Origin: Pedobacter riviphilus
Lineage (GTDB): Bacteria > Bacteroidota > Bacteroidia > Sphingobacteriales > Sphingobacteriaceae
Assembly (NCBI RefSeq): GCF_014692875.1
Contig: NZ_CP061171.1
Span: 1,984,001-2,048,000, forward strand
Direction: 5' to 3'
DNA: 64,000 nt
In this document: positions 1 through 64,000 of the stretch, piece by piece
Layout: each line of letters begins with the position of its first letter
How positions within the stretch are numbered: position 1 is the first letter of the stretch
Program-made: the position numbers and the translations under genes
The notes under the pieces: generated by a model
Databases searched by the model: none
Told to the model about the DNA's origin: nothing
The model's input: only the letters and a program-made list of their open reading frames with translations

Positions 1-2
1 TT

Positions 3-464
3 CACCTGGAAAACACGATGAAGGAGCTTAGGCGTGTAGCGCATAACATGATGCCCGAAATGTTGATTAGATTGGGACTAGAAGCATCGTTAAGAGATTT
101 ATGCGAATCAATAGCTTCAGATAAATTAAAGGTAGAATTTCAGTGCCTCGGTATAGGTAATAATTTAAAATCACGCGAACAAATCAATATTTATCGGATT
201 GTGCAGGAAGCAATGGCCAATGCTGCAAAACATTCCAATGCTAAGAACCTATTGCTGCAATGTTCTCAAAACAAAAACATATTTTTTATAACCATTGAAG
301 ATGATGGGAAAGGTTTTGATACAAGTCATATCGATATCGTTAAGGGGATAGGCGTTCGAAATATAAAAAGCCGTGTAGAATACTTAAAAGGAAAAATTGA
401 AATTTTGTCGCAAGAAAATAAATCTGGTACCTCCATTAATATAGAATTGTATGTTACAGCCTAA
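3..464 (+). CDS. Sensor histidine kinase, C-terminal part (NarL/DegS-type), cut by window edge
   Basis: The frame is open from the first bases, so this is the tail of a larger kinase; the ATG at 18 is probably internal. It shows the segment after the HisKA_3 dimerisation helix (ELRRVAHNMMPEML) and then the HATPase_c domain: N box EAMANAAKHSNA, G1 box DDGKGFD, and a G2-like GIGVRNIKSRVEYLKG. Such kinases autophosphorylate on a histidine that would lie upstream of this window and pass the phosphate to a NarL/FixJ regulator. The gene overlaps the following response regulator by 14 bp, the usual sign of a cotranslated pair. The sensed signal and any membrane segments are outside the window. Confidence 0.9.
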   Translation, partial: HLENTMKELRRVAHNMMPEMLIRLGLEASLRDLCESIASDKLKVEFQCLGIGNNLKSREQINIYRIVQEAMANAAKHSNAKNLLLQCSQNKNIFFITIEDDGKGFDTSHIDIVKGIGVRNIKSRVEYLKGKIEILSQENKSGTSINIELYVTA

Positions 465-1086
465 AACCACCGTAGCCATAGTAGACGATCACCCAATCAT
501 AATAGAAGGCTTGATTAAATTGCTGCATAAAACATCCACTTTCGAAATTGTTGGTGGTTTTACGAGTGGGCAGGAGTTTATTTCCGCTTTAAAGCTAAGG
601 CCTGTAAAAATTGTTTTATTGGATATTATACTCCCTGATATTAGCGGAATAGATATATGCAAAGAAATAAAAACCATCGCGCCTGATACCGTGGTTTTGG
701 CCTTTAGCAACCATCAGGAAAGAAGTGCTATAATGAAAATGTTAGCCAACGGCGCCAATGGATATATCCTTAAAGACGCACCTATTGATGAAATTGTAAA
801 CTGCATCAACATGGCATTAAACGGACATATTGCCTTTAGCAAGGCGATAAGTGAAATTATTTCCAAACCGCTTTCAGATGATAATCAAGGCATTGCTAAT
901 TTAACAGTACGTGAAAAAGAAATTCTAAAACTAATTGCTACTGGTTTAAACACAAATGGTATAGCAGAACTATTGTTTCTGAGCAAGTTTACTGTAGAAA
1001 ACCACAGGAAAAATCTATTACAAAAAATGAAAGCCAAAAATGTTGCCGACTTAATGCGGATTGCTACCCAGGAAGGCTTACTTTAA
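451..1086 (+). CDS. Response regulator, NarL/FixJ (LuxR-HTH) family
   Basis: A 211-residue regulator. The N-terminal receiver domain covers about residues 5-125: acidic pair VDDH near 11-14, phospho-acceptor Asp58 in LLDIILPDISG, and the conserved Lys in YILKDAP. The C-terminal LuxR-type HTH covers about residues 148-205, with LTVREKEILKLIATGLNTN followed by the recognition helix region SKFTVENHRKNLLQKM. It is the cytoplasmic DNA-binding partner of the overlapping kinase. Its target genes cannot be read from the sequence. The gene ends 9 bp inside the end of the convergent gene on the other strand. Confidence 0.95.
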   Translation: MLQPKTTVAIVDDHPIIIEGLIKLLHKTSTFEIVGGFTSGQEFISALKLRPVKIVLLDIILPDISGIDICKEIKTIAPDTVVLAFSNHQERSAIMKMLANGANGYILKDAPIDEIVNCINMALNGHIAFSKAISEIISKPLSDDNQGIANLTVREKEILKLIATGLNTNGIAELLFLSKFTVENHRKNLLQKMKAKNVADLMRIATQEGLL

Positions 1087-1688
1087 AATATCCAATCGTG
1101 ACTTTTCCCAGAAACCTTTTTCATCAAAAATTTTTAGATAGGAGCTAAATGGTTTGTTAGCATGATAAAGTTGGTACAGCTTATCGGTTAGCGCCGTGAG
1201 GAAGTTGAAGAAAATTAAAAACTCTTCTTTTGAGTTATAAAGCCCGCCCATTCGTTCAATATCCATTTTAACTTTTTTCCATCACAAGTGGTGATCGAAA
1301 ATTCTAGGTAGGGAGTATCCACATCTGTTTTATTGTAATAGTCGAGCGGTAGCCCTCCCAACAACCCTATTTCTCTTACAGGAACCCAAATGCAGTTGAT
1401 TTCAGAAAATAACACAGAACCGAAACAAGAACTGGAAAAGCCCTCGTTACTTAATGAAATAATTTCCGCCGACCTTCTTCGGGGTGCCAATTTAAACAGA
1501 TTGTAAATCGCCATTAACGTTAATGGTAATAAGATCAGCAATAGCCAGGCTGGGAAAAGCGGGTGCGAATCTGGTAGTAAAACGATTGTTATGCCTGCTA
1601 ATGGAATGGTTAGTAATGTTGTAAAAAACCAAAACAATAATATTGAGGTTTTTTTACTGTTATTAAAACGGAAGCGATAAATATGCAT
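1078..1688 (-). CDS. PH-like small membrane protein, reading frame broken
   Basis: The upstream part (1688-1215) encodes 157 residues. Two hydrophobic helices (about residues 15-35 and 45-65, separated by PDSHPLFPAW) are followed by a beta-rich segment resembling the membrane-anchored PH-like proteins common in Bacteroidota. The frame runs off into KWILNEWAGFITQKKSF. In the neighbouring frame the sequence continues naturally as MDIERMGGLYNSKEEF and on to 1078. Adding one A to the A6 run (T6 at 1273-1278 on the plus strand), or to the T4 run at 1266-1269, joins them into one protein of about 202 residues. No function is assigned. It may be a real pseudogene or a consensus error; the same kind of break occurs six more times in this window. 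Confidence 0.6.
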
Positions 1689-2281
1689 AAAATGACTACT
1701 CTATCGGTTAAATTTATTTTAGATGAGTCTGTTAAAGATAAGCTAAATAAAATTGTTATATCTTAAAATTGGGTGAACAGGTTATTGCCTATCGATCAAA
1801 TAAGTATTAGTTATGAATTTAAACAGCTGTAATGACTACTACGTAATCGGCATTTCTGATATCCTTGCCGATTTCCGAAGCTTTTTTCCGTTGTTTTAAT
1901 ATCATTTTAGTATATTGGGATAATCAAAAAAAGGACGATACCCCAAATCCATCCATCTTGATTAAAAGTTCCAAAATAAATAATCCAAAATCCACCTTTA
2001 CGCCGCATTTACTCCACGTTTAAGCCACCTTCCGGCCAGGTCTGCTTATGGCTTGCTATATACATGCTTCACACCTGCATTAATAGAGTTAGGGTATCGT
2101 TGCAGATCAGGTTAGTTAAAGATTTGCTTCGCTTTAACTCTAGCGGTTAACAATAGCTAAAAAAAGGTAAAGAGAAAGTTATCTTCTGGTAAGGTTGGTG
2201 TACAGCTGTGTCAGAGCAGCCTGGATAAAGTGACAGCAAACGGCAGTTCTGGATTTTAGCGCAGTGAATCTCCTTTTAGAC
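1689..2281. other. Intergenic region without recognisable gene
   Basis: About 590 bp with no open frame of credible length or composition on either strand. Short minus-strand stretches (for example around 2100-2270) read through without stops for 30-40 codons but match no family I recognise. The region adjoins the tRNA-Lys-tail copy at 2282 and may be decayed island DNA (inference). Confidence 0.4.
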
Positions 2282-2321
2282 AAAAAAACTCACAAAAATG
2301 TGAGGTTTCTTGTGATCCCGC
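2282..2321 (-). repeat. Degenerate copy of tRNA-Lys 3' end plus its terminator
   Basis: Positions 2299-2321 are identical over 23 bp to 4493-4515, which holds one arm of the terminator, the spacer and the last nine bases of the tRNA-Lys gene. The 20-base core is TGTGAGGTTTCTTGTGATCC. Beyond 2321 the similarity to the tRNA decays quickly. The other terminator arm is also recognisable (ACTCACA, loop, TGTGAGGT). The copy has the same orientation as the real tRNA, so the two are direct repeats about 2.2 kb apart. This arrangement fits an attachment site left by an element that integrated into the tRNA 3' end. Confidence 0.7.
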
Positions 2322-2377
2322 CGGTATCTGCACCTAATGCCAAAAGAGAAGAATTATTTTAATCTGTACTATTTTTA

Positions 2378-3139
2378 TTAATACCAACTCAGGTCATTTA
2401 GTTTTACCGTGCCACTTAAGTTGAGCGTTTTGATATTCGAATCATAGCACCTGCAGGTTTCAAGATTGGCAAGGCCCCGGATATCCAGCGCAGGGATGGG
2501 ATTGGAATAAGCTCTGAAGAATTTCAGCCTGGGCATTGCTCTAAGGTCGATAGGATGTGCTATTTGATTCCTAGACATCCAGATATCGAGCATTTCAGGG
2601 CAATTGTTGAATTTTATTTCCTGGAGTGAATTATCATTCACCTCCAATTGCAGTAGTGAGGTATGATTACTTACATCCAACCGGGTAAGCAGATTCCACC
2701 CCAGGCTTAAAATGACTAATTTTTTCAGGTGAGAAACATCGATACTCCTGAGCTTGTTCTTGTGGCAACTGATATTCACCAGGCTATCGCAGCCTTTTGT
2801 CAGAATGGTTTCCAACTGGTTGTCAAAACCATATATAAATTTGAGTTTTTTCATACCCGAAACGTCTACCGTTTTCACTTTGTTTTCGTGAAAGCCAAAA
2901 TCCACCAGGTTGATAAAGCTTTTGATGCCTTCCAGTGAAACTATATCGGATTTGGTAGTATACAATACAGTCACCTTTCTGGCTTCTTCTACCTGGATTT
3001 CTCCGTCTCCATTGGTATCAACACCTTGCTCAATAATACTTCTTTTGAAATTCGCGTCAGGTATACGTACAATCTGTGCGATGGTTCTTATCGATAAAGC
3101 CATGAATAAGGCACAGCCTGCCATTATTTTTGTGGTCAT
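2378..3139 (-). CDS. Secreted leucine-rich-repeat protein
   Basis: A 253-residue protein with a signal peptide (MTTKIMAGCALFMALSIRTIAQ) and then an EF-hand-like calcium loop, DTNGDGEIQVEE, near residues 41-52. From about residue 60 to the end it is a regular array of 20-22-residue leucine-rich repeats of the type LxxLxVxxNxLxxIDVSxLKK (for example HKNKLRSIDVSHLKKL), close to the internalin/BspA style found in Bacteroidota surface proteins. No sorting domain follows, so export to the periplasm or outside is likely. It starts 11 bp downstream of the neighbouring gene at 3151-3735 and is probably cotranscribed with it. A binding role is inferred from fold only. It lies between the tRNA-Lys gene and the partial tRNA copy. 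Confidence 0.75.
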   Translation of the reverse strand: MTTKIMAGCALFMALSIRTIAQIVRIPDANFKRSIIEQGVDTNGDGEIQVEEARKVTVLYTTKSDIVSLEGIKSFINLVDFGFHENKVKTVDVSGMKKLKFIYGFDNQLETILTKGCDSLVNISCHKNKLRSIDVSHLKKLVILSLGWNLLTRLDVSNHTSLLQLEVNDNSLQEIKFNNCPEMLDIWMSRNQIAHPIDLRAMPRLKFFRAYSNPIPALDIRGLANLETCRCYDSNIKTLNLSGTVKLNDLSWY

Positions 3140-3150
3140 GTCTGGTAATT

Positions 3151-3735
3151 TTAGAGTGTAAGATTAATAACCTGCCCATTGGTACCGATCTCTACAATTT
3201 TCGCAAGGTTCTCGTCGGTCTGGTACAGGTAGCGGGTTTTTTCCATGATGGCCCGACTGCCTTGTCCCACCTGTATCCCAAGACCATTGTAGGTGGTCGT
3301 AGTTTCAGTACCTACTTGCTTTTCACCATTACCTACCTTGGTTTGTACGACCCTTGTTTGCAGATAATACTTGCCCGGATTCAGCCCTTTGAATTCAAAG
3401 CTGCCATCTGCACCGATCATAGTCAATATCCGGTAGCTAAAGGCTTCGTCTGAGAGGTATATCGCTTTCTTACCCTTTTTGTCTTTCTTTTTGAGTTCGA
3501 GAAATTCGAGGAAATAATCAGTGCAGGGATATAGCTCTACCAGGTTGACCATGTAGTTACTTTTTTTAGATACAAAGCCCTTAATGGTGCAGGTACCGTC
3601 TTTGCCGATCATGGCTTCAGCTTCTACTTTGTTAAAGGGGGTGTTCGGGCTAGTTACTTTAGGTGTCTTTTGCGCCTGTAGCTGGAAAACTAGCGGGATC
3701 AATATGGTTACCAAACCTATAGATCGTGTATTCAT
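3151..3735 (-). CDS. Secreted protein of unknown function
   Basis: A 194-residue protein with an N-terminal signal peptide ending near FQLQAQ. The mature part is beta-rich. A segment around residues 110-130 (GADGSFEFKGLNPGKYYLQ) has the look of a carboxypeptidase-regulatory or prealbumin-like beta sandwich, the kind that carries 'property given to child' repeats in Bacteroidota exported proteins. No catalytic motif is visible. It is first of a two-gene minus-strand unit with the leucine-rich-repeat protein. I do not recognise a named family. Confidence 0.65.
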   Translation of the reverse strand: MNTRSIGLVTILIPLVFQLQAQKTPKVTSPNTPFNKVEAEAMIGKDGTCTIKGFVSKKSNYMVNLVELYPCTDYFLEFLELKKKDKKGKKAIYLSDEAFSYRILTMIGADGSFEFKGLNPGKYYLQTRVVQTKVGNGEKQVGTETTTTYNGLGIQVGQGSRAIMEKTRYLYQTDENLAKIVEIGTNGQVINLTL

Positions 3736-3793
3736 ATTTTAGGGATTATATATTAGATAGTTGCAATATGTAAATGTGCTGTTATGCAGGTAT

Positions 3794-3964
3794 TTAAAAA
3801 TATAAGCCGCTAGGGGTTCCTGAAGCTACTCTGCACTTATATTCAATACTTATAGTTTTTGGATAAACCTTAGTGAGGACCTCTGCCTTATCTTTTTTGC
3901 GGGATACGAAGGTCAATATCATTGTAGAGATTAGCGCGGAAAATAAAAAAAGTCTTGTTTTCAT
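3794..3964 (-). CDS. Possible small secreted peptide (56 aa)
   Basis: A short frame starting MKTRLFLFSALISTMILTFV, which has a positively charged start and a hydrophobic core like a signal peptide, followed by a lysine-rich segment (RKKDKAEVLTKVYPK) and a single cysteine. It lies upstream of the two-gene unit 3735-2378 on the same strand. There is no clear ribosome-binding site and no recognised family. It could be a chance frame. Confidence 0.3.
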   Translation of the reverse strand: MKTRLFLFSALISTMILTFVSRKKDKAEVLTKVYPKTISIEYKCRVASGTPSGLYF

Positions 3965-4354
3965 GATTATCGATCTAAAATTTCAGAGTTTTAATAGCAA
4001 AGGTGGAACACTTAGAAATGATAATCGCCCCACGAGGCTTCGTGGCACCTCTTATTGGTTTGTAATAATGAGTTAGTTAAAGTGGATTTGTATTTTAACT
4101 AACTGATAATAAATGAAATAAATCGATTTTACAAGTGTGTACATATAGTTTTGATTTTTTCCATCAGCAATTATTTTTACACATTCATCTATCCTAAGCG
4201 AATTGATATAGTCGTAAAAACTCTTCTTAAATTTAGAATTGATGACTTGCGTGGGGATTTCAGGGATCAGTTATCAAATTCTTTTTCTGCAGTTTTGCGG
4301 AAAAATATATCTGATTCTTTCAAAATCCACTCTGCACGAGCAATCTTTCAAAAA

Positions 4355-4403
4355 TTCGGGAACCTATTTAAACAAATTTACATTGCCTGCATAGGTTCCC
4401 GAA
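4355..4403. repeat. Perfect 13-bp inverted repeat with 23-nt loop
   Basis: TTCGGGAACCTAT (4355-4367) and ATAGGTTCCCGAA (4391-4403) are exact reverse complements separated by 23 bases. There is no T-run on either side, so it is not an ordinary intrinsic terminator. It sits about 100 bp beyond the 3' end of tRNA-Lys, inside the segment bounded by the tRNA-tail repeat. It could be an operator, a structured RNA or part of an integration site. Nothing in the sequence decides between these. Confidence 0.6.
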
Positions 4404-4473
4404 AGGGTTGACATGATATGACCAGAAATAGGATGAAAATTTGCCGAAACTGGCTGTTTTGCTATGATAAAAA

Positions 4474-4500
4474 CAAAAAAACCTCACATTTCTGTGAGGT
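4474..4500 (-). terminator. Intrinsic terminator of tRNA-Lys
   Basis: On the minus strand an 8-bp stem, ACCTCACA/TGTGAGGT with a four-base loop (4481-4500), is followed by a run of seven T. It begins six bases after the end of the tRNA-Lys gene. Confidence 0.9.
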
Positions 4501-4506
4501 TTCTTG

Positions 4507-4579
4507 TGATCCCGCTGGGATTCGAACCCAGGACCACTACATTAAAAGTGTAATGCTCTACCAGCTGAGCTACGGAATC
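4507..4579 (-). tRNA. tRNA-Lys (anticodon TTT)
   Basis: A 73-nt cloverleaf on the minus strand. The acceptor stem is GATTCCG/CGGGATC with one G-U pair, T8 A9 are present, the D-stem is GCTC/GAGC, the anticodon loop CTTTTAA has anticodon TTT, and the T-arm contains GGTTCGAATCC. The discriminator base is A, and CCA is not encoded (the next bases are CAA), as is usual in Bacteroidota. An intrinsic terminator follows at once. The 3' end is partly duplicated at 2299-2321. Confidence 0.97.
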
Positions 4580-4759
4580 ATTTCCTTTTGTTTAAGGAGG
4601 TGCAAATATAGGGATTTATCCTTTCCTTGCAAACATTTTTTAAAAATGTTTTTGATGTTTTTTTCTGAGGTTAAAAATAGCCACTCTAACTACTTGATTT
4701 TAAATTTTCTACAATCAAAATTAACCTTAAAATTTATTTTATCCCATCAACAATCCACA

Positions 4760-5458
4760 TTACTTACTGGCTTTAGGGATAAAGTTTAAAAATGATTGGA
4801 ATTGTGCTTTGTGCTTATTTTTATCCAGTTTAAAATAAAAAGCACCACGACGCGAGCTTGATTTATCCTTATCAGCCTGTTTGATTAATAATCCACTGGC
4901 TGTAATCTTACGGATAAAATTTCGGTTATCAATTGGCGAATCGTAAACCTGTTCGTACAAGGCCTGAAGTTGTGGTATGGTAAACCGCTTGGGCAATAGC
5001 TCAAACAAAATAGGATGTAAGGCAGCCTGATAGCGAATTTTATCCATCGCTGCCTTAACCATCACATCGTGGTCGAAAATTAGTTCTGGAACTTCTTTAA
5101 GTTTGAACCACTCAGCATGATATTGGTCGTTTATCTGTTTATGGTATTTATTGATGTCTATCAGTGCAAAATAAACTACTGAAACTGTTCGTTCAATAGG
5201 GTCGCGATCTGGGTGGCCATATGCATGCAACTGTTCCAGATATACATCGTGTAAACCGGTTAATTCCAGTAAAATCCTTTTAGCGGCACCGTCAAGATCT
5301 TCTTGCTCACCAATAAAACCACCCATCAAACTCCATTGATCTTTTACCGGTTCTATTGCTCTTTTTATCACCAAAAGTTTTAGCTGGTCGCCGTCATAAC
5401 CAAAAATAATGCAGTCTATTGCAACAAGAACAGGTTTTTGATTTAAATATTTTCCCAT
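4760..5458 (-). CDS. Nudix-fold transcriptional regulator (NrtR/AraR type)
   Basis: A 232-residue protein. The N-terminal Nudix-fold domain spans about residues 8-140 and a winged-helix domain about 150-225 (LLPKRFTIPQLQALYEQVYD, then the basic SSSRRGAFYFKLD). The Nudix box at residues 46-69 reads GGFIGEQEDLDGAAKRILLE and has lost the REXXEE glutamates, so pyrophosphohydrolase activity is unlikely and the domain probably binds a ligand. This is the layout of the Bacteroides AraR regulator of arabinose use. It starts 1 bp after the HAD gene (5460) and probably shares its transcript. Its ligand here is unknown; a sugar is the best guess given the surrounding pectin locus. Confidence 0.8.
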   Translation of the reverse strand: MGKYLNQKPVLVAIDCIIFGYDGDQLKLLVIKRAIEPVKDQWSLMGGFIGEQEDLDGAAKRILLELTGLHDVYLEQLHAYGHPDRDPIERTVSVVYFALIDINKYHKQINDQYHAEWFKLKEVPELIFDHDVMVKAAMDKIRYQAALHPILFELLPKRFTIPQLQALYEQVYDSPIDNRNFIRKITASGLLIKQADKDKSSSRRGAFYFKLDKNKHKAQFQSFLNFIPKASK

Positions 5459-5459
5459 A

Positions 5460-6131
5460 TTAAAATAGCGTATTTAGTTTAGCATCGTTATAATCTGTAA
5501 TATAACCTAAGATATTCGGATAACCTTCAAACTCTTCGATTGTATGTGTGGTGGTTAATACTATACAGGGCATACCTGCATTTAAGGCAGATTCTACACC
5601 TTTCGGCGCATCTTCGAAAACCAGGCATTCTGCTGGTGTAATATTCAATGCTTTCGCTGCCTTTAAAAAAGTTTCTGGATCTGGTTTGCTTGTTTTTACA
5701 TCATCTGCACTAATTATGGCATCCAGATAATGACGGATATTCAAGCCATCTATTACAAAATCTATATTAAAAGGTATTGCTGCAGATCCGATCGCCATTG
5801 GGATGTTGGCCTCTTTCGTACGTTCTAAAAATCGGTCTAATCCATCAATCAAAGCCAGGTGCGGCATATAACCTTGTTGATAACGCTTTTCTTTATCGAT
5901 AGAAAGGCGTTCTATTTCTTCAGCATTAAATTTACCTTTCCCGAAAACACGTTCTAAAACTTCGTGGTTCTTTCCATACATTTCTTTTTTTACGCTTTCG
6001 TAATCGAGTCTGGCACCTAAGTCTTCCGTCATAATACTATACCAGGCCAAAGTATGGTATTCCATATCATTAATCATAGTGCCGTTCAAATCGAAAAGAA
6101 AAGCTTTAGGCTTAAAATTCAAATCATACAT
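5460..6131 (-). CDS. HAD-superfamily phosphatase / beta-phosphoglucomutase-like
   Basis: A 223-residue cytoplasmic HAD subfamily I protein with an alpha-helical cap. Motif I is FDLNGTMI at residues 13-20, with nucleophile Asp14. The usual second Asp (acid/base) is Asn16. Motif II Ser is in IGSAA (about 116), the motif III Lys is in KTSKPDP, and the motif IV acid is in VFEDAPKG. The nearest named relatives are beta-phosphoglucomutases and sugar-phosphate phosphatases; the Asn at the second position argues against a simple phosphatase label. It is directly upstream of the Nudix regulator, which suggests that the phosphorylated substrate and the regulator's ligand belong to the same sugar pathway. 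Confidence 0.8.
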   Translation of the reverse strand: MYDLNFKPKAFLFDLNGTMINDMEYHTLAWYSIMTEDLGARLDYESVKKEMYGKNHEVLERVFGKGKFNAEEIERLSIDKEKRYQQGYMPHLALIDGLDRFLERTKEANIPMAIGSAAIPFNIDFVIDGLNIRHYLDAIISADDVKTSKPDPETFLKAAKALNITPAECLVFEDAPKGVESALNAGMPCIVLTTTHTIEEFEGYPNILGYITDYNDAKLNTLF

Positions 6132-6322
6132 ATAGCTGCTAAATTATGTGATTTTTTTTACTGTTGGGAATCCTCTTCTATATTATGAAAAATAATAAGT
6201 ATAATCGTTACTTTAACGTTAATAAATTTTTCCTACTTTAGCCTTAACCAAAAATAAATTAATATGGAGCCGAGTCTAATTTTGTGCGCAATTGTAGATC
6301 CGCTTTCACAAATTTTTAATCC

Positions 6323-7474
6323 ATGAAAAAAATATTCTTTAAGGCTTTGCCCTTCGCTACACTATGTTTAGCCATTTCTTTTACTTCATGTAATCCTAAA
6401 TCTGATAAGGAAACACAGGCAAACGTAAAAACCGATTCGTTAAAATACAGCAGCACCATTGATGGTAAAGCCGTTAAACTTTACACGTTGAAAAACAAAC
6501 AAGGTGCTTCGGTATCGATTAGCAATTACGGCGGTAGGGTGGTTTCGCTACTGGTTCCCGATAAAGACAATAAATTAACAGATGTGGTATTGGGTTACGA
6601 TAGCGTGGGTGCTTACCGTAAAAAAGGCGAGCCGTTTTTTGGGGCCTTAATTGGCCGCTACGGAAACCGTATTGGCAAAGGTAAATTTACTTTAGACGGA
6701 AAAGAATACCAGTTACAGCTTAACGATGGGGTAAACACCTTACACGGCGGTACCGATGGCTTTTTCGGCAAAGTGTGGAATGCGAAACAACTGGATAGTA
6801 CTAAGCTTGAATTGAGCTACGTTTCTAAAGATGGCGAAGCGGGTTATCCGGGTAAACTGGATGTGAAGGTAACTTATACTTTAACCGACGACAATGCGCT
6901 GCAAATTGATTACGTAGCAACTACTGATAAAAGCACCATTGTAAACTTAACCAACCACGCTTATTTTAACCTAAACGGCGAAGGTGATAGCACCATTTTA
7001 GACCACGAGCTAACCATTGATGCGAATGCTTATACACCAGTTGATTCGACCCTGATTCCGACAGGTAAATTGCAACCTGTTGCAGGTACTGCTTTCGATT
7101 TTAACAAAGCCAAATTAATAGGCAAACAAATTGGCGATAACGATGAGCAACTGAAATTTGGTAAAGGTTACGACCATAATTTTGCCTTAACCCATCACGA
7201 TGGTAAAACACCGGTGGCTGTGGTAAAAAGTGCTAAAACGGGTATTATCTTATCGGTTATTACCACCGAGCCTGGCTTGCAGTTTTATAGCGGTAATTTC
7301 TTAACGGGTGTTGATAAAGATGGTAAAGGGGGTAAATCGTATCCACACCGTTCGGCTTTCTGTTTAGAAACGCAACACTTCCCTGATGCACCAAACCACC
7401 CGAATTTTGCTTCAACCGTACTTAAACCGGGCGAAACTTATAAAACGAGTACAACTTATAAGTTCTCAAAATAA
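6323..7474 (+). CDS. galM: Aldose 1-epimerase lipoprotein (GalM family)
   Basis: A 383-residue galactose-mutarotase-fold protein with a lipoprotein signal peptide (SFTSC, Cys23), so it acts at the periplasmic membrane face rather than in the cytoplasm. Family landmarks are GRYGNRIGKG near 111-120, NTLHGG near 138-143, catalytic His212 in TNHAYFNL and catalytic Glu349 in ETQHFPDAPNHP. It interconverts alpha and beta anomers of free aldoses such as galactose, glucose or arabinose, helping uptake. It is transcribed away from the HAD/Nudix pair and ends at a strong terminator, so it is probably monocistronic. Confidence 0.93.
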   Translation: MKKIFFKALPFATLCLAISFTSCNPKSDKETQANVKTDSLKYSSTIDGKAVKLYTLKNKQGASVSISNYGGRVVSLLVPDKDNKLTDVVLGYDSVGAYRKKGEPFFGALIGRYGNRIGKGKFTLDGKEYQLQLNDGVNTLHGGTDGFFGKVWNAKQLDSTKLELSYVSKDGEAGYPGKLDVKVTYTLTDDNALQIDYVATTDKSTIVNLTNHAYFNLNGEGDSTILDHELTIDANAYTPVDSTLIPTGKLQPVAGTAFDFNKAKLIGKQIGDNDEQLKFGKGYDHNFALTHHDGKTPVAVVKSAKTGIILSVITTEPGLQFYSGNFLTGVDKDGKGGKSYPHRSAFCLETQHFPDAPNHPNFASTVLKPGETYKTSTTYKFSK

Positions 7475-7501
7475 GTTAATTGGTTAACCGTAAGTGTATG
7501 A

Positions 7502-7542
7502 AAGACCTCGCAGATTTTAGAAACCTGCGAGGTCTTTTTTTT
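7502..7542 (+). terminator. Intrinsic terminator after galM
   Basis: The stem AAGACCTCGCAG pairs with CTGCGAGGTCTT around an 11-base loop, and a run of T follows. It lies about 30 bp after the stop codon. The stem resembles the hairpin at 27294-27324. Confidence 0.9.
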
Positions 7543-7549
7543 ACCTATT

Positions 7550-7568
7550 GGTCGGTGTGACACCGACC
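7550..7568. repeat. Palindromic repeat, GGTCGGTGT type
   Basis: GGTCGGTGT and ACACCGACC are perfect reverse complements around one base. It is related to 7649-7671 and 21079-21102. The paired bases differ between copies but pairing is kept. Confidence 0.7.
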
Positions 7569-7648
7569 GAAGCACTTATCCTGTGAGTAGGGCTAATGTA
7601 CATCATGTTATATAATGGTATTCAGATAGCTAATATAGGTAATAGAAG

Positions 7649-7671
7649 CTGGTTGGTGCGACACCAACCAG
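7649..7671. repeat. Palindromic repeat, GGTTGGTG type
   Basis: CTGGTTGGTG and CACCAACCAG flank a three-base loop. This is the second member of the family. Just downstream, 7681-7704 carries one arm of another common dispersed element (CTTCGACAGGCTCAGGATGA). The rest of the 7475-7765 gap holds only these repeats and the terminator. Confidence 0.7.
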
Positions 7672-7765
7672 TAGATAAAGGTCCTTCGACAGGCTCAGGA
7701 TGACAATTCTATATTAATAACACAACCTCTTTTTTGATTTTTAAGCACACCAGCTTAACTTATAA

Positions 7766-8929
7766 TTACAATAACCTTTCAGGGAATTGCGAAATTTTTT
7801 CGATGGTGAGCTGTTGCATAATCTGATATAAATGCGCTTTAAACATATTAATGGTATGATCTCCGCCTTCATTACCCAATGCACCAACGCCATACATAAA
7901 CGGGCGGCCCATAAAGTTGAATTCAGAGCCTACCGCATGTGCCCTGGCTAAATCAACGCCCGAACGGATCCCTCCATCTAACATGATTTTAAGTTTAGAT
8001 TTATAGGCTTCATTTCCGGCAAGTTTAATTAAAGAGTTGATCGATGATTCACCCGCATCGATTTGTCGTCCGCCATGATTCGAAACAATAACCCCATCAA
8101 CACCGATCTTTATAGCTGCCTGCATATCTTCATCTGTAGCAATGCCCTTTAATACCAATGGTCCTTTCCAGATTTCGCGGATGGCTGAAACCTTTTCTAT
8201 GTCAACTTTCCCTGTAAACGTTCTATTCATAAACTGCCCCAGCTGCGACATATCCATTCCTTTTTCCATATATGGCTTTAACGTAGCAAAAGAAGGGATG
8301 CCATGCTGAAGTGTTTTAATGCCCCATAATGGCCTTGCAAACGCCTGTAAAATATTGTTTACCGACATTTTGGGTGGTATAGAAAGGCCACTTTTAATTT
8401 CTTTATATCTTAACCCGAAGGCAGGAACATCTACCAGCACAACCAAAACCGGGCACTCAACCGCTTTTAATCGCGATAAAATATCATCCCTCAGTTTATT
8501 TTCAGTAGGGTGATAAAGCTGAAACCAGGCTTTTCCTTCAGAAACTTCTGCAATGCGCTCGATACTGCTGGTAGATACCGTACTCAGCGTATAGGGAATA
8601 TCGTGTTTGGCTGCAGCCCTGGCCAGAATCTCAGGTGCATTGGGCCACATTAAACCCTGTAAACCAATAGGGGATACGCCAAAAGGCGCACTGTATTTAC
8701 GGCCAAAAAGCTCAACCGACATATCAATATCTCCACCTACACGTAAATAATTTGGTTTTAAGTATATATCATCGAAATCTGTTTCGTTACGGGCAAGGTT
8801 AAGCCCTTCGTTACAGCCACCTTCTAAATAATCGAATGCAAATTTCGGTATCCTGTTTTTTGCTTTACGTCTAAGGTCAGCTACTGAAGGATATTGAGGG
8901 TGATAAGGAAACGTAATTTTTTTGCTCAT
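7766..8929 (-). CDS. lldD: FMN-dependent alpha-hydroxy-acid dehydrogenase (L-lactate dehydrogenase type)
   Basis: A 387-residue (beta/alpha)8 flavoprotein of the LldD / glycolate oxidase family. FDYLEGGCNEG (about 32-42), PIGLQGL (87-93), catalytic His285 and Arg288 in VSNHGGRQIDAG, and the phosphate-binding segment LDGGIRSGVDLARA are all present. The family oxidises L-2-hydroxy acids to 2-oxo acids, passing electrons to quinone or oxygen. It is last in the minus-strand operon whose upstream genes would yield pyruvate plus L-lactate, so oxidation of that L-lactate to pyruvate is the natural role (inference from context). A 148-bp gap separates it from the lactonase gene, so it could also have its own promoter. 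Confidence 0.88.
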   Translation of the reverse strand: MSKKITFPYHPQYPSVADLRRKAKNRIPKFAFDYLEGGCNEGLNLARNETDFDDIYLKPNYLRVGGDIDMSVELFGRKYSAPFGVSPIGLQGLMWPNAPEILARAAAKHDIPYTLSTVSTSSIERIAEVSEGKAWFQLYHPTENKLRDDILSRLKAVECPVLVVLVDVPAFGLRYKEIKSGLSIPPKMSVNNILQAFARPLWGIKTLQHGIPSFATLKPYMEKGMDMSQLGQFMNRTFTGKVDIEKVSAIREIWKGPLVLKGIATDEDMQAAIKIGVDGVIVSNHGGRQIDAGESSINSLIKLAGNEAYKSKLKIMLDGGIRSGVDLARAHAVGSEFNFMGRPFMYGVGALGNEGGDHTINMFKAHLYQIMQQLTIEKISQFPERLL

Positions 8930-9077
8930 TATTTAATTATTGTCTTAGCTGAAGGCATGTTAAAAATCGAAAACTAACACAATATGTTGTAATCTCCGTC
9001 CTGCACTATCGGCTATATTTCATTTTTTGGAGAATTTAGGCACCAGGTATTAGCTCTGGTAGCGTAAAAAGCAATCT

Positions 9078-9899
9078 TTAAAGGCTGTAAAATCTATTCG
9101 CATTATCAGAAAAGATCATTTTTCTTTCTGCAACCGTAAACCGTTCTGTATACTTATTTACCAAATTAAACCAATCCTGGTAAGGCCTGCTGATTAACAT
9201 CACCGGCCAATCGCTACCATACATTACCCGTTCAGGGCCAAACTGTTCAAATATGACATCGAAGCAGTTAAACAACTCTTTTTCGGTCCAGTTTTTCCAG
9301 TCAGCCTCGGCTAACAGGCCCGATACTTTACACAATACATTTGGGTTGGCAGCCAAAGTTTTAATATTTTCTGCCCACACTTTCAAATCCTGACTTTTTA
9401 CATCCGGCTTGCCGCAATGATCCAATACAAATGGCTGATCGGGAATTTGATCAACCATTTGTATAATGGCTTCCAACTGATTGTGGTAACACAACAAATC
9501 GTAAGTATAATTGTACTTTTTTAACCGCTTAATACCTGTAATAAAAGCCGGATTAAGGATAAAATCGCGGTTCTCGGCCTGCAGGACATGTCGCCAGCCT
9601 TTAATGGTTTTATGATTTTGCCAAAAGCTTAAACGTTCATCCAGATTGGGGTTAAGCAAATCAACCCAACCCACAATACCTTTTATAATTTCGCTCTGCG
9701 CTGCCAATTTCAAGAGAAAATGGTTTTCCTCTTCAGACTGACTGGCCTGCACAGCAATACATCCGGTAATATGCAGGTTGTTGTAAGGCTCCACCAGGTT
9801 TTCAGGAGAAAAATCTTTTCGGATGATTTGCATATCGTCGTTAATCCAGTTATCTCTAACCGGGTCAAAATTCCAAAAATGTACATGGGTATCAATCAT
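9078..9899 (-). CDS. Amidohydrolase-family sugar lactonase (L-fuconolactonase / L-rhamnonolactonase type)
   Basis: A 273-residue amidohydrolase_2 TIM barrel. The HxH metal-site motif MIDTHVHFW is at the start, a later His lies in LDHCGKPD, and the catalytic Asp is in YGSDWPV. This family (COG3618) contains L-fucono-1,5-lactonase and related aldonolactonases, which open the lactone formed by sugar dehydrogenases. It lies 13 bp after the mutarotase gene on the same strand. The substrate cannot be set from sequence: L-fucose, L-galactose and L-rhamnose pathways all use this family. The protein has no signal peptide and is cytoplasmic. Confidence 0.82.
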   Translation of the reverse strand: MIDTHVHFWNFDPVRDNWINDDMQIIRKDFSPENLVEPYNNLHITGCIAVQASQSEEENHFLLKLAAQSEIIKGIVGWVDLLNPNLDERLSFWQNHKTIKGWRHVLQAENRDFILNPAFITGIKRLKKYNYTYDLLCYHNQLEAIIQMVDQIPDQPFVLDHCGKPDVKSQDLKVWAENIKTLAANPNVLCKVSGLLAEADWKNWTEKELFNCFDVIFEQFGPERVMYGSDWPVMLISRPYQDWFNLVNKYTERFTVAERKMIFSDNANRFYSL

Positions 9900-9912
9900 A
9901 TTAAAAAAAGCA

Positions 9913-10242
9913 CTAAAGTTTAAATATCTGGTCCATTAAGATCCATTTTTCGCCCGGTTTGGCTCCAGGCAAAGCCTGTTGGAATTTCCACATGAGGGTT
10001 TCCCATTCCTGCACTTTAGGATTGGCTAAATCAGCAGCGCTTTTCGCTTCAAAAGAAAAGCTTTCATTCACTTCCATAATCATAAACAGCCTGTTACCAG
10101 TGTGGTATATATCCAGATTTTCGATGCCAGATGAGCTGATGCTTTCTTTAATTTCAGGCCAAACTGATTGATGGTATTGCTTATATTCTTCAATAAGCTT
10201 TGCATCATCAACCAGATCGAGTGCCAGGCAATATCTTTTCAT
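9913..10242 (-). CDS. L-rhamnose/L-fucose mutarotase (RhaM family)
   Basis: A 109-residue dimeric alpha/beta-barrel-type mutarotase of COG3254. The landmarks are YHQSVWPEI with His24, the segment IENLDIYHTGNRLFMIMEV, and the C-terminal WETLMWKFQQALPGAKPGEKW. It equilibrates pyranose anomers of 6-deoxy sugars before dehydrogenation. The family was named for L-rhamnose, but members in oxidative L-fucose clusters act on L-fucose. It starts 1 bp downstream of the hydrolase gene, so the two are translationally linked. It is cytoplasmic. Confidence 0.88.
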   Translation of the reverse strand: MKRYCLALDLVDDAKLIEEYKQYHQSVWPEIKESISSSGIENLDIYHTGNRLFMIMEVNESFSFEAKSAADLANPKVQEWETLMWKFQQALPGAKPGEKWILMDQIFKL

Positions 10243-10243
10243 A

Positions 10244-11098
10244 TTAATTTTCGCTGTAAGCTTTAACAGTTTGCTTGCTGGTACCTAAACCATCAATACC
10301 CAATTCCACTACATCGCCAGGTTTTAAATACCAGGGCTCAGGTTTTTGGCCTAAACCAACACCCGCAGGCGTACCCGTTGTAATTACATCGCCCGGTAAA
10401 AGGGTCATAAACTGACTGATGTATGAAATCATAAATGGGACATTAAAAATCAGGTTTGAAGTGTTACCATCCTGCAATGTTTTACCGTTAACAGTTAACC
10501 AAAGGCGTAAGTTATGCACGTCGGCAATTTCATCCTGTGTAGCAATAAATGGCCCGATCGGCGCAAAAGTATCGCAGCTTTTTCCTTTTACCCATTGGCC
10601 GTTTCTTTCAATCTGAAACTCACGTTCGCTATAATCGTTGTGCAATACATAACCTGCAATATGATCCAAAGCATTTTCTTCGGAAACATAACTCGCTTTT
10701 TTACCCACAACAATGCCCAATTCTACCTCCCAGTCGGTTTTTTTACTGTTTTTAGGAATAATTAAGTCATCATTTGGGCCAACTATGGCAGAAGTAGCTT
10801 TAAAGAATAAAATCGGCTCTGAGGGGATTGGCGCATTGGTTTCTGCAGCATGGTCTTTGTAATTTAGGCCTACACAGATAATTTTAGAAGGGCGTGCCAA
10901 AGCCGGACCAAGGCGTACACCTTTATCAACCTGAGGCAAATCAGCAGATTCGATGTCTTTTTTAAGTTTTTCTAAGCCATCGCCACTAAAAAATGCTTCG
11001 TTATAATCGCTAACCAATGCAGATACATCAAAATAATTATCGCCGATAATTACACCAGGTTTTTCTGCTCCTGCTTCGCCAAATCTTATTAATTTCAT
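10244..11098 (-). CDS. Fumarylacetoacetate-hydrolase-family protein (2,4-diketo-3-deoxy-L-fuconate hydrolase type)
   Basis: A 284-residue FAH-fold enzyme with CVGLNYKDHAAE (75-86), metal ligands Glu124 and Glu126 in TDWEVELG and Asp155 in HNDYSERE, plus the C-terminal TGTPAGVGLG loop. The family cleaves C-C bonds of 2,4-diketo acids using Mg2+ or Mn2+. Beside an SDR, a mutarotase and an aldonolactonase, the likely reaction is splitting a 2,4-diketo-3-deoxy aldonate (fuconate or rhamnonate) to pyruvate and L-lactate. It follows the SDR gene by 33 bp. Other FAH-fold roles such as homoprotocatechuate degradation are less likely in this setting. Confidence 0.87.
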   Translation of the reverse strand: MKLIRFGEAGAEKPGVIIGDNYFDVSALVSDYNEAFFSGDGLEKLKKDIESADLPQVDKGVRLGPALARPSKIICVGLNYKDHAAETNAPIPSEPILFFKATSAIVGPNDDLIIPKNSKKTDWEVELGIVVGKKASYVSEENALDHIAGYVLHNDYSEREFQIERNGQWVKGKSCDTFAPIGPFIATQDEIADVHNLRLWLTVNGKTLQDGNTSNLIFNVPFMISYISQFMTLLPGDVITTGTPAGVGLGQKPEPWYLKPGDVVELGIDGLGTSKQTVKAYSEN

Positions 11099-11131
11099 TA
11101 TAAAACGCTTTATCGTATTTAAAAATATTTA

Positions 11132-11896
11132 TTAATTGTTTAATGTTGTAAATCCGCCGTCAATTGGGTAGTCGCAACCGGTAATAAATGCGGCTTCGTC
11201 GCTACATAAATATAAGGCTAACGCACCAATTTCCTCAGGTTTAGCCATACGGCCGATAGGTTGTGTTTTAGATAACTTCTCAAACATTTCAGAAATGTTA
11301 TCCGGGTAGTTTTTCTGTAAAAAGCCATCTACAAATGGTGTATGCACCCTTGCCGGTGAAATAGAATTACACCTGATATTTTCACCGATGTAATCTTTGG
11401 CCACGCTCATGGTCATGGCTTTTACAGCGCCTTTTGCTGTGCTGTAGGCAAAACGATCTGGTAAGCCAACTAATGCGGCAATAGAAGCCATATTGATGAT
11501 TACACCACCACCCGCTAAACGGATTTGCGGAATAGCGGCATACAAGCAGTTGTAAACACCTTTAACATTTACACGCATTATCCGGTCGAAATCGCTTTCT
11601 TCGGTTGTATCGGCCTTGCCAATGTGTGCAATACCCGCATTATTTACTAAAATATTGATGCTTCCAATTTGCTCAAAAACGGCTTTAACCGCCTGGTGAT
11701 CTGAAACATCGCAGGCATAACTGTAAGCTTCACCGCCATTTGTTTTAATTTCACCTAAGGTATCCTGGGCCTGTTCGGTTCCCAATTCGATGATATGAAC
11801 CTCAGCACCCTGTTTGGCTAAAATAGTTGCAATAGCTCTTCCTATGCCGCTTCCCCCGCCTGTAACTACGGCTTTTTTGTTTTTTAGTGAAAACAT
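11132..11896 (-). CDS. SDR dehydrogenase (2-keto-3-deoxy-L-fuconate dehydrogenase type)
   Basis: A 254-residue classical short-chain dehydrogenase. The cofactor motif is VTGGGSGIGRA (11-21), NNAG is at 85-88, and the catalytic triad is Ser138, Tyr151 and Lys155 (YSTAK). Asp/Glu at the end of beta2 (IIELG) favours NAD+. It is first in the minus-strand operon and so probably the oxidation step before FAH-type cleavage: 2-keto-3-deoxy-aldonate to the 2,4-diketo compound. An aldose dehydrogenase role is the main alternative, since the L-fucose dehydrogenase of such pathways is also an SDR. The upstream gap to 12164 holds the divergent promoters. Confidence 0.87.
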   Translation of the reverse strand: MFSLKNKKAVVTGGGSGIGRAIATILAKQGAEVHIIELGTEQAQDTLGEIKTNGGEAYSYACDVSDHQAVKAVFEQIGSINILVNNAGIAHIGKADTTEESDFDRIMRVNVKGVYNCLYAAIPQIRLAGGGVIINMASIAALVGLPDRFAYSTAKGAVKAMTMSVAKDYIGENIRCNSISPARVHTPFVDGFLQKNYPDNISEMFEKLSKTQPIGRMAKPEEIGALALYLCSDEAAFITGCDYPIDGGFTTLNN

Positions 11897-12163
11897 GTAT
11901 ATGATTGGTTATAAATTATAATTGATTAGGATACAAATAAAATAAATATTCTTGATTAAAAATTTTATCTTCTTGCCTAAATATTAACAGATATTGTCAT
12001 ACGTCATTCTGGATATTCCAATAGCCTTACCTTGCATAAATTTTACAAAGCCAGTCAGTATTATTACTTATATTTGAATATTATATTTATATTTAAAAAT
12101 AAATATCAACCAAATATTACATATAAACCTAGCAAATGGGTTTTGTTATTAGAGCCAATTTGA

Positions 12164-14898
12164 ATGAGAAGTTTTCTGATTTTTATTTCCTGTTATTTTC
12201 TATCGATATCATTTTCTAATGCCAGTGTTCGGGCGCCGAAAACAATTGTAATTTCTACGGAAAATCATGTTCGCGTGCGTTTTGGCGCAGAAAAGCTATC
12301 AAAAGCTTTAGTGAAATTGAATTATTCAACCAAAATCGAACAAAAGGATAAACTTGCTGCAAATAACAATGTTATTGCAATTGGGGTGTTTTCAGATAAA
12401 CTTTTTGTCAATAATCTTCCAGCAGAGATTAAAAATAAGATTTCAACGGCAAAAAAAGAAGGCTTTCATATCTATACAGGGAAAAACGGAATGCTTTATG
12501 TAATTGGGAATGATGCATCGGGTGCGCTGTACGGATGTATAGAACTGGCTGATCAGATCAATAGCACAGGTAAATTACCTACGAAGCTGGCATTTTCCGA
12601 CCAGCCAGAAATGGTATTGAGAGGTACTTGTATCGGTCTACAGAAACCAGATTACCTGCCCGGACATGATGTTTATGAATATCCCTATACACCAGAAACT
12701 TTCCCATGGCTTTACGATAAAGCTTTGTGGATTAAGTATCTGGATATGATGGTCGAGAACCGCTATAATTCACTTTATTTATGGAATGGACATCCTTTTT
12801 CTTCGTTGCTGCGCTTAAAAGATTATCCCTATGCAGTAGAGGTTGATGATGCTACTTTAAAAAAGAATGAAGAAATCTTCCAGTTTTTAACTAAGGAGGC
12901 CGATAAACGAGGTATATGGGTGATTCAGATGTTTTACAATATTATTATTCCAAAACCCTTTGCCGATAAACATGGCTTAAAAACACAAGATCGAAACCGT
13001 CCGATTATTCCTTTAATTGCCGATTATACCCGTAAATCGATCGCCTCATTTGTCGAGAAATATCCGAATGTAGGCTTAATGGTGGCTTTAGGCGAAGCAA
13101 TGGAAGGCGTGGGGCAGGATGATATAGATTGGTTTACCAAAACAATTATCCCAGGGGTTAAAGATGGATTAATAGCAGCTGGCATTAAGGAAGAACCTCC
13201 GATTGTACTTCGTGCACATGATACTGACGCACCAAGTGTGATGAAAGCTGCTTTACCTTTATATAAAAATTTATATACCGAAAATAAGTTTAATGGTGAG
13301 GCTTTAACTACTTACACACCGCGTGGAGCATGGGCTGATTTAAACAGGAAATTAGCTGCGATTGGCACTATCAACATTTCAAACGTCCATATTTTAGCTA
13401 ATCTAGAGCCGTTTCGTTATGGTTCGGCAGACTTTATTCAGAAATCAGTTCAGGCAATGAACAAGATTTATGGTGCAAAAGGTTTGCATTTGTATCCTCA
13501 AGCCAGTTATTGGGACTGGCCATATGCTGCAGATGATGTAAAAGGAAGGTTATTGGAAGTAGACCGCGATTGGATCTGGTACAAGGAATGGGCAAGATAT
13601 TCGTGGAATTCGCAAAGAGAACGTAGTGAAGAAATTAACTATTGGGCAAATGAGCTGGCTAATAAATATGGTGTTAATTTAACTGGGGTAAAGCTATTCT
13701 GAATGCCTATGAAGAATCGGGTGAAATATCACCCAAACTTTTGCGTAGGTACGGCATTACCGATGGCAACCGACAAACGTTAACCCTAGGTATGTTGATG
13801 ACTCAGCTCATTAATCCGTTCCGTTACGGGTTGTTTACCTTAATGTACGAATCGGAAGCCCCAGAAGGCGAAATGATTATCGAATACGCCGAAAGAGAGT
13901 GGAAGAAACAAGGCCATATTGGAGAAACGCCAGTTCAGGTGGCACGCGAAGTGGTTGAACATGGCAAAAAAGCCATTCAATCTATTAATGAGGCCGCACC
14001 CAGCATAACAAAAGATACTGCAGAGTTTAAGCGACTTAGAAATGATATCTACTGTTATGATGAAATGGCTAATTTTTATGCAGAAAAAGTTAGGGCAGCC
14101 TTATGGATACTGCGGTATAAAAATTCGAACCAGGTATCCGATTTAGAACAGGCATTGCCTTTTCTTCAAAAAAGCGTAGATCATTATGCTAAACTGGTTA
14201 AATTAACTGAACACAGTTACCTGTACGCCAATAGCATGCAAACCAAACAACGGAAAATCCCGATGCGTGGTGTAGATAAAACTTTTATCCATTGGAAAGA
14301 GATGTTACCGGTTTTTAATAAAGAACTTGATCATTTTAAACATAGCATTGATTCTCTAAAGTCAACAAAACAGGGAACAGTTGCTGCAATTATACCTTAT
14401 AAAACTGCTGATATTAAAGTCTTAAACGAAACAGAAAGTTATGTGGTAGCCAAAGATGCACAGCTTTTTACAGATACTGCAATTAAGATTAAAGAAGTTG
14501 CAGCGCAGTTACTAGGTTTAAAGGGAATTAAACTTACAAAGGAAAAGCAAATTAAAATTGGAACGGAAATTAAATTCAGCACCAAAGCACCTGTAAAACT
14601 GCTAATAGGCTTTTTTAATCAGAAAAACCCTCAATATCTTGCTCCTCCACAGTTGGAAACAGATGCGAGTGCCAATAACTATGGACAATCTGAAATCAAG
14701 ATATCTAATGCGTTGGTGCTTTATGGCTTTCCACCGGTAAATGTTCATGCTTATTCTTTCCCTGCAGGTACACATACTTTAAATTTAGGTAAAGGGACCT
14801 GCCTGGTTTTAGGGTTTATTGATGACAAACAGGAACTGCGGATTTTTAATGCAGGTTTAGATGGTAGAGGAAAAGATATCGATTGGTTATTTGAATAA
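12164..14898 (+). CDS. Secreted GH67/GH115-like alpha-uronidase-type hydrolase, reading frame broken
   Basis: Two frames, 12164-13702 and the downstream frame to 14898, together encode about 911 residues. There is a signal peptide (MRSFLIFISCYFLSISFSNA). Residues 25-130 form a GH20b/GH67N-type alpha/beta domain, and a barrel starting near MVLRGTCIG carries LYLWNGHPFSS, LMVALGEAMEG and LYPQASYWDWPY. The second part continues as YEESGEISPKLLRRYGITDG. Adding one G to the G4 run at 13685-13688 joins them as LTGGKAILNAYEESG. Overall shape and secretion suggest an exo-acting alpha-glucuronidase or alpha-galacturonidase; the exact family is uncertain. It heads the hydrolase run, and its last base is shared with the next start codon. 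Confidence 0.65.
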
Positions 14899-16451
14899 TG
14901 ATGAATACAAGAAATTTAATTGCAACAGCAGTATTGTTTGTATTGACAATCACGGGCTTTGCACAGCAGAAATCAATCCTGGGTACTGAAAAGCTGAAGA
15001 AATACGTAACATATTTCAATTATATAGACACCGAGGCGGTTAAAAACTTTGTGCCCAATGCTGAAGCCTTTACATGGTTAGCTGAGCAGATACCTTTGTT
15101 CGAATGCCCCGATTCGGTATTGGAGCAAAACTATTACTACCGCTGGTGGACTTACCGCAAACACCTGGTTAAGACTCCTGAAGGATTCATTTTTACTGAG
15201 TTTATCGAACCGGTTAAACATGCAGGGAAATACAATTCCATCAGCTGCGCATTAGGTCATCATATTTACGAAGGCAGGTGGTTAAAGGACAATGCTTATT
15301 TAAAAGATTACATTAAATTTTGGCTCTACTATGCTGATGTTGGCCAAACGAAACAACGTTTCCATCAATTTAGCAGCTGGGTAGATGATGCTGTCTATCA
15401 GAATTATCTGGTGCAGCCTGATCAGGGATTTTTGAAGGAAATTTTGCCTGCCTTGGATAAAGATTATAGCAAATGGGAATCTGAAAGGCAGCTTAAAAAC
15501 GGCCTGTTCTGGCAAAATGATGTGAAAGATGGCATGGAAGAATCGATCAGTGGTTCACGTAGAGACCAGAACCAACGGCCAACCATAAACAGTTATATGT
15601 ACGGCAATGCCATGGCTTTGGATAAAATTGCAGTTCTTTTAGGCGATAAAACCTTAGCTGACAAATACAAAAACAAAGCAACTGTACTCAAAAAGCTGGT
15701 TCAGGATAGTTTGTGGAATGCTGCTTCCTCGTTTTTTGAAACAAGAAAAGCCAAAGGAGGTTCATCGGATGTTAGAGAAGCCATCGGTTTTACACCATGG
15801 GAATTTAACTTACCCGATGATCAGTCAAAGTATGCAAAAGCCTGGGATCAGTTATTGGATACTGCCGGATTTAAAGCGCCCTGGGGCTTAACTACGGCTG
15901 AAAGAAGAAACCCAACATTCAGAACAAGGGGAACAGGGCACAGTTGCGAATGGGATGGAGCGCTTTGGCCTTTTGCCAGCTCACAAACGTTAAAAGGATT
16001 GGCCAATCTGTTAACCAATTATAAAAAACATGGTAAAATGACTGCTGAAGTCTTTTACCAGGAACTGTACCAGTATGCTGCTTCTCATGTTAAAAACGGA
16101 AAACCTTACATAGGTGAGTATCAGGATGAAAAAACCGGAGAATGGTTAAAAGGTGATAATCCAAGGAGCAGTTTTTACAATCATTCTACTTTTAATGATC
16201 TAATCATCAATGACCTGATCGGAATAAAACCACGTCAGGATAATGTGCTTGAGATATCTCCCTTAATCCCTAAAAACCAGTGGGATTGGTTCATGTTAGA
16301 TCAAGTTTCGTATCACCATAAAACGTTGACTATTTTGTGGGATAAAACCGGAAAAAAATATAATAAGGGCAAAGGATTGTTGGTGTTTGTGGATGGTAAA
16401 GAGATTTATAAAGGAAAGGATTTAAAGCCTTTAAAAGTTCAAATGGACTAA
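14898..16451 (+). CDS. Secreted MGH1-like (alpha/alpha)6 glycoside hydrolase
   Basis: A 517-residue protein with a signal peptide ending at GFAQQ. The body is an alpha-toroid of the GH63/MGH1-like type: paired helices with SCALGHHIYEGRWL (about 115-128), WVDDAVYQNYLV, NSYMYGNAMALDKIA (about 232-246), and the C-terminal SFYNHSTFNDLIINDLIG, followed by a short beta-sandwich tail. Such domains cleave alpha- or beta-linked terminal sugars by inversion. No substrate can be read. The ATG overlaps the preceding stop (TAATG), showing translational coupling. It is probably periplasmic and works on oligosaccharides from the pectin locus. Confidence 0.7.
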   Translation: MMNTRNLIATAVLFVLTITGFAQQKSILGTEKLKKYVTYFNYIDTEAVKNFVPNAEAFTWLAEQIPLFECPDSVLEQNYYYRWWTYRKHLVKTPEGFIFTEFIEPVKHAGKYNSISCALGHHIYEGRWLKDNAYLKDYIKFWLYYADVGQTKQRFHQFSSWVDDAVYQNYLVQPDQGFLKEILPALDKDYSKWESERQLKNGLFWQNDVKDGMEESISGSRRDQNQRPTINSYMYGNAMALDKIAVLLGDKTLADKYKNKATVLKKLVQDSLWNAASSFFETRKAKGGSSDVREAIGFTPWEFNLPDDQSKYAKAWDQLLDTAGFKAPWGLTTAERRNPTFRTRGTGHSCEWDGALWPFASSQTLKGLANLLTNYKKHGKMTAEVFYQELYQYAASHVKNGKPYIGEYQDEKTGEWLKGDNPRSSFYNHSTFNDLIINDLIGIKPRQDNVLEISPLIPKNQWDWFMLDQVSYHHKTLTILWDKTGKKYNKGKGLLVFVDGKEIYKGKDLKPLKVQMD

Positions 16452-16457
16452 ATAGAT

Positions 16458-16544
16458 CGTCATTGCGAGGCACGAAGCAATCCTAAAGCGTTAGTTATTA
16501 TGCCGAGCGATAGTAGTAAGATTGCTTCGTGCCTCGCAATGACG
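16458..16544. repeat. Long dispersed hairpin element, perfect 25-bp arms
   Basis: The left arm (16458-16482) begins CGTCATTGCGAGGCACGAAG, and its exact reverse complement is at 16520-16544, with a 37-bp centre. It lies between the MGH1-like and GH28 genes and could fold as a very stable hairpin in RNA. Related elements or single arms occur at 20990, 51919, 53899 and 63076. Confidence 0.85.
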
Positions 16545-16567
16545 AAAAAACAATAAAATATAACCAA

Positions 16568-18154
16568 ATGAAACATTCCATTAACATCATTAAAGCTTTA
16601 ATTTTCATCCTTGCTTTTGGTATCGGCTTAACTGCAAAATCCCAGTCTTATTACAACGTAGTTAAATACGGCGCTAAAAACGACAGCAGTAAACTGGCGA
16701 CGACAGCAATTAAAAATGCAATAGAAGCGGCCTCAAAAGCTGGCGGCGGAACCGTTTATTTTCCTGCCGGAAAATACCTAACTGGTGCTATACATTTAAA
16801 AAGCAACATTACCATATTGATTGATGCAGGTGCCGAATTGCATTTCAGCGATAATTTTGATGATTATTTACCCATGGTAAAAAGCCGTTACGAAGGTATT
16901 GATGTAACTAGTTTTTCGCCCTTGTTTTATGCCTATAAAGTAGAAAATATCTCGATTATTGGTCGTGGGATAATTGATGGACATGGTAAAAAGTGGTGGG
17001 ATTTTGTAGAAGGGTATAAAGAGGGGCAAGCACGTTCTAAATGGCAAATTATTTTTGAGGGCTTAAATAAAGATATTATTTTGCCAGATGATCCTAAACA
17101 AATGAAACGTGGCTTTCTTCGTCCGCCGTTTATACAACCCATGTTCTGTAAAAATGTGCTGATCGATGGGATAACCATCCGCAATTCGCCTTTTTGGACC
17201 TTAAATCCCGAGTTCTGCGAAAATGTTAAGGTTCATGCCGTTACCATTAACAATCCCCATTCGCCGAATACAGACGGGATAAATCCTGAGTCTTGTAAAA
17301 ATGTGCACATTTCAGATTGCCACATCAGTGTAGGAGATGATTGTATCACGATCAAGTCGGGCAAAGATGCACCAGGACGAAAAATGGCCATTCCGGCAGA
17401 AAATTATGTGATTACAAATTGTACCATGCTGTCTGGTCATGGAGGCGTGGTTATTGGCAGTGAAATGTCGGGTGATGTACGTAAAATAGCCATCTCGAAC
17501 TGTGTCTTCGACGGAACAGATAGGGGGATCCGCATTAAAACAGCCCGTGGAAGAGGCGGTGTTGTTGAAGAGATCAGAGTGAGTAATGTTATCATGAAAA
17601 ACATTAAAGATCAGGCTATTGTGTTGGATATGCAGTATGCAAAAACAAATATAGAAGCTGTTTCTGATCGAACGCCTATCTTTAGAAATATCCATTTCAG
17701 CAATATCACCGGTCAGGTTAACCAGGCAGGTTATTTAAATGGTTTAGAAGAAATGCCTATCGATAATATTACCTTCAATGATATTAATATGGATGCCAAA
17801 ACTGGTTTTTCTATTAATAATGCCAGTAATATTGAGTTTCATAACGTAACGGTGAATACCGAATTAGGTGCATCGATAAAGGCATTAAAGGTGAATAATT
17901 TAATTGTTGATGGTTTAAAAAGTAATAAACCTCATGTCAATGCGGCTGTAATTGATATCACTAATGTATCTGATCTGTTCCTGTACAATGCTTTCCCAAC
18001 GAAAGAAACCGTTACTTATTTGAAATTAAGCGGGGCCGAGACTAAAAATATATACTTAGGAAATAATAATTTTAGACGAGTGAAAGAGGCCGTTAAAAAG
18101 GAGAAGGAAGTAAACAGTAACATCGAAATTATTTCAGGCGATAAAGGACAATAA
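16568..18154 (+). CDS. GH28 polygalacturonase / exo-galacturonosidase
   Basis: A 528-residue secreted right-handed beta-helix with a signal peptide ending near GLTAKSQS. All GH28 catalytic signatures are present: SPNTDGIN (about 231-238), GDDCITIKSG (about 255), GHGGVVIGSEMSG (about 290) and RIKTARGRGG (about 321). The three Asp residues lie in NTD and DD, and Arg-Ile-Lys provides carboxylate binding. It hydrolyses alpha-1,4-galacturonan or the GalA-Rha bond of rhamnogalacturonan by inversion. The ATG at 16568 is preferred because the frame upstream to 16529 runs through the right arm of the dispersed hairpin. It sits 1 bp before the GH95 gene. Confidence 0.93.
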   Translation: MKHSINIIKALIFILAFGIGLTAKSQSYYNVVKYGAKNDSSKLATTAIKNAIEAASKAGGGTVYFPAGKYLTGAIHLKSNITILIDAGAELHFSDNFDDYLPMVKSRYEGIDVTSFSPLFYAYKVENISIIGRGIIDGHGKKWWDFVEGYKEGQARSKWQIIFEGLNKDIILPDDPKQMKRGFLRPPFIQPMFCKNVLIDGITIRNSPFWTLNPEFCENVKVHAVTINNPHSPNTDGINPESCKNVHISDCHISVGDDCITIKSGKDAPGRKMAIPAENYVITNCTMLSGHGGVVIGSEMSGDVRKIAISNCVFDGTDRGIRIKTARGRGGVVEEIRVSNVIMKNIKDQAIVLDMQYAKTNIEAVSDRTPIFRNIHFSNITGQVNQAGYLNGLEEMPIDNITFNDINMDAKTGFSINNASNIEFHNVTVNTELGASIKALKVNNLIVDGLKSNKPHVNAAVIDITNVSDLFLYNAFPTKETVTYLKLSGAETKNIYLGNNNFRRVKEAVKKEKEVNSNIEIISGDKGQ

Positions 18155-18155
18155 T

Positions 18156-20972
18156 ATGAGGTTTAAACTTTTATTAAGTACATCATTTTTAATATTGACT
18201 GCTCATTTTAGCAGCTTTGCACAAGAAAACAATCATACGTTATGGTATAATAAGGCTGCAGAAAAGTGGACGGATGCTTTACCAATAGGTAATGGCAGAT
18301 TGGGCGCCATGATTTTCGCCGGAACGGCTGTTGATCATATCCAGTTTAACGAAGAAACCGTTTGGACGGGCAAACCCAGAGATTATAACCGAAAAGGCGC
18401 CTATCAATACCTGCCAGAGATCAGAAAATTACTTTTTGAAGGGAAACAGGCAGCAGCTGAAGCTTTAGCACAAGAACATTTTATGGGCTTGCAAAGTAGC
18501 TCGGGCGACAGGAAAGTCTGGGTAAATGAAATGAAAGCCGGCAAAGGCATTCAGGGCAATCCTGCGCTTACAAATTTTGACGATAAACTTTGGAAAACCA
18601 TAAAAGTACCTGCCTATGAAGGTTGGGAAACGGTAGGCTTAGCCAATTTAGACGGTGCCGTTTGGTTCAGGACCACTTTTGATGTGCCTGAAAATTGGAT
18701 TGGAAAAGATCTTATACTCGATCTTAACCGCATCCGCGATCAGGATTTTACTTATATAAACGGTCAATTGGTCGGTAATACCGATAATACGGAGCCCAGA
18801 AAATACACCATTCCAGCAAAGCTGATTAAAAAAGGCAGAAATGTGATTGCCATCCAGGTGCTTAATTATTTCGACAAAGGCGGATTGGCTGGTTATAAAG
18901 ACAGTACAAAAAAGATTGGTATTTATCCTGTTGGCGAAAGTATGGAGCAGGGCATTTCGTTAGTTAAAGATTGGAAATATAAAATCCAGGACGAAAGCCC
19001 GCCTTCCGTTCCACAATACCAGGGAAGTTATCAGCCTTTTGGAGATTTGAACCTATATTTCAAGCAGACCAAATCTATTGTTACTAATTACAAACGGTCT
19101 TTGGACATCAGCACAGCCGTTGCACAAACAACTTATACTATAAATGGTGTAAATTATCAGCGTGAGTATTTTGCAAGTCAGCCAAACCAAGCCATTGTAA
19201 TCCATTTAACGGCCGATAAAAAAGCATCCATCAGTTTCGATGCTGAACTTTCCAGTGCGCACCGAAAATCATCCGTAAAAGCTTTAGGAAATAATGTAAT
19301 TGCTTTATCTGTTCAGGTTAAGGATGGCGCGATTAAGGGAGAAAGCCGATTAACAGCTTTAATCAAAAATGGATCTGTTAAGATGATTAATGGCAAAATT
19401 AGCATCAATCAGGCAGATGAAGTGACACTTTATTTAACAGCTGGAACGAATTTTATCAATGCACAAGATGTATCTGGAAACCCCGCAACGGCCAATATTA
19501 AAGCACTGAATAGTTTAAAAGGTAAAGCGTACGCCGAAATCAAACAGCGCCACATTAAAGAATACCAAAGCTATTATAACACCTTTAGTGTCGATTTTGG
19601 CCGATCAGATAATGAAAACCTTCCCACAGACGAAAGATTAACAAAATTTGCAACGGCTAACGATCCTGCTTTCGCAGCACTGTACATGCAGTATGGAAGA
19701 TATTTGTTGATTTCCAGTTCGAGACCCGGTACTCAGCCAGCCAATCTCCAGGGGATTTGGAACGATTTGCTTACACCACCATGGGGAAGCAAGTACACCA
19801 CCAATATTAACCTCGAAATGAATTACTGGCCAACTGAAATCCTTAATTTGTCGGCACTAAACGCGCCGCTTTTCAGCAAAATCAAAGGACTGGCTATAAC
19901 CGGAGCCGAAACAGCAAAAGAATATTACAATGCCCGTGGTTGGGTTTTACATCACAATACTGATTTGTGGAACGGTACCGCACCGATTAATGCATCCAAT
20001 CATGGTATTTGGGTAAGTGGAAGTGGTTGGTTAAGTGAGCATTTATGGGAGCATTATCAATTTAGTAAAGATCGTAAGTTTCTGGAAAGTGAAGCCTATC
20101 CTTTAATGAAACAAGCTGCTTTGTTTTATGAAGATTTTTTAGTGAAAGATCCTAAAACCGGCTGGTTGATCAGTACGCCATCTAATTCGCCTGAAAATGG
20201 TGGTTTAGTGGCTGGCCCAACAATGGACCACCAGATTATCAGATCGCTTTTCAGAAATTGCATAGTAGCAGCCGAAATGCTTAATGTAGATGCGGAATTT
20301 AGAAAATCGTTAGCTGAAAAAGTTAAACAGCTGGCACCAAATCAGATAGGCAAATACGGACAGTTACAAGAATGGTTAACCGATGTAGACGATACCGCAA
20401 GTAAACACCGCCATGTTTCTCATTTATGGGGTGTGTATCCTGGAAATGATATTAACTGGGATAGTAACGAAAAGATGATGCAAGCAGCAAAACAATCTTT
20501 ATTGTATCGGGGAGATGATGCTACAGGCTGGAGTCTTGCCTGGAAGATCAATTTCTGGGCCAGGTTTAAAGATGGTGATCATGCCATGAAATTGGTAAAA
20601 ATGTTAATGAAACCTGCTAATAATGGCGCAGGTTCTTATGTGAATCTTTTTGATGCGCATCCGCCTTTCCAAATAGATGGAAACTTTGGTGGTGCAGCCG
20701 GAATCGCTGAAATGATTGTGCAAAGCCATCAGGGTTATCTGGATATTTTACCGGCTTTACCAACAGCCATGCCGCATGGCGAAATTAAAGGGCTCTGTGC
20801 CAGAGGTGGCTTTGAGCTGGATTTAACCTGGGATAAGGGCATGCTTACTTCACTTAAAGTAAAATCTAAAACAGGTGGGAATTGTCAGCTACGTTATAAA
20901 AATTCAGCTGTTCTACTTAGAACTAAAGCTGGTGAAAGTTATAAACTGAACGGAGATTTGAAATTGCTATAA
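18156..20972 (+). CDS. GH95 alpha-L-fucosidase / alpha-L-galactosidase with inserted beta-sandwich
   Basis: A 938-residue secreted enzyme (signal peptide to SSFAQE). The GH95 N-terminal beta domain starts at LWYNKAAEKWTDALPIGNG. Residues about 120-265 form an inserted jelly-roll module of the GH2 sugar-binding type (VWFRTTFDVPENWIGKDLIL), after which the GH95 beta domain resumes. The toroid catalytic domain carries NLQGIWNDLLTPPWGSKYTT (about 528), the acid Glu in NSPENGG (about 675), and Asp in QIDGNFGG (about 842). Inverting removal of alpha-L-fucose or alpha-L-galactose is expected; a Bacteroides GH95 removes L-galactose from rhamnogalacturonan-II. It has a 1-bp gap from GH28 and a 3-bp gap to the GH2 gene. 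Confidence 0.92.
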   Translation: MRFKLLLSTSFLILTAHFSSFAQENNHTLWYNKAAEKWTDALPIGNGRLGAMIFAGTAVDHIQFNEETVWTGKPRDYNRKGAYQYLPEIRKLLFEGKQAAAEALAQEHFMGLQSSSGDRKVWVNEMKAGKGIQGNPALTNFDDKLWKTIKVPAYEGWETVGLANLDGAVWFRTTFDVPENWIGKDLILDLNRIRDQDFTYINGQLVGNTDNTEPRKYTIPAKLIKKGRNVIAIQVLNYFDKGGLAGYKDSTKKIGIYPVGESMEQGISLVKDWKYKIQDESPPSVPQYQGSYQPFGDLNLYFKQTKSIVTNYKRSLDISTAVAQTTYTINGVNYQREYFASQPNQAIVIHLTADKKASISFDAELSSAHRKSSVKALGNNVIALSVQVKDGAIKGESRLTALIKNGSVKMINGKISINQADEVTLYLTAGTNFINAQDVSGNPATANIKALNSLKGKAYAEIKQRHIKEYQSYYNTFSVDFGRSDNENLPTDERLTKFATANDPAFAALYMQYGRYLLISSSRPGTQPANLQGIWNDLLTPPWGSKYTTNINLEMNYWPTEILNLSALNAPLFSKIKGLAITGAETAKEYYNARGWVLHHNTDLWNGTAPINASNHGIWVSGSGWLSEHLWEHYQFSKDRKFLESEAYPLMKQAALFYEDFLVKDPKTGWLISTPSNSPENGGLVAGPTMDHQIIRSLFRNCIVAAEMLNVDAEFRKSLAEKVKQLAPNQIGKYGQLQEWLTDVDDTASKHRHVSHLWGVYPGNDINWDSNEKMMQAAKQSLLYRGDDATGWSLAWKINFWARFKDGDHAMKLVKMLMKPANNGAGSYVNLFDAHPPFQIDGNFGGAAGIAEMIVQSHQGYLDILPALPTAMPHGEIKGLCARGGFELDLTWDKGMLTSLKVKSKTGGNCQLRYKNSAVLLRTKAGESYKLNGDLKLL

Positions 20973-20975
20973 AAT

Positions 20976-23900
20976 ATGGATAATAAAATCGTCATTGCGA
21001 GGAGGAACGACGAAGCAATCTCCTTTACAAAAGACTTATTTAAAGTTAATTTTTCAAATATTTTTTGCCGCATACACCTTGGTTCGTGTCACCACGAACC
21101 AAAAAGAATTCAATTTAAACAGTTGTTTTTATTGCTGTTATTCTTCATCATATATGGGGCCAATCCCCTTTATGCACAAAGGCAAACCAGAAAAGATATT
21201 TTATTAAACGCCAATTGGCTCAGCATTGCCGATGAGAAAAACAAAAATGCTTTTGATGGCTTTCAGCTGGTTAGCTACAAAACCTTAAACTGGAAAAAAG
21301 TAAATGTTCCACATAACTGGGATCAATACGAAGGCTATCAACGCAAACTTCATGGCAATAAACATGGTTATGCCTGGTACCGAAAAACATTTCAAACCCA
21401 CGAAATTAAGGTTGGAAAACGGTTTTTTCTGTATTTCGAAGGCGTAGGTTCGTATGCAACAGTTTGGTTAAACGGTAAAAAAGTGGGCTACCACGCTGGC
21501 GGGCGAACAACTTTTACTTTGGATGTTACTGCCGCAATTAAATTGAATAATCAGGAAAATATCTTGGCAGTTCGGGCTGATCAGCCCGCAAATATCCAAG
21601 ATTTACCCTGGGTTGATGGCGGCTGCTCTACCGAACGCGGTTTTTCAGAAGGTTCGCAGCCCATGGGGATTTTCCGTCCGGTTCACTTAATTGTGACTAA
21701 TGATATCCGCGTTGAACCATTTGGTATCCACATTTGGAACGATAATCAAATCTCAGAAAAGGCGGCCATTCTGAATCTGAGTACTACGGTTAAAAATTAT
21801 AGTTTAAAGCCTAAAAATATAAGCGTTGTAAACAGATTGCTAGATCTGAATGGAAAACAGATTAAAGAACTGACAAAATCTCTTGTTGTTCCTGCCGGGA
21901 AAGAAATTCAGATCGACCAGCAGACTGACAAGATCATCAGTCCGAAACTTTGGTCGTTGGAAAATCCATATCTCTATACTTTTCAAACCGCCATTATAGA
22001 GAATGGAAAGCTTGTAGATGAACTGAAAACGCCCTATGGCATCCGGTGGATCAGCTGGCCTATTGGCAAACAAGTGAACCAGAAACAGTTTCTGTTAAAT
22101 GGTAAACCTGTTTTTATTAATGGAATTGCTGAGTATGAGCATTTAATTGGTCAGAGCCATGCTTTTAGTAACGAACAGATCAGTTCGAGAGTTAGGCAAA
22201 TTAAAGCTGCAGGTTTTAATGCTTTCCGTGATGCACATCAACCACATAACTTATTGTATTCTGATTATTGGGATAAAGAAGGGATTTTATGCTGGACACA
22301 AATGGCCGCTCACATCTGGTACGATACACCAGAATTCAGGAAAAATTTTAAAACGCTTTTAACGGATTGGGTAAAAGAGCGCAGGAACAGTCCTGCAGTG
22401 GTGTTATGGGGATTGGAAAACGAAAGCACCCTGCCCGAAGATTTCGCAAAAGAATGCACAGAACTGATTAGAAAATTAGATCCGACAGCTTCATCACAAA
22501 GAAAAGTAACTACTTGTAATGGCGGTAAAGGAACCGATTGGGATGTTCCCCAAAACTGGACCGGCACCTATGGTGGTAATCCGTTAACTTATGGAGAAGA
22601 TCTTCAAAGACAGGTTTTGGTTGGCGAATACGGTGCCTGGAGAACGATTGATCTTCATGATACAGATGACAATGGTAAAGGTTATACCGAAAATAAAATG
22701 ACTGATCTGATGGAAACAAAAGTTCGCCTGGCCGAATCGGTAAAAGATAAAACCGCTGGTCATTTTTTCTGGCTGTATAGCTCGCATGATAACCCTGGAA
22801 GGGTGCAAGGTGGCGAGGGATTAAGAGATTTAGATCGGGTAGGCCCGATAAATTACAAGGGCATGTTTACACCTTGGGAGGAGCCTACGGATGTATTCTA
22901 CATGTTCAGGGCAAATTATGCCCCAAAGCAAACTGAGCCTATGGTGTATATTGTTTCGCATACCTGGCCAAACCGTTGGAACAAACCAGGTATAAAGGAT
23001 AGTGTTGTGGTTTATTCTAACTGCGATGAAGTGGAACTGTTTAATGATGTAAACGGCAAATCTTTAGGCAGAAGAAAACGTGCTGCAATAGGTACACATT
23101 TCCAATGGAACAAGCCTGATATCCAGTTTAATGTATTATATGCAGTAGGTTACGTGAACGGAAAAGCTGTAGCTAAAGATCAAATGGTATTGCAAAATCT
23201 GCCTAAAAGTCCAAATTTCGACACTTTAATCAAGGATAAAAAATTAACAGTACCATCTCAGGGATATAATTATGTGTACCGCGTAAACTGCGGTGGTGGA
23301 GATTATACAGATGCCAACGGGAATAAATGGTCTGCAGATAGGAATTTAAGCGCTCCTGATAACTTTGGCTCTACCTCATGGACTGCTAATTTCTCGGGTA
23401 TACCTGATTTTTTCGCCAGTCAACGCCGTACTTTTCAACTCATCAATGGCACCAAAGATTGGAAGATTTTTCAGACTTTCAGATATGGCAGAAATCAGTT
23501 GAAATATCATTTTCCGCTACCTGACAGCGAATATCTGGTTGAGCTTTATTTTATAGAACCTTGGCTGGGTATTGGCGGAGGTTTTGATGCCAAAGCCATG
23601 CGCTTATTTGATGTGGCATTTAATGGCAAAACCGTTATTAAAGATTTAGATATCTGGAAAGAAGCGGGTAGTAACACTTTATTGAAAAAAACAATTAAAG
23701 CTTCAATCAAAGGTGGCTTTTTGGATATTAACTTCCCTGAGGTGAAAGTGGGTCAGGCAGTTATTTCGGGCATTGCCATAGCTAGTTTAAATCAAAATAT
23801 TAAACCTGCATCAGCAAGTAATTCGCTTTTAACAAAAATAAAAAATGCTGAATTAAACAGCTGGCTCGATATTGGAGAAGAGCAGTTTAAAGGGGAGAAA

Positions 23901-24593
23901 TCATCATTTACCCATTTACCTTCAAATTTATATGGTGCAGAATGGTTAAAAGCTTCACGAAGACAGGAAAGTATCGAATTTACGGCTACCGATAGTGTTG
24001 ACACTTTTATTGCGCTGAATAAAAAAAGTAGTATTCCGCAAGGATTTGAAAATACTAAAACCACTTTGAGCAACAGCAATGATGAAACGTTTGATCTTTA
24101 TCGCAAAAGACTTATTCCCAACGAAAGTATCATTTTTAATAGTAGAGTGGCAACCGTTTTTGTATTGCCCATTAGCCATTTACAACCCGCTTATGATTTA
24201 AAAACCACCACAACCTACAAAGCTACTGACGCTATTTTAGAAGGTAAAGATGTTGTGAAAGCAATTTTAATGGATAAACAGCGTGTAATTTTTAATGCGA
24301 CGAGCCAAGGGAGCTTAACCTGGCAGTTATCAGTTGGTGTTGCCGATACCTATTCCTTAACCATTAAGTACCATAATCCGTCCGATCAGCCCTTGAAAGC
24401 CAAACTGGAATTTTTATCGGCAGATGGAATATCAATGAAAACAGAAATGGTTGAATTTGCACCAACTAAAACCGGAAAATGGAATTACCTCAGTACCAAT
24501 ACCGGCAGCATGATTAATGCCGGGACTTATAAACTCAAATTAATTGCTACAGAAACCAAAGGACTGGCAGTTGATGCTTTAGATGTTCAATAA
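20976..24593 (+). CDS. GH2 glycosidase with C-terminal malectin domain
   Basis: A 1205-residue frame. After a leader, the GH2 jelly roll (about 75-240; NVPHNWDQYEGY), Ig-like domain and TIM barrel follow, with acid/base Glu in VLWGLENEST (about 480) and nucleophile Glu in LVGEYGAW (about 551). Then come a DUF4982-like sandwich and a malectin-type carbohydrate-binding domain (about 765-940; YVYRVNCGGGDYTDANGN), and a further beta region. The substrate is probably a beta-galactoside or beta-glucuronide. The first 45 codons translate two repeat elements (20990-21020 and 21079-21102) before the signal-like LFLLLLFFIIYGANPLYAQ, with no ATG in between. The true start may be the ATG at 20976 or a TTG near 21121. 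Confidence 0.88.
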   Translation: MDNKIVIARRNDEAISFTKDLFKVNFSNIFCRIHLGSCHHEPKRIQFKQLFLLLLFFIIYGANPLYAQRQTRKDILLNANWLSIADEKNKNAFDGFQLVSYKTLNWKKVNVPHNWDQYEGYQRKLHGNKHGYAWYRKTFQTHEIKVGKRFFLYFEGVGSYATVWLNGKKVGYHAGGRTTFTLDVTAAIKLNNQENILAVRADQPANIQDLPWVDGGCSTERGFSEGSQPMGIFRPVHLIVTNDIRVEPFGIHIWNDNQISEKAAILNLSTTVKNYSLKPKNISVVNRLLDLNGKQIKELTKSLVVPAGKEIQIDQQTDKIISPKLWSLENPYLYTFQTAIIENGKLVDELKTPYGIRWISWPIGKQVNQKQFLLNGKPVFINGIAEYEHLIGQSHAFSNEQISSRVRQIKAAGFNAFRDAHQPHNLLYSDYWDKEGILCWTQMAAHIWYDTPEFRKNFKTLLTDWVKERRNSPAVVLWGLENESTLPEDFAKECTELIRKLDPTASSQRKVTTCNGGKGTDWDVPQNWTGTYGGNPLTYGEDLQRQVLVGEYGAWRTIDLHDTDDNGKGYTENKMTDLMETKVRLAESVKDKTAGHFFWLYSSHDNPGRVQGGEGLRDLDRVGPINYKGMFTPWEEPTDVFYMFRANYAPKQTEPMVYIVSHTWPNRWNKPGIKDSVVVYSNCDEVELFNDVNGKSLGRRKRAAIGTHFQWNKPDIQFNVLYAVGYVNGKAVAKDQMVLQNLPKSPNFDTLIKDKKLTVPSQGYNYVYRVNCGGGDYTDANGNKWSADRNLSAPDNFGSTSWTANFSGIPDFFASQRRTFQLINGTKDWKIFQTFRYGRNQLKYHFPLPDSEYLVELYFIEPWLGIGGGFDAKAMRLFDVAFNGKTVIKDLDIWKEAGSNTLLKKTIKASIKGGFLDINFPEVKVGQAVISGIAIASLNQNIKPASASNSLLTKIKNAELNSWLDIGEEQFKGEKSSFTHLPSNLYGAEWLKASRRQESIEFTATDSVDTFIALNKKSSIPQGFENTKTTLSNSNDETFDLYRKRLIPNESIIFNSRVATVFVLPISHLQPAYDLKTTTTYKATDAILEGKDVVKAILMDKQRVIFNATSQGSLTWQLSVGVADTYSLTIKYHNPSDQPLKAKLEFLSADGISMKTEMVEFAPTKTGKWNYLSTNTGSMINAGTYKLKLIATETKGLAVDALDVQ
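20990..21020. repeat. Single arm of the CGTCATTGCGAGG dispersed element
   Basis: This matches the left arm at 16458 with a short insertion (GAGGAACGAC) and lies inside the first codons of the GH2 frame, where it reads IVIARRNDEAIS. No second arm is present. Confidence 0.75.
21079..21102. repeat. Palindromic repeat, TTGGTTCGTG type
   Basis: TTGGTTCGTG and CACGAACCAA surround TCAC. This is the third member of the palindrome family at 7550 and 7649, here inside the 5' end of the GH2 frame. Confidence 0.7.
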
Positions 24594-24658
24594 GATAAGA
24601 TGGTACAATATGTGGCCAAAATCTTATATTAATGTTGATATTTAGTCATGCATATTTG
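24594..24658 (+). promoter_or_regulatory. Shared upstream motif, copy 1 (symporter operon)
   Basis: It starts with GATAAGATGGTACAATATGT, then GCCAAAAT, and ends with GCATATTTG at 24650-24658. The same order and the same 65-base total length recur at 36913-36977 and 42526-42590. The last block resembles the Bacteroidota -7 element (TAnnTTTG), and no -33 TTTG is present at the usual distance, which suggests activator dependence (inference). The symporter start codon is 33 bp downstream of the block. Confidence 0.65.
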
Positions 24659-24690
24659 TTTTAACCAAATTAATAAACGAGCCAACAAAT

Positions 24691-26259
24691 AATGAAAGGA
24701 CTTCCTGTAGTCGATCTTGCAATCATCTTCATTTATCTTGTTGGAATGATATTAGTTGGGTTTATTTTTCGAGGAAAAATAAAAACTCCGAGCAATTTAC
24801 AAAAGCTTCGGGCCTGATCCCCGGATGGGCGATAGGTTTATCTATTTATGCAACATTTTTAAGCAGCAATACTTTTTTAGGGGTGCCCGGTAAGGCTTTC
24901 GGGAGCAACTGGAATGCATTTGTATTCAGCATTTCGATGCCGCTAGCAGCATGGATCGCTTCAAAATACTTTGTTCCATTTTATAGGAATACTGGCGAAA
25001 TATCGGCCTATACCCATTTAGAAAAACGTTTTGGTGCATGGGCAAGGGTATATGCAGTTATTTGTTTCCTATTAACGCAGCTGGCCAGAATGGGATCGAT
25101 ATTTTTCGGTATTGCCCTGAGCTTACAGGCACTTACAGGTTATTCCATGCAGATGATTATGATTGTAATGGGCATTTGTATCATTGTTTATACCGTTCTA
25201 GGAGGAATTGAAGCGGTAATATGGACAGAAGTGGTACAGGCGGTAGTGAAAACATTTGGTGCCTTACTCATTCTGTATTTAATCATTTCGAATATGCCGG
25301 GAGGAGTTTCGAAGGTTGTAGAAATCGGGAAATCTGCTGATAAATTTAGCCTTGGCAGTTTTAAGCTCGATTTTGTAGGATCATCGTTTTGGGTGGTGTT
25401 ACTTTATGGTTTTTTTATCAATCTGAATAACTTCGGAATGGACCAAAACTACATCCAGCGTTACCATACCGCATCATCAAGTAAAGCAGCTTCGAAATCG
25501 ATCTGGTTGTGCGTGTGGCTATATATCCCGGCATCATTGCTCTTTTTTATTATAGGATCTTGCTTGTACGCCTATTACGAAATCAATCCAGAATTAGTGC
25601 AGTCGATAAAACACCAGGTGGCGATAGAACGTTTGCCCTTACATGCTTCGGCAGCAGAGGTGTTGAAGGTACAGCATACATTACTGCCATCAGATTATGG
25701 CGACAAAATTATGCCACATTTTATGGTGACTAAAATCCCTGTAGGTTTGGTTGGTTTAATTGTATCAGCCATCTTATCTGCGGCAATGAGTACCATAAGC
25801 TCTGGAATGAACGCTTCAGCAACAGTGTTTTCGGTTGATATTTATAAAAGATATTTTAAGCCTGATGTAACCGAAAAGCAGAATTTATCACTGTTACATT
25901 TGGCCACTATTGGCTTTGGTTTGTTGGGTATGATTGCTGGTATTGCGATGATTGGCGTAAAAAGCATTTTAGACATTTGGTGGGAATTATCAGGTATTTT
26001 TGCGGCAGGAATGCTGGGGCTATTCCTTTTGGGTATTATCAGTAGGCAAACTAAAAACCATGAAGCCATAACAGCAACAACAATCGGCATTGCCGTAATT
26101 ATATGGATGACATTTTCTTCACTTCTTCCTCCAGAATATGAAGTTTTTAGAAATCCTTTACATAAAAACATGATTATCGTGATCGGCACTTTAACCATTT
26201 TTTTAGCAGGACTTTTCCTGACGAAAATTAAAAACGAAAAAACTAAAACAGCCCATTAA
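24691..26259 (+). CDS. Sodium:solute symporter (SSS family), reading frame broken
   Basis: It starts MKGLPVVDLAIIFIYLVGMI at 24691. The frame shifts after RGKIKTPSN and resumes as NSEQFTKASGLIPGWAIGLS, with the rest open to 26259. One extra A in the A5 run at 24775-24779 gives RGKNKNSEQF and a protein of about 522 residues with 13-14 membrane helices. The SSS signature is seen in ATFLSSNTFLGVPGKAFGSN and ILSAAMSTISSGMNASATVF (sodium-site Ser/Thr). Such carriers import monosaccharides or sugar acids across the inner membrane with Na+. It heads an operon with the aldolase and carries the shared upstream motif. Confidence 0.85.
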   Translation, partial: NERTSCSRSCNHLHLSCWNDISWVYFSRKNKNSEQFTKASGLIPGWAIGLSIYATFLSSNTFLGVPGKAFGSNWNAFVFSISMPLAAWIASKYFVPFYRNTGEISAYTHLEKRFGAWARVYAVICFLLTQLARMGSIFFGIALSLQALTGYSMQMIMIVMGICIIVYTVLGGIEAVIWTEVVQAVVKTFGALLILYLIISNMPGGVSKVVEIGKSADKFSLGSFKLDFVGSSFWVVLLYGFFINLNNFGMDQNYIQRYHTASSSKAASKSIWLCVWLYIPASLLFFIIGSCLYAYYEINPELVQSIKHQVAIERLPLHASAAEVLKVQHTLLPSDYGDKIMPHFMVTKIPVGLVGLIVSAILSAAMSTISSGMNASATVFSVDIYKRYFKPDVTEKQNLSLLHLATIGFGLLGMIAGIAMIGVKSILDIWWELSGIFAAGMLGLFLLGIISRQTKNHEAITATTIGIAVIIWMTFSSLLPPEYEVFRNPLHKNMIIVIGTLTIFLAGLFLTKIKNEKTKTAH

Positions 26260-26316
26260 AAACCATTCTGGTTTTATCAGGCAATTAAATAGAACAATTT
26301 ACCATATCAGAATATA

Positions 26317-27248
26317 ATGGAAAACTCACAAAAAGGGTTCATCCCGGTAATGCTCATGCCTTTTTTAAGCAACGGGAACATCGATTACCCGGCACTTACA
26401 CAGCTTACAGAGATTTATTTACAGGCTGGATCATCGGGTTTATTTGCCAATTGTCTGTCGAGCGAAATGTTTGAATTGACTGGTAAAGAACGAATTCAGG
26501 TCATAAAACATGTGATAAAAGTAGTAGATGGGGCAGTACCCGTAATAGCTACCGGGACCTTCGGGGGGAAATCAGCAAACAGGCCGATTTTGTGAAAGAA
26601 GTAAGCGATGCAGGGGTAGAAGCGGTGATTGCAATTAGCAGTTTACTTGCCGAAGAAAATGAAACTGACGAGGTTTTTAACGAAAGGGTATTCGATCTTT
26701 TACACCAGACAGATAAAATTCCATTAGGATTTTACGAATGCCCTGTGCCTTATAAAAGAGTATTAAAACCACAACAATTAGCCGATTTTGTTTCTACCGA
26801 TCGAGTGATTTACCATAAAGACACCTGCCTGGACCTTGTACAGATTAAAGAAAAACTCAAACTGACAGAAGGTAAGACTTTTGGATTATACGATGCATAT
26901 ATCGTACATGCGGTAGAATCGCTAAAAGCCGGAGCTTCAGGTTTATCTTGTATCCAGGGGAATTACTTTCCAGAATTGATTGTATGGCTTTGCGACCATT
27001 ACAATGATGAAGCTTTTAAAGATGAAGTACAGGTGGTACAACAGTTTTTAATCGATAACATGGACGTAATGCATAACGTTTATCCAGTAGTATCGAAATA
27101 TTTCCTGCAAAAGAGAGGGCTTAATATTTCGACTTTTACCCGTAGAAATGTAGGCTCGTTTACGCCAAGCATAGTAAAAGGAGTAGAAACATTGTTTGAT
27201 GATTATACCTTGTTACGCAATAACTTGAATATTAAGATTTTTATATAG
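26317..27248 (+). CDS. DapA-family aldolase/lyase, reading frame broken
   Basis: The first frame (26317-26595) ends GTFGGKSANRPIL. The second continues from ISKQADFVKEVSDAGVEA to 27248. One extra G in the G6 run at 26563-26568 restores GTFGGEISKQADF and a protein of about 310 residues, the usual family size. Class I features are the Schiff-base Lys in VIYHKDTC (about 166) and the catalytic Tyr in GFYECP (about 139). DapA relatives include N-acetylneuraminate lyase and 2-keto-3-deoxy-aldonate aldolases. A sugar-acid aldolase is likely next to a symporter, but the substrate is not determinable. It is cytoplasmic. Confidence 0.82.
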
Positions 27249-27257
27249 TGGTACAGT

Positions 27258-27324
27258 CGTCATCCTGAACTTGTTTCAGGATCTATTTTGCTGGACCTTA
27301 TAGGTCTTAAAAACCTATAAGGTC
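27258..27324. repeat. Dispersed CGTCATCCTGAA element and hairpin between convergent genes
   Basis: 27258-27283 is one copy of the CGTCATCCTGAAC..TTCAGGATC element (near-identical at 50926-50957). 27294-27324 is a perfect 12-bp stem, GACCTTATAGGT/ACCTATAAGGTC, with a seven-base loop. There is no T-run on the plus strand. It may act as a two-way barrier between the aldolase and the AraC gene. Confidence 0.65.
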
Positions 27325-27335
27325 TGAATAAATAC

Positions 27336-28205
27336 TTAATTCAAATACTTCCTCTTATAGTCTAAAGGCGTCATCCCCGTTACCTTTTTAAAATGCCGGT
27401 AGAAGTTAGATACATTATTAAAACCACAATCAAAACAGATCATTTCGGTTGGTAGCTTGTTTTCAATCAGGAAACGGCAGGCGTGGCTCACCCTAATTTC
27501 GATCAGGAAATCATAAAAGGTCTTCTTCGTCATCAGTTTAAAATACCTGCAGAAAGAAGTTACGCTTAAATTACTCAATGAAGCCACTTCTTCCAATGTA
27601 ATATCCTTTTTATAATTACTCAGGGTATAATTACAGATTTTATTGATTCGGAGTGTTTCAGACTCATTGCTTTGATAGAATGTATTTTTGCTCGTTACAA
27701 TCGTCGAAAATTCATCCGTTTCTGCCAATGTTTTTAAGATAGATAAAAGGATAATGATCCGGTCCAAATTGGTCGCATCAACAGCAGCCCGCATTAAATC
27801 AACCAGTTTATCTTTAGCTTTCCCTTTAATTACCATTCCGCTTTTGGCTTTTTCGAATAATTTAGGGATCAGGTAAGCTTCAGGTAAAGTAAGCATGTAT
27901 TTACCCAAACAATCGGGTAAGAAATGGATCACCATGGCTTCGGTTGTAAGATCGGGGTTATTTTGGAAATATTCATCTTTACAACGCCAGGTATGAGGCA
28001 GGTTTTCACCTAAAAGCACCATCTCATCTGGCACAAAATTACTGATGTTGTCGCCAATAAAACGAAGGCCTTCTCCTTTGATTACATAATGCAATTCCAG
28101 TTCAGGATGGTAGTGCCAGATATTTCCAAAGTCAGGTTTGATATCGTGACGGATGCTAAATGAACTTTGTAAGGTAATTGGAACTTTATGAAAATGAGGT
28201 TTCAT
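27336..28205 (-). CDS. AraC-family regulator with cupin sensor domain
   Basis: A 289-residue protein. The N-terminal cupin (about 10-95) includes WHYHPELELHYVIKGEG and VLLGENLPHTW. The C-terminal pair of HTH motifs (about 190-289) is LEEVASLSNLSVTSFCRYFK and MICFDCGFNNVSNFYRHFKK, ending in the family signature GMTPLDYKRKYL. The cupin probably binds a sugar or sugar acid. It is transcribed away from the isomerase-like gene at 28429 and convergent with the symporter-aldolase operon, so it is the obvious local candidate to bind the shared motif at 24594, 36913 and 42526 (inference). Confidence 0.9.
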   Translation of the reverse strand: MKPHFHKVPITLQSSFSIRHDIKPDFGNIWHYHPELELHYVIKGEGLRFIGDNISNFVPDEMVLLGENLPHTWRCKDEYFQNNPDLTTEAMVIHFLPDCLGKYMLTLPEAYLIPKLFEKAKSGMVIKGKAKDKLVDLMRAAVDATNLDRIIILLSILKTLAETDEFSTIVTSKNTFYQSNESETLRINKICNYTLSNYKKDITLEEVASLSNLSVTSFCRYFKLMTKKTFYDFLIEIRVSHACRFLIENKLPTEMICFDCGFNNVSNFYRHFKKVTGMTPLDYKRKYLN

Positions 28206-28428
28206 GTAAAAATAAATATTTGGTTAGGACTGTATTACAATATTCTACAAATTGTGCCACAGTGGTCTAAAGTTAGCGAGTTTAATGATAACATCCTATA
28301 TTAATTTGATAAAAACTATCAGGAAATAGTGTTTTTCATTGTTGAGTTTTGTATATAGCCGTAAAGGCATAACCCAAATATAAACTGACAAATTATTTTT
28401 ATATAAATTATTTGTTCATTAATAAATC

Positions 28429-30063
28429 ATGAGACAAGGCAAACAAGGCGAAATTCTACTGGTTTCTAGCGGAGATTTACGGCTTTCGGCAAATCAAAAC
28501 TGCTGGGCTGCTCAAGTCGAAATGGAACGGAAATTAACTTTGGCCATCGAACAATTTGGCTGGAAAGTTAAACGCGCCCATTCATACAATTCAACAAAAA
28601 AACATGGCTTTATCGATTCGCAAAGAATGGGTATGGATATCTTTAGAAATATTGATCCCAACCAGCCTTTAATTGTAGCAGAAAGCGTTTGGCAATACTC
28701 TCATCACGTATTAGCCGGACTTACCACACATCGTGGACCAATATTAACCGTAGCCAACTGGAGCGGCCAATGGCCTGGTTTAGTGGGCATGTTAAACCTA
28801 AATGGTTGTTTAACCAAGGCAGCTATACCTTATAGTACTTTATGGAGTGAAGATTTTACCGATGATTTTTTTACTGAAGGACTACAGGAATGGCTCTCGA
28901 CTGGTAAAATTAGCTACGATCAGAGTCATGTGAAAGGTTTTGCACTCAGTAAAATCCCAGCAGGTGATGACAAGATAGGAAGAACCTTTGCCCGGAATTT
29001 AAAAGCGCGTAAAGTAATTATGGGCGTGTTTGATGAGGGCTGCATGGGTATGTACAATGCTATCATTCCCGATGAATTACTCCATAAGACTGGTTTTTTT
29101 AAAGAACGTTTAAGTCAATCGGCGCTGTACGCGGCTATGTTACAGGTAACGGATGCCGAAGCAGAAGCTGTTTTAGACTGGCTTTTGCAAAAAGGAATGA
29201 CCTTTAACTGGGGTACTGAAGAAGAAACACAGTTAACCAAAAGACAAACGCTAGAACAGTGTAAAATGTATATTGCAGCTGTAAGAATAGCGGATGATTT
29301 TAGCTGCGATACCATTGGGATACAATACCAGCAAGGCCTAAAAGATTTAACCGTTGCGAGTGATCTGGTAGAAGGTTTATTAAATAACGAAGACCGGCCG
29401 CCAGTATTTTCTGTAGATGGTAAAGAACTTTACCCAAAACGTGCTTTACCGCATTTTAACGAGGTAGATGAATGTGCAGGTTTAGATGCCCTGATAACCT
29501 ACAATCTTTGGAAAGAATTAGGAATGACCGGAGAAAACACCCTTCACGATATCCGTTGGGGCGAATATTACAAAAATGATGATGTAAATGGTTTTGTTTG
29601 GTTGTTTTTAATCTCCGGAGCAGCACCACCTGCACATTTTATTGATGGTTATGCCGGAGCAAGCAGCGATAGGCAGCCAGCTATGTATTTCCGTTTAGGC
29701 GGTGGATCGTTAAAAGGTGTTAGTAAACCGGGGTTCATTGTTTGGAGCCGTGTTTATATAATGGATAATGAATTACATTGCGATTTAGGCGTTGGGGAAG
29801 TAGTAGCTTTGCCTGAGGAAGAAACCAAAAGACGTTGGAGCGGAACAACACCCGAATGGCCCATTATGCATGCCATTTTAAAAGGTATAAGCCGCGATCA
29901 GCTAATGGCCAGACATAAAGCCAATCACATTCAGGTGGTTTATACCAATTATGAAGCCGGGGCACACGAAGCTTGCCGCATTAAAGCCGCTGCAATGGAT
30001 GAACTTGGCTTAAAAGTGCATTTTTGTGGGGATGTGAATCTAAAAAAAATAAATACAATTTAA
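28429..30063 (+). CDS. L-fucose/L-arabinose isomerase superfamily protein
   Basis: A 544-residue cytoplasmic protein with no signal peptide. The first two thirds has Rossmann-like alternation of the isomerase N domains (EILLVSSGDLRLSANQNCW, ILTVANWSGQWPGLVGMLNL, KARKVIMGVFDEGCMGMYNA). The C-terminal part has the beta-barrel features of FucI/AraA C domains, with PEWPIMHAILKGISRDQL and a late AHEACR. It is distant from classical FucI (about 590 residues), so a different aldose or ketose substrate is possible. It is followed after 10 bp by a DUF3826 gene and then the first SusCD pair, suggesting one transcript. Confidence 0.65.
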   Translation: MRQGKQGEILLVSSGDLRLSANQNCWAAQVEMERKLTLAIEQFGWKVKRAHSYNSTKKHGFIDSQRMGMDIFRNIDPNQPLIVAESVWQYSHHVLAGLTTHRGPILTVANWSGQWPGLVGMLNLNGCLTKAAIPYSTLWSEDFTDDFFTEGLQEWLSTGKISYDQSHVKGFALSKIPAGDDKIGRTFARNLKARKVIMGVFDEGCMGMYNAIIPDELLHKTGFFKERLSQSALYAAMLQVTDAEAEAVLDWLLQKGMTFNWGTEEETQLTKRQTLEQCKMYIAAVRIADDFSCDTIGIQYQQGLKDLTVASDLVEGLLNNEDRPPVFSVDGKELYPKRALPHFNEVDECAGLDALITYNLWKELGMTGENTLHDIRWGEYYKNDDVNGFVWLFLISGAAPPAHFIDGYAGASSDRQPAMYFRLGGGSLKGVSKPGFIVWSRVYIMDNELHCDLGVGEVVALPEEETKRRWSGTTPEWPIMHAILKGISRDQLMARHKANHIQVVYTNYEAGAHEACRIKAAAMDELGLKVHFCGDVNLKKINTI

Positions 30064-30073
30064 ATATAAAGAC

Positions 30074-30742
30074 ATGAAATCATCAATTTTAGCCTTATTG
30101 TTAACTTTCTCGAGCATGACCACCATTTTTGCTCAGCGCAGCGCAGTTGCAGATAAGGAAGCTTATACCAAAATGATTACCGAGCGTTCGGCTAAAATTG
30201 TTGCCAATCTTGGGATTACCAATGCGAAGAAAAGCGAAAAAGTGACGGTAATCATCAGAGATCAGTATAGCAATTTAAATGATATTTATTCCGCACGCGA
30301 TGCCCGCGTAAAAGCAATTAAAGAAAAAAACAAAGACAATAAAGTGGAACGCGATTCGGCACTGGCAAAAGATGGCCGTGTGGTAGAAGCATCATTGGCT
30401 AAACTCCATAAAAAATACATCAGTAAACTTTCTGCGCAACTAACTAATGAGCAGGTGGAACTGGTTAAAAATGGTATGACCTATAATGTGTTGCCCATCA
30501 CTTACAAAGCTTATCAGGAAGAAATTTTAACGCTGACCGCAGATCAGAAAAAACAGATCCTGATCTGGTTAACTGAGGCGAGGGAGCATGCCATGGATGC
30601 AGAATCATCAGATAAAAAACATGCCTGGTTTGGTAAATACAAAGGACGCATTAACAATTACTTATCAGCTGCCGGGTACGATCTGAAGAAAGAAGGAGTA
30701 GAGTGGGAGAAAAGGAGAAAAGCCAAGGCTGAAGCCAATTAA
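30074..30742 (+). CDS. DUF3826 secreted protein
   Basis: A 222-residue protein, signal peptide to TTIFAQR, with an almost wholly helical mature part rich in Lys and Glu. It shows the DUF3826 pattern of paired helices: SAKIVANLGITNAKKSEKVT, LTNEQVELVKNGMTYNVL, YQEEILTLTADQKKQILIWL. The function of this family is unknown; members are frequent in pectin and arabinogalactan loci of Bacteroidota. A second copy is at 61143-61802. It is located 10 bp after the isomerase-like gene and 37 bp before SusC, so it may be a periplasmic binding or chaperone-like part of the uptake system (inference). Confidence 0.85.
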   Translation: MKSSILALLLTFSSMTTIFAQRSAVADKEAYTKMITERSAKIVANLGITNAKKSEKVTVIIRDQYSNLNDIYSARDARVKAIKEKNKDNKVERDSALAKDGRVVEASLAKLHKKYISKLSAQLTNEQVELVKNGMTYNVLPITYKAYQEEILTLTADQKKQILIWLTEAREHAMDAESSDKKHAWFGKYKGRINNYLSAAGYDLKKEGVEWEKRRKAKAEAN

Positions 30743-30779
30743 AATCAGACAAAAAAACAAACTAACCAAATAAACTATT

Positions 30780-33700
30780 ATGATCTTTAAAACTTTACGA
30801 AAAACCCCATGGGTTTTAATGCTACTGCTTTGTGCCTTTACGAGCGTTTTTGCCCAACAAAAACAGATAAAAGGCAAGGTGGTGGATAAAAAAGACGGGC
30901 AGCCCATACCCGGAGTCAGCGTTGGTATCCGTGGAAAAACCAACAATGTAAGTACCAATGATAAAGGCGAATTTGCCTTAGTTGCCGATCCGGCAAGTGA
31001 TGTACTCGTTTTTTCTTATGTGGGTTATGTTAGGCAGGTGGTTGCCCTGGCTGGCAAATCAACTTTAGAAATCAACCTGGTTGAAGACAGTCAAAGTTTA
31101 GATAATGATGCAGTAGTGGTAATCGGTTACGGCGTCAAAAAGCGTTCAGAGATTTTGGGTTCTGTGGCCAATATTAAAGCGGAAGAAATCCAGGATCTTC
31201 CTGTACCTAATATCGCAGCCGCTTTGCGTAACAAAATACAAGGCGTTGGCGTTAACACGGTTTCAGGTAAACCAGGTTCTTCTATCACTTTAAACATCCG
31301 TAATTCAACTGCTTCCGATCAATCGAAACTCTACGGCGTTACCTCCGAACCGCTTTACGTTATTGATGGAATTACCGTAACCCGCGATGAATTCGACAAT
31401 ATCGATATCTCTATGGTAGAAGATATTTCCTTTTTGAAAGATGCTTCGGCAGCAATTTATGGCGCCTCAGGCGCAAAAGGTGTGGTTTTAGTCACCACAA
31501 AAAGGGGAAAAGCAGGTAAACCTAAAATTAGCTATACCGGTTATGTAGGTTATCAGGATAATACCAGTGATGTGAAAATGCTCAGCGCTTATGATCATGC
31601 TACTTTACTGAATGATGCCAACAAAATCAAAAATGCCCCAACTTCAGCCTTATTTTCGGATGCAGACCTGGAGGTTTTAAAAAATAACCCCAACAGAAGC
31701 TGGTTCGATGAACTTTGGAAGGTAGCCTCAACCAACCGTCATAACATCAACATTTCAGGTGGCTCGGAAACAATAACCTTTTTTGCTGGGGGTAATTATT
31801 ATAATGAAACTGGTAACTACGGCGGCATTACCTATAATAAATACGCTTTCCGTTCGGGCATGAATGCCAAGATTTTTCCCGGTTTAACTGCCGACGTAAC
31901 CTTAAATACCGATTTTAATAAGAAAAACAGCGATACCTATAAAAACGGCGGGGAGAACGATCAGGCCTTTTTCCAGCAGCTGATTACCACACCAATGTGG
32001 GTACCCATACAGATTGATGGTAAACCTGTAAATTACAATGGAAACACGAATCCATTGGCTGTTATCAATTCTGGAAATAATATTTACAGCAAATCGCAGG
32101 GTTTAAATATCAATGCGGCCTTAAATTATAGCCCTTCTTTTATTAAAGGCTTAACGGCCAGCGTACGTTTCGGTAAAAACAACAGGAGCGGTAGCGGTGG
32201 CCAGTATATTCCGCCATACACGGTGTACAATTTCAAAATGACCGGTCAAAACGGATTGTTATATACCAACGAATCTACTGCAGCTATTACAGCGGTTGGT
32301 TTGGCCAACACCTTATTATTAAAAGGTAACGATATGGCTTCAAGCTATCAGGCCATCGGCTCGTTGAGTTACAACCGCCAGATCGGCAAACACTCCATCA
32401 CCGCTTTAGCTGCTTTCGATCAATCGGAAAATAACAGCGAATCGCTTTCGGTGTACTGGAGAAACCAAGTATTGCCCAATGTGAACCAATATTGGGGCTT
32501 TGACCAATCTACCTTCACCATGCAGGAAAACACCTTTGGCGAAGCTGTACAGCGTTCATTCATTACCCGTTTCAGCTACGATTTTGACAAGAAATACTTA
32601 TTGGAAGCCATTGGCCGCTGGGATGCCTCCTCAAATTTCGCTCCCGGTAACCGTTGGGGCTTATTCCCAAGTTTAGGTTTGGGCTGGGTAATCAGCCAGG
32701 AAAATTTCTTTAAAGAAAACGTAAAATTTGTAAGCAATTTAAAAGTCCGTGCCAACTATGGTATGGTAGGCGAAAGCCGCGTGGATGCCCGTTTATGGCA
32801 ATCGCGTTATAAAGTAGATCCGAACGGCTATTCGTACAACGAATCGATGTATGGTGGACTGAACCCATCAATTTTACCAAACCCTGATATTACCTGGGAG
32901 AAAGCCCGCACAATGAACTTAGGTTTAGATGCAGCCTTATTTAACAATAAGCTAAACATTACCTACGAATTTTACCACCGCTATTCTTATGATATGTTTG
33001 ATAAAGGCAACAACGAAAACTTCCCGATGTATGCCGGCTTCGAAGCACCAATTATAAATTATCAACAGAGAACAGCTTGGGGACACGAAATTACATTAGG
33101 TTACCGCACCAAGCTGGGTAAAGATTTCGGCATATCAACAGATGTCATGTTCGGTTTTGGTAACAGCCGTATCGACAGGATGTTTTATAACCAGTTTCAA
33201 TTGTGGGATACTACTTATCCCGATCTTAAATACCAGTTTGGTACCAATCCAAATGTATACAATACCTCAAACTATGGACTGATTTCGAAAGGAATGTTGA
33301 GGACACAGGCCGATGTTGATGCTTTATTGAACAAATACCCTACCTATACCATTAACGGATCGGTACCACAAGTAGGCTGGTTATACTATGAAGATGTTAA
33401 CGGCGATGGAAAAATCACTGAAAAAGACCAGGCGCTAATGTTCAAAAGCCTTAATTCATTTGGGGTTGGTTTTAACGTTGGCCTTACTTATAAAGCCTTT
33501 AGTTTGAATACCAATTTTGTAACCCGTTTTGGGGGAAAAGCATTTTTTGATACCAAATCTAAAGCTCCAGCAAGCACAACGATAAATGTTCCGGCTTATT
33601 GGAAAGACCATTGGACACCTGAAAATACCAATGCAGCGTTTCCACGTTTTGATGATCCTTCTATAGCTGCCGGATGGAATTCGACATTTTGGGCAAGAAG

Positions 33701-33917
33701 CGGCACCATGATCAGGATCAACAACATGACGTTAACTTATAAAATGCCAAGGGATTTTATGAATAAACTGGGCATTGCCGATTCGCGATTTGTATTAACG
33801 GGTAATAACCTGTGGACAATTATCAATCCTTTAGATTACAAAGATCCTTATTCATCAACCATTTATGATTACCCTACACTCAGAACCATCTCCGTAGGAT
33901 TAAATATAAGCCTGTAA
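30780..33917 (+). CDS. SusC-family TonB-dependent outer-membrane transporter
   Basis: A 1045-residue protein with a signal peptide to TSVFAQQ. A carboxypeptidase-regulatory-like domain covers about 25-105 (IKGKVVDKKDGQPIPGVSVG). The plug starts near AVVVIGYGVKKRSEILGSV, with PLYVIDGI and ISFLKDASAAIYGASGAKGV as family hallmarks, and is followed by a 22-strand barrel to the terminal ISVGLNISL. It imports oligosaccharides across the outer membrane with its SusD partner. Its stop overlaps an ATG of the next frame; the preferred SusD start is 27 bp further on. Confidence 0.96.
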   Translation: MIFKTLRKTPWVLMLLLCAFTSVFAQQKQIKGKVVDKKDGQPIPGVSVGIRGKTNNVSTNDKGEFALVADPASDVLVFSYVGYVRQVVALAGKSTLEINLVEDSQSLDNDAVVVIGYGVKKRSEILGSVANIKAEEIQDLPVPNIAAALRNKIQGVGVNTVSGKPGSSITLNIRNSTASDQSKLYGVTSEPLYVIDGITVTRDEFDNIDISMVEDISFLKDASAAIYGASGAKGVVLVTTKRGKAGKPKISYTGYVGYQDNTSDVKMLSAYDHATLLNDANKIKNAPTSALFSDADLEVLKNNPNRSWFDELWKVASTNRHNINISGGSETITFFAGGNYYNETGNYGGITYNKYAFRSGMNAKIFPGLTADVTLNTDFNKKNSDTYKNGGENDQAFFQQLITTPMWVPIQIDGKPVNYNGNTNPLAVINSGNNIYSKSQGLNINAALNYSPSFIKGLTASVRFGKNNRSGSGGQYIPPYTVYNFKMTGQNGLLYTNESTAAITAVGLANTLLLKGNDMASSYQAIGSLSYNRQIGKHSITALAAFDQSENNSESLSVYWRNQVLPNVNQYWGFDQSTFTMQENTFGEAVQRSFITRFSYDFDKKYLLEAIGRWDASSNFAPGNRWGLFPSLGLGWVISQENFFKENVKFVSNLKVRANYGMVGESRVDARLWQSRYKVDPNGYSYNESMYGGLNPSILPNPDITWEKARTMNLGLDAALFNNKLNITYEFYHRYSYDMFDKGNNENFPMYAGFEAPIINYQQRTAWGHEITLGYRTKLGKDFGISTDVMFGFGNSRIDRMFYNQFQLWDTTYPDLKYQFGTNPNVYNTSNYGLISKGMLRTQADVDALLNKYPTYTINGSVPQVGWLYYEDVNGDGKITEKDQALMFKSLNSFGVGFNVGLTYKAFSLNTNFVTRFGGKAFFDTKSKAPASTTINVPAYWKDHWTPENTNAAFPRFDDPSIAAGWNSTFWARSGTMIRINNMTLTYKMPRDFMNKLGIADSRFVLTGNNLWTIINPLDYKDPYSSTIYDYPTLRTISVGLNISL

Positions 33918-33943
33918 TGCTGTACCACTCAAACCAAGCTAAA

Positions 33944-35779
33944 ATGATTTTAAAAAATAAAACCACATTGCTGATCGGAATGATGGCGATGCTTATCTTA
34001 TTCTCTTCTTCCTGCAAAAAGGATTTCTTCGATCTCGAAGATAGAAATGGAATGGACTCACGGATTTGGGACAACGAAGGTTCTATCCAGTTTCTTTTAA
34101 ACGATACTTACGATGTGACTATGCCCGATTTTCCTTATGAAATAACGGCCGATAATGTAATTTACGCCAGTGATGAAGATAAATTTTCTTCTTCAGAATC
34201 GATTATGCGTAAGGCCATTGGTGTAAATGGAGTTTTAACCGCTAACGATGTAAAATTTATTGCGACCAAATATCAGGGCAATAAAGGTGATAACCGCTAT
34301 TTCGATATTGCACGCTGCAATGTTGCTCTAAAAGAAATACCAAAAGGAACCTTATCTCAAAGTTCGAAAAACAAGCTGCGCGGTCAGTTTTTTGCTTTAA
34401 GGGCCATTACCTATTTCCAGTTGGTAAGGCTTTATGGTGGAGTGCCTTTAGTGCTTGAACCACAGGATCCGGATAATTTAACGCTTACAGGACGTTCAAA
34501 AGCATCAGCATGTTTCCAGGTCATCGTAAACGATCTGGATTCGGCTATAAACTTGTTAAATGGTGTAACCTGGGTAGATGCTACCGAGAGGGGTAAATTT
34601 ACCCGTCAGGCTGCAGCCGCGTTAAAAGCCAGGGTTTTATTGTATTGGGCCAGTCCACAGTTTAACCCAACCAATAATCCAGCGCACCCATTCGATCAAA
34701 GCAGATGGCAAAAAGCTTATGAGGTCAATAAAGAAGCTTACGATATCTGCAAAGCTGCAGGAGCGTCGTTAATGCCAAATTATGCCGATATTTTTCTTAA
34801 AGAAGGAACGGCCAATCCTGAAGCCATCATCGTTCGTTCATATTCGGCCAAACTTTCTAAAAGAGGACAAAATGTAGAACAAAAAAGCAGGCCAACAGAA
34901 GAGGGCGGCAATGCATCGGCTTTTACACCAACCTTACAATTGGTAAATGCCTATACCATGAAAGATGGTGTTCCGGTAGGGCAGGCCAGTTCTTTCACTT
35001 ATGATCCGGTTGTATTTTGGGTAAACCGCGATCCCCGTTTAGACGCAACAATTGCTTATAATGGAAGTCAATGGAAATTAAGCGGTCTAGCTACCCGTAA
35101 ACAATGGTGTTATAACGGTGGAATTACTGAAGCATCACCACAGGGGTTTTATTTAAAGAAATTCTGCGATCCTGATCTGGCCAAAGGCTCGGTAATTAAT
35201 GCCAACGATTTTGGAGGAAACGGTTTAGACTGGGTAGAACTCCGTTTTGCTGAAGTTATTATGAATTATGCCGAATGTGCTAACGAGATTGGCAATCTGC
35301 AGGAAGCCAAAGACCTGATTAAACAGATCAGAATCAGGGCTGGCATACAAGCCGGAACTAAAAACTATGGCTTAGACCTGGCTACTTCCAAAGAATTGAT
35401 GCGCGACCTGATCATGAATGAACGGATGGTCGAGTTTTCTTTCGAGGGCAAACGCTCATTCGATCTAAGACGAACCCGCCGTTACCATTTATTGAGCGGC
35501 CAGATGCAGACCATCCAATGGACAGTTAAAACCGCTGCATTGAAAACCGAATTAGAAGCTGTGGGTACCAATGGTATCCGTTTTAGGGAAAATATTAACG
35601 TAAACGACCGGACTACGTTTGATAAATATTTTACAGCAACTAACGTAAATCAAGGACCTAATGGTTTTGGAATATTGGATACCTACTATTTCTTTGCCTT
35701 ACCTTCAACATTTATGAATTCAAGTCCATTGTTAGATCAAACCATAGGATGGGATGGTGGAACATTCGATCCGTTGTAA
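33944..35779 (+). CDS. SusD/RagB-family glycan-binding lipoprotein
   Basis: A 611-residue lipoprotein; the ATG at 33944 is preferred because it gives a clean signal ending LILFSSSCKKDFFD with the lipid-bearing Cys. The SusD fold has TPR-like helices (RGQFFALRAITYFQLVRLYG) and the C-terminal SusD signature around DLIMNERMVEFSFEGKRSFD. It forms the lid of the SusC transporter at 30780 and captures glycan at the cell surface. The paired genes overlap or abut, as is usual. Confidence 0.95.
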   Translation: MILKNKTTLLIGMMAMLILFSSSCKKDFFDLEDRNGMDSRIWDNEGSIQFLLNDTYDVTMPDFPYEITADNVIYASDEDKFSSSESIMRKAIGVNGVLTANDVKFIATKYQGNKGDNRYFDIARCNVALKEIPKGTLSQSSKNKLRGQFFALRAITYFQLVRLYGGVPLVLEPQDPDNLTLTGRSKASACFQVIVNDLDSAINLLNGVTWVDATERGKFTRQAAAALKARVLLYWASPQFNPTNNPAHPFDQSRWQKAYEVNKEAYDICKAAGASLMPNYADIFLKEGTANPEAIIVRSYSAKLSKRGQNVEQKSRPTEEGGNASAFTPTLQLVNAYTMKDGVPVGQASSFTYDPVVFWVNRDPRLDATIAYNGSQWKLSGLATRKQWCYNGGITEASPQGFYLKKFCDPDLAKGSVINANDFGGNGLDWVELRFAEVIMNYAECANEIGNLQEAKDLIKQIRIRAGIQAGTKNYGLDLATSKELMRDLIMNERMVEFSFEGKRSFDLRRTRRYHLLSGQMQTIQWTVKTAALKTELEAVGTNGIRFRENINVNDRTTFDKYFTATNVNQGPNGFGILDTYYFFALPSTFMNSSPLLDQTIGWDGGTFDPL

Positions 35780-35809
35780 ATCAATATTCATCAGTAAATA
35801 AAATTTAAA

Positions 35810-36616
35810 ATGAAAAGAAATTTAAATGTTGTTGGCCTGATCGTAATGGCAACACTTCTTTTTACAGCCTGTAAAAAAGAAACCACCAATATATTTAATA
35901 TGTTTGAGGATGTTACGGTAACCTATTCGGCCAAAAGCCCTTATGCCGTAACCAGTTATAAAGATGTAAATGTAGGTGATAGTGTGTACTTAGAATACAC
36001 CATCGAATCGCCGAAAACAGATATGTACGTGGCCTGTATTTTCGAAACTTCGTCGGCCATTCCCACAAAAATTGCACTGGACGATACGCAGCGCAAAAAA
36101 GCTACAGGCATCGTTAAACTAAAAATGGACACAAGGGTGGGGCTAATCTCTTACCGGATTTGGGCGTTGGATAAAGGCGGCATTTACCTGGGGGATGGAT
36201 ACAAAACCATTACTTTAAATGTATTGCCTGATTATAAATACTGGACATCAAGGGAGATTTTTATTCCAGATACCGTTACCAAGGTAGCCAATTCTTATAT
36301 TTCCTTAACCACTGGACAACTATACAGCTACTCGAACGGTAAAGAAAATACTGATAAAATCGATCTTGGTATTTATCGTACGCCAGTAACTGCAAATGGT
36401 GTAAACGGTTATTTGTATAATGCTTATGCTTTAGATGCGAATCCGATGCCATTTACGGCCTATGATATGAGCACATGGACAAATAAACGCGCAACTTTAC
36501 TTGGTGCACCAAAAACCGGACAAGCTTCAGCCTTTTTAAACTTAAGAACCGGTGCGCAGATTCTTACGGCAGGTAAAAGCGCTAAACCCACACTCAAATC
36601 TATTACCACGGATTAA
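35810..36616 (+). CDS. Surface lipoprotein of unknown function in SusE/F position
   Basis: A 268-residue lipoprotein (MATLLFTACKKE). Two beta-rich segments are visible: residues about 35-145, which look like an Ig-like or cadherin-type domain (VGDSVYLEYTIESPKTDMYV), and about 150-265, with aromatic-rich strands. No enzyme motif is visible. It is 30 bp after SusD and ends the first SusCD unit, the place often held by surface glycan-binding proteins. Glycan binding is inferred from position only. Confidence 0.7.
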   Translation: MKRNLNVVGLIVMATLLFTACKKETTNIFNMFEDVTVTYSAKSPYAVTSYKDVNVGDSVYLEYTIESPKTDMYVACIFETSSAIPTKIALDDTQRKKATGIVKLKMDTRVGLISYRIWALDKGGIYLGDGYKTITLNVLPDYKYWTSREIFIPDTVTKVANSYISLTTGQLYSYSNGKENTDKIDLGIYRTPVTANGVNGYLYNAYALDANPMPFTAYDMSTWTNKRATLLGAPKTGQASAFLNLRTGAQILTAGKSAKPTLKSITTD

Positions 36617-36786
36617 TACCAGGTAGTTTATTTTATTTCTTAACGCCCGAGGGTAAGTATGGCGCTTTCTATGTTAATTCCATCTCCAGCAACAATTCAT
36701 CGCGCGGAGTTTTCTTAAACGTTGATGTGAAAATACAGAATTAAAATACGAAGTTTTAGATAGACAATAATTCTGTTTTTTGTTAG

Positions 36787-36818
36787 AATCGAGACAATTT
36801 AATTGTCTCGATTTTTTT
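36787..36818 (+). terminator. Intrinsic terminator after first SusCD unit
   Basis: AATCGAGACAAT pairs with ATTGTCTCGATT, with a run of T immediately after. It is about 170 bp after the stop codon at 36616. Confidence 0.9.
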
Positions 36819-37020
36819 ATTTAAGAATATTTCATTTATATATGAATTAATTATATCTTGTATCGCCAAATTAAAATACTGAATGTTGTTTGTATATTTT
36901 ACTTATATGTTTGATAAAATCGTATAATAAATAGCGAACATACTCGCTAAAACAGCCAGTTTTTGATTGCAACTTTGAATTACAATACTTTCTAACCAAA
37001 ATATTTATCTAGATCCAAAT
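36819..37020 (+). promoter_or_regulatory. Upstream region with shared motif, copy 2 (second SusC)
   Basis: The motif spans 36913-36977: GATAAAATCGTATAATAAAT, AGCGAACAT and GCAACTTTG at the end, the same length as copies 1 and 3. Here similarity to the region before the pectate lyase (42421-42640) is longer, from ATTTATATATGAATT before the motif to TACTTTCTAACCAAAAT after it, so the two upstream regions share ancestry. The remaining intergenic part to 37237 is AT-rich with no gene. Confidence 0.7.
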
Positions 37021-37237
37021 AAAAAAAATGAGCCAAATCACATTGTGTTTTTCATCACTTTAATTTTTATAAGCATTAATTGAACTTTTTATTTTATCGA
37101 TCCTAATAAAAAATACTTATAAACTGATTGATAAGGATAATTAAATACCTCAGTTACAAAAAAAATAATAAAATACAAACATTAAACTCAGGCTTATAAC
37201 CAGCCGACATTATAATATTAACTAACCAAATAATAAG

Positions 37238-40200
37238 ATGAACTTAAAATTTTTACGCAAAATTTCTTTGTCCTTGCTTTTTATTCTACTGGCAAGCACA
37301 ATCCTCTTTGCCCAAGACCGAAAGGTAACGGGAAAGGTTGTCGATCAGGCAGATGGACAGGGGATCCCGGGGGTAAATGTGAGCATCAAAGGTGTACCCA
37401 GTAATGTGAGTACCAATGCGGATGGTATTTATACTATTCAGGTAAAAAGCAATGCCGATGTGCTTGTATTTTCTTACATCGGCTACATCAGGCAGCAAAC
37501 TCTAGTTGGTACCCAATCTACAATCAATATCAAACTGGTATCCGACAATAAAGATCTGGATGATGTGGTAATTGTGGGTTACGGTACACAAAAAAAGACC
37601 TCGCTCACCGGTTCGGTATCTACACCGAATTTGAAAAGTGTTGAAGATATACCTGCCTTAAACTTAACGGCGGCCTTAAAAGGCACAGCGCCTGGTTTAA
37701 GTGTATCTGGCGGCGCACAAAGGCCAGGGCAAGGAACAACCGTAACCATTCGTAATCCGGTGGTTTTTGCAAAAGATGGCGGTCAGGGTACCAATCCTTT
37801 ATTTGTTATCGACGATATTATCAGAACACAGGCCGATTTTGATAACCTGGATATTAACGAAATAGACAACGTATCTGTTTTAAAAGATGCTGAAGCCGCA
37901 ATTTTCGGGGTTCAGGGTGCAAACGGTGTTATTCTGATCAGAACAAAGAAGGGCAAGATCGGTGCGCCAAAATTTAATATCAGCAATTCACTTGGTGTAT
38001 CTACGGCTACCATCATGCCCAAAATGATGAATTCATTACAATTGGGAACTTTCTCTAATGATTATACCCAGGCATCAGCCTATATACAAACTACTCCTGG
38101 AGTTCCTGTTGATAAATTTTATGATGCCGATGGATATTTGATAACAGCTGGGGTTAAAGGACCGACCAGGCTTGCCGCTTGGTACACACCAGATGAGCTG
38201 GATTATTTTTCAACACACAGTCACAATTATTTTGATGATGCTTTTGGACCTGCTTATGTTTGGCGCACAGCAGCAAACATCAGTGGCGGAAATGATAAAG
38301 TAACCTATTTTATCGGTGGCGATTTTGTAAACCAGAACAGCAATTTTAAAGGTATTAACTCTTATAAATATGGATTAAGGGCAACTGTTGAAGCAAAGCC
38401 GGCCAAAGGACTGGTTACCTCTTTATCATTAAACACCAATGTGGGTTATAACAGAAGTTATTGGTATAAATTAACCAGTACATCCGAAAGTTTGGATAAC
38501 GATGCTGCATCATTACAAAATGTTCAGCCTTGGCAGGAATATTTCATCAATGGTAATCCAGTGGTAATGGGGGAAGTAATACGGGTGGTAATGATAACAT
38601 CAATTTCTTCGCCATCCAAAATTCAAACAACTATACTGGAGGCACCAATACCTCGACTAATATTTTAGCTAAAGTTACCTACGAAATCCCGGGTATAAAA
38701 GGATTGATGGCTACGGCAACATTCAACAAAAACTTAAATGCGGCCAATAACAAGCAGTTCGGTACATCATTTGTTTACTATAAATATGCTGGGTTAGGAG
38801 CCAACAATCATATTCCAGGAGGAGCATTAGTAGGTACATTTAGTGTTTTAAACGGCGATAAAGTACGTTTAACCCCAAATTTTGCAGATTCTTATCAGTT
38901 AAACGCAGGTTTAACTTATAGCCGCTCGTTTGGCAAGCACAATATTTCGGCATTGGCTTTGGTAGAACAGCGCGAGCAAAATAGTGAAGGAGTAAATGCA
39001 GAAGCAACCGGGATGGTAGCCGGGGCTTTAGATTATCAATCATTTGCGGTGGGTGCTTCAAGTTCAAATCAATCCTCAACCGTAAGTCAATTTGGTTTCC
39101 AGGCCTTGATTACCCGTGTAAATTACGATTACGATCAAAAATACCTATTACAATTGATTTACAGGGCCGATGGTAGTTCAAGGTTTGCACCAGGAAATAA
39201 CTGGGGACATTTCCCCGCTGCATCAGTAGGTTGGGTAGCTAATAAAGAATCTTTCCTGGCTAACGCAAAATGGCTCGATTTGTTAAAATTCAGGGCTTCG
39301 GTAGGTTTATCGGGCGTTGATAATACTAAAGCTTATCAATATTTAGCCAATTATAATCTGGGCACAGGAAGTTCTGGTGGTGCTGTTTTTAATGGTAACG
39401 ATTCAAGAACGATTGCGATTAAACCCAATCTGGCCATTCCAAATGTGGATGTAACCTGGAACAAAGAGCTTAAAACTTCGTACGGTGTAGATATGGCTTT
39501 CTTAAAAAACCGCCTTTCTTTTACAACTGAATACTATTGGAACCACGGTACTGATATCTTAACTTCTTTAAGCTCATCCGTGCCAACAACAATCGGTGCC
39601 ACCACGCCAACTGAAAATTATACTAATGCCAATACATTTGGTTGGGAGTTCTCATTAGGCTGGAGGGATAAGATCGGTAAAGATTTTACTTATGGTATTA
39701 GTCCATTCTATACCTGGATGGATAACAAAATGTTGAAAGTTGATCAGGCAGCTTCGATTATCGGTACGGTAGAAGATGTTACCGGAAGATCATCTGATTT
39801 AGGAGTTTTTGGTTATAAATCTTTGGGCATTATCAGAACACAGGCCGAGGCAGATGCAATTATCGCAGAACGTGCCACTGCAGCCGGTGGTGCAGCCAAT
39901 GTTAAAATATTTGGACAGCCTTTACAGCCTGGTATGATCAATTATGAGGATATAAACGGGGATGGGGTGATTAGTACCGATAAAAAAGATCAGTCTTTTA
40001 TAAAAAGCAGGCAGAATAACCATAATGCATTAGGTTTAAACTGGAATGTGGGTTATAAAGGAATTGTACTGAACGTAATTATGGGCATGTCGTGGGGCGG
40101 ATGGACCACAATAGATGGTTTAAAACCAGCCAACCAGTCGAGCTCATCAACAGGTGCATCAATTTATGATAACAGGGCAGTATACTGGGTAGATCACTGG

Positions 40201-40503
40201 ACACCAACCAATACCAACGCGGCATACCCTAATCCTTTCTTCCGAACAAATTTTGAAGTAACATCCGATTTTTGGTTGGTTAAAGCAACCAGCTTCAGCA
40301 TCAGTAGTATCAATTTAAGCTATAATGTTCCAACCAATATCGCGAATAAAGTAGGAATGTCAAGCTTGAGGCTATATGCCGTTGCTACCAATCCGGTTCA
40401 ATTTATCAACCCTTTTCCAGGCAAATACAGAGATTTACAAACAGCTTTATATTCCTATCCAACGTTAAAAACTTGGTCATTCGGATTAAATGTTGGTTTT
40501 TAA
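37238..40503 (+). CDS. SusC-family TonB-dependent transporter, reading frame broken
   Basis: Signal peptide to TILFAQDRK; carboxypeptidase-regulatory-like domain VTGKVVDQADGQGIPGVNVS; plug with VVIVGYGTQKKTSLTGS, PLFVIDDI and VSVLKDAEAAIFGVQGANGV. The frame breaks near residue 445 after NGNPVVMG and continues in the next frame as GGSNTGGNDNINFFAIQNSN. One extra G in the G5 run at 38569-38573 restores a protein of about 1088 residues ending WSFGLNVGF. It is the outer-membrane importer of the second pair, with the shared motif upstream. The two halves in the raw sequence end and resume at 38668 and 38704. Confidence 0.92.
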
Positions 40504-40514
40504 AATATAGAAAA

Positions 40515-42338
40515 ATGAAAAAGATATTCATCATAACTGCATTAAGCTTAGCCGTATTTTCGCTAACGAATTGCAAAAAGGTTTTAGAAAAACAAGATGT
40601 TGGTAATTTTACTGCCGATCAGATTTTTAACGACTCAACCACTGTAAAATTAAATGCTGACTACCTATACAGTCAAAATCAACCTGGTTGGTTTGGCACT
40701 ACAGGTGGTTCTGTTCACTCTGCAGGTACTTATAACCTAACGGAAGAAAGCCAGGGAAGCAACAATTTTGTTTTAGGTACATTAACCATCGAAAGTGTAA
40801 CCGATATAGGTACATCGGCAAGTGCAAATCCTGCTTATACCAAAATCAGGGTAATCAATACTTTCTTGCGAGATGTTAATGCCGGTACACTCGATCTGGC
40901 TGTAAAACGCAGATTTGCCGCCCAAGCTTATTTCTGGAGGGCTTTCAGGTATTTTGAACTGGTAAAATTATATGGTGGCGTGCCTTTAATTTTGGTTCCA
41001 CTTGGTGCCGTTGGCGATGAGGCAAAACAAGAAGCATTGGTTCCCCGCGCCAAAACAAGTGCAGTTTTCGCACAGATTAAAAGCGATCTTGATTCTTGCA
41101 TTAAATATCTTCCGGCAAAATGGCCTAAAACAGCCGATTATGGAAGGATTACTTCTGGAGCAGCTGCAGCATTTCTTGGCCGTGTATTGTTAACTTATGC
41201 CAGTCCACAGTTTAATCCTAATAACGATATTGCCCGTTGGCAGGCTGCTTACGATGCAAACAAAAATGCAGTAAACATATTATCTGCAAATGGTTTTGCA
41301 CTTTACCCTAAAATAGATTACACCATGTGGACTACAGAAGGTGCAGCAAATACAGAAGCTGTATTAGTTACAGGTTACAATAACTCATCAGTAGATGCAA
41401 ATGCCAATAATAACACCTTCGATAATGGTGCAAGGCCCAAATCAGTTTCTGGTGGTGGCTCGTTTACGCCTACTTACGAAATGAGTTTAGCTTTCCCAAT
41501 GGCTGATGGTAAACCTGCCAATACTTCATCAAAATATCCATATTCAATGGCTACCTTTTATAAAAACAGAGACCCAAGATTTTATACCACGCTTGCCTAT
41601 AATGGCGGTACCTGGGGTTCAGTTTTAGGAGGTAACCGTTTGTGGACATATTATTACTACACTGCTACCTCGGGTAATGCCAATAAAACTACAGAGGCCG
41701 TAGCGGCTAGCAATACGGGCTTCTACCTGCGTAAAGGGGTTGATGAAACGAAAACTTCTCCAACCACCTTTATGGGTACAGATTGGATCGAAATACGTTA
41801 TGCCGAAGTATTACTGAATTTAGCTGAATCTGCCGCTGAGCTTAATAAACTAGCTGTTACTGACGAAGCCTATGCAAATTTGATTGCCATCAGAAAAAGA
41901 GCTGGTATTGAGGTAGGTACAGATGGTTTATATGGCTTAACAGCCGGAATGGGAAGAACCGATCTTGTTGCCGCTGTTATGAGGGAGAGACAGATTGAAC
42001 TGGCTTTTGAAGGTAAAAGATTTTGGGATCTGAGAAGAAGAAAATTGCTGGAATCTACTTTAAATGGTACAAAACGTAATGCTTTGATTATTCAGCTGAA
42101 CAGGAGCGGTACACAAACTACTGATTATATTGCACTAACCAGAGAAGCCTCTGCGGCAAATTCTTTAGATGCATTATATGCTTCTAGCTTTACATTATCT
42201 TTAAAAGCATTAGATAACCAAAATATCAATTTCCAGGCGGGAAACTATTTTTATGGCATACCAACACTATCCATAAACAATAATATCAATTTACAACAGA
42301 ATAATACCTGGGGTGGTCCATTCGATCCGCTTCAATAG
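40515..42338 (+). CDS. SusD/RagB-family glycan-binding lipoprotein
   Basis: A 607-residue lipoprotein; the ATG at 40515 is chosen because MKKIFIITALSLAVFSLTNC is a typical lipoprotein leader. TPR-like helices (RRFAAQAYFWRAFRYFELVK) and the C-terminal signature MRERQIELAFEGKRFWDLRR are present. It is the partner of the SusC at 37238, 11 bp away, and a strong terminator follows at 42356. No further outer-surface lipoprotein gene follows it. Confidence 0.95.
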   Translation: MKKIFIITALSLAVFSLTNCKKVLEKQDVGNFTADQIFNDSTTVKLNADYLYSQNQPGWFGTTGGSVHSAGTYNLTEESQGSNNFVLGTLTIESVTDIGTSASANPAYTKIRVINTFLRDVNAGTLDLAVKRRFAAQAYFWRAFRYFELVKLYGGVPLILVPLGAVGDEAKQEALVPRAKTSAVFAQIKSDLDSCIKYLPAKWPKTADYGRITSGAAAAFLGRVLLTYASPQFNPNNDIARWQAAYDANKNAVNILSANGFALYPKIDYTMWTTEGAANTEAVLVTGYNNSSVDANANNNTFDNGARPKSVSGGGSFTPTYEMSLAFPMADGKPANTSSKYPYSMATFYKNRDPRFYTTLAYNGGTWGSVLGGNRLWTYYYYTATSGNANKTTEAVAASNTGFYLRKGVDETKTSPTTFMGTDWIEIRYAEVLLNLAESAAELNKLAVTDEAYANLIAIRKRAGIEVGTDGLYGLTAGMGRTDLVAAVMRERQIELAFEGKRFWDLRRRKLLESTLNGTKRNALIIQLNRSGTQTTDYIALTREASAANSLDALYASSFTLSLKALDNQNINFQAGNYFYGIPTLSINNNINLQQNNTWGGPFDPLQ

Positions 42339-42355
42339 ATATTTCAATATCTTCG

Positions 42356-42386
42356 GGGTGGTTTGCTCACCACCCCATTTTTTTTA
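42356..42386 (+). terminator. Intrinsic terminator after second SusCD unit
   Basis: GGGGTGG pairs with CCACCCC around an eight-base loop and is followed by eight T. Confidence 0.92.
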
Positions 42387-42420
42387 TTTGGTTTGGAAAA
42401 AGGGGACATTAATTTGTTTC

Positions 42421-42640
42421 CTTTTTTTTTATTTAAGAATGTTACATTTATATATGAATTTTATTCCTATCTTGTAACATGGCTGCGAGAATGAATTTAA
42501 TTTGTTACAGACATTTTTACCAATTGATAAGATGATACAATAGATAGCCAAAATTATACATTAAACAGCTGCTTTTTGCATGCAAATTTGAAAGATAATA
42601 TACTTTCTAACCAAAATTACTTACAAGGATAGACAAAGAA
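42421..42640 (+). promoter_or_regulatory. Upstream region with shared motif, copy 3 (pectate lyase operon)
   Basis: The motif spans 42526-42590: GATAAGATGATACAATAGAT, AGCCAAAAT and GCAAATTTG at the end. It matches copy 1 at about 33 of the first 39 bases and copy 2 over a longer region. The rest of the gap from 42387 to 42731 is AT-rich with no gene. Confidence 0.7.
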
Positions 42641-42731
42641 ATGAGCCACGATTTTCAATATCAGCGATTAGATTTTTTCTGCTAGTTAAAAATATTTCGT
42701 AACTTCTTTCTCTTCCCAACGAACAACACAA

Positions 42732-44387
42732 ATGAAAAAGAACATTTTAAATCTGTTGCTAACAACAGCATTAATACTCTCCGCAAATTATACTTTTGCC
42801 CAATATCCAAACATTCCTGCCGATATTAAAAAATCATCTGATTCGATGATGAAAGAAGCCTATCACCAATCTGATATTGCCTGGGAGAAAGCAAAGCCTA
42901 TTATTGCAAAAGAGGCAGCTCAGGGCAAGCCATATATTCCTTGGGCGGGCAGACCAAACGATTTACCACAATCAGATTTATTGGCTTTTCCAGGTGCAGA
43001 AGGTGGTGGTGCCTATAGTTTTGGTGGTCATGGTGGTAGGGTAGTCGTAGTAAAAAATTTAAACGATAGTGGTCCAGGTTCATTGCGTGATGCCTGCGAA
43101 CAAGGCGGCGCAAGGATTGTAGTTTTCAACGTTGCCGGGATCATCAGGTTAAAAACACCACTTATTATCCGTGCACCTTATATCACTATTGCTGGTCAAA
43201 CCGCACCTGGCGATGGGGTTTGCGTAGCCGGCGAGTCGGTTTGGCTAAATACTCATGATGTTATTGTTCGCTTTATGCGTTTTAGAAGGGGAGAAACCTT
43301 TGTTGGCCGCAGAGATGATGCCATTGGTGGTAATCCGGTAGGTAACATTATGATCGATCACGTTTCTGCAAGCTGGGGATTAGACGAAAACATGTCGATG
43401 TACCGCCACATGTACAATGATAGTACAGGTAAAACCGAAGAAAAATTGGGTACGGTTAACATCACAATACAAAACTCTATTTTCTCAGAGGCGCTAGATT
43501 ATTGGAACCATGCTTTTGGTAGCACTTTAGGCGGAGAAAATTGCGCCTTTGTCCGTAATCTTTGGGCAGATAATGGCGCCCGTAACCCATCAATTGGTTG
43601 GAACGGAATTTTTAATTTCGCTAACAATGTGGTTTTTAACTGGAACAACCGCTCTACTGATGGCGGCGATTATACTGCTCAATACAATATCATTAACAAC
43701 TATTACAAACCAGGTCCGGTTACCGAACTAAAAGATCCGATCAGTTACCGCATTTTAAAACCAGAATCTGGACGTAGTAAATTACCATATGTTGTTTTTG
43801 GCAGGGCTTATGTTGCTGGAAATATCATTGATGGCAACGAAAAAGTAACCAAAAATAACTGGGATGGAGGTGTTCAATTGGAAGATAAAAAAGGAAATTT
43901 AATGTCTTTCGAAGAAGCAAGTAAATATTTCGCAGCGATGAAAGCTAAAAACCCGTTTCCAATGCCTAAAATCAGCATTATCCCTACTTTACAAGCTAAA
44001 GAATATGTTTTGGCAAATGCTGGTGCCACTTTACCGAAAAGAGATCCGGTTGATACCCGAGTAATTAAACAGGTTGCCACGGGAAAAATTGAAGTTCACC
44101 CTAATGCGAAACCATCTGAATTTCAATTCGAACACCGCAGATTACCTGGCGATTCATACAAGCAAGGTATCATTACAGAAGTTTCTCAGGTTGGAGGTTA
44201 CCCGGAATATAAAGGCACGCCATATAAAGACAGTGATGATGATGGCATGCCTGATGTTTACGAGCTTAAAAATGGTTTAAACCCTAAGGACGCATCTGAT
44301 GCTACTAAAATTACAAAAAGTGGTTATGCGAACATCGAAGTATACTTAAATAGTGTGGTTCCAGTTTCAATTGTAAAGCCCAACTAA
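42732..44387 (+). CDS. PL1 pectate lyase
   Basis: A 551-residue secreted protein, signal peptide to NYTFAQY. A helical leader of about 70 residues precedes the beta-helix, which starts FPGAEGGGAYSFGG. PL1 hallmarks are AGIIRLKTPLIIRAPYITIA, DDAIGGNPVGNIMIDHVSAS and SWGLDENMS, the calcium and active-site strand. The C-terminus carries a thrombospondin-type-3-like calcium motif, DSDDDGMPDVYELKNGLNP (about 500-518). It cleaves de-esterified polygalacturonan by beta-elimination using Ca2+. It is 1 bp before its paralogue and led by the shared upstream motif. Confidence 0.93.
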   Translation: MKKNILNLLLTTALILSANYTFAQYPNIPADIKKSSDSMMKEAYHQSDIAWEKAKPIIAKEAAQGKPYIPWAGRPNDLPQSDLLAFPGAEGGGAYSFGGHGGRVVVVKNLNDSGPGSLRDACEQGGARIVVFNVAGIIRLKTPLIIRAPYITIAGQTAPGDGVCVAGESVWLNTHDVIVRFMRFRRGETFVGRRDDAIGGNPVGNIMIDHVSASWGLDENMSMYRHMYNDSTGKTEEKLGTVNITIQNSIFSEALDYWNHAFGSTLGGENCAFVRNLWADNGARNPSIGWNGIFNFANNVVFNWNNRSTDGGDYTAQYNIINNYYKPGPVTELKDPISYRILKPESGRSKLPYVVFGRAYVAGNIIDGNEKVTKNNWDGGVQLEDKKGNLMSFEEASKYFAAMKAKNPFPMPKISIIPTLQAKEYVLANAGATLPKRDPVDTRVIKQVATGKIEVHPNAKPSEFQFEHRRLPGDSYKQGIITEVSQVGGYPEYKGTPYKDSDDDGMPDVYELKNGLNPKDASDATKITKSGYANIEVYLNSVVPVSIVKPN

Positions 44388-44388
44388 T

Positions 44389-46020
44389 ATGCGTACCTGG
44401 AATTCAATTTTTAGCATAATAACGCTTTATGCTATTGGAAATGTAGCTTTTGCGCAATATCCGGTAATCCCAGAAGCTATGGAAAAGAAAGCCGATTCGC
44501 TTTTAAAAAGCATCGAAGAAAAATCTGAACTGCAATTTTTAAAAGTAAAACACATTGTAGACGAAGATGCAAGACATGATAAACCTTATATTCCATGGGC
44601 AGCAAAACCAGGCGATTTGCCGCAAGCTAAAACAGTGGCTTTTCCGGGCGCTGAAGGTGGTGGTGCTTATTCTTTTGGCGGCCGCGGCGGAAAAGTTTAC
44701 GTGGTAACAAGTCTCGAAGATTCCGGCAGTGGAACTTTACGCGAGGCCTGCGAGCAAGGCGGTGCAAGAATTATTGTTTTTAATGTTTCGGGGATTATCA
44801 AATTAAAAACGCCGCTGATTATCCGTGCACCATATATTACCATTGCTGGTCAAAGTGCGCCTGGCGATGGGATCTGTGTGGCTGGCGAATCAGTTTGGAT
44901 TAACACCCATGATGTGGTGATCCGTTATATGCGTTTCCGTCGTGGTGCAACCGATGTTACCCGCCGAGATGATGCCATTGGCGGGAATCCTGTCGGAAAT
45001 ATTATTATCGATCACGTTTCGGCCAGTTGGGGATTAGATGAAAATATGTCGATTTACCGCCATGTTTACGATCCAAAAGACGGTTCTAAACCTGTAAAAT
45101 TGCCTACGGTAAACGTTACCATCCAGAATTCAATCTTTTCTGAGGCCCTGGATACCTATAATCATGCCTTCGGAAGTACAATTGGTGGCTTGAACAGTAC
45201 TTTTATGCGTAACCTTTGGGCGTCGAATATCAGCCGGAATCCATCTGTTGGCATGTATGGCGATTTTGGTTTTGCCAATAATGTGATCTTTAACTGGTGG
45301 AACAGGAGTGCCGATGGTGGCGATAATGCCTCATTTTATAGTTTCATCAACAATTATTATAAACCAGGCCCCATTACACCTGCCGGAGAACCGATTTCTT
45401 ATCGTATCTTAAAACCTGAATCGGGGAGAGATAAAAAGTTTGCCAACGAATTTGGCAAAGCTTATATAACCGGAAATATTATAGAAGGAAACGAAAAGGT
45501 AACCAAAAATAATTGGGATGGTGGTGTTCAGCCTGAAAGCAAAAGAGATAGGCAAAAACTATTAGATTCGATGAAAGTGGATAAACCGTTGCCAATGGCA
45601 AAAATTTCTATTATCGATACCAAAAAAGCTTACGATTATGTTCTGGCCAATGCTGGTGCATCTTTACCTGTTCGCGATGCGGTAGACCAACGTATTACTA
45701 AACAGGTTACAACAGGAAAGATTGAGCATGTTGAAGACGGGAAATTGCCTGCTCAACAAAGTTATGTAAAACGCCGTTTACCTGCCGATTCTTATAAAAA
45801 AGGAATTATTTCAGATATCGCACAAGTAGGCGGTTATCCTGAATATAAAGGAAAACCTTATGTAGATACCGATCATGATGGAATTCCTGATAGTTGGGAA
45901 ACAAAAAATGGTTTAAACCCAAAAGACGCAAAGGATGCCTCAAGAATTTCGAAATCAGGTTATGCCAATATCGAAGTTTATTTGAATAGCTTGGTAGATA
46001 CTAATAAAGTGAGACCGTAA
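44389..46020 (+). CDS. PL1 pectate lyase, tandem paralogue
   Basis: A 543-residue protein with signal peptide to VAFAQY. The same layout as the preceding gene: helical leader, beta-helix with FPGAEGGGAYSFGGRGGKVY, DDAIGGNPVGNIIIDHVSAS, SWGLDENMS, and calcium motif DTDHDGIPDSWETKNGLNP near the end. The two proteins are similar along their full length but differ in the leader and in the loop around 400-415, so this is an older tandem duplication with possible division of labour, for example in chain length or esterification. It starts 1 bp after the first lyase stop and is cotranscribed. Confidence 0.93.
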   Translation: MRTWNSIFSIITLYAIGNVAFAQYPVIPEAMEKKADSLLKSIEEKSELQFLKVKHIVDEDARHDKPYIPWAAKPGDLPQAKTVAFPGAEGGGAYSFGGRGGKVYVVTSLEDSGSGTLREACEQGGARIIVFNVSGIIKLKTPLIIRAPYITIAGQSAPGDGICVAGESVWINTHDVVIRYMRFRRGATDVTRRDDAIGGNPVGNIIIDHVSASWGLDENMSIYRHVYDPKDGSKPVKLPTVNVTIQNSIFSEALDTYNHAFGSTIGGLNSTFMRNLWASNISRNPSVGMYGDFGFANNVIFNWWNRSADGGDNASFYSFINNYYKPGPITPAGEPISYRILKPESGRDKKFANEFGKAYITGNIIEGNEKVTKNNWDGGVQPESKRDRQKLLDSMKVDKPLPMAKISIIDTKKAYDYVLANAGASLPVRDAVDQRITKQVTTGKIEHVEDGKLPAQQSYVKRRLPADSYKKGIISDIAQVGGYPEYKGKPYVDTDHDGIPDSWETKNGLNPKDAKDASRISKSGYANIEVYLNSLVDTNKVRP

Positions 46021-46089
46021 AAAGGAGAAAGACCAAAGTTGAAAGCGGAAAGGCTTGGCAGTCGTATAGCAATTTTGCTTTTTGGCTGT

Positions 46090-46185
46090 CGTCATGCTGA
46101 ATTTATTTCAGCATCTATCTTGTAATAAAGACCCTGACCTGTAGCGAAGCGGAAAGCTACGCAGTAAAATAAATTCAGGGTGACG
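46090..46185. repeat. Dispersed CGTCATGCTGAA element with inverted arms
   Basis: GTCATGCTGAATTTATTT at 46091-46108 pairs, with two mismatches, with AAATAAATTCAGGGTGAC at 46167-46184. An inner hairpin, GTAGC/GCTAC, lies at 46141-46160. It separates the pectate lyases from the next enzyme. Confidence 0.75.
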
Positions 46186-46217
46186 CGTGTTTGTAGAAAG
46201 TTGATTAAAAAACATTA

Positions 46218-49200
46218 ATGCCAAAAACTAACCACATATTAAAAGCCATGCAACTAAAAACCTTACCGATTTTGGTAATGGCGCTTTTGGCAACTAATTT
46301 TTCTTTTGCACAAAAGACCAAACCTGTTGAGCCACCAAAGCCGATCTTCAAAGGGAAAGATGGTAAAATGGCTTATACACCGGATGCAGATGGAAACCGG
46401 ATCCCCGATTTTTCCTATGCTGGTTACATGGCGGGAGAAAAAGCCATTCCTAATGCAACAATAAAGGTAATAGTTCCGGTTTCAAATGGCGATGCCACCT
46501 TAAGGATTCAGTCAGCAATTAATTATGTTTCGAAATTACCTCTTGGGAAAGATGGATTACGTGGCGCCGTTTTATTAGAAAAAGGAACTTACGAAGTTGC
46601 AGGAACATTAAGGTTGTCAGCTTCTGGCGTAGTACTCCGAGGAAGTGGAATGGGCGAAAACGGTACGAAGATCTTTGCAACTGGTTTAGACCGGATTGGT
46701 GTAATCAGGATTTTAGGTCAAAAAAACAGGATAGAAGAACAGGCAATTGCGGTTACTGATACTTATGTACCCGTTAATGCAAATAAAATTACACTGGTTA
46801 ATGCCAATGGATTTAAAGTAGGTGATCAGATCATCATTAACAGGCCATCCACTAAAGAATGGATCGAAACCCTCAAAACGGTTGAATTTGGTGGTGGAGA
46901 AAGTGCTTTGGGATGGAAACCAGGGACAAGAGATATTCATTGGGATAGAAAAATTATAGCCATAAATGGCAATACAATAACTTTCGATGTGCCAATTACA
47001 ACAGCTTTAGATGCTAAATATGGTGGCGCAACTGTTTCGAAATATAAATGGGATGGAAGAATTGCGCAAACAGGTATTGAAAACCTGAAAATTGAATCAG
47101 ATTATCATAAAGAAAATATTAAAGACGAATATCACCGTTGGACAGCTATCTGTTTAGAAAATGTACAAGATGCCTGGATTCGTCAGGTGGTTTTTGAGCA
47201 TTTTGCAGGCTCTGCAGTAAATGTTTTGGAAACGTCAAAAAGGATTACTGTTGAAGATTGTAAATCGTTAGCTCCAATTTCCGAAATCGGTGGTGAGCGC
47301 CGTTTTACCTTTTTGACTACTGGTCAGCAAACGCTTTTCCAAAGATTATACTCAGAATATGGTTACCATGATTTTGCTGTTGGCTTTTGCGCTCCCGGCC
47401 CCAATGTTTTTGTACAGTGTCAGTCTTATTTGCCTTTCAGTTTTAGTGGCGCAATAGATAGCTGGGCATCAGGCGTTTTATTCGATATCGTAAACATCGA
47501 CGGACAAGCTTTAAGTTATTTAAACCGCGGACAAGATGGACAAGGTGCTGGTTGGAGTGCTGCAAATAGTGTTTTTTGGCAATGTAGTGCTGCAAGGGTT
47601 GATAATTTTCAGCCACCAACAGCTCAGAACTGGGCTTTTGGAACCTGGTCTCAGTTCGCCGGAAACGGGTACTGGGATATGTCGAACGAACAGATCCAGC
47701 CGCGAAGTTTATATTATGCCCAACTAAAGGATAGATTGGGAAGTGAAGCAGATAGCAGGAATTTTGTGCTACCTGTTGAAACAGAAGCATCAAGCAGTCC
47801 GCCTGTAGATGTGGCATTAAAACTAACCAAATTGGCCTACAAACCTGCTTTAACTGTTTCAGAATATATTGATGCAGCATCTGACAGGAACAAAATCCCA
47901 ACAGATGCCGGTTCGGCAAAGAGCATTGATAAGATCGGCTTAGATCAAGTTGTTCAACCTGCTCTTGCAGGTGCGATGGGCATCAAAAATGGTTGGTTGG
48001 TTCGTGGCAGCGAAATCGTTCTCGGCGAGCGTCAGGATGTGTCCTGGTGGAACGGAAGCGCCCGTCCGTATGGATTAAAAAACACCAAGTTTCATATTAC
48101 GCGTTTCGTACCCGGACGTTCAGGTAATGGTTTAACAGATGATTTAGATTCGATCACAGATGCGATGAAAAACGGTCAGGTTAAAGTGCTCGATCATAAT
48201 TACGGCCTTTGGTACGATAGAAGAAGAGATGACCACGAGCGCATCCGCCGTATGGATGGCGAGGTTTGGGCACCTTTTTACGAATTGCCTTTTGCCCGTA
48301 GCGGACAGGATAAAGCCTGGGATGGTTTGAGCAAATATGATATTACAAAATATAACCTCTGGTACTGGGATAGGTTAAAGCAATTCGCTAATCTGGCTGA
48401 TCAGAAAGGCCTGGTTTTAATCCATGAGAACTATTTTCAACATAACATTATTGAAGCTGGGGCGCATTATGCCGATTTCCCTTGGCGTACCGCAAACAAT
48501 ATCAATAACACGGGGTTCCCCGAACCTGTGCCTTATGCTGGCGACAAACGCATTTTTATGGCCGAGCAGTTTTACGATGTCAGTAACGAGCACCGCAAGG
48601 CAATCCATAAAGCTTATATCAGAAAATGTTTAGAGAATTTTGATGGAAACACAGGCGTTATCCAATTAATCGGTGCCGAATTTACTGGTCCATTACACTT
48701 TGTTCAGTTCTGGATCGATACCATTAACGAATGGGAAAAAGAAACAGGCAAGCACCCAATTATCGGTTTAAGTGTAACCAAAGATGTGCAGGATGCCATT
48801 TTGGCTGATCCAAAGCGCGCCGGAGTGGTTGACCTGATCGACATCCGTTATTGGTATTACCAAGCCGATGGAAGCGCCTATGCACCGCAAGGTGGTTTAA
48901 GTTTAGCACCCCGTCAGCATGCACGTTTGTTAAAACCTAAAAAAACCTCTTTCGAAGAAGTTTATCATGCCGTTTCAGAATATAAAAATAAATTCCCTGA
49001 AAAAGCGGTAATTTATTCAGGAGATAGCTTTGACAGTTTCGGTTGGGCCATTCTAATTGCTGGAGGGTCGCTTTCCAATGTCGATGGAATTGATGCTTCA
49101 ATTTTAACTGCGACATCTGCGATGAAACCCTTTTTACCCACAGATAAATCTGCAAAACAATATGGTTTAGAAAACCCGGGCAAAGCTTATATTTTGTATA

Positions 49201-49379
49201 ACGCTTCTGCAAATGCCATCAATCTCGATTTGAGCAAAGTATCTGGAAAATTTAACGTAAAAGTGCTCAACTCGAAAACAGGGAAATTGCTTAAAGAAGA
49301 GAAAATTAATTCTGGCGCTATTATTAAGTTAGAGAAGGTTGGGTCAGGAGACGAAGTGCTCATCATCAATAAGATTTAA
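46218..49379 (+). CDS. Large secreted beta-helix protein with C-terminal barrel-like region (DUF6298-like)
   Basis: A 1053-residue protein; the signal peptide ends ATNFSFAQK, and an ATG at 46248 is an equally good start. About residues 85-470 form a pectate-lyase-like right-handed beta-helix (LRIQSAINYVSKLPLGKDGL, GVVLRGSGMGENGTKIFATG). About 640-960 carry an alpha/beta part with LIHENYFQHNIIEAGAHYAD, VIQLIGAEFTGPLHFVQFW and VIYSGDSFDSFGWA, which look like barrel strands with acidic residues, and a C-terminal sandwich follows. I recall this arrangement as DUF6298; the activity is unknown to me. Position next to PL1 and GH140 genes suggests a role in pectin side-chain removal. Confidence 0.65.
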   Translation: MPKTNHILKAMQLKTLPILVMALLATNFSFAQKTKPVEPPKPIFKGKDGKMAYTPDADGNRIPDFSYAGYMAGEKAIPNATIKVIVPVSNGDATLRIQSAINYVSKLPLGKDGLRGAVLLEKGTYEVAGTLRLSASGVVLRGSGMGENGTKIFATGLDRIGVIRILGQKNRIEEQAIAVTDTYVPVNANKITLVNANGFKVGDQIIINRPSTKEWIETLKTVEFGGGESALGWKPGTRDIHWDRKIIAINGNTITFDVPITTALDAKYGGATVSKYKWDGRIAQTGIENLKIESDYHKENIKDEYHRWTAICLENVQDAWIRQVVFEHFAGSAVNVLETSKRITVEDCKSLAPISEIGGERRFTFLTTGQQTLFQRLYSEYGYHDFAVGFCAPGPNVFVQCQSYLPFSFSGAIDSWASGVLFDIVNIDGQALSYLNRGQDGQGAGWSAANSVFWQCSAARVDNFQPPTAQNWAFGTWSQFAGNGYWDMSNEQIQPRSLYYAQLKDRLGSEADSRNFVLPVETEASSSPPVDVALKLTKLAYKPALTVSEYIDAASDRNKIPTDAGSAKSIDKIGLDQVVQPALAGAMGIKNGWLVRGSEIVLGERQDVSWWNGSARPYGLKNTKFHITRFVPGRSGNGLTDDLDSITDAMKNGQVKVLDHNYGLWYDRRRDDHERIRRMDGEVWAPFYELPFARSGQDKAWDGLSKYDITKYNLWYWDRLKQFANLADQKGLVLIHENYFQHNIIEAGAHYADFPWRTANNINNTGFPEPVPYAGDKRIFMAEQFYDVSNEHRKAIHKAYIRKCLENFDGNTGVIQLIGAEFTGPLHFVQFWIDTINEWEKETGKHPIIGLSVTKDVQDAILADPKRAGVVDLIDIRYWYYQADGSAYAPQGGLSLAPRQHARLLKPKKTSFEEVYHAVSEYKNKFPEKAVIYSGDSFDSFGWAILIAGGSLSNVDGIDASILTATSAMKPFLPTDKSAKQYGLENPGKAYILYNASANAINLDLSKVSGKFNVKVLNSKTGKLLKEEKINSGAIIKLEKVGSGDEVLIINKI

Positions 49380-49380
49380 C

Positions 49381-50781
49381 ATGAACATTAAAACTAAAAT
49401 ATTTCTGCTTGTTGTGGTTTCTTGCTTAGCCTTTGGCTGTAAGAAAAAACCGCATTTTGGTGATAAAAGTCTCCTGGTTTCAGAGAATGGAAGATATTTA
49501 ACCACCGGTGATGGTAAACCATTTTTCTGGCTCGGCGATACAGGCTGGTTGTTATTTGGTAGACTGACCAGAGAAGAGGCAAATACTTACCTCGAAGACC
49601 GTAAACAGAAAGGCTTTAATGTAATCCAGGTGATGCTGTTACATGATGTTCCATCGAGAAATGTATACCTCGATTCCTCAGTTGTACATGCAGATGTATC
49701 AAAGCCGATGCTTACACCTGGCAATAACCCAAAAGATTCTTTGGCTTATGATTATTGGGACCATGTAGATTACATTATCGATAAAGCCGCCGAAAAAGGT
49801 CTCTATATGGCATTAGTACCTGTTTGGGGTACTAATATTAAAGCTGGAAAAGTTAAAAAGGAGCAAGCAAAAGCTTATTCTGAGTTTTTGGCGAAACGTT
49901 ATACAGAGAAATGGAATATAATCTGGCTCAATGGTGGTGATATTAAAGGCAGCGATAAAAAAGAAGTTTGGAATACCATTGGCGAAACCTTAAGGGCTAA
50001 TGATCCCAATCATCTTATTACTTTCCACCCAAGAGGAAGAACAGCTTCATCGCAATGGTTCCAAAAAGCCAAATGGTGCGATTTTGATATGGTTCAATCT
50101 GGTCATCGCCGTTATGATCAGGATACTTCTAAAAATGAAAAACTGCATTATGGCGAGGATAACTGGAAATATATCGAAGCTGATTATAAATTAAGACCTA
50201 CCAAACCAACCATTGATGGGGAACCATCTTATGAAGATATTCCACAAGGTCTGCATGATACTACTCAACCACGCTGGACAGACAGTGATGTGAGGAGATA
50301 TGGTTACTGGTCGGTTTTTGCAGGTGCTTTTGGCTACACCTATGGTCATAATTCGGTGATGCAGATGTATAAAAAAACAGATTTAAAACCTGCTTATGGT
50401 CCGAAAGACCAGTGGATCACTGCAATTAATGCCCCAGGCGCTAAACAGATGCAATATTTAAAAGATTTAATGCTTTCTCATTCTTATTTCAATCGTGTAC
50501 CCGACCAAACTTTGGTTGTAGGTAAAAACGGCGAAAAGTATGATCGGATTCTTGCAACACGGGGTGAAGACTTTGCGCTGCTTTACACTTATACAGGACG
50601 TAATTTCAGTGTGCAGCTAGGTAAAATAGATGGTGATGAAATAAAAGCATCATGGTTTGATCCAAGAACGGGAAAAGTTACCCCAATTGGAGAATTTGAA
50701 AATAAAGGAATAAAAGAGTTTAACCCACCAGGCGAGCCTGCAAATGGTAATGATTGGGTGTTGGTATTGGAAGAGATATAA
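49381..50781 (+). CDS. GH140-like lipoprotein (DUF4038, apiosidase type)
   Basis: A 466-residue lipoprotein (MNIKTKIFLLVVVSCLAFGC); the ATG at 49381 is chosen for this leader. The barrel begins LTTGDGKPFFWLGDTGWLLF and carries EANTYLEDRKQKGFNVIQVM, WNIIWLNGGDI and PTIDGEPSYEDIP (candidate catalytic Glu), followed by a C-terminal collagen-binding-like sandwich (KASWFDPRTGKVTPIGEF). GH140 enzymes release apiose-linked side chains of rhamnogalacturonan-II. Other DUF4038 proteins act on other beta-glycosides, so the apiosidase call is by family only. It starts 1 bp after the preceding stop. Confidence 0.8.
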   Translation: MNIKTKIFLLVVVSCLAFGCKKKPHFGDKSLLVSENGRYLTTGDGKPFFWLGDTGWLLFGRLTREEANTYLEDRKQKGFNVIQVMLLHDVPSRNVYLDSSVVHADVSKPMLTPGNNPKDSLAYDYWDHVDYIIDKAAEKGLYMALVPVWGTNIKAGKVKKEQAKAYSEFLAKRYTEKWNIIWLNGGDIKGSDKKEVWNTIGETLRANDPNHLITFHPRGRTASSQWFQKAKWCDFDMVQSGHRRYDQDTSKNEKLHYGEDNWKYIEADYKLRPTKPTIDGEPSYEDIPQGLHDTTQPRWTDSDVRRYGYWSVFAGAFGYTYGHNSVMQMYKKTDLKPAYGPKDQWITAINAPGAKQMQYLKDLMLSHSYFNRVPDQTLVVGKNGEKYDRILATRGEDFALLYTYTGRNFSVQLGKIDGDEIKASWFDPRTGKVTPIGEFENKGIKEFNPPGEPANGNDWVLVLEEI

Positions 50782-50791
50782 ATAGGTAAAT

Positions 50792-50957
50792 CGTCATTCC
50801 CAACTTGATTGGGAATCGTAATGCTTTGGCTATTGTTTGTGTATTAAGATTCCCGCCTGTGCGGGAATGACGACTGTGAGAAACGTCATTTCGACTGAAG
50901 CGCAGCGAAATGGAGAAATCTATCGCGATCGTCATCCTGAATTTATTTCAGGATCTT
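50792..50957. repeat. Cluster of three dispersed repeat elements
   Basis: 50792-50872 is a CGTCATTCCC..GGGAATC element with its inverted partner (GATTCCCGCC..GGGAATGACG). 50884-50920 is a CGTCATTTCGACTGAAGCGC element. 50926-50957 is a CGTCATCCTGAA..TTCAGGATC element. They fill the gap between GH140 and GH43. Confidence 0.75.
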
Positions 50958-50983
50958 ATTTAGAAAATAATTAAAGAAAAACA

Positions 50984-51909
50984 GTGTTTAAACCCAATTC
51001 TATATCAGTATTTCGCTTAGCTATTATTGGCCTGCTTTTGTGCGGATTAAGTTCCTGTTCAAAACAAGCCTATTTGTTTACCTCCTTCCATGAGCCGGCT
51101 AACGAAGGTTTGAGACTTTTGTACAGTTATGATGCTTATCACTGGACAGATTTGAATAAAACTTTTTTAAAACCAGCAGTTGGAACACAGAAAGTTTTAC
51201 GCGATCCATCAATTGTTCAAGGTCCGGATGGAACCTTTCATTTAGTATGGACCTGCAGTTGGAAGGGGATAGAGGTTTCGGTTACGCAAGTTCTAAAGAC
51301 CTGATCAACTGGAGTGAGCAAAAGTTCCTTCCGGTAATGGAAAGTGAGCCAAAAACGGTAAATGTGTGGGCACCTGAAATCTTTTATGATAACGAGAAAA
51401 AAGAATATGTAATCATCTGGGCTTCAACCATACCGTTCCGCTTTGCTAAAGGAGTAGAGGAAGAAGAAAATAATCACCGGATGTATAGTATTACAACCAA
51501 AGATTTTGAGACTTTCTCGAAGCCTAAGCTATTTCTCGATCCTGGTTTTAGTGTAATCGATGCAGTTATTGTGAAACGGGCAAACAAAGATTATGTGCTG
51601 GTTTTAAAAGATAATACCCGCCCGAATAGGAATTTAAAAGTTGCTTTTGCAAAGGATGCTTTAGGTCCTTATGAAAATGTTTCGGAGACTTTTAGTCCGA
51701 AATTAACGGAGGGACCAACTGTGGTAAAAGTAAAAAATGACTGGCTGATTTATTTCGATGCCTACGGCCAAAAGATTTATTCAGCCTACAAAACAGCCGA
51801 TTTTAAGACTTTTAAGGATGTAACTGCTAAGGTCTCCATCCCTGAAGGGCATAAACACGGAACAACTATAAAAGTGAAAAGAAGAGTGATTGAGAATTTA
51901 TTGAAATAA
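50984..51909 (+). CDS. GH43-like five-bladed propeller lipoprotein, reading frame broken
   Basis: It uses a GTG start (50984); the leader LLLCGLSSCSKQAYLF carries a lipobox. The first frame ends at 51304, the second runs to 51909. One extra G in the G4 run at 51265-51268 gives WKGDRGFGYASSKDLINWSE and a protein of about 308 residues. GH43-type features are VLRDPSIVQGPDG (base Asp), VWAPEIFYD and LTEGPTVVKVKNDW (acid Glu), with NVWAP/VIDAV blade motifs. Alpha-L-arabinofuranosidase or a related exo-activity is likely. Repeat clusters lie on both sides. Confidence 0.78.
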
Positions 51910-51918
51910 TAAATGAGT

Positions 51919-51988
51919 CGTCATTGAGAACTGAAGCAAGGGAACAAGCGAGAGCGTTCCGATCAAGAATCGGAAACGCGCAATGACG
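51919..51988. repeat. Dispersed CGTCATTGAGAA element
   Basis: CGTCATTG at the left and CAATGACG at the right (51981-51988), with an inner CCGATCAAGAATCGG hairpin. It lies between the GH43 and the propeller gene. Confidence 0.65.
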
Positions 51989-52004
51989 TACTGAATTGAA
52001 TAAC

Positions 52005-53837
52005 ATGAAAACATTTAAAATACTTTGTTTAAGCCTAACTCTAGCACTTGCAGCACAAAGCTCGCAAGCGCAGGATACGGTGCGTTATATAGGTAAAACC
52101 TTGGTTAACGCAGATTATCATCATGGCCAACTTTCGCCAGTGATGGGCGTACACAGTATTCAAACTTTCCGTGCCAACAGAGAACATCCTGAACTGGCCG
52201 AAAACTTCGGCTGGACTTACAACCATGCGCCAATGTTGGCTTATTGGAACAATAAATTTTATATCGAATATTTAAGCGATAAAATTGGTGAAAGTATCCC
52301 GCCAGGGCAAACTTTGGTACAATCTTCGAAAGATGGTTACACCTGGACCAAACCAGAAGTGGTATTTCCAATCTACCGGATTCCTGATGGAACCACAAAA
52401 GAGGGTAGAATCGATGTTGCCAAAGATTTAGATGCGGTGATGCACCAACGCATGGGCTTTTATGTTTCCACTAATAATGTATTCCTGGTTTTGGGTTTTT
52501 ATGCCATCAGTTTTGACGCGAAAGACGACCCGAACGATGGTCACGGAATTGGCAGGGCAGTTAGAGAAATTCAGCAAGATGGAAAATACGGCCCAATTTA
52601 TTTCATCCATTACAATCCAGGTTACTCGGAGAAAAACACCAAATATCCGTTATACACCAGAAGCAAAAGTAAAGCTTTTATTGAAGCCTGTAATGAATTG
52701 TTGTCAAATAAGTTGATGACGCAACAATGGAATGAAGAGGCAGATAGAAAAGATCCTTTAATTACTTTGCAAAAACAGTATAAAGCATTCAGTTATTATC
52801 ACTTGCCTGATGGAAGAGTGGTGGGTTTATGGAAAAATGCCTTAACAGCAATTAGCAATGATAATGGTAAAAGTTGGCCTGAAAACGCGTCGCGTGCACC
52901 GGGCTTTGTAAACAGCAATGCCAAAATATGGGGTCAAAAAACTGCTGATGGTAACTACGCGACGGTTTATAATCCTTCAGAGTATAGGTGGCCTTTAGCC
53001 ATTTCAACAAGTAAAAACGGACTAGATTATACCAACCTTTTACTTGTAAATGGTGAAATTACGCCAATGCGTTACGGAGGCAATTACAAATCTTACGGTC
53101 CGCAGTATGTTCGTGGTATTGAAGAAGGAAACGGAAAACCTGCCGATGGGAAGTTATGGGTAACGTACAGCATGAATAAAGAAGATATCTGGGTTTCTTC
53201 GGTTCCGGTACCCGTTAATGATAAAGCAACCCAACATGTGAATGATGATTTTGGCAAAATGCCGACTGATAAGGCGCTCGAAATGTGGAATATCTATAGT
53301 CCGCTTTGGGCACCTGTAAAGGTTGATAACGGTACTTTGGTTTTAAAAGATAAAGATCCGTTCGACTATGCAAAAGCCGAAAGACTGTTTCCTGCATCCA
53401 GAAAAATTGTTGCTTCGTTTTCGGTTATGCCAAAGCAAAATGATTTTGGTTTGTTGGAAATCGAATTGCAGGATACGAAAGGAATGGCAACTGTACGCCT
53501 GACTTTTGATACTGCAGGAACTTTAAGCGCAAAAGCTGGTGCACGGTATAAAAACTTCATGAAATATGAAGCAGGGAAAAGTTATGATATCAAACTAAAA
53601 TTAGATGCATTTACCCGATTTTACACCATCACTGTCAATGGAAAAGATGCATTAACAAGTTTGGCTTTTCAACCAGTTGCCGATGTTTCCAGAATTGTTT
53701 TCCGCACCGGCGATGTTCGTCGTTTTCCTGATGTAGATACACCTGCCGATCAAACCTATGATTTAAAAAATGCTGGAGAATCAGAGAAAAAGGAAGCTGT
53801 TTATTCGATTAAATACTTAAAAACGGAGGGATTTTGA
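52005..53837 (+). CDS. Secreted beta-propeller enzyme with C-terminal LamG-like domain
   Basis: A 610-residue protein; the ATG at 52005 gives a signal peptide ending SSQAQDTV. Residues about 30-400 have propeller-like repeats (TLVQSSKDGYTWTKPEVVF, LTAISNDNGKSWPENASRAP, ISTSKNGLDYTNLLLVNGEI) as in sialidase-fold proteins, but without the classic RIP motif. About 430-600 is a concanavalin-type sandwich (KIVASFSVMPKQNDFGLLEI). Several rhamnosyl-glucuronate lyase and hydrolase families share this fold, but I cannot place this protein in one. The stop overlaps the next frame's TTG by 4 bp. Confidence 0.65.
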   Translation: MKTFKILCLSLTLALAAQSSQAQDTVRYIGKTLVNADYHHGQLSPVMGVHSIQTFRANREHPELAENFGWTYNHAPMLAYWNNKFYIEYLSDKIGESIPPGQTLVQSSKDGYTWTKPEVVFPIYRIPDGTTKEGRIDVAKDLDAVMHQRMGFYVSTNNVFLVLGFYAISFDAKDDPNDGHGIGRAVREIQQDGKYGPIYFIHYNPGYSEKNTKYPLYTRSKSKAFIEACNELLSNKLMTQQWNEEADRKDPLITLQKQYKAFSYYHLPDGRVVGLWKNALTAISNDNGKSWPENASRAPGFVNSNAKIWGQKTADGNYATVYNPSEYRWPLAISTSKNGLDYTNLLLVNGEITPMRYGGNYKSYGPQYVRGIEEGNGKPADGKLWVTYSMNKEDIWVSSVPVPVNDKATQHVNDDFGKMPTDKALEMWNIYSPLWAPVKVDNGTLVLKDKDPFDYAKAERLFPASRKIVASFSVMPKQNDFGLLEIELQDTKGMATVRLTFDTAGTLSAKAGARYKNFMKYEAGKSYDIKLKLDAFTRFYTITVNGKDALTSLAFQPVADVSRIVFRTGDVRRFPDVDTPADQTYDLKNAGESEKKEAVYSIKYLKTEGF

Positions 53838-55384
53838 TACAGTTGGCAGTTTTCAGTTTGAAGTTTTCAGTTTTTTCCTCGTTACGTTCTAAAGCGTTCG
53901 TCATTCCGACCGCCTCATCGTCATTGCGAGTGCCTGCTCCGATTTCTCGGAGAGGCACGACGTGGCAATCTTTCTTACTCGTAGCCATTCTTACTTTATT
54001 CTCCTTCTCCGCCAACGCAAAAATCCTTTTGCCTCAGATCTTATCGAGCAATATGGTTTTACAACGTGATAAACCCATTAATATCTGGGGTTTTGCAACT
54101 CCGGATGAAAAAGTCGAAGTCACTTTTGCTGGACAAAAAAAACAGACGATAACCGATAAAAATGGAAACTGGCTTATTGTTTTAGCTCCACTCAAAACAT
54201 CTTCGAAATCTCAAACAATGACTATCAGCGGTTCAAATAAGATCGAACTTACCAATATCCTGGTAGGCGAGGTTTGGGTGTGTTCAGGTCAATCCAATAT
54301 GGAATATGCGATGCGCAAACTGGCTAAAATCCCCAAGCCGAAAAATGAGCACTTTGGTTTTCCATCTGATGAAGTAGCCAAAGCACACAATAATCAGATC
54401 AGGATTTTCCTGGTTAACCGTAAAACATTAAACAAACCCGATTCGATCCACAAAAGCTGGTCGGTAGCCCAAGATTCGGCATTACGTGCTTTTTCTGCTG
54501 TTGGTTATTTCTTTGCGAAAGAAATTCAGGAAAAATTAGGTATTCCTGTAGGCATGATCTCTTCGGCGATTCCAGGCAGCGCCATTGAACCGTGGATTTC
54601 AGAAAATGCATTTGCGCAGGAAGATTACTTCAAAAACCAAAAAGTAAATAATGATCCGGGTAAATTTTATCCGACCATGATCGAACCTTTAACACCATTT
54701 AAAATCCGCGGATTTCTTTGGTATCAAGGTGAAACCAATTGTTTTCTGAACGAGAAAATCAGCTATGCCTATAAAATGAAAGTATTGATCAATAGTTGGA
54801 GAAAAGCCTGGAAAGAAAAAGATCTGCCGTTTTATTATGTTCAGATTGCGCCTTTCAATTATTCTAAAACCAAAGGCAAAGTGCCTGTTGATGAAAATAC
54901 CGAACCCGAATTTTGGGAAGCACAAACACTGTTGCTGCGCTTGCAAAACACAGGAATGATCTCTACAAACGATTTAACCGATTCGAACGAAGATCTGCAT
55001 CCAACATACAAGTGGGAAGTAGGTAGAAGATTATCGCTTTTGGCGCTAGCAAAAACATACAACAAAGATATACCTTTTTCTGGGCCGATTTACCAGTCTG
55101 TATCCTTTAAAAACGGAAAAGCATTGCTGCATTTTACATACCTGGAATTAAACAATAAACCTATTTTAGGATTTGCAATCGCGGGGAAAGACGGTAAATT
55201 CGTAAATGCTGAAGCTATCGTAAAAGACGATAAAGTGGTGGTTTCTTCAAAAGAAATTGTCGAACCAACTGCGGTTCGTTATAACTGGACAGAAAATCCA
55301 ATAGGAAATTTTAACTGTTACGGTTTGCCAGCATTGCCTTTCAGAACAGACAATCCATTAATTAAATTATTTAAAACCAATTAA
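53834..55384 (+). CDS. SGNH acetylesterase (sialate O-acetylesterase family)
   Basis: A secreted esterase frame with no ATG before the signal peptide. Candidates are TTG at 53834 (4-bp overlap with the preceding stop) or GTG at 53930, giving MPAPISRRGTTWQSFLLVAI. The mature part starts KILLPQILSSNMVLQRDKPI, an N-terminal beta-sandwich. SGNH blocks are VCSGQSNMEYAM (Ser about 154 from 53834), GFLWYQGETN (about 295) and NEDLHPTYKWE (Asp/His about 386-389). It removes O-acetyl groups from glycans; acetylated pectin or its side chains is the likely target. Its 5' end is made of repeat sequence. Confidence 0.88.
   Translation: MIQLAVFSLKFSVFSSLRSKAFVIPTASSSLRVPAPISRRGTTWQSFLLVAILTLFSFSANAKILLPQILSSNMVLQRDKPINIWGFATPDEKVEVTFAGQKKQTITDKNGNWLIVLAPLKTSSKSQTMTISGSNKIELTNILVGEVWVCSGQSNMEYAMRKLAKIPKPKNEHFGFPSDEVAKAHNNQIRIFLVNRKTLNKPDSIHKSWSVAQDSALRAFSAVGYFFAKEIQEKLGIPVGMISSAIPGSAIEPWISENAFAQEDYFKNQKVNNDPGKFYPTMIEPLTPFKIRGFLWYQGETNCFLNEKISYAYKMKVLINSWRKAWKEKDLPFYYVQIAPFNYSKTKGKVPVDENTEPEFWEAQTLLLRLQNTGMISTNDLTDSNEDLHPTYKWEVGRRLSLLALAKTYNKDIPFSGPIYQSVSFKNGKALLHFTYLELNNKPILGFAIAGKDGKFVNAEAIVKDDKVVVSSKEIVEPTAVRYNWTENPIGNFNCYGLPALPFRTDNPLIKLFKTN
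53899..53970. repeat. Dispersed CGTCATTGCGAG element at the 5' end of the esterase gene
   Basis: Starts of two elements (53899 and 53919), then an inner CTCCGA/TCGGAG hairpin at 53937-53952, then GGCACGACGTGGCAATC. It is translated in frame ahead of the esterase signal peptide. 53839-53877, just upstream, is a CAGTTGGCAGTTTTCAG-type short repeat also seen near 61802. Confidence 0.7.
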
Positions 55385-58158
55385 TGAAACGCAGATTTAT
55401 ACTTTTCTTGTGTTTAACAACCATTTTTTGCTCCCTAAAAGCACAACAAACGGAGAAATTATACCTGTCGGGAACTGGAAACGACAATACCGTTAACTGG
55501 GATTTCTTCTGTACCTCTGGAGCAAATTCGGGCAAATGGACCACCATTCCAGTGCCATCAAATTGGGAATTACAAGGTTTTGGAAAATATAATTACGGTT
55601 TCAACAAAGAGGAAAACAAAGGCAAAGAACAAGGGCTTTATAAGTATACATTTAAGGTTCCTACAGATTGGAAAAACCGAAAAATCAATATTGTTTTCGA
55701 GGGATCGATGACAGATACCGAGGTTAAAATCAATGGTAAATCTGCCGGAGAAACACATCAAGGTTCGTTTTATGTGTTTAGATACAATATTTCTAAATTG
55801 GTAAAACTTGGTAGCGATAATTTACTTGAGGTAAAAGTATCCAAACATTCAGCTAATCAATCCGTTAACGAGGCTGAACGGAAGGCCGATTTCTGGATTT
55901 TTGGCGGCATTTTCAGACCAGTTTATCTTGAATCATTGCCTTTAATACATATCGATAGAATTCAGATCGATGCCAAAGCTAACGGAAATTTCGATGCCAA
56001 ACTTGCTTACACAGGCGATGCCGATAAAGTTGAAGTAGAAGTTTTTACGAAAGACGGAAAGCGCTTTGGAGATCGATTTACCACTTCAATAAAGAAAGGA
56101 ACACAAAGTATAACGCTTAGCCATCAGTTTTCTAATCCGGAATTGTGGTCGTCAGAATTTCCAAATCTTTACACTGCAACATTCACTTTAGTTAAAAATG
56201 GCAAAGAAATCCATCAGCTTTCTAAAAAGATAGGTTTCAGAACGGTAGAAGTACGCGAGCGTGACGGGGTTTATGTTAACGGGGTGAAAATGAAGTTCAA
56301 AGGTGTAAACCGTCACTCTTTTTATCCATCCTCAGGCAGAACAACGAGTAAAAAAATCAGTATTGCTGATGTGCTGTTAATGAAAGAAATGAACATGAAT
56401 GCCGTTCGGATGTCGCATTATCCACCAGATGGACACTTCTTAGACGTTTGTGATTCGCTCGGCTTATTTGTAATGGACGAACTGGCCGGCTGGCATGGTA
56501 CTTATGATACGCCTACGGGAACAAAATTGATGAAAGAAATGATGTTGAATGATGAAAATCATCCATCGATTATATTTTGGGCAAATGGCAATGAAGGCGG
56601 ACATAACCGCGAACTTGATCATCTTTTTGCTGAAGAAGATATACAAAAAAGGCCTTTAATCCACCCTTGGGAAGTTTTTGGAGGTTTCGAAACCACTCAT
56701 TACCGCGAATTTAACTACGGGATTGGCAATTACGATCATGGTCATAATATCTTAATGCCTACTGAATTTTTGCATGGCATGTGGGATGGCGGTCATGGCG
56801 CAGGTATTGAAGATTATTGGAATGCCATGTGGAACAATCCACTTTCTGCTGGTGGTTTCTTATGGGATTTTGCCGATCAGGCTGTGGTGCGTACCGATAA
56901 AAATGGCGAATTAGATACCGATGGAAATCATGGCCCTGATGGAATTGTTGGACCTTACCACGAAAAAGAAGGTAGTTTTTTTACCATTAAAGAAGTTTGG
57001 AGTCCTGTTTTTGTAGAGAAAAGAGAAATGACTGCCGGTTTTGATGGTTCGTTTGCATTAGAAAATCGTTATGCGTTTACCAATCTCAATCAATGTACTT
57101 TCAACTGGAAATTGAAGAAATTAAAAACAGGAACAGATACAGCATTCAAATCGGGTAAAGCAGACGCTACAAACATTAAACCCTTTGAAAAGGGAAAATT
57201 AAAGATCAATCTTCCAGGCGACTGGAGGAGCTTTGATGCACTTTACCTCACTGCTAATGCACCCGATGGCAAGGAATTGTTTACCTGGAGTTTCCCGATA
57301 ACACTGCCTAAAGATGATGCAGAGAAAATTGTTGTACAAAAAGGTTCTTCAAAGGTAAATATTAAAGAGGATGCGAAAGTTTATCAGGTGTCTGCTAATG
57401 GCATAAATTTAACTTTCGATAAAACATCAGGTTTGTTGCAGCAGGCAAAAAATACCAAAGGTATCATTCCGTTTTCGAATGGTCCGATTTTGCAAGAGGG
57501 TGTAAATAACTTTAAAGGTTTTACTCAAAAAATGGATGGTGAAAATTTAGTGATTTCATCCAAATATGACAAAAAAGAAAGTTGGAATACTTTACAATGG
57601 ACAATTTACCCTTCAGGCTGGCTAAAAATGGAAGTGAAATATTTTCCATCTGATTACTTTACCACGTTCGTAGGATTGAACTTTTCTTATCCTGAATCAG
57701 AAATTAAAGCAGTTGAATATAAGGGAAACGGACTATACCGCGTTTGGAAAAACCGAATAAAAGGCACCCAATTTGGCATTTGGAAAAAGGATTATAACAA
57801 TTCTGCAACTGGTGAAACACCTTGGCAATACCCTGAATTTAAAGGTTATTATTCAAACTTGTATTGGTGTGAGTTTATTGGCAAACAACAATCTTTTAAG
57901 GTAGTTACAGATCGAGAAGATGTGTTTTTAAGACTATTTACACCGAAAAAATCGAAAGATACAGAATATGATAATATAAGTCCGACATTTCCAAATGGTG
58001 ATATTTCATTTATGAACGCAATTTCGGCAATTGGCACAAAAACACAAAAACCAGAAACAACCGGACCAATGGGAATGAAGAATATTTATTATGATTTTGA
58101 TAAAGATCCAAGCAGGGCATTGAATATGACCTTGTATTTTGATTTTTCAGGTAGATAA
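55384..58158 (+). CDS. GH2 beta-galactosidase-like glycosidase
   Basis: A 924-residue secreted enzyme (signal peptide to CSLKAQQ). Jelly-roll domain about 30-190 (WTTIPVPSNWELQGFGKYNY), Ig-like domain, then a TIM barrel with FKGVNRHSFYPSSGR, acid/base Glu in IFWANGNEGGHN (about 404) and the nucleophile region MPTEFLHGMWDGGHG (about 460). C-terminal sandwich domains follow. Likely beta-galactosidase or beta-glucuronidase on pectin side chains. Its ATG overlaps the esterase stop (TAATG), indicating coupling. Confidence 0.92.
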   Translation: MKRRFILFLCLTTIFCSLKAQQTEKLYLSGTGNDNTVNWDFFCTSGANSGKWTTIPVPSNWELQGFGKYNYGFNKEENKGKEQGLYKYTFKVPTDWKNRKINIVFEGSMTDTEVKINGKSAGETHQGSFYVFRYNISKLVKLGSDNLLEVKVSKHSANQSVNEAERKADFWIFGGIFRPVYLESLPLIHIDRIQIDAKANGNFDAKLAYTGDADKVEVEVFTKDGKRFGDRFTTSIKKGTQSITLSHQFSNPELWSSEFPNLYTATFTLVKNGKEIHQLSKKIGFRTVEVRERDGVYVNGVKMKFKGVNRHSFYPSSGRTTSKKISIADVLLMKEMNMNAVRMSHYPPDGHFLDVCDSLGLFVMDELAGWHGTYDTPTGTKLMKEMMLNDENHPSIIFWANGNEGGHNRELDHLFAEEDIQKRPLIHPWEVFGGFETTHYREFNYGIGNYDHGHNILMPTEFLHGMWDGGHGAGIEDYWNAMWNNPLSAGGFLWDFADQAVVRTDKNGELDTDGNHGPDGIVGPYHEKEGSFFTIKEVWSPVFVEKREMTAGFDGSFALENRYAFTNLNQCTFNWKLKKLKTGTDTAFKSGKADATNIKPFEKGKLKINLPGDWRSFDALYLTANAPDGKELFTWSFPITLPKDDAEKIVVQKGSSKVNIKEDAKVYQVSANGINLTFDKTSGLLQQAKNTKGIIPFSNGPILQEGVNNFKGFTQKMDGENLVISSKYDKKESWNTLQWTIYPSGWLKMEVKYFPSDYFTTFVGLNFSYPESEIKAVEYKGNGLYRVWKNRIKGTQFGIWKKDYNNSATGETPWQYPEFKGYYSNLYWCEFIGKQQSFKVVTDREDVFLRLFTPKKSKDTEYDNISPTFPNGDISFMNAISAIGTKTQKPETTGPMGMKNIYYDFDKDPSRALNMTLYFDFSGR

Positions 58159-58229
58159 GTTTAACCGCAAAGAACGCTAAGTTTTTCGCAAAACAAAGAA
58201 GAAAGAGTAATTATAGAAGTAGAAAATCA

Positions 58230-58258
58230 GTGAAATCAATTAATCTGTGTAATCAACC
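58230..58258. repeat. 29-bp exact repeat, copy 1
   Basis: The sequence GTGAAATCAATTAATCTGTG and nine further bases is identical at 61851-61879. It lies 10 bp before the GH78 start codon. Upstream (58159-58200) is another A-rich stretch with GCAAAGAACGC, a pattern common as dispersed repeat in Bacteroidota. Confidence 0.8.
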
Positions 58259-58268
58259 GCGGAGTATA

Positions 58269-61006
58269 ATGAACATTAAAATCTACATAGCGATCATCAG
58301 CATTTGGTTCCTATCCTTTTCAAAAGTGATAGCACAGGTCTCGTTGCAAAACACCACCTGCGAAATGCTCGAGAATCCTTTAGGTATTGATGTTTTGAAA
58401 CCTCGATTGGCATGGCATATCATCTCAAATGAAAGAAATGTAATGCAAACGGCTTACCAGATTTTGGTGTCTTCTTCGCCTGAGAATTTAAATGCTAATG
58501 AGGGCGATTTATGGGATTCAGGAAAGATTAGCTCACCAGAATCTATTCATATAGCTTATAATGGAAAAGGGCTTCAAAGCCGAATGAAAGTGTACTGGAA
58601 AGTCAAAGTGTGGACTAATGTTGGTCAAAGCGAATGGTCTGCTAACAACTATTTTTCGATGGGTTTGTTGTACTACAAAGATTGGCCGAAAGGCTGGATA
58701 GGTTTCGACCGAGCTTTCCCATGGGATAACATTAAAACCGATTCGCGTTTATCAGCCAGGTATTTCAGAAAGGAGTTTCAGAGTACGAAAGAAATCAAGT
58801 CTGCCACGGCATCAATCGTTGGTTTAGGTTTGTACGAACTGTTTATCAACGGGAAAAAAGTTGGAAACGATGTTTTATCTCCATCGCCTACAGATTATAC
58901 CAAAAACGTAAAATATAACACTTACGATGTAAGCAGTTACCTTCAGAACGGTAAAAATGCAGTTGGTACGATACTCGGAAATGGCCGTTTCTTCGCTATG
59001 CGCCAAAATGAAAAACCTTATAAAATTAAAACATTTGGTTTTCCGAAAATGCTGATGAACATCAACATTGTTTACACCGATGGAACAACAGCAAATATTG
59101 ATACTGACGATAGCTGGAAGGGCACAACGGATGGACCTATCAGAACCAATAACGAATATGATGGGGAAGAATACGACGCTACAAAAGAAGCTCCAGGCTG
59201 GAATAAGGTAGGTTTTGACGATAGCAAGTGGGCAAAAGCAGAATTTGTACAAGAACCAACAGGAACCATTGAAGCCCAGATGAATGAAAACATGAAAGTG
59301 ATGAATGTAGTTAAACCCGTTTCAATTACTAAACTTTCTGGTGGCCGGTATATTTTAGATATGGGTCAAAACATGGTGGGTTGGCTGCAGATCAAGGTAA
59401 AAGGCGTAAAAGGCAAACAAATCAAAATGCGTTTTGCAGAATCACTTCAAAATAATGGCGAACTTTTTACGGCTAATCTTCGAAATGCGAAATGTACCGA
59501 TTTATACACTTTAAAAGGAGGAGAATTAGAAATCTGGGAGCCTACTTTTGCTTACCGCGGATTTAGATACGTAGAGCTTTCAGGATATAGTTACCAACCA
59601 TCGGTGAATGATTTTCTTGGCAAAATGATTTATGATAACATTAAAACGGTTGGAACTTTCGAAACTTCAGATGCTTTAACCAATCAGATCTTCAAAAATG
59701 CCTGGTGGGGCATTGCGGGAAGTTATAAGGGGATTCCGGTTGATTGCCCTCAACGCAACGAGCGGATGCCTTGGCTTGGCGATAGGGGCGCTGTGGCTTA
59801 CGGAGAAAGTTTTCTTTTTGATAACGGCAGATTTTATGCGAAATGGTTACAGGACATCAGAAATTCGCAGAAAGAGGATGGCGCCATTCCTGATGTGGCA
59901 CCTGCTTTCTGGAGGTATTACAGCGATAACATGACCTGGCCAGGAGCAATGCTTTTGGTGACCGAAATGCTTTACAAACAAACCGGCGATGTTTCTGCCG
60001 TTCGCGATAATTATCCGGCAATGAAAAAGTGGTTAGCTTATATGCAAGACCGCTACATGCAAGATTATATTTTAACTAAAGATAGTTACGGCGATTGGTG
60101 TATGCCCCCATTACCATCGAATTTGGCCGGGGTAAAAGTGCAGACAAAAAGTATCCTTCTGAATTAATCTCAACGGCATATTATTATCACTTTACACAGT
60201 TGATGATACCATTCGCTAAGGTAAGCGGCAACGATGAAGATGTAAAAGCATATGAACTTTTGGGGAATAAAATCAAAGATGCTTTTAATCAGAAATATTA
60301 TAACGATAAAGGTTATTATGCTTCTAATGCCCTAACGGATAACATCATTCCACTTTACTTTGGAATGGTTCCGCAGAACAAAATAGATCAGGTTTTTAAG
60401 AATATTACATATACTGTTGAAGTGACAAATAAAGGCCATTTAAGTAATGGTTTAGTGGGTATTCAGTGGTTAATGCGCTGCTTAAACGATTATGGCCGAC
60501 CAGATTTAGCTTATACTGTGGCTACGCAAAAATCTTATCCTAGCTGGGGCTATATGGTCGATAATGGTGCAACAACGATATGGGAATTATGGAATGGCAA
60601 TACGGCTGATCCGAAAATGAATTCACAGAACCACGTGATGATGCTAGGCGATTTGCTGATCTGGTATTACGAAAATCTGGCTGGTATAAAATCGGAGGAG
60701 GCTGCTTTTAAAAAAATCACCATGAAACCTGAAATGATTAATGGTTTAAACTCGGTAAATGCAAGTTACAATTCGATTTATGGGTTAATCAAAAGCAGTT
60801 ATAGCAAAACGGCTAATCAGTTTAACTGGAACATTACCATCTCAGCAAATACAACGGCATTGGTTTATATTCCTGCAAATAATAAAAATGAAGTTTCAGA
60901 AAAAAATAAGTCAATAAAGGATCTAAAATTTGTAAAAATGGAGCATAACAGCGCTGTTTATGAACTAGGTTCTGGCGATTATGCTTTTGTAGTGGAGAAA
61001 AAGTAA
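58269..61006 (+). CDS. GH78 alpha-L-rhamnosidase, reading frame broken
   Basis: Signal peptide to SKVIAQV; the ATG at 58269 is chosen because the earlier frame runs through a repeat. Domain order: fibronectin-like N domain (CEMLENPLGIDVLKPRLAWH), a beta-sandwich (RLSARYFRKEFQ), a second sandwich, and an (alpha/alpha)6 barrel with PVDCPQRNERMPWLGDRG (about 490) carrying the conserved Asp and Glu. The frame breaks after GDWCMPP; one extra C in the C5 run at 60105-60109 gives PPITIEFGRGKSADKKYPSE and a protein of about 912 residues ending DYAFVVEKK. It removes terminal L-rhamnose by inversion. Confidence 0.9.
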
Positions 61007-61039
61007 TGATTCGTGAGGACACAAACCATGGAGTGCCAT

Positions 61040-61101
61040 CGTCATTGCTGTTAGGGTTTAGTAATTCGGTAACAGAATTAGCTTTGTATTAGCTAATGAC
61101 G
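61040..61101. repeat. Weak dispersed CGTCATTGCT element
   Basis: The left arm GTCATTGCT and right arm AGCTAATGAC pair with one gap. It lies between GH78 and DUF3826. Confidence 0.5.
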
Positions 61102-61142
61102 GAAACTAAAAAATGAAATTGAGTATATAACAATATTAAATT

Positions 61143-61802
61143 ATGAGAAAATTTTTAAACCCATTGATGTTGCTAACATTACTGCTAACCACAGTAAATG
61201 CATTCAGTCAAACCAAAGATATTGTTGTACCAGAAGAAATCCTGACAAAGGCAAAAGAATGGACTTCTGCATTAAATTTAAGCGACGCAACAAAAAAATC
61301 TGCTGTCGAAAATGTAATTGCAGTTCATTTAACAACCATTAGAGATTGGCATAACGACCACCCATCATCAACCGTTCCTGACGGAATAAACCCTGTTACA
61401 GGCAATAAACTAAGTGATTTAGATAAACAGATCATCGCTGATTCTGCTATGCCGTCAACCGTTCATCAATTGCTTATGGACGGATTGAAAAAGAATTTAA
61501 CACCAGAGCAGGTTGAAACCATTTTAGATAAATACACCATTGGAAAGGTTGATTTTACGATGAAAGGTTACAAAGCAATTGTTCCTGATTTAACTGCAGA
61601 CGAGGAAGCAAAGATTTTAGTTTTTTTGAAACAAGCCAGAGAACAAGCTGTCGATTATAAAAACATGAAACAGATTTCAGCCATTTTCGAGATTTACAAA
61701 ACGAAATCTGAGCAGATGCTCAATAACAATGGTCGCAGTTGGAGAGCACTTTACAGTGCGTATACAAAAAAAATAAAAGAGGAGAAAGCATTTAAGCAGT
61801 AG
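61143..61802 (+). CDS. DUF3826 secreted protein, second copy
   Basis: A 219-residue protein; signal peptide to NAFSQTK. Helical mature part with the DUF3826 pattern (LTKAKEWTSALNLSDATKKS, LTPEQVETILDKYTIGKVDF, YKAIVPDLTADEEAKILVFL, REQAVDYKNMKQISAIFEIY). It is clearly related to 30074-30742 but diverged, with an extra loop around NDHPSSTVPDGINPVTGNKL. Function unknown. It sits between GH78 and the sialidase-like gene in the hydrolase run. Confidence 0.87.
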   Translation: MRKFLNPLMLLTLLLTTVNAFSQTKDIVVPEEILTKAKEWTSALNLSDATKKSAVENVIAVHLTTIRDWHNDHPSSTVPDGINPVTGNKLSDLDKQIIADSAMPSTVHQLLMDGLKKNLTPEQVETILDKYTIGKVDFTMKGYKAIVPDLTADEEAKILVFLKQAREQAVDYKNMKQISAIFEIYKTKSEQMLNNNGRSWRALYSAYTKKIKEEKAFKQ

Positions 61803-61850
61803 ACAGTTAGCAGTTGTGAGTTTTCAGTTGCAGGTGCATAAAATAAATCT

Positions 61851-61879
61851 GTGAAATCAATTAATCTGTGTAATCAACC
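61851..61879. repeat. 29-bp exact repeat, copy 2
   Basis: Identical to 58230-58258; here 15 bp before the start codon of the sialidase-like gene. The preceding bases 61802-61836 carry a CAGTTAGCAGTTGTGAG-type short repeat like that at 53839. Confidence 0.8.
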
Positions 61880-61894
61880 TCAAAGAAAAAAAAC

Positions 61895-63031
61895 ATGAAG
61901 TTTAAAAAAATATACATCACACTAAGCCTTGTTTTCGCAACCACCATTTGTGCCAATGCTCAGTTAGAAAAATGGCAATCGGGAATCGTAAAGCAAGAAT
62001 TCCTATACGACAAAGCACCATTCCCATCGTGCCACTCTGCAACAATTGCAGAAACACCAACAGGTTTGGTGGCCTCGTTTTTTGGTGGCACAAAAGAACG
62101 GAATCCCGATGTAGAAATCTACATCAGTCGTTTTGTGGATGGAAAATGGCTGGCACCGGTTTCGGCTGCTAATGGTATCCAGCCTGACGGTAAAAGATTA
62201 CCCACCTGGAATCCGGTTTTATATCAGGTGCCTGACGGAGATTTACTATTGTTTTACAAAATCGGTCCAAAACCCTCAGAATGGTGGGGCATGATGAGAA
62301 CCTCAAAAGATGGCGGTAAAACCTGGTCGGATGCTACAAAATTACCAGATGGTTATATCGGCCCTGTAAAAAATAAACCTGTTTTGTTAAGCAATGGAAA
62401 CCTTTTTGCACCATCAAGTAAAGAAGGCGATGGTTGGAAAATTCACTTCGAGGTAACCAAGGATAATGGTAAGACATGGAGAACCGTAGGCCCATTACCC
62501 GAAAATGGAATCAAAGCCATTCAACCGAGCATTTTACAACATGGCAATGGAAAATTGCAGATTTTGGCCAGAACAGCAAATCGAGCTATTGTAGAATCCT
62601 GGTCTAAAGATAACGGCGAAACCTGGTCGGCCTTAACCAAAACATCATTACCAAATAACAACTCCGGTACAGATGCAGTAACCATGAAAGATGGCCGCCA
62701 AGTATTGGTTTACAACCATGTTTTGCCTCCAGGTGATTTAGCCAAAGGACCACGTACCCCATTAAATGTTTCGGTTTCAAAAGACGGAAAAGAATGGTCA
62801 GCCGCATTAATTTTGGAAGATTCACCCATCAGCCAATATTCTTATCCCGCAGTAATTCAAACAGCTGACGGTATGTTACACTTCATTTATACCTGGAGAA
62901 GAGAGAAAATTAAACATGTTGTGGTTGATCCTTCAAAGCTAAAATTAAAGAAAATTGTAAATGGTGTTTGGCCAAAACTGAAAGGTTATACTGCACCGGT
63001 TATTACTGAAACTAAAAATGAGGAGGGTTAA
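61895..63031 (+). CDS. Sialidase-like six-bladed beta-propeller protein
   Basis: A 378-residue secreted protein, signal peptide to TICANAQ. Asp-box repeats MRTSKDGGKTWSDATKLP, EVTKDNGKTWRTVGPLP and ESWSKDNGETWSALTKTS mark the BNR propeller, and LPTWNPVLYQVPDGDLLLFY and GFVASFFGG-like blades precede them. This is the BNR_2 / exo-sialidase-like family frequent in plant-glycan loci. True sialidase activity is doubtful here since no sialic-acid catabolic genes are near; a terminal keto-acid (such as Kdo) or rhamnosyl-uronate could be the target. It is followed directly by the esterase gene. Confidence 0.75.
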   Translation: MKFKKIYITLSLVFATTICANAQLEKWQSGIVKQEFLYDKAPFPSCHSATIAETPTGLVASFFGGTKERNPDVEIYISRFVDGKWLAPVSAANGIQPDGKRLPTWNPVLYQVPDGDLLLFYKIGPKPSEWWGMMRTSKDGGKTWSDATKLPDGYIGPVKNKPVLLSNGNLFAPSSKEGDGWKIHFEVTKDNGKTWRTVGPLPENGIKAIQPSILQHGNGKLQILARTANRAIVESWSKDNGETWSALTKTSLPNNNSGTDAVTMKDGRQVLVYNHVLPPGDLAKGPRTPLNVSVSKDGKEWSAALILEDSPISQYSYPAVIQTADGMLHFIYTWRREKIKHVVVDPSKLKLKKIVNGVWPKLKGYTAPVITETKNEEG

Positions 63032-63032
63032 G

Positions 63033-64000
63033 ATGATAGATTTAACTAGATACGTCATTTCGAGATTTTGGCGATCGTCATTGCGAGAAGGCACGACGCG
63101 GCAATCTATCCTGTCAAGAAAGATTGCTTCGGCTGATGAAAAATCAGCACTCGCAATGACGGGTAGGGTGCTTAGATATTTTGCTATATTATTTATTGCC
63201 TATATATCGGCTGTAAATAATCTCTCCGCCCAAACCCAAAATACAGATAACCTCTATAAAAAACCTCTAGCCGAAGTACTTAAAGAGATCCAAACACGCT
63301 TCAAGGTGCAAATCAAATACTCCGAACCACAGGTAAAAGACAAATTTGTGAACTATGCAGAATGGCGCTTTCGTGCAAACGTTGATGAAACAATATCGAA
63401 TGTGCTTGCCCCTTTGGATATGAAAGTAAACAAAGAAAGGCCTGGTGTTTACAAATTAAAAGAATACGAATATTACCGTTGGGAAGTTCAGGATGGCTGG
63501 GCCTATCTGGATAGTTTAGCAACGAAATACCACGACCAGACCAGTTGGGAAAAACGTAAGGCACAAATAAAGCCCGAATTATACCAAGCCTTATTGTTAT
63601 CGCCATTGCCTGCCAAACCAAATTCAAAACCCATTATCACAGCGAAAAGAATTTTTGACGGGTATTCTGTAGAAAACATTGCACTAGAGATTTTACCTGG
63701 GGTTTGGATTAATGGCTCACTATATAAACCGTTAAATTTTAAAGGAAAAATCCCATTGGTTTTAAGTCCTGACGGACACTGGGAAAAACAACGATTTAGA
63801 CCCGATTGCCAGCTCCGCTGTGCAATGATTGCCAGAATGGGCGCTATGGCCTTTAGCTACGACTTATTTGCCTGGGGCGAATCGATGCTCCAATTTAAAT
63901 ATGAAGATCACCGTAAAAGCTTGGCGCAAACCGTTCAGACTTTGGGAGGAATTAGGATTTTAGACTACTTCAGCGCGCTAAAAGAAACCGATACAGCCAG
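63033..64000 (+). CDS. Secreted alpha/beta-hydrolase esterase with N-terminal STN domain, cut by window edge
   Basis: Open from ATG 63033 to the window end (322 codons seen). AGGAGG at 63021-63026 precedes the start, but a typical signal peptide (MTGRVLRYFAILFIAYISAV) begins at the in-frame ATG 63156; the codons between are repeat sequence. Mature part: an STN-like domain (LAEVLKEIQTRFKVQIKYSE to about KVNKERPGVYKLKEY), then an alpha/beta-hydrolase entry (IPLVLSPDGHWEKQRFRPDC, MGAMAFSYDLFAWGESMLQF) of the acetylxylan-esterase type. The nucleophile elbow is beyond the edge. It is probably a polysaccharide deacetylase or esterase of the same operon. Confidence 0.7.
   Translation, partial: MIDLTRYVISRFWRSSLREGTTRQSILSRKIASADEKSALAMTGRVLRYFAILFIAYISAVNNLSAQTQNTDNLYKKPLAEVLKEIQTRFKVQIKYSEPQVKDKFVNYAEWRFRANVDETISNVLAPLDMKVNKERPGVYKLKEYEYYRWEVQDGWAYLDSLATKYHDQTSWEKRKAQIKPELYQALLLSPLPAKPNSKPIITAKRIFDGYSVENIALEILPGVWINGSLYKPLNFKGKIPLVLSPDGHWEKQRFRPDCQLRCAMIARMGAMAFSYDLFAWGESMLQFKYEDHRKSLAQTVQTLGGIRILDYFSALKETDTA
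63076..63161. repeat. Dispersed CGTCATTGCGAG element with inverted arms
   Basis: CGTCATTGCGAG at 63076-63087 and CTCGCAATGACG at 63150-63161 are exact reverse complements, with an inner GCTGAT/ATCAGC hairpin. A partial CGTCATTTCGAG start lies just before, at 63052. The whole element is open in the esterase frame. Confidence 0.8.

Follow-up and report, generated by a model that had tools for sequence, protein, structure and literature searches.

A tandem-repeat promoter module and a candidate AraC-family regulon at a pectin locus of Pedobacter riviphilus

Genes and promoter modules of the locus

The window analysed here is a stretch of 64,000 nucleotides from the Pedobacter riviphilus genome (contig NZ_CP061171.1). 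Domain searches recognise in it a stretch of the pectin or rhamnogalacturonan II (RG-II) type at 12164-63031, with two SusC/SusD pairs and a set of enzymes characteristic of these substrates: GH28, GH95, GH2, GH43, GH78, an apiosidase, a BT_1020-like domain, DUF6298 and DUF3826. An alpha-galacturonidase is present in two pieces, each matching below the NCBIfam cut-off. Solved structural relatives exist for a lyase (9buj), the apiosidase and the BT_1020-like protein. With SusC/SusD pairs next to RG-II-type enzymes the locus has the composition of an RG-II/pectin PUL, and the enzyme content suggests RG-II as the substrate.

The operon at 24692..27248 (forward strand) encodes an SSF symporter, which starts at 24692 and is frameshifted near 24760, and a DHDPS-family aldolase with a frameshift near 26566. 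Next to it, on the reverse strand, lies the gene for an AraC-family regulator of 289 aa (27336..28205; HTH_18 at residues 208-285), the proposed activator. A forward-strand operon, judged from gene spacing to extend over 28429..36616, encodes a fucose-isomerase-like protein, DUF3826, SusC, SusD and the product of 35810, which matches no family. The second SusC, split near 38.7 kb into two ORFs, and its SusD occupy 37238..42338, and two pectate-lyase-like proteins are encoded at 42732..46020 (both forward). The lyases have no Pfam match and resemble PelZ far below its NCBIfam cut-off, and the product of 42732 has a solved pectate lyase relative. Beyond them, more RG-II-type enzymes are encoded in the same direction up to about 63031.

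The original prediction described three modules of 65 bases, running from GATAARAT to TTTG, at 24594..24658, 36913..36977 and 42526..42590 (all forward strand), and all three are present at these coordinates and at this length. The first was correctly assigned to the symporter–aldolase operon, with the correction that the frameshifted symporter ORF begins at 24692, which places the module just before the start codon; its half-sites are at 24594-24610 and 24615-24631, and its −7-like box, CATATTTG, at 24651-24658. The copy at the head of the second SusC/SusD operon (36913) has a degenerate second half-site, and the copy at the head of the pectate-lyase operon (42526) is the best match in the genome. 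A fourth member of the set, which had been overlooked, is found at 28287..28351 (forward strand; GATAACATCCTATATTAATTT GATAAAAACTATCAGGAAATA ... TGAGTTTTG), between araC and the divergent fucose-isomerase-like gene, and the first SusC/SusD operon therefore belongs to the same set. Pairwise identity among the four copies is 34 to 46 of 65 bases.

Each of these copies was placed in its genomic context by pattern and profile searches of the genome, which is one contig of 5.83 Mb (5,825,361 bases). A 29-nt pattern with up to three mismatches finds the three original modules alone in the window (mean 0.01 in 100 shuffles), and a 26-nt form at the same tolerance finds the same three alone in the genome, where the reversed control pattern has 3 matches; these counts weigh little by themselves, because both patterns were written from the copies. 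The four full-length top matches of profile A2 in the genome are the modules at 42526 (E 5e-15), 24594 (1.5e-12), 36913 (2.2e-10) and 28287 (3.5e-7), all in the locus. The fifth-ranked match is partial (positions 21-65 only), with an E-value of 0.02. Profile A2 and model R1 are gapless and built from 40 sites, selected by hand among 64 non-redundant ones. This genome contributed none of the 40, and some of them are near-identical to its copies; the 24 sites left out include all of those from regions around AraC relatives of 62-77% identity.

At two or fewer mismatches the 26-nt pattern occurs at 38 places. These fall in 21 of the 99 genomes searched, which all belong to the 60 from Pedobacter (this one included); the 39 genomes from other families of the class have none, and the reversed control occurs at 5 places. 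Thirty-one of the 38 places were used as loci, of which 25 have TTTG at positions 62-65; the other six were excluded from the first matrix, and three of them (L012, L017, L023) share a common variant and come from genomes with a 71-73% AraC relative. That matrix is circular in part, its sites having been picked by a pattern that was itself derived from the window. It took no site from genomes G099-G137, some of whose sites are in A2.

Half-site anatomy and promoter geometry

The module contains a 17-bp half-site that recurs, in the same orientation, 21 bp further on; this tandem direct repeat keeps a constant distance to a −7-like box. Among the 64 non-redundant sites, self-identity peaks at 0.617 at offset 21 and lies between 0.20 and 0.44 at the 17 other offsets from 10 to 27. 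The columns alike in both halves are G at 1/22, AA at 4-5/25-26, AT at 7-8/28-29, T at 11/32 and A at 17/38. The conserved blocks that had been described separately are indeed present, but they are not independent: because the two halves are the same word, GATAARAT and TAyAATA are boxes 1 and 2 of the first half-site and GCCAAAAT is box 1 of the second. The halves agree at 12 of 17 positions in the copy at 42526, 10 in that at 24594, 9 in that at 28287 and 7 in that at 36913, whose second half is the weakest of the four. Half-site positions are constant in diverged genomes and the spacers vary. An operator of this kind, an approximately 21-bp tandem direct repeat adjoining a core promoter, is that expected of an AraC-family one-component regulon. 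At araI1-I2, next to the core promoter, Escherichia coli AraC likewise occupies tandem half-sites with 21-bp spacing, and it activates there in the class II manner; half-site sequence, sigma factor and ligand differ from those of the Pedobacter AraC.

The resemblance of the last block to a −7 element holds. When sites are found by columns 1-40 alone, TTTG starts at position 62 in 84 of 88 and at position 50 in 21 of 88, with mild circularity in the former count since these columns were trained on mostly TTTG-bearing sites. Three of the four copies in the window have CAnnTTTG rather than TAnnTTTG. For Flavobacterium, of the same phylum, passages of one study give the −7 element as T−12 A−11 with TTTG at −8 to −5, and report that the −33 element is scarcely evident across the genome (PMC6847099). 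The earlier remark that the module has no −33 box is correct, but as an argument for an activator it is weak, because on those passages a missing −33 proves little alone; the fixed spacing is the better argument. On the Flavobacterium scale the half-sites would lie at about −69 to −53 and −48 to −32, with the start at about position 70, and the −33 region is therefore covered by the proximal half-site. A site that ends over the −33 region is in the usual position for an activator, and the predicted layout is that of an AraC-type activator site in the class II position.

The copies at 36913 and 42526 remain similar into the leader, which has TCTAACCAAAAT and ATGAGCC. A conserved leader peptide was considered here and rejected, as the reading frames vary in both length and sequence, and some run into a stop codon immediately.

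Regulator, sites and targets in related genomes

The AraC protein encoded at 27336 matches HTH_18 with 69.6 bits (E 2.8e-19; Pfam cut-off 33.6). Its matches to an N-terminal sugar-binding cupin domain fall below the curated cut-offs of Cupin_2 (22.7 against 27.2 bits) and AraC_binding (20.9 against 21.1 bits), and the Pfam scan of the protein found no sensor-kinase domains. Two segments, TSFCRYFK and SNFYRHFK, are unchanged in 59 aligned AraC proteins and, judged by eye, correspond to the recognition helices of AraC. Of 99 Pedobacter genomes, 49 have an ortholog (62-100% identity); the next most similar proteins, at 45% or less, are paralogs.

Sites and regulator occur together. Profile matches (E ≤1e-4) are found in 43 of the 49 Pedobacter genomes with an AraC ortholog and in none of the 50 without one (Fisher p 6.4e-22). 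At the level of the order (300 genomes, AraC presence being a match at E 1e-110 or better) the figures are 94 of 126 and 2 of 174 (p 5.4e-47); both p-values overstate the association, because the samples overlap and the genomes are related, and relatedness inflates the locus counts as well. Six AraC-bearing Pedobacter genomes (G016, G017, G032, G043, G054 and G128, with orthologs of 70-74%) fall below the profile threshold; in the araC stretches of five of them, all but G032, weaker site variants were found near araC in four and no site in G128. The two order-level genomes with sites and no close AraC, G336 (E 9.9e-5) and G363 (E 7.7e-5), are borderline matches.

The sites also hold a constant position relative to the regulator gene. 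Taking as a site any score above 8 within 520 bp, all of the 41 loci with orthologs of at least 84%, every one from a genome named Pedobacter, have a site upstream of araC and pointing away from it, as do 14 of 17 loci with orthologs of 66-74% (Sphingobacterium, Parapedobacter, Desertivirga and one Pedobacter), with TTTG in place in each. The three remaining distant loci, one of them from Pedobacter, have no upstream site above this score. The other three readings of the same stretches score in 0 of 41 and 1 of 17. Since all A2 sites come from Pedobacter genomes, the 66-74% loci of the other genera are outside the training set.

Targets were counted as sites scoring above 8 within 500 bp upstream in the regions around close AraC orthologs, with the regions of the 62-77% relatives set aside. 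Sites are present at the heads of the isomerase-like gene (27/27), the symporter gene (33/34) and the pectate lyase gene (34/35, of which 31 have TTTG at position 62). Fewer are seen at SusC2 (7/15, thus facultative among relatives), alpha-galacturonidase (13/31), the first copy of DUF3826 (13/39) and SDR (8/23). The internal genes GH95 (0/36), GH28 (0/35), aldolase (0/35) and DUF6298 (0/34) have no site upstream; the second lyase scores above 8 in 3 of 35, a result that cross-matching to the first may explain. Control readings exceed 8 for alpha-galacturonidase in 8 of 31, SDR in 4 of 23, the two lyases in 3 of 35 and 1 of 35, and araC in 40 of 40, the last being the divergent site itself. 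The isomerase-like, aldolase and (by eye) alcohol-dehydrogenase-like targets do not single out an inducer.

A fifth operator at the alpha-galacturonidase head (12164) was considered and rejected for P. riviphilus, in which the aligned 65 bases score −21.8, despite the sites in 13 of 31 relatives. This head is the noisiest: in 8 of 31 another reading also exceeds 8, which probably reflects separate sites belonging to the divergent SDR gene. Membership of the predicted regulon thus shifts between species at the SusC2 and 12164 heads.

Some targets lie far from the regulator gene. A site-bearing symporter is about 500 kb from araC in G107, and site-bearing lyase genes are about 36 kb away in G117, 0.42 Mb in G181, 0.69 Mb in G267 and 0.76 Mb in G212. 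A member of the lyase family (59-77% identity) is downstream of the site in 13 of 18 further regions chosen among the profile matches.

Two genomes, G127 and G052, have a colinear locus with most genes at 72-90% identity and a pectate lyase ortholog at 87%, and no close AraC. No site was found in the 39.8 kb scanned in each, the best scores being −3.4 and 2.6 against medians of 43-63 at intact heads. Both also lack the symporter, aldolase, isomerase, first SusC/SusD pair and 35810; the second lyase and SusD2 have no separate match over 38% identity, and at the SusC2 place stands a SusC of only 43% identity. The pectate-lyase head is therefore the one clean retained target, the others being missing or diverged, and before this lyase the leader TCTAACCAAAAT is retained. 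Among the missing genes AraC is the one recognised DNA-binding protein (35810 matches no family). The absences in G127 and G052 may reflect one event. A further genome, G020, is incomplete, with a truncated contig, and uninformative.

A proposed AraC-activated regulon and its known counterparts

The modules had been proposed to answer to one shared regulator, with AraC 27336 as a candidate. The co-occurrence, the araC-adjacent site and the absence of sites where araC is missing strongly support such a regulator, and AraC is the best candidate for it, tracking the sites in presence, position and absence. Very probably, then, the module is the operator and promoter of a single activator, the AraC protein of 27336-28205. 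The protein would bind the two head-to-tail half-sites, 21 bp or two helical turns apart; at the proximal one (about −48 to −32) it would stand in for the −33 element and recruit RNA polymerase to a poor −7 box. A pectin breakdown product reaching the cytoplasm would be the trigger, switching on the symporter–aldolase, isomerase–SusCD1, SusCD2 and pectate-lyase operons. AraC binding, activation rather than repression, the start sites and the inducer are what we infer from sequence.

Direction of control is unreadable from sequence, and a site adjoins araC itself, so AraC could bind these sites and repress in the absence of sugar, or another factor could activate. This is improbable: the site ends over the −33 region, with a poor −7 box following at a fixed distance, and that is the usual place of an activator.

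The binding protein could instead be an HTCS, a hybrid two-component regulator, whose gene lies elsewhere. The DNA-binding domains of HTCS proteins are of AraC type too and their sites are likewise 21-bp direct repeats, so the operator itself does not discriminate between the two families; in B. thetaiotaomicron the rhamnogalacturonan loci hold HTCS, whose predicted direct repeats average 21 bp (PMC3878776). However, one domain search placed none of the genome's 16 matches to Y_Y_Y, taken as the mark of HTCS, within about 430 kb on either side of the locus (the Pfam scan of the window took in all but nine ORFs of at least 150 aa at its left end, 451-9899), and the sites follow the AraC ortholog in presence, position and absence. 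The suggestion of such a regulator is thus not supported, and we give it little credence. That the modules are duplicates of one upstream segment, alike by descent and with no regulatory role, is scarcely credible: the copies at 36913 and 42526 are similar into the leader (TTTCTAACCAAAAT, ATGAGCC), but half-sites hold their position in diverged genomes while spacers change, and in G127 and G052 the leader before the lyase persists without the site.

The proposed activation by AraC has counterparts in the same phylum. RhaR of B. thetaiotaomicron is likewise a one-component AraC-family activator of sugar genes, similar in family and site layout, and Bacteroides RhaR sites have a 21-bp periodicity (PMC3870299); its reconstructed regulon is a single rhamnose operon, whereas the Pedobacter sites cover symporter, aldolase, isomerase, two SusCD pairs and pectate lyases. 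The HTCS_Rgu-1 and HTCS_Rgu-2 regulons and BT0977-1030 (HTCS BT0981) of B. thetaiotaomicron are also rhamnogalacturonan loci with direct repeats, although for BT0977-1030 a 2013 comparative study states that no motif could be predicted (PMC3878776). Unlike these, the regulator linked to the Pedobacter sites is a 289-aa AraC protein without sensor-kinase domains and with no Y_Y_Y nearby. CgrA (ZGAL_3159) of the Zobellia carrageenan locus is another one-component AraC protein, with a positive effect on a polysaccharide locus in Bacteroidota, and its deletion mutant lags on carrageenans; the polysaccharide is different, and the portion of that report at hand gives no binding motif (PMC5698469). 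Among the literature matches listed, covering titles and abstract openings with most subscription journals outside, there is no paper on this regulon. With HTCS and RhaR repeats known, the architecture is known too, and what is new is this set of regulator, operator and targets: a well-supported new regulon with a mechanism that is not new.

The regulon is testable and gives an RG-II-type pectin locus an operator defined at the base level. In relatives it also points to targets beyond the locus, among them pectate-lyase genes that lie hundreds of kilobases away from araC. G127 and G052 provide a natural absence case, and the fixed spacing to the −7 box offers a clean test of activator action with the Bacteroidota sigma factor. 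We lean towards a broader reading in which, across the family of Pedobacter, Sphingobacterium and their kin, one soluble AraC activator sensing a cytoplasmic breakdown product would run the pectin/RG-II programme in trans, replacing the HTCS of Bacteroides pectin loci. The means would be a rigid spacing of operator and −7 box, taking the place of the −33 element, and operators would decay once the regulator is lost.

Frameshifts within the pectin locus

Five genes of the locus are split or cut by frameshifts: those for the alpha-galacturonidase (window position ~13690), the symporter (~24760), the aldolase (~26566), the second SusC (~38690) and a rhamnosidase (~60100). The first three are each a single open frame in the relatives G057 and G110, and the second SusC and rhamnosidase frameshifts are called from neighbouring ORFs and split matches. 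Given that the genome is assembled as a single contig with 97.7% completeness, the five look like assembly error; gene decay may be an alternative source.

Leaders and a variant site

The leaders at 36978–37040 and 42591–42650, which follow the 65-bp modules at 36913 (second SusC/SusD operon) and 42526 (pectate-lyase operon), have TTTCTAACCAAAAT and ATGAGCC in common, and no conserved peptide was found. G127 and G052, which have an 87% lyase ortholog, keep the lyase leader with the operator absent. A variant site, GATAARATNNTATAATAAATAGCTAATAATCACAA, is seen at one locus (L012, L017 and L023) in each of three Pedobacter genomes; it lacks the TTTG in its usual place, and these genomes encode an AraC relative at 71–73%.

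Possible further targets in relatives and a clue to the inducer

Of 23 relatives, 8 carry a site, its TTTG correctly positioned, before the SDR gene (window 11132–11896, minus strand), which is divergent from the alpha-galacturonidase gene, and none was found before it in this genome; the SDR and FAA-hydrolase genes may thus be an additional target in some species. At L287, in another genus, a DUF6298 gene is preceded by two full sites 400 bp apart (G359 positions 823022 and 823422), an arrangement that suggests doubled control.

Sites also lie upstream of a gene resembling, by eye, an iron-containing alcohol dehydrogenase in G216 and G352 (L285 and L280), and in G216 this gene is divergent from araC. 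It is possibly a lactaldehyde reductase, and offers a clue to the inducer.
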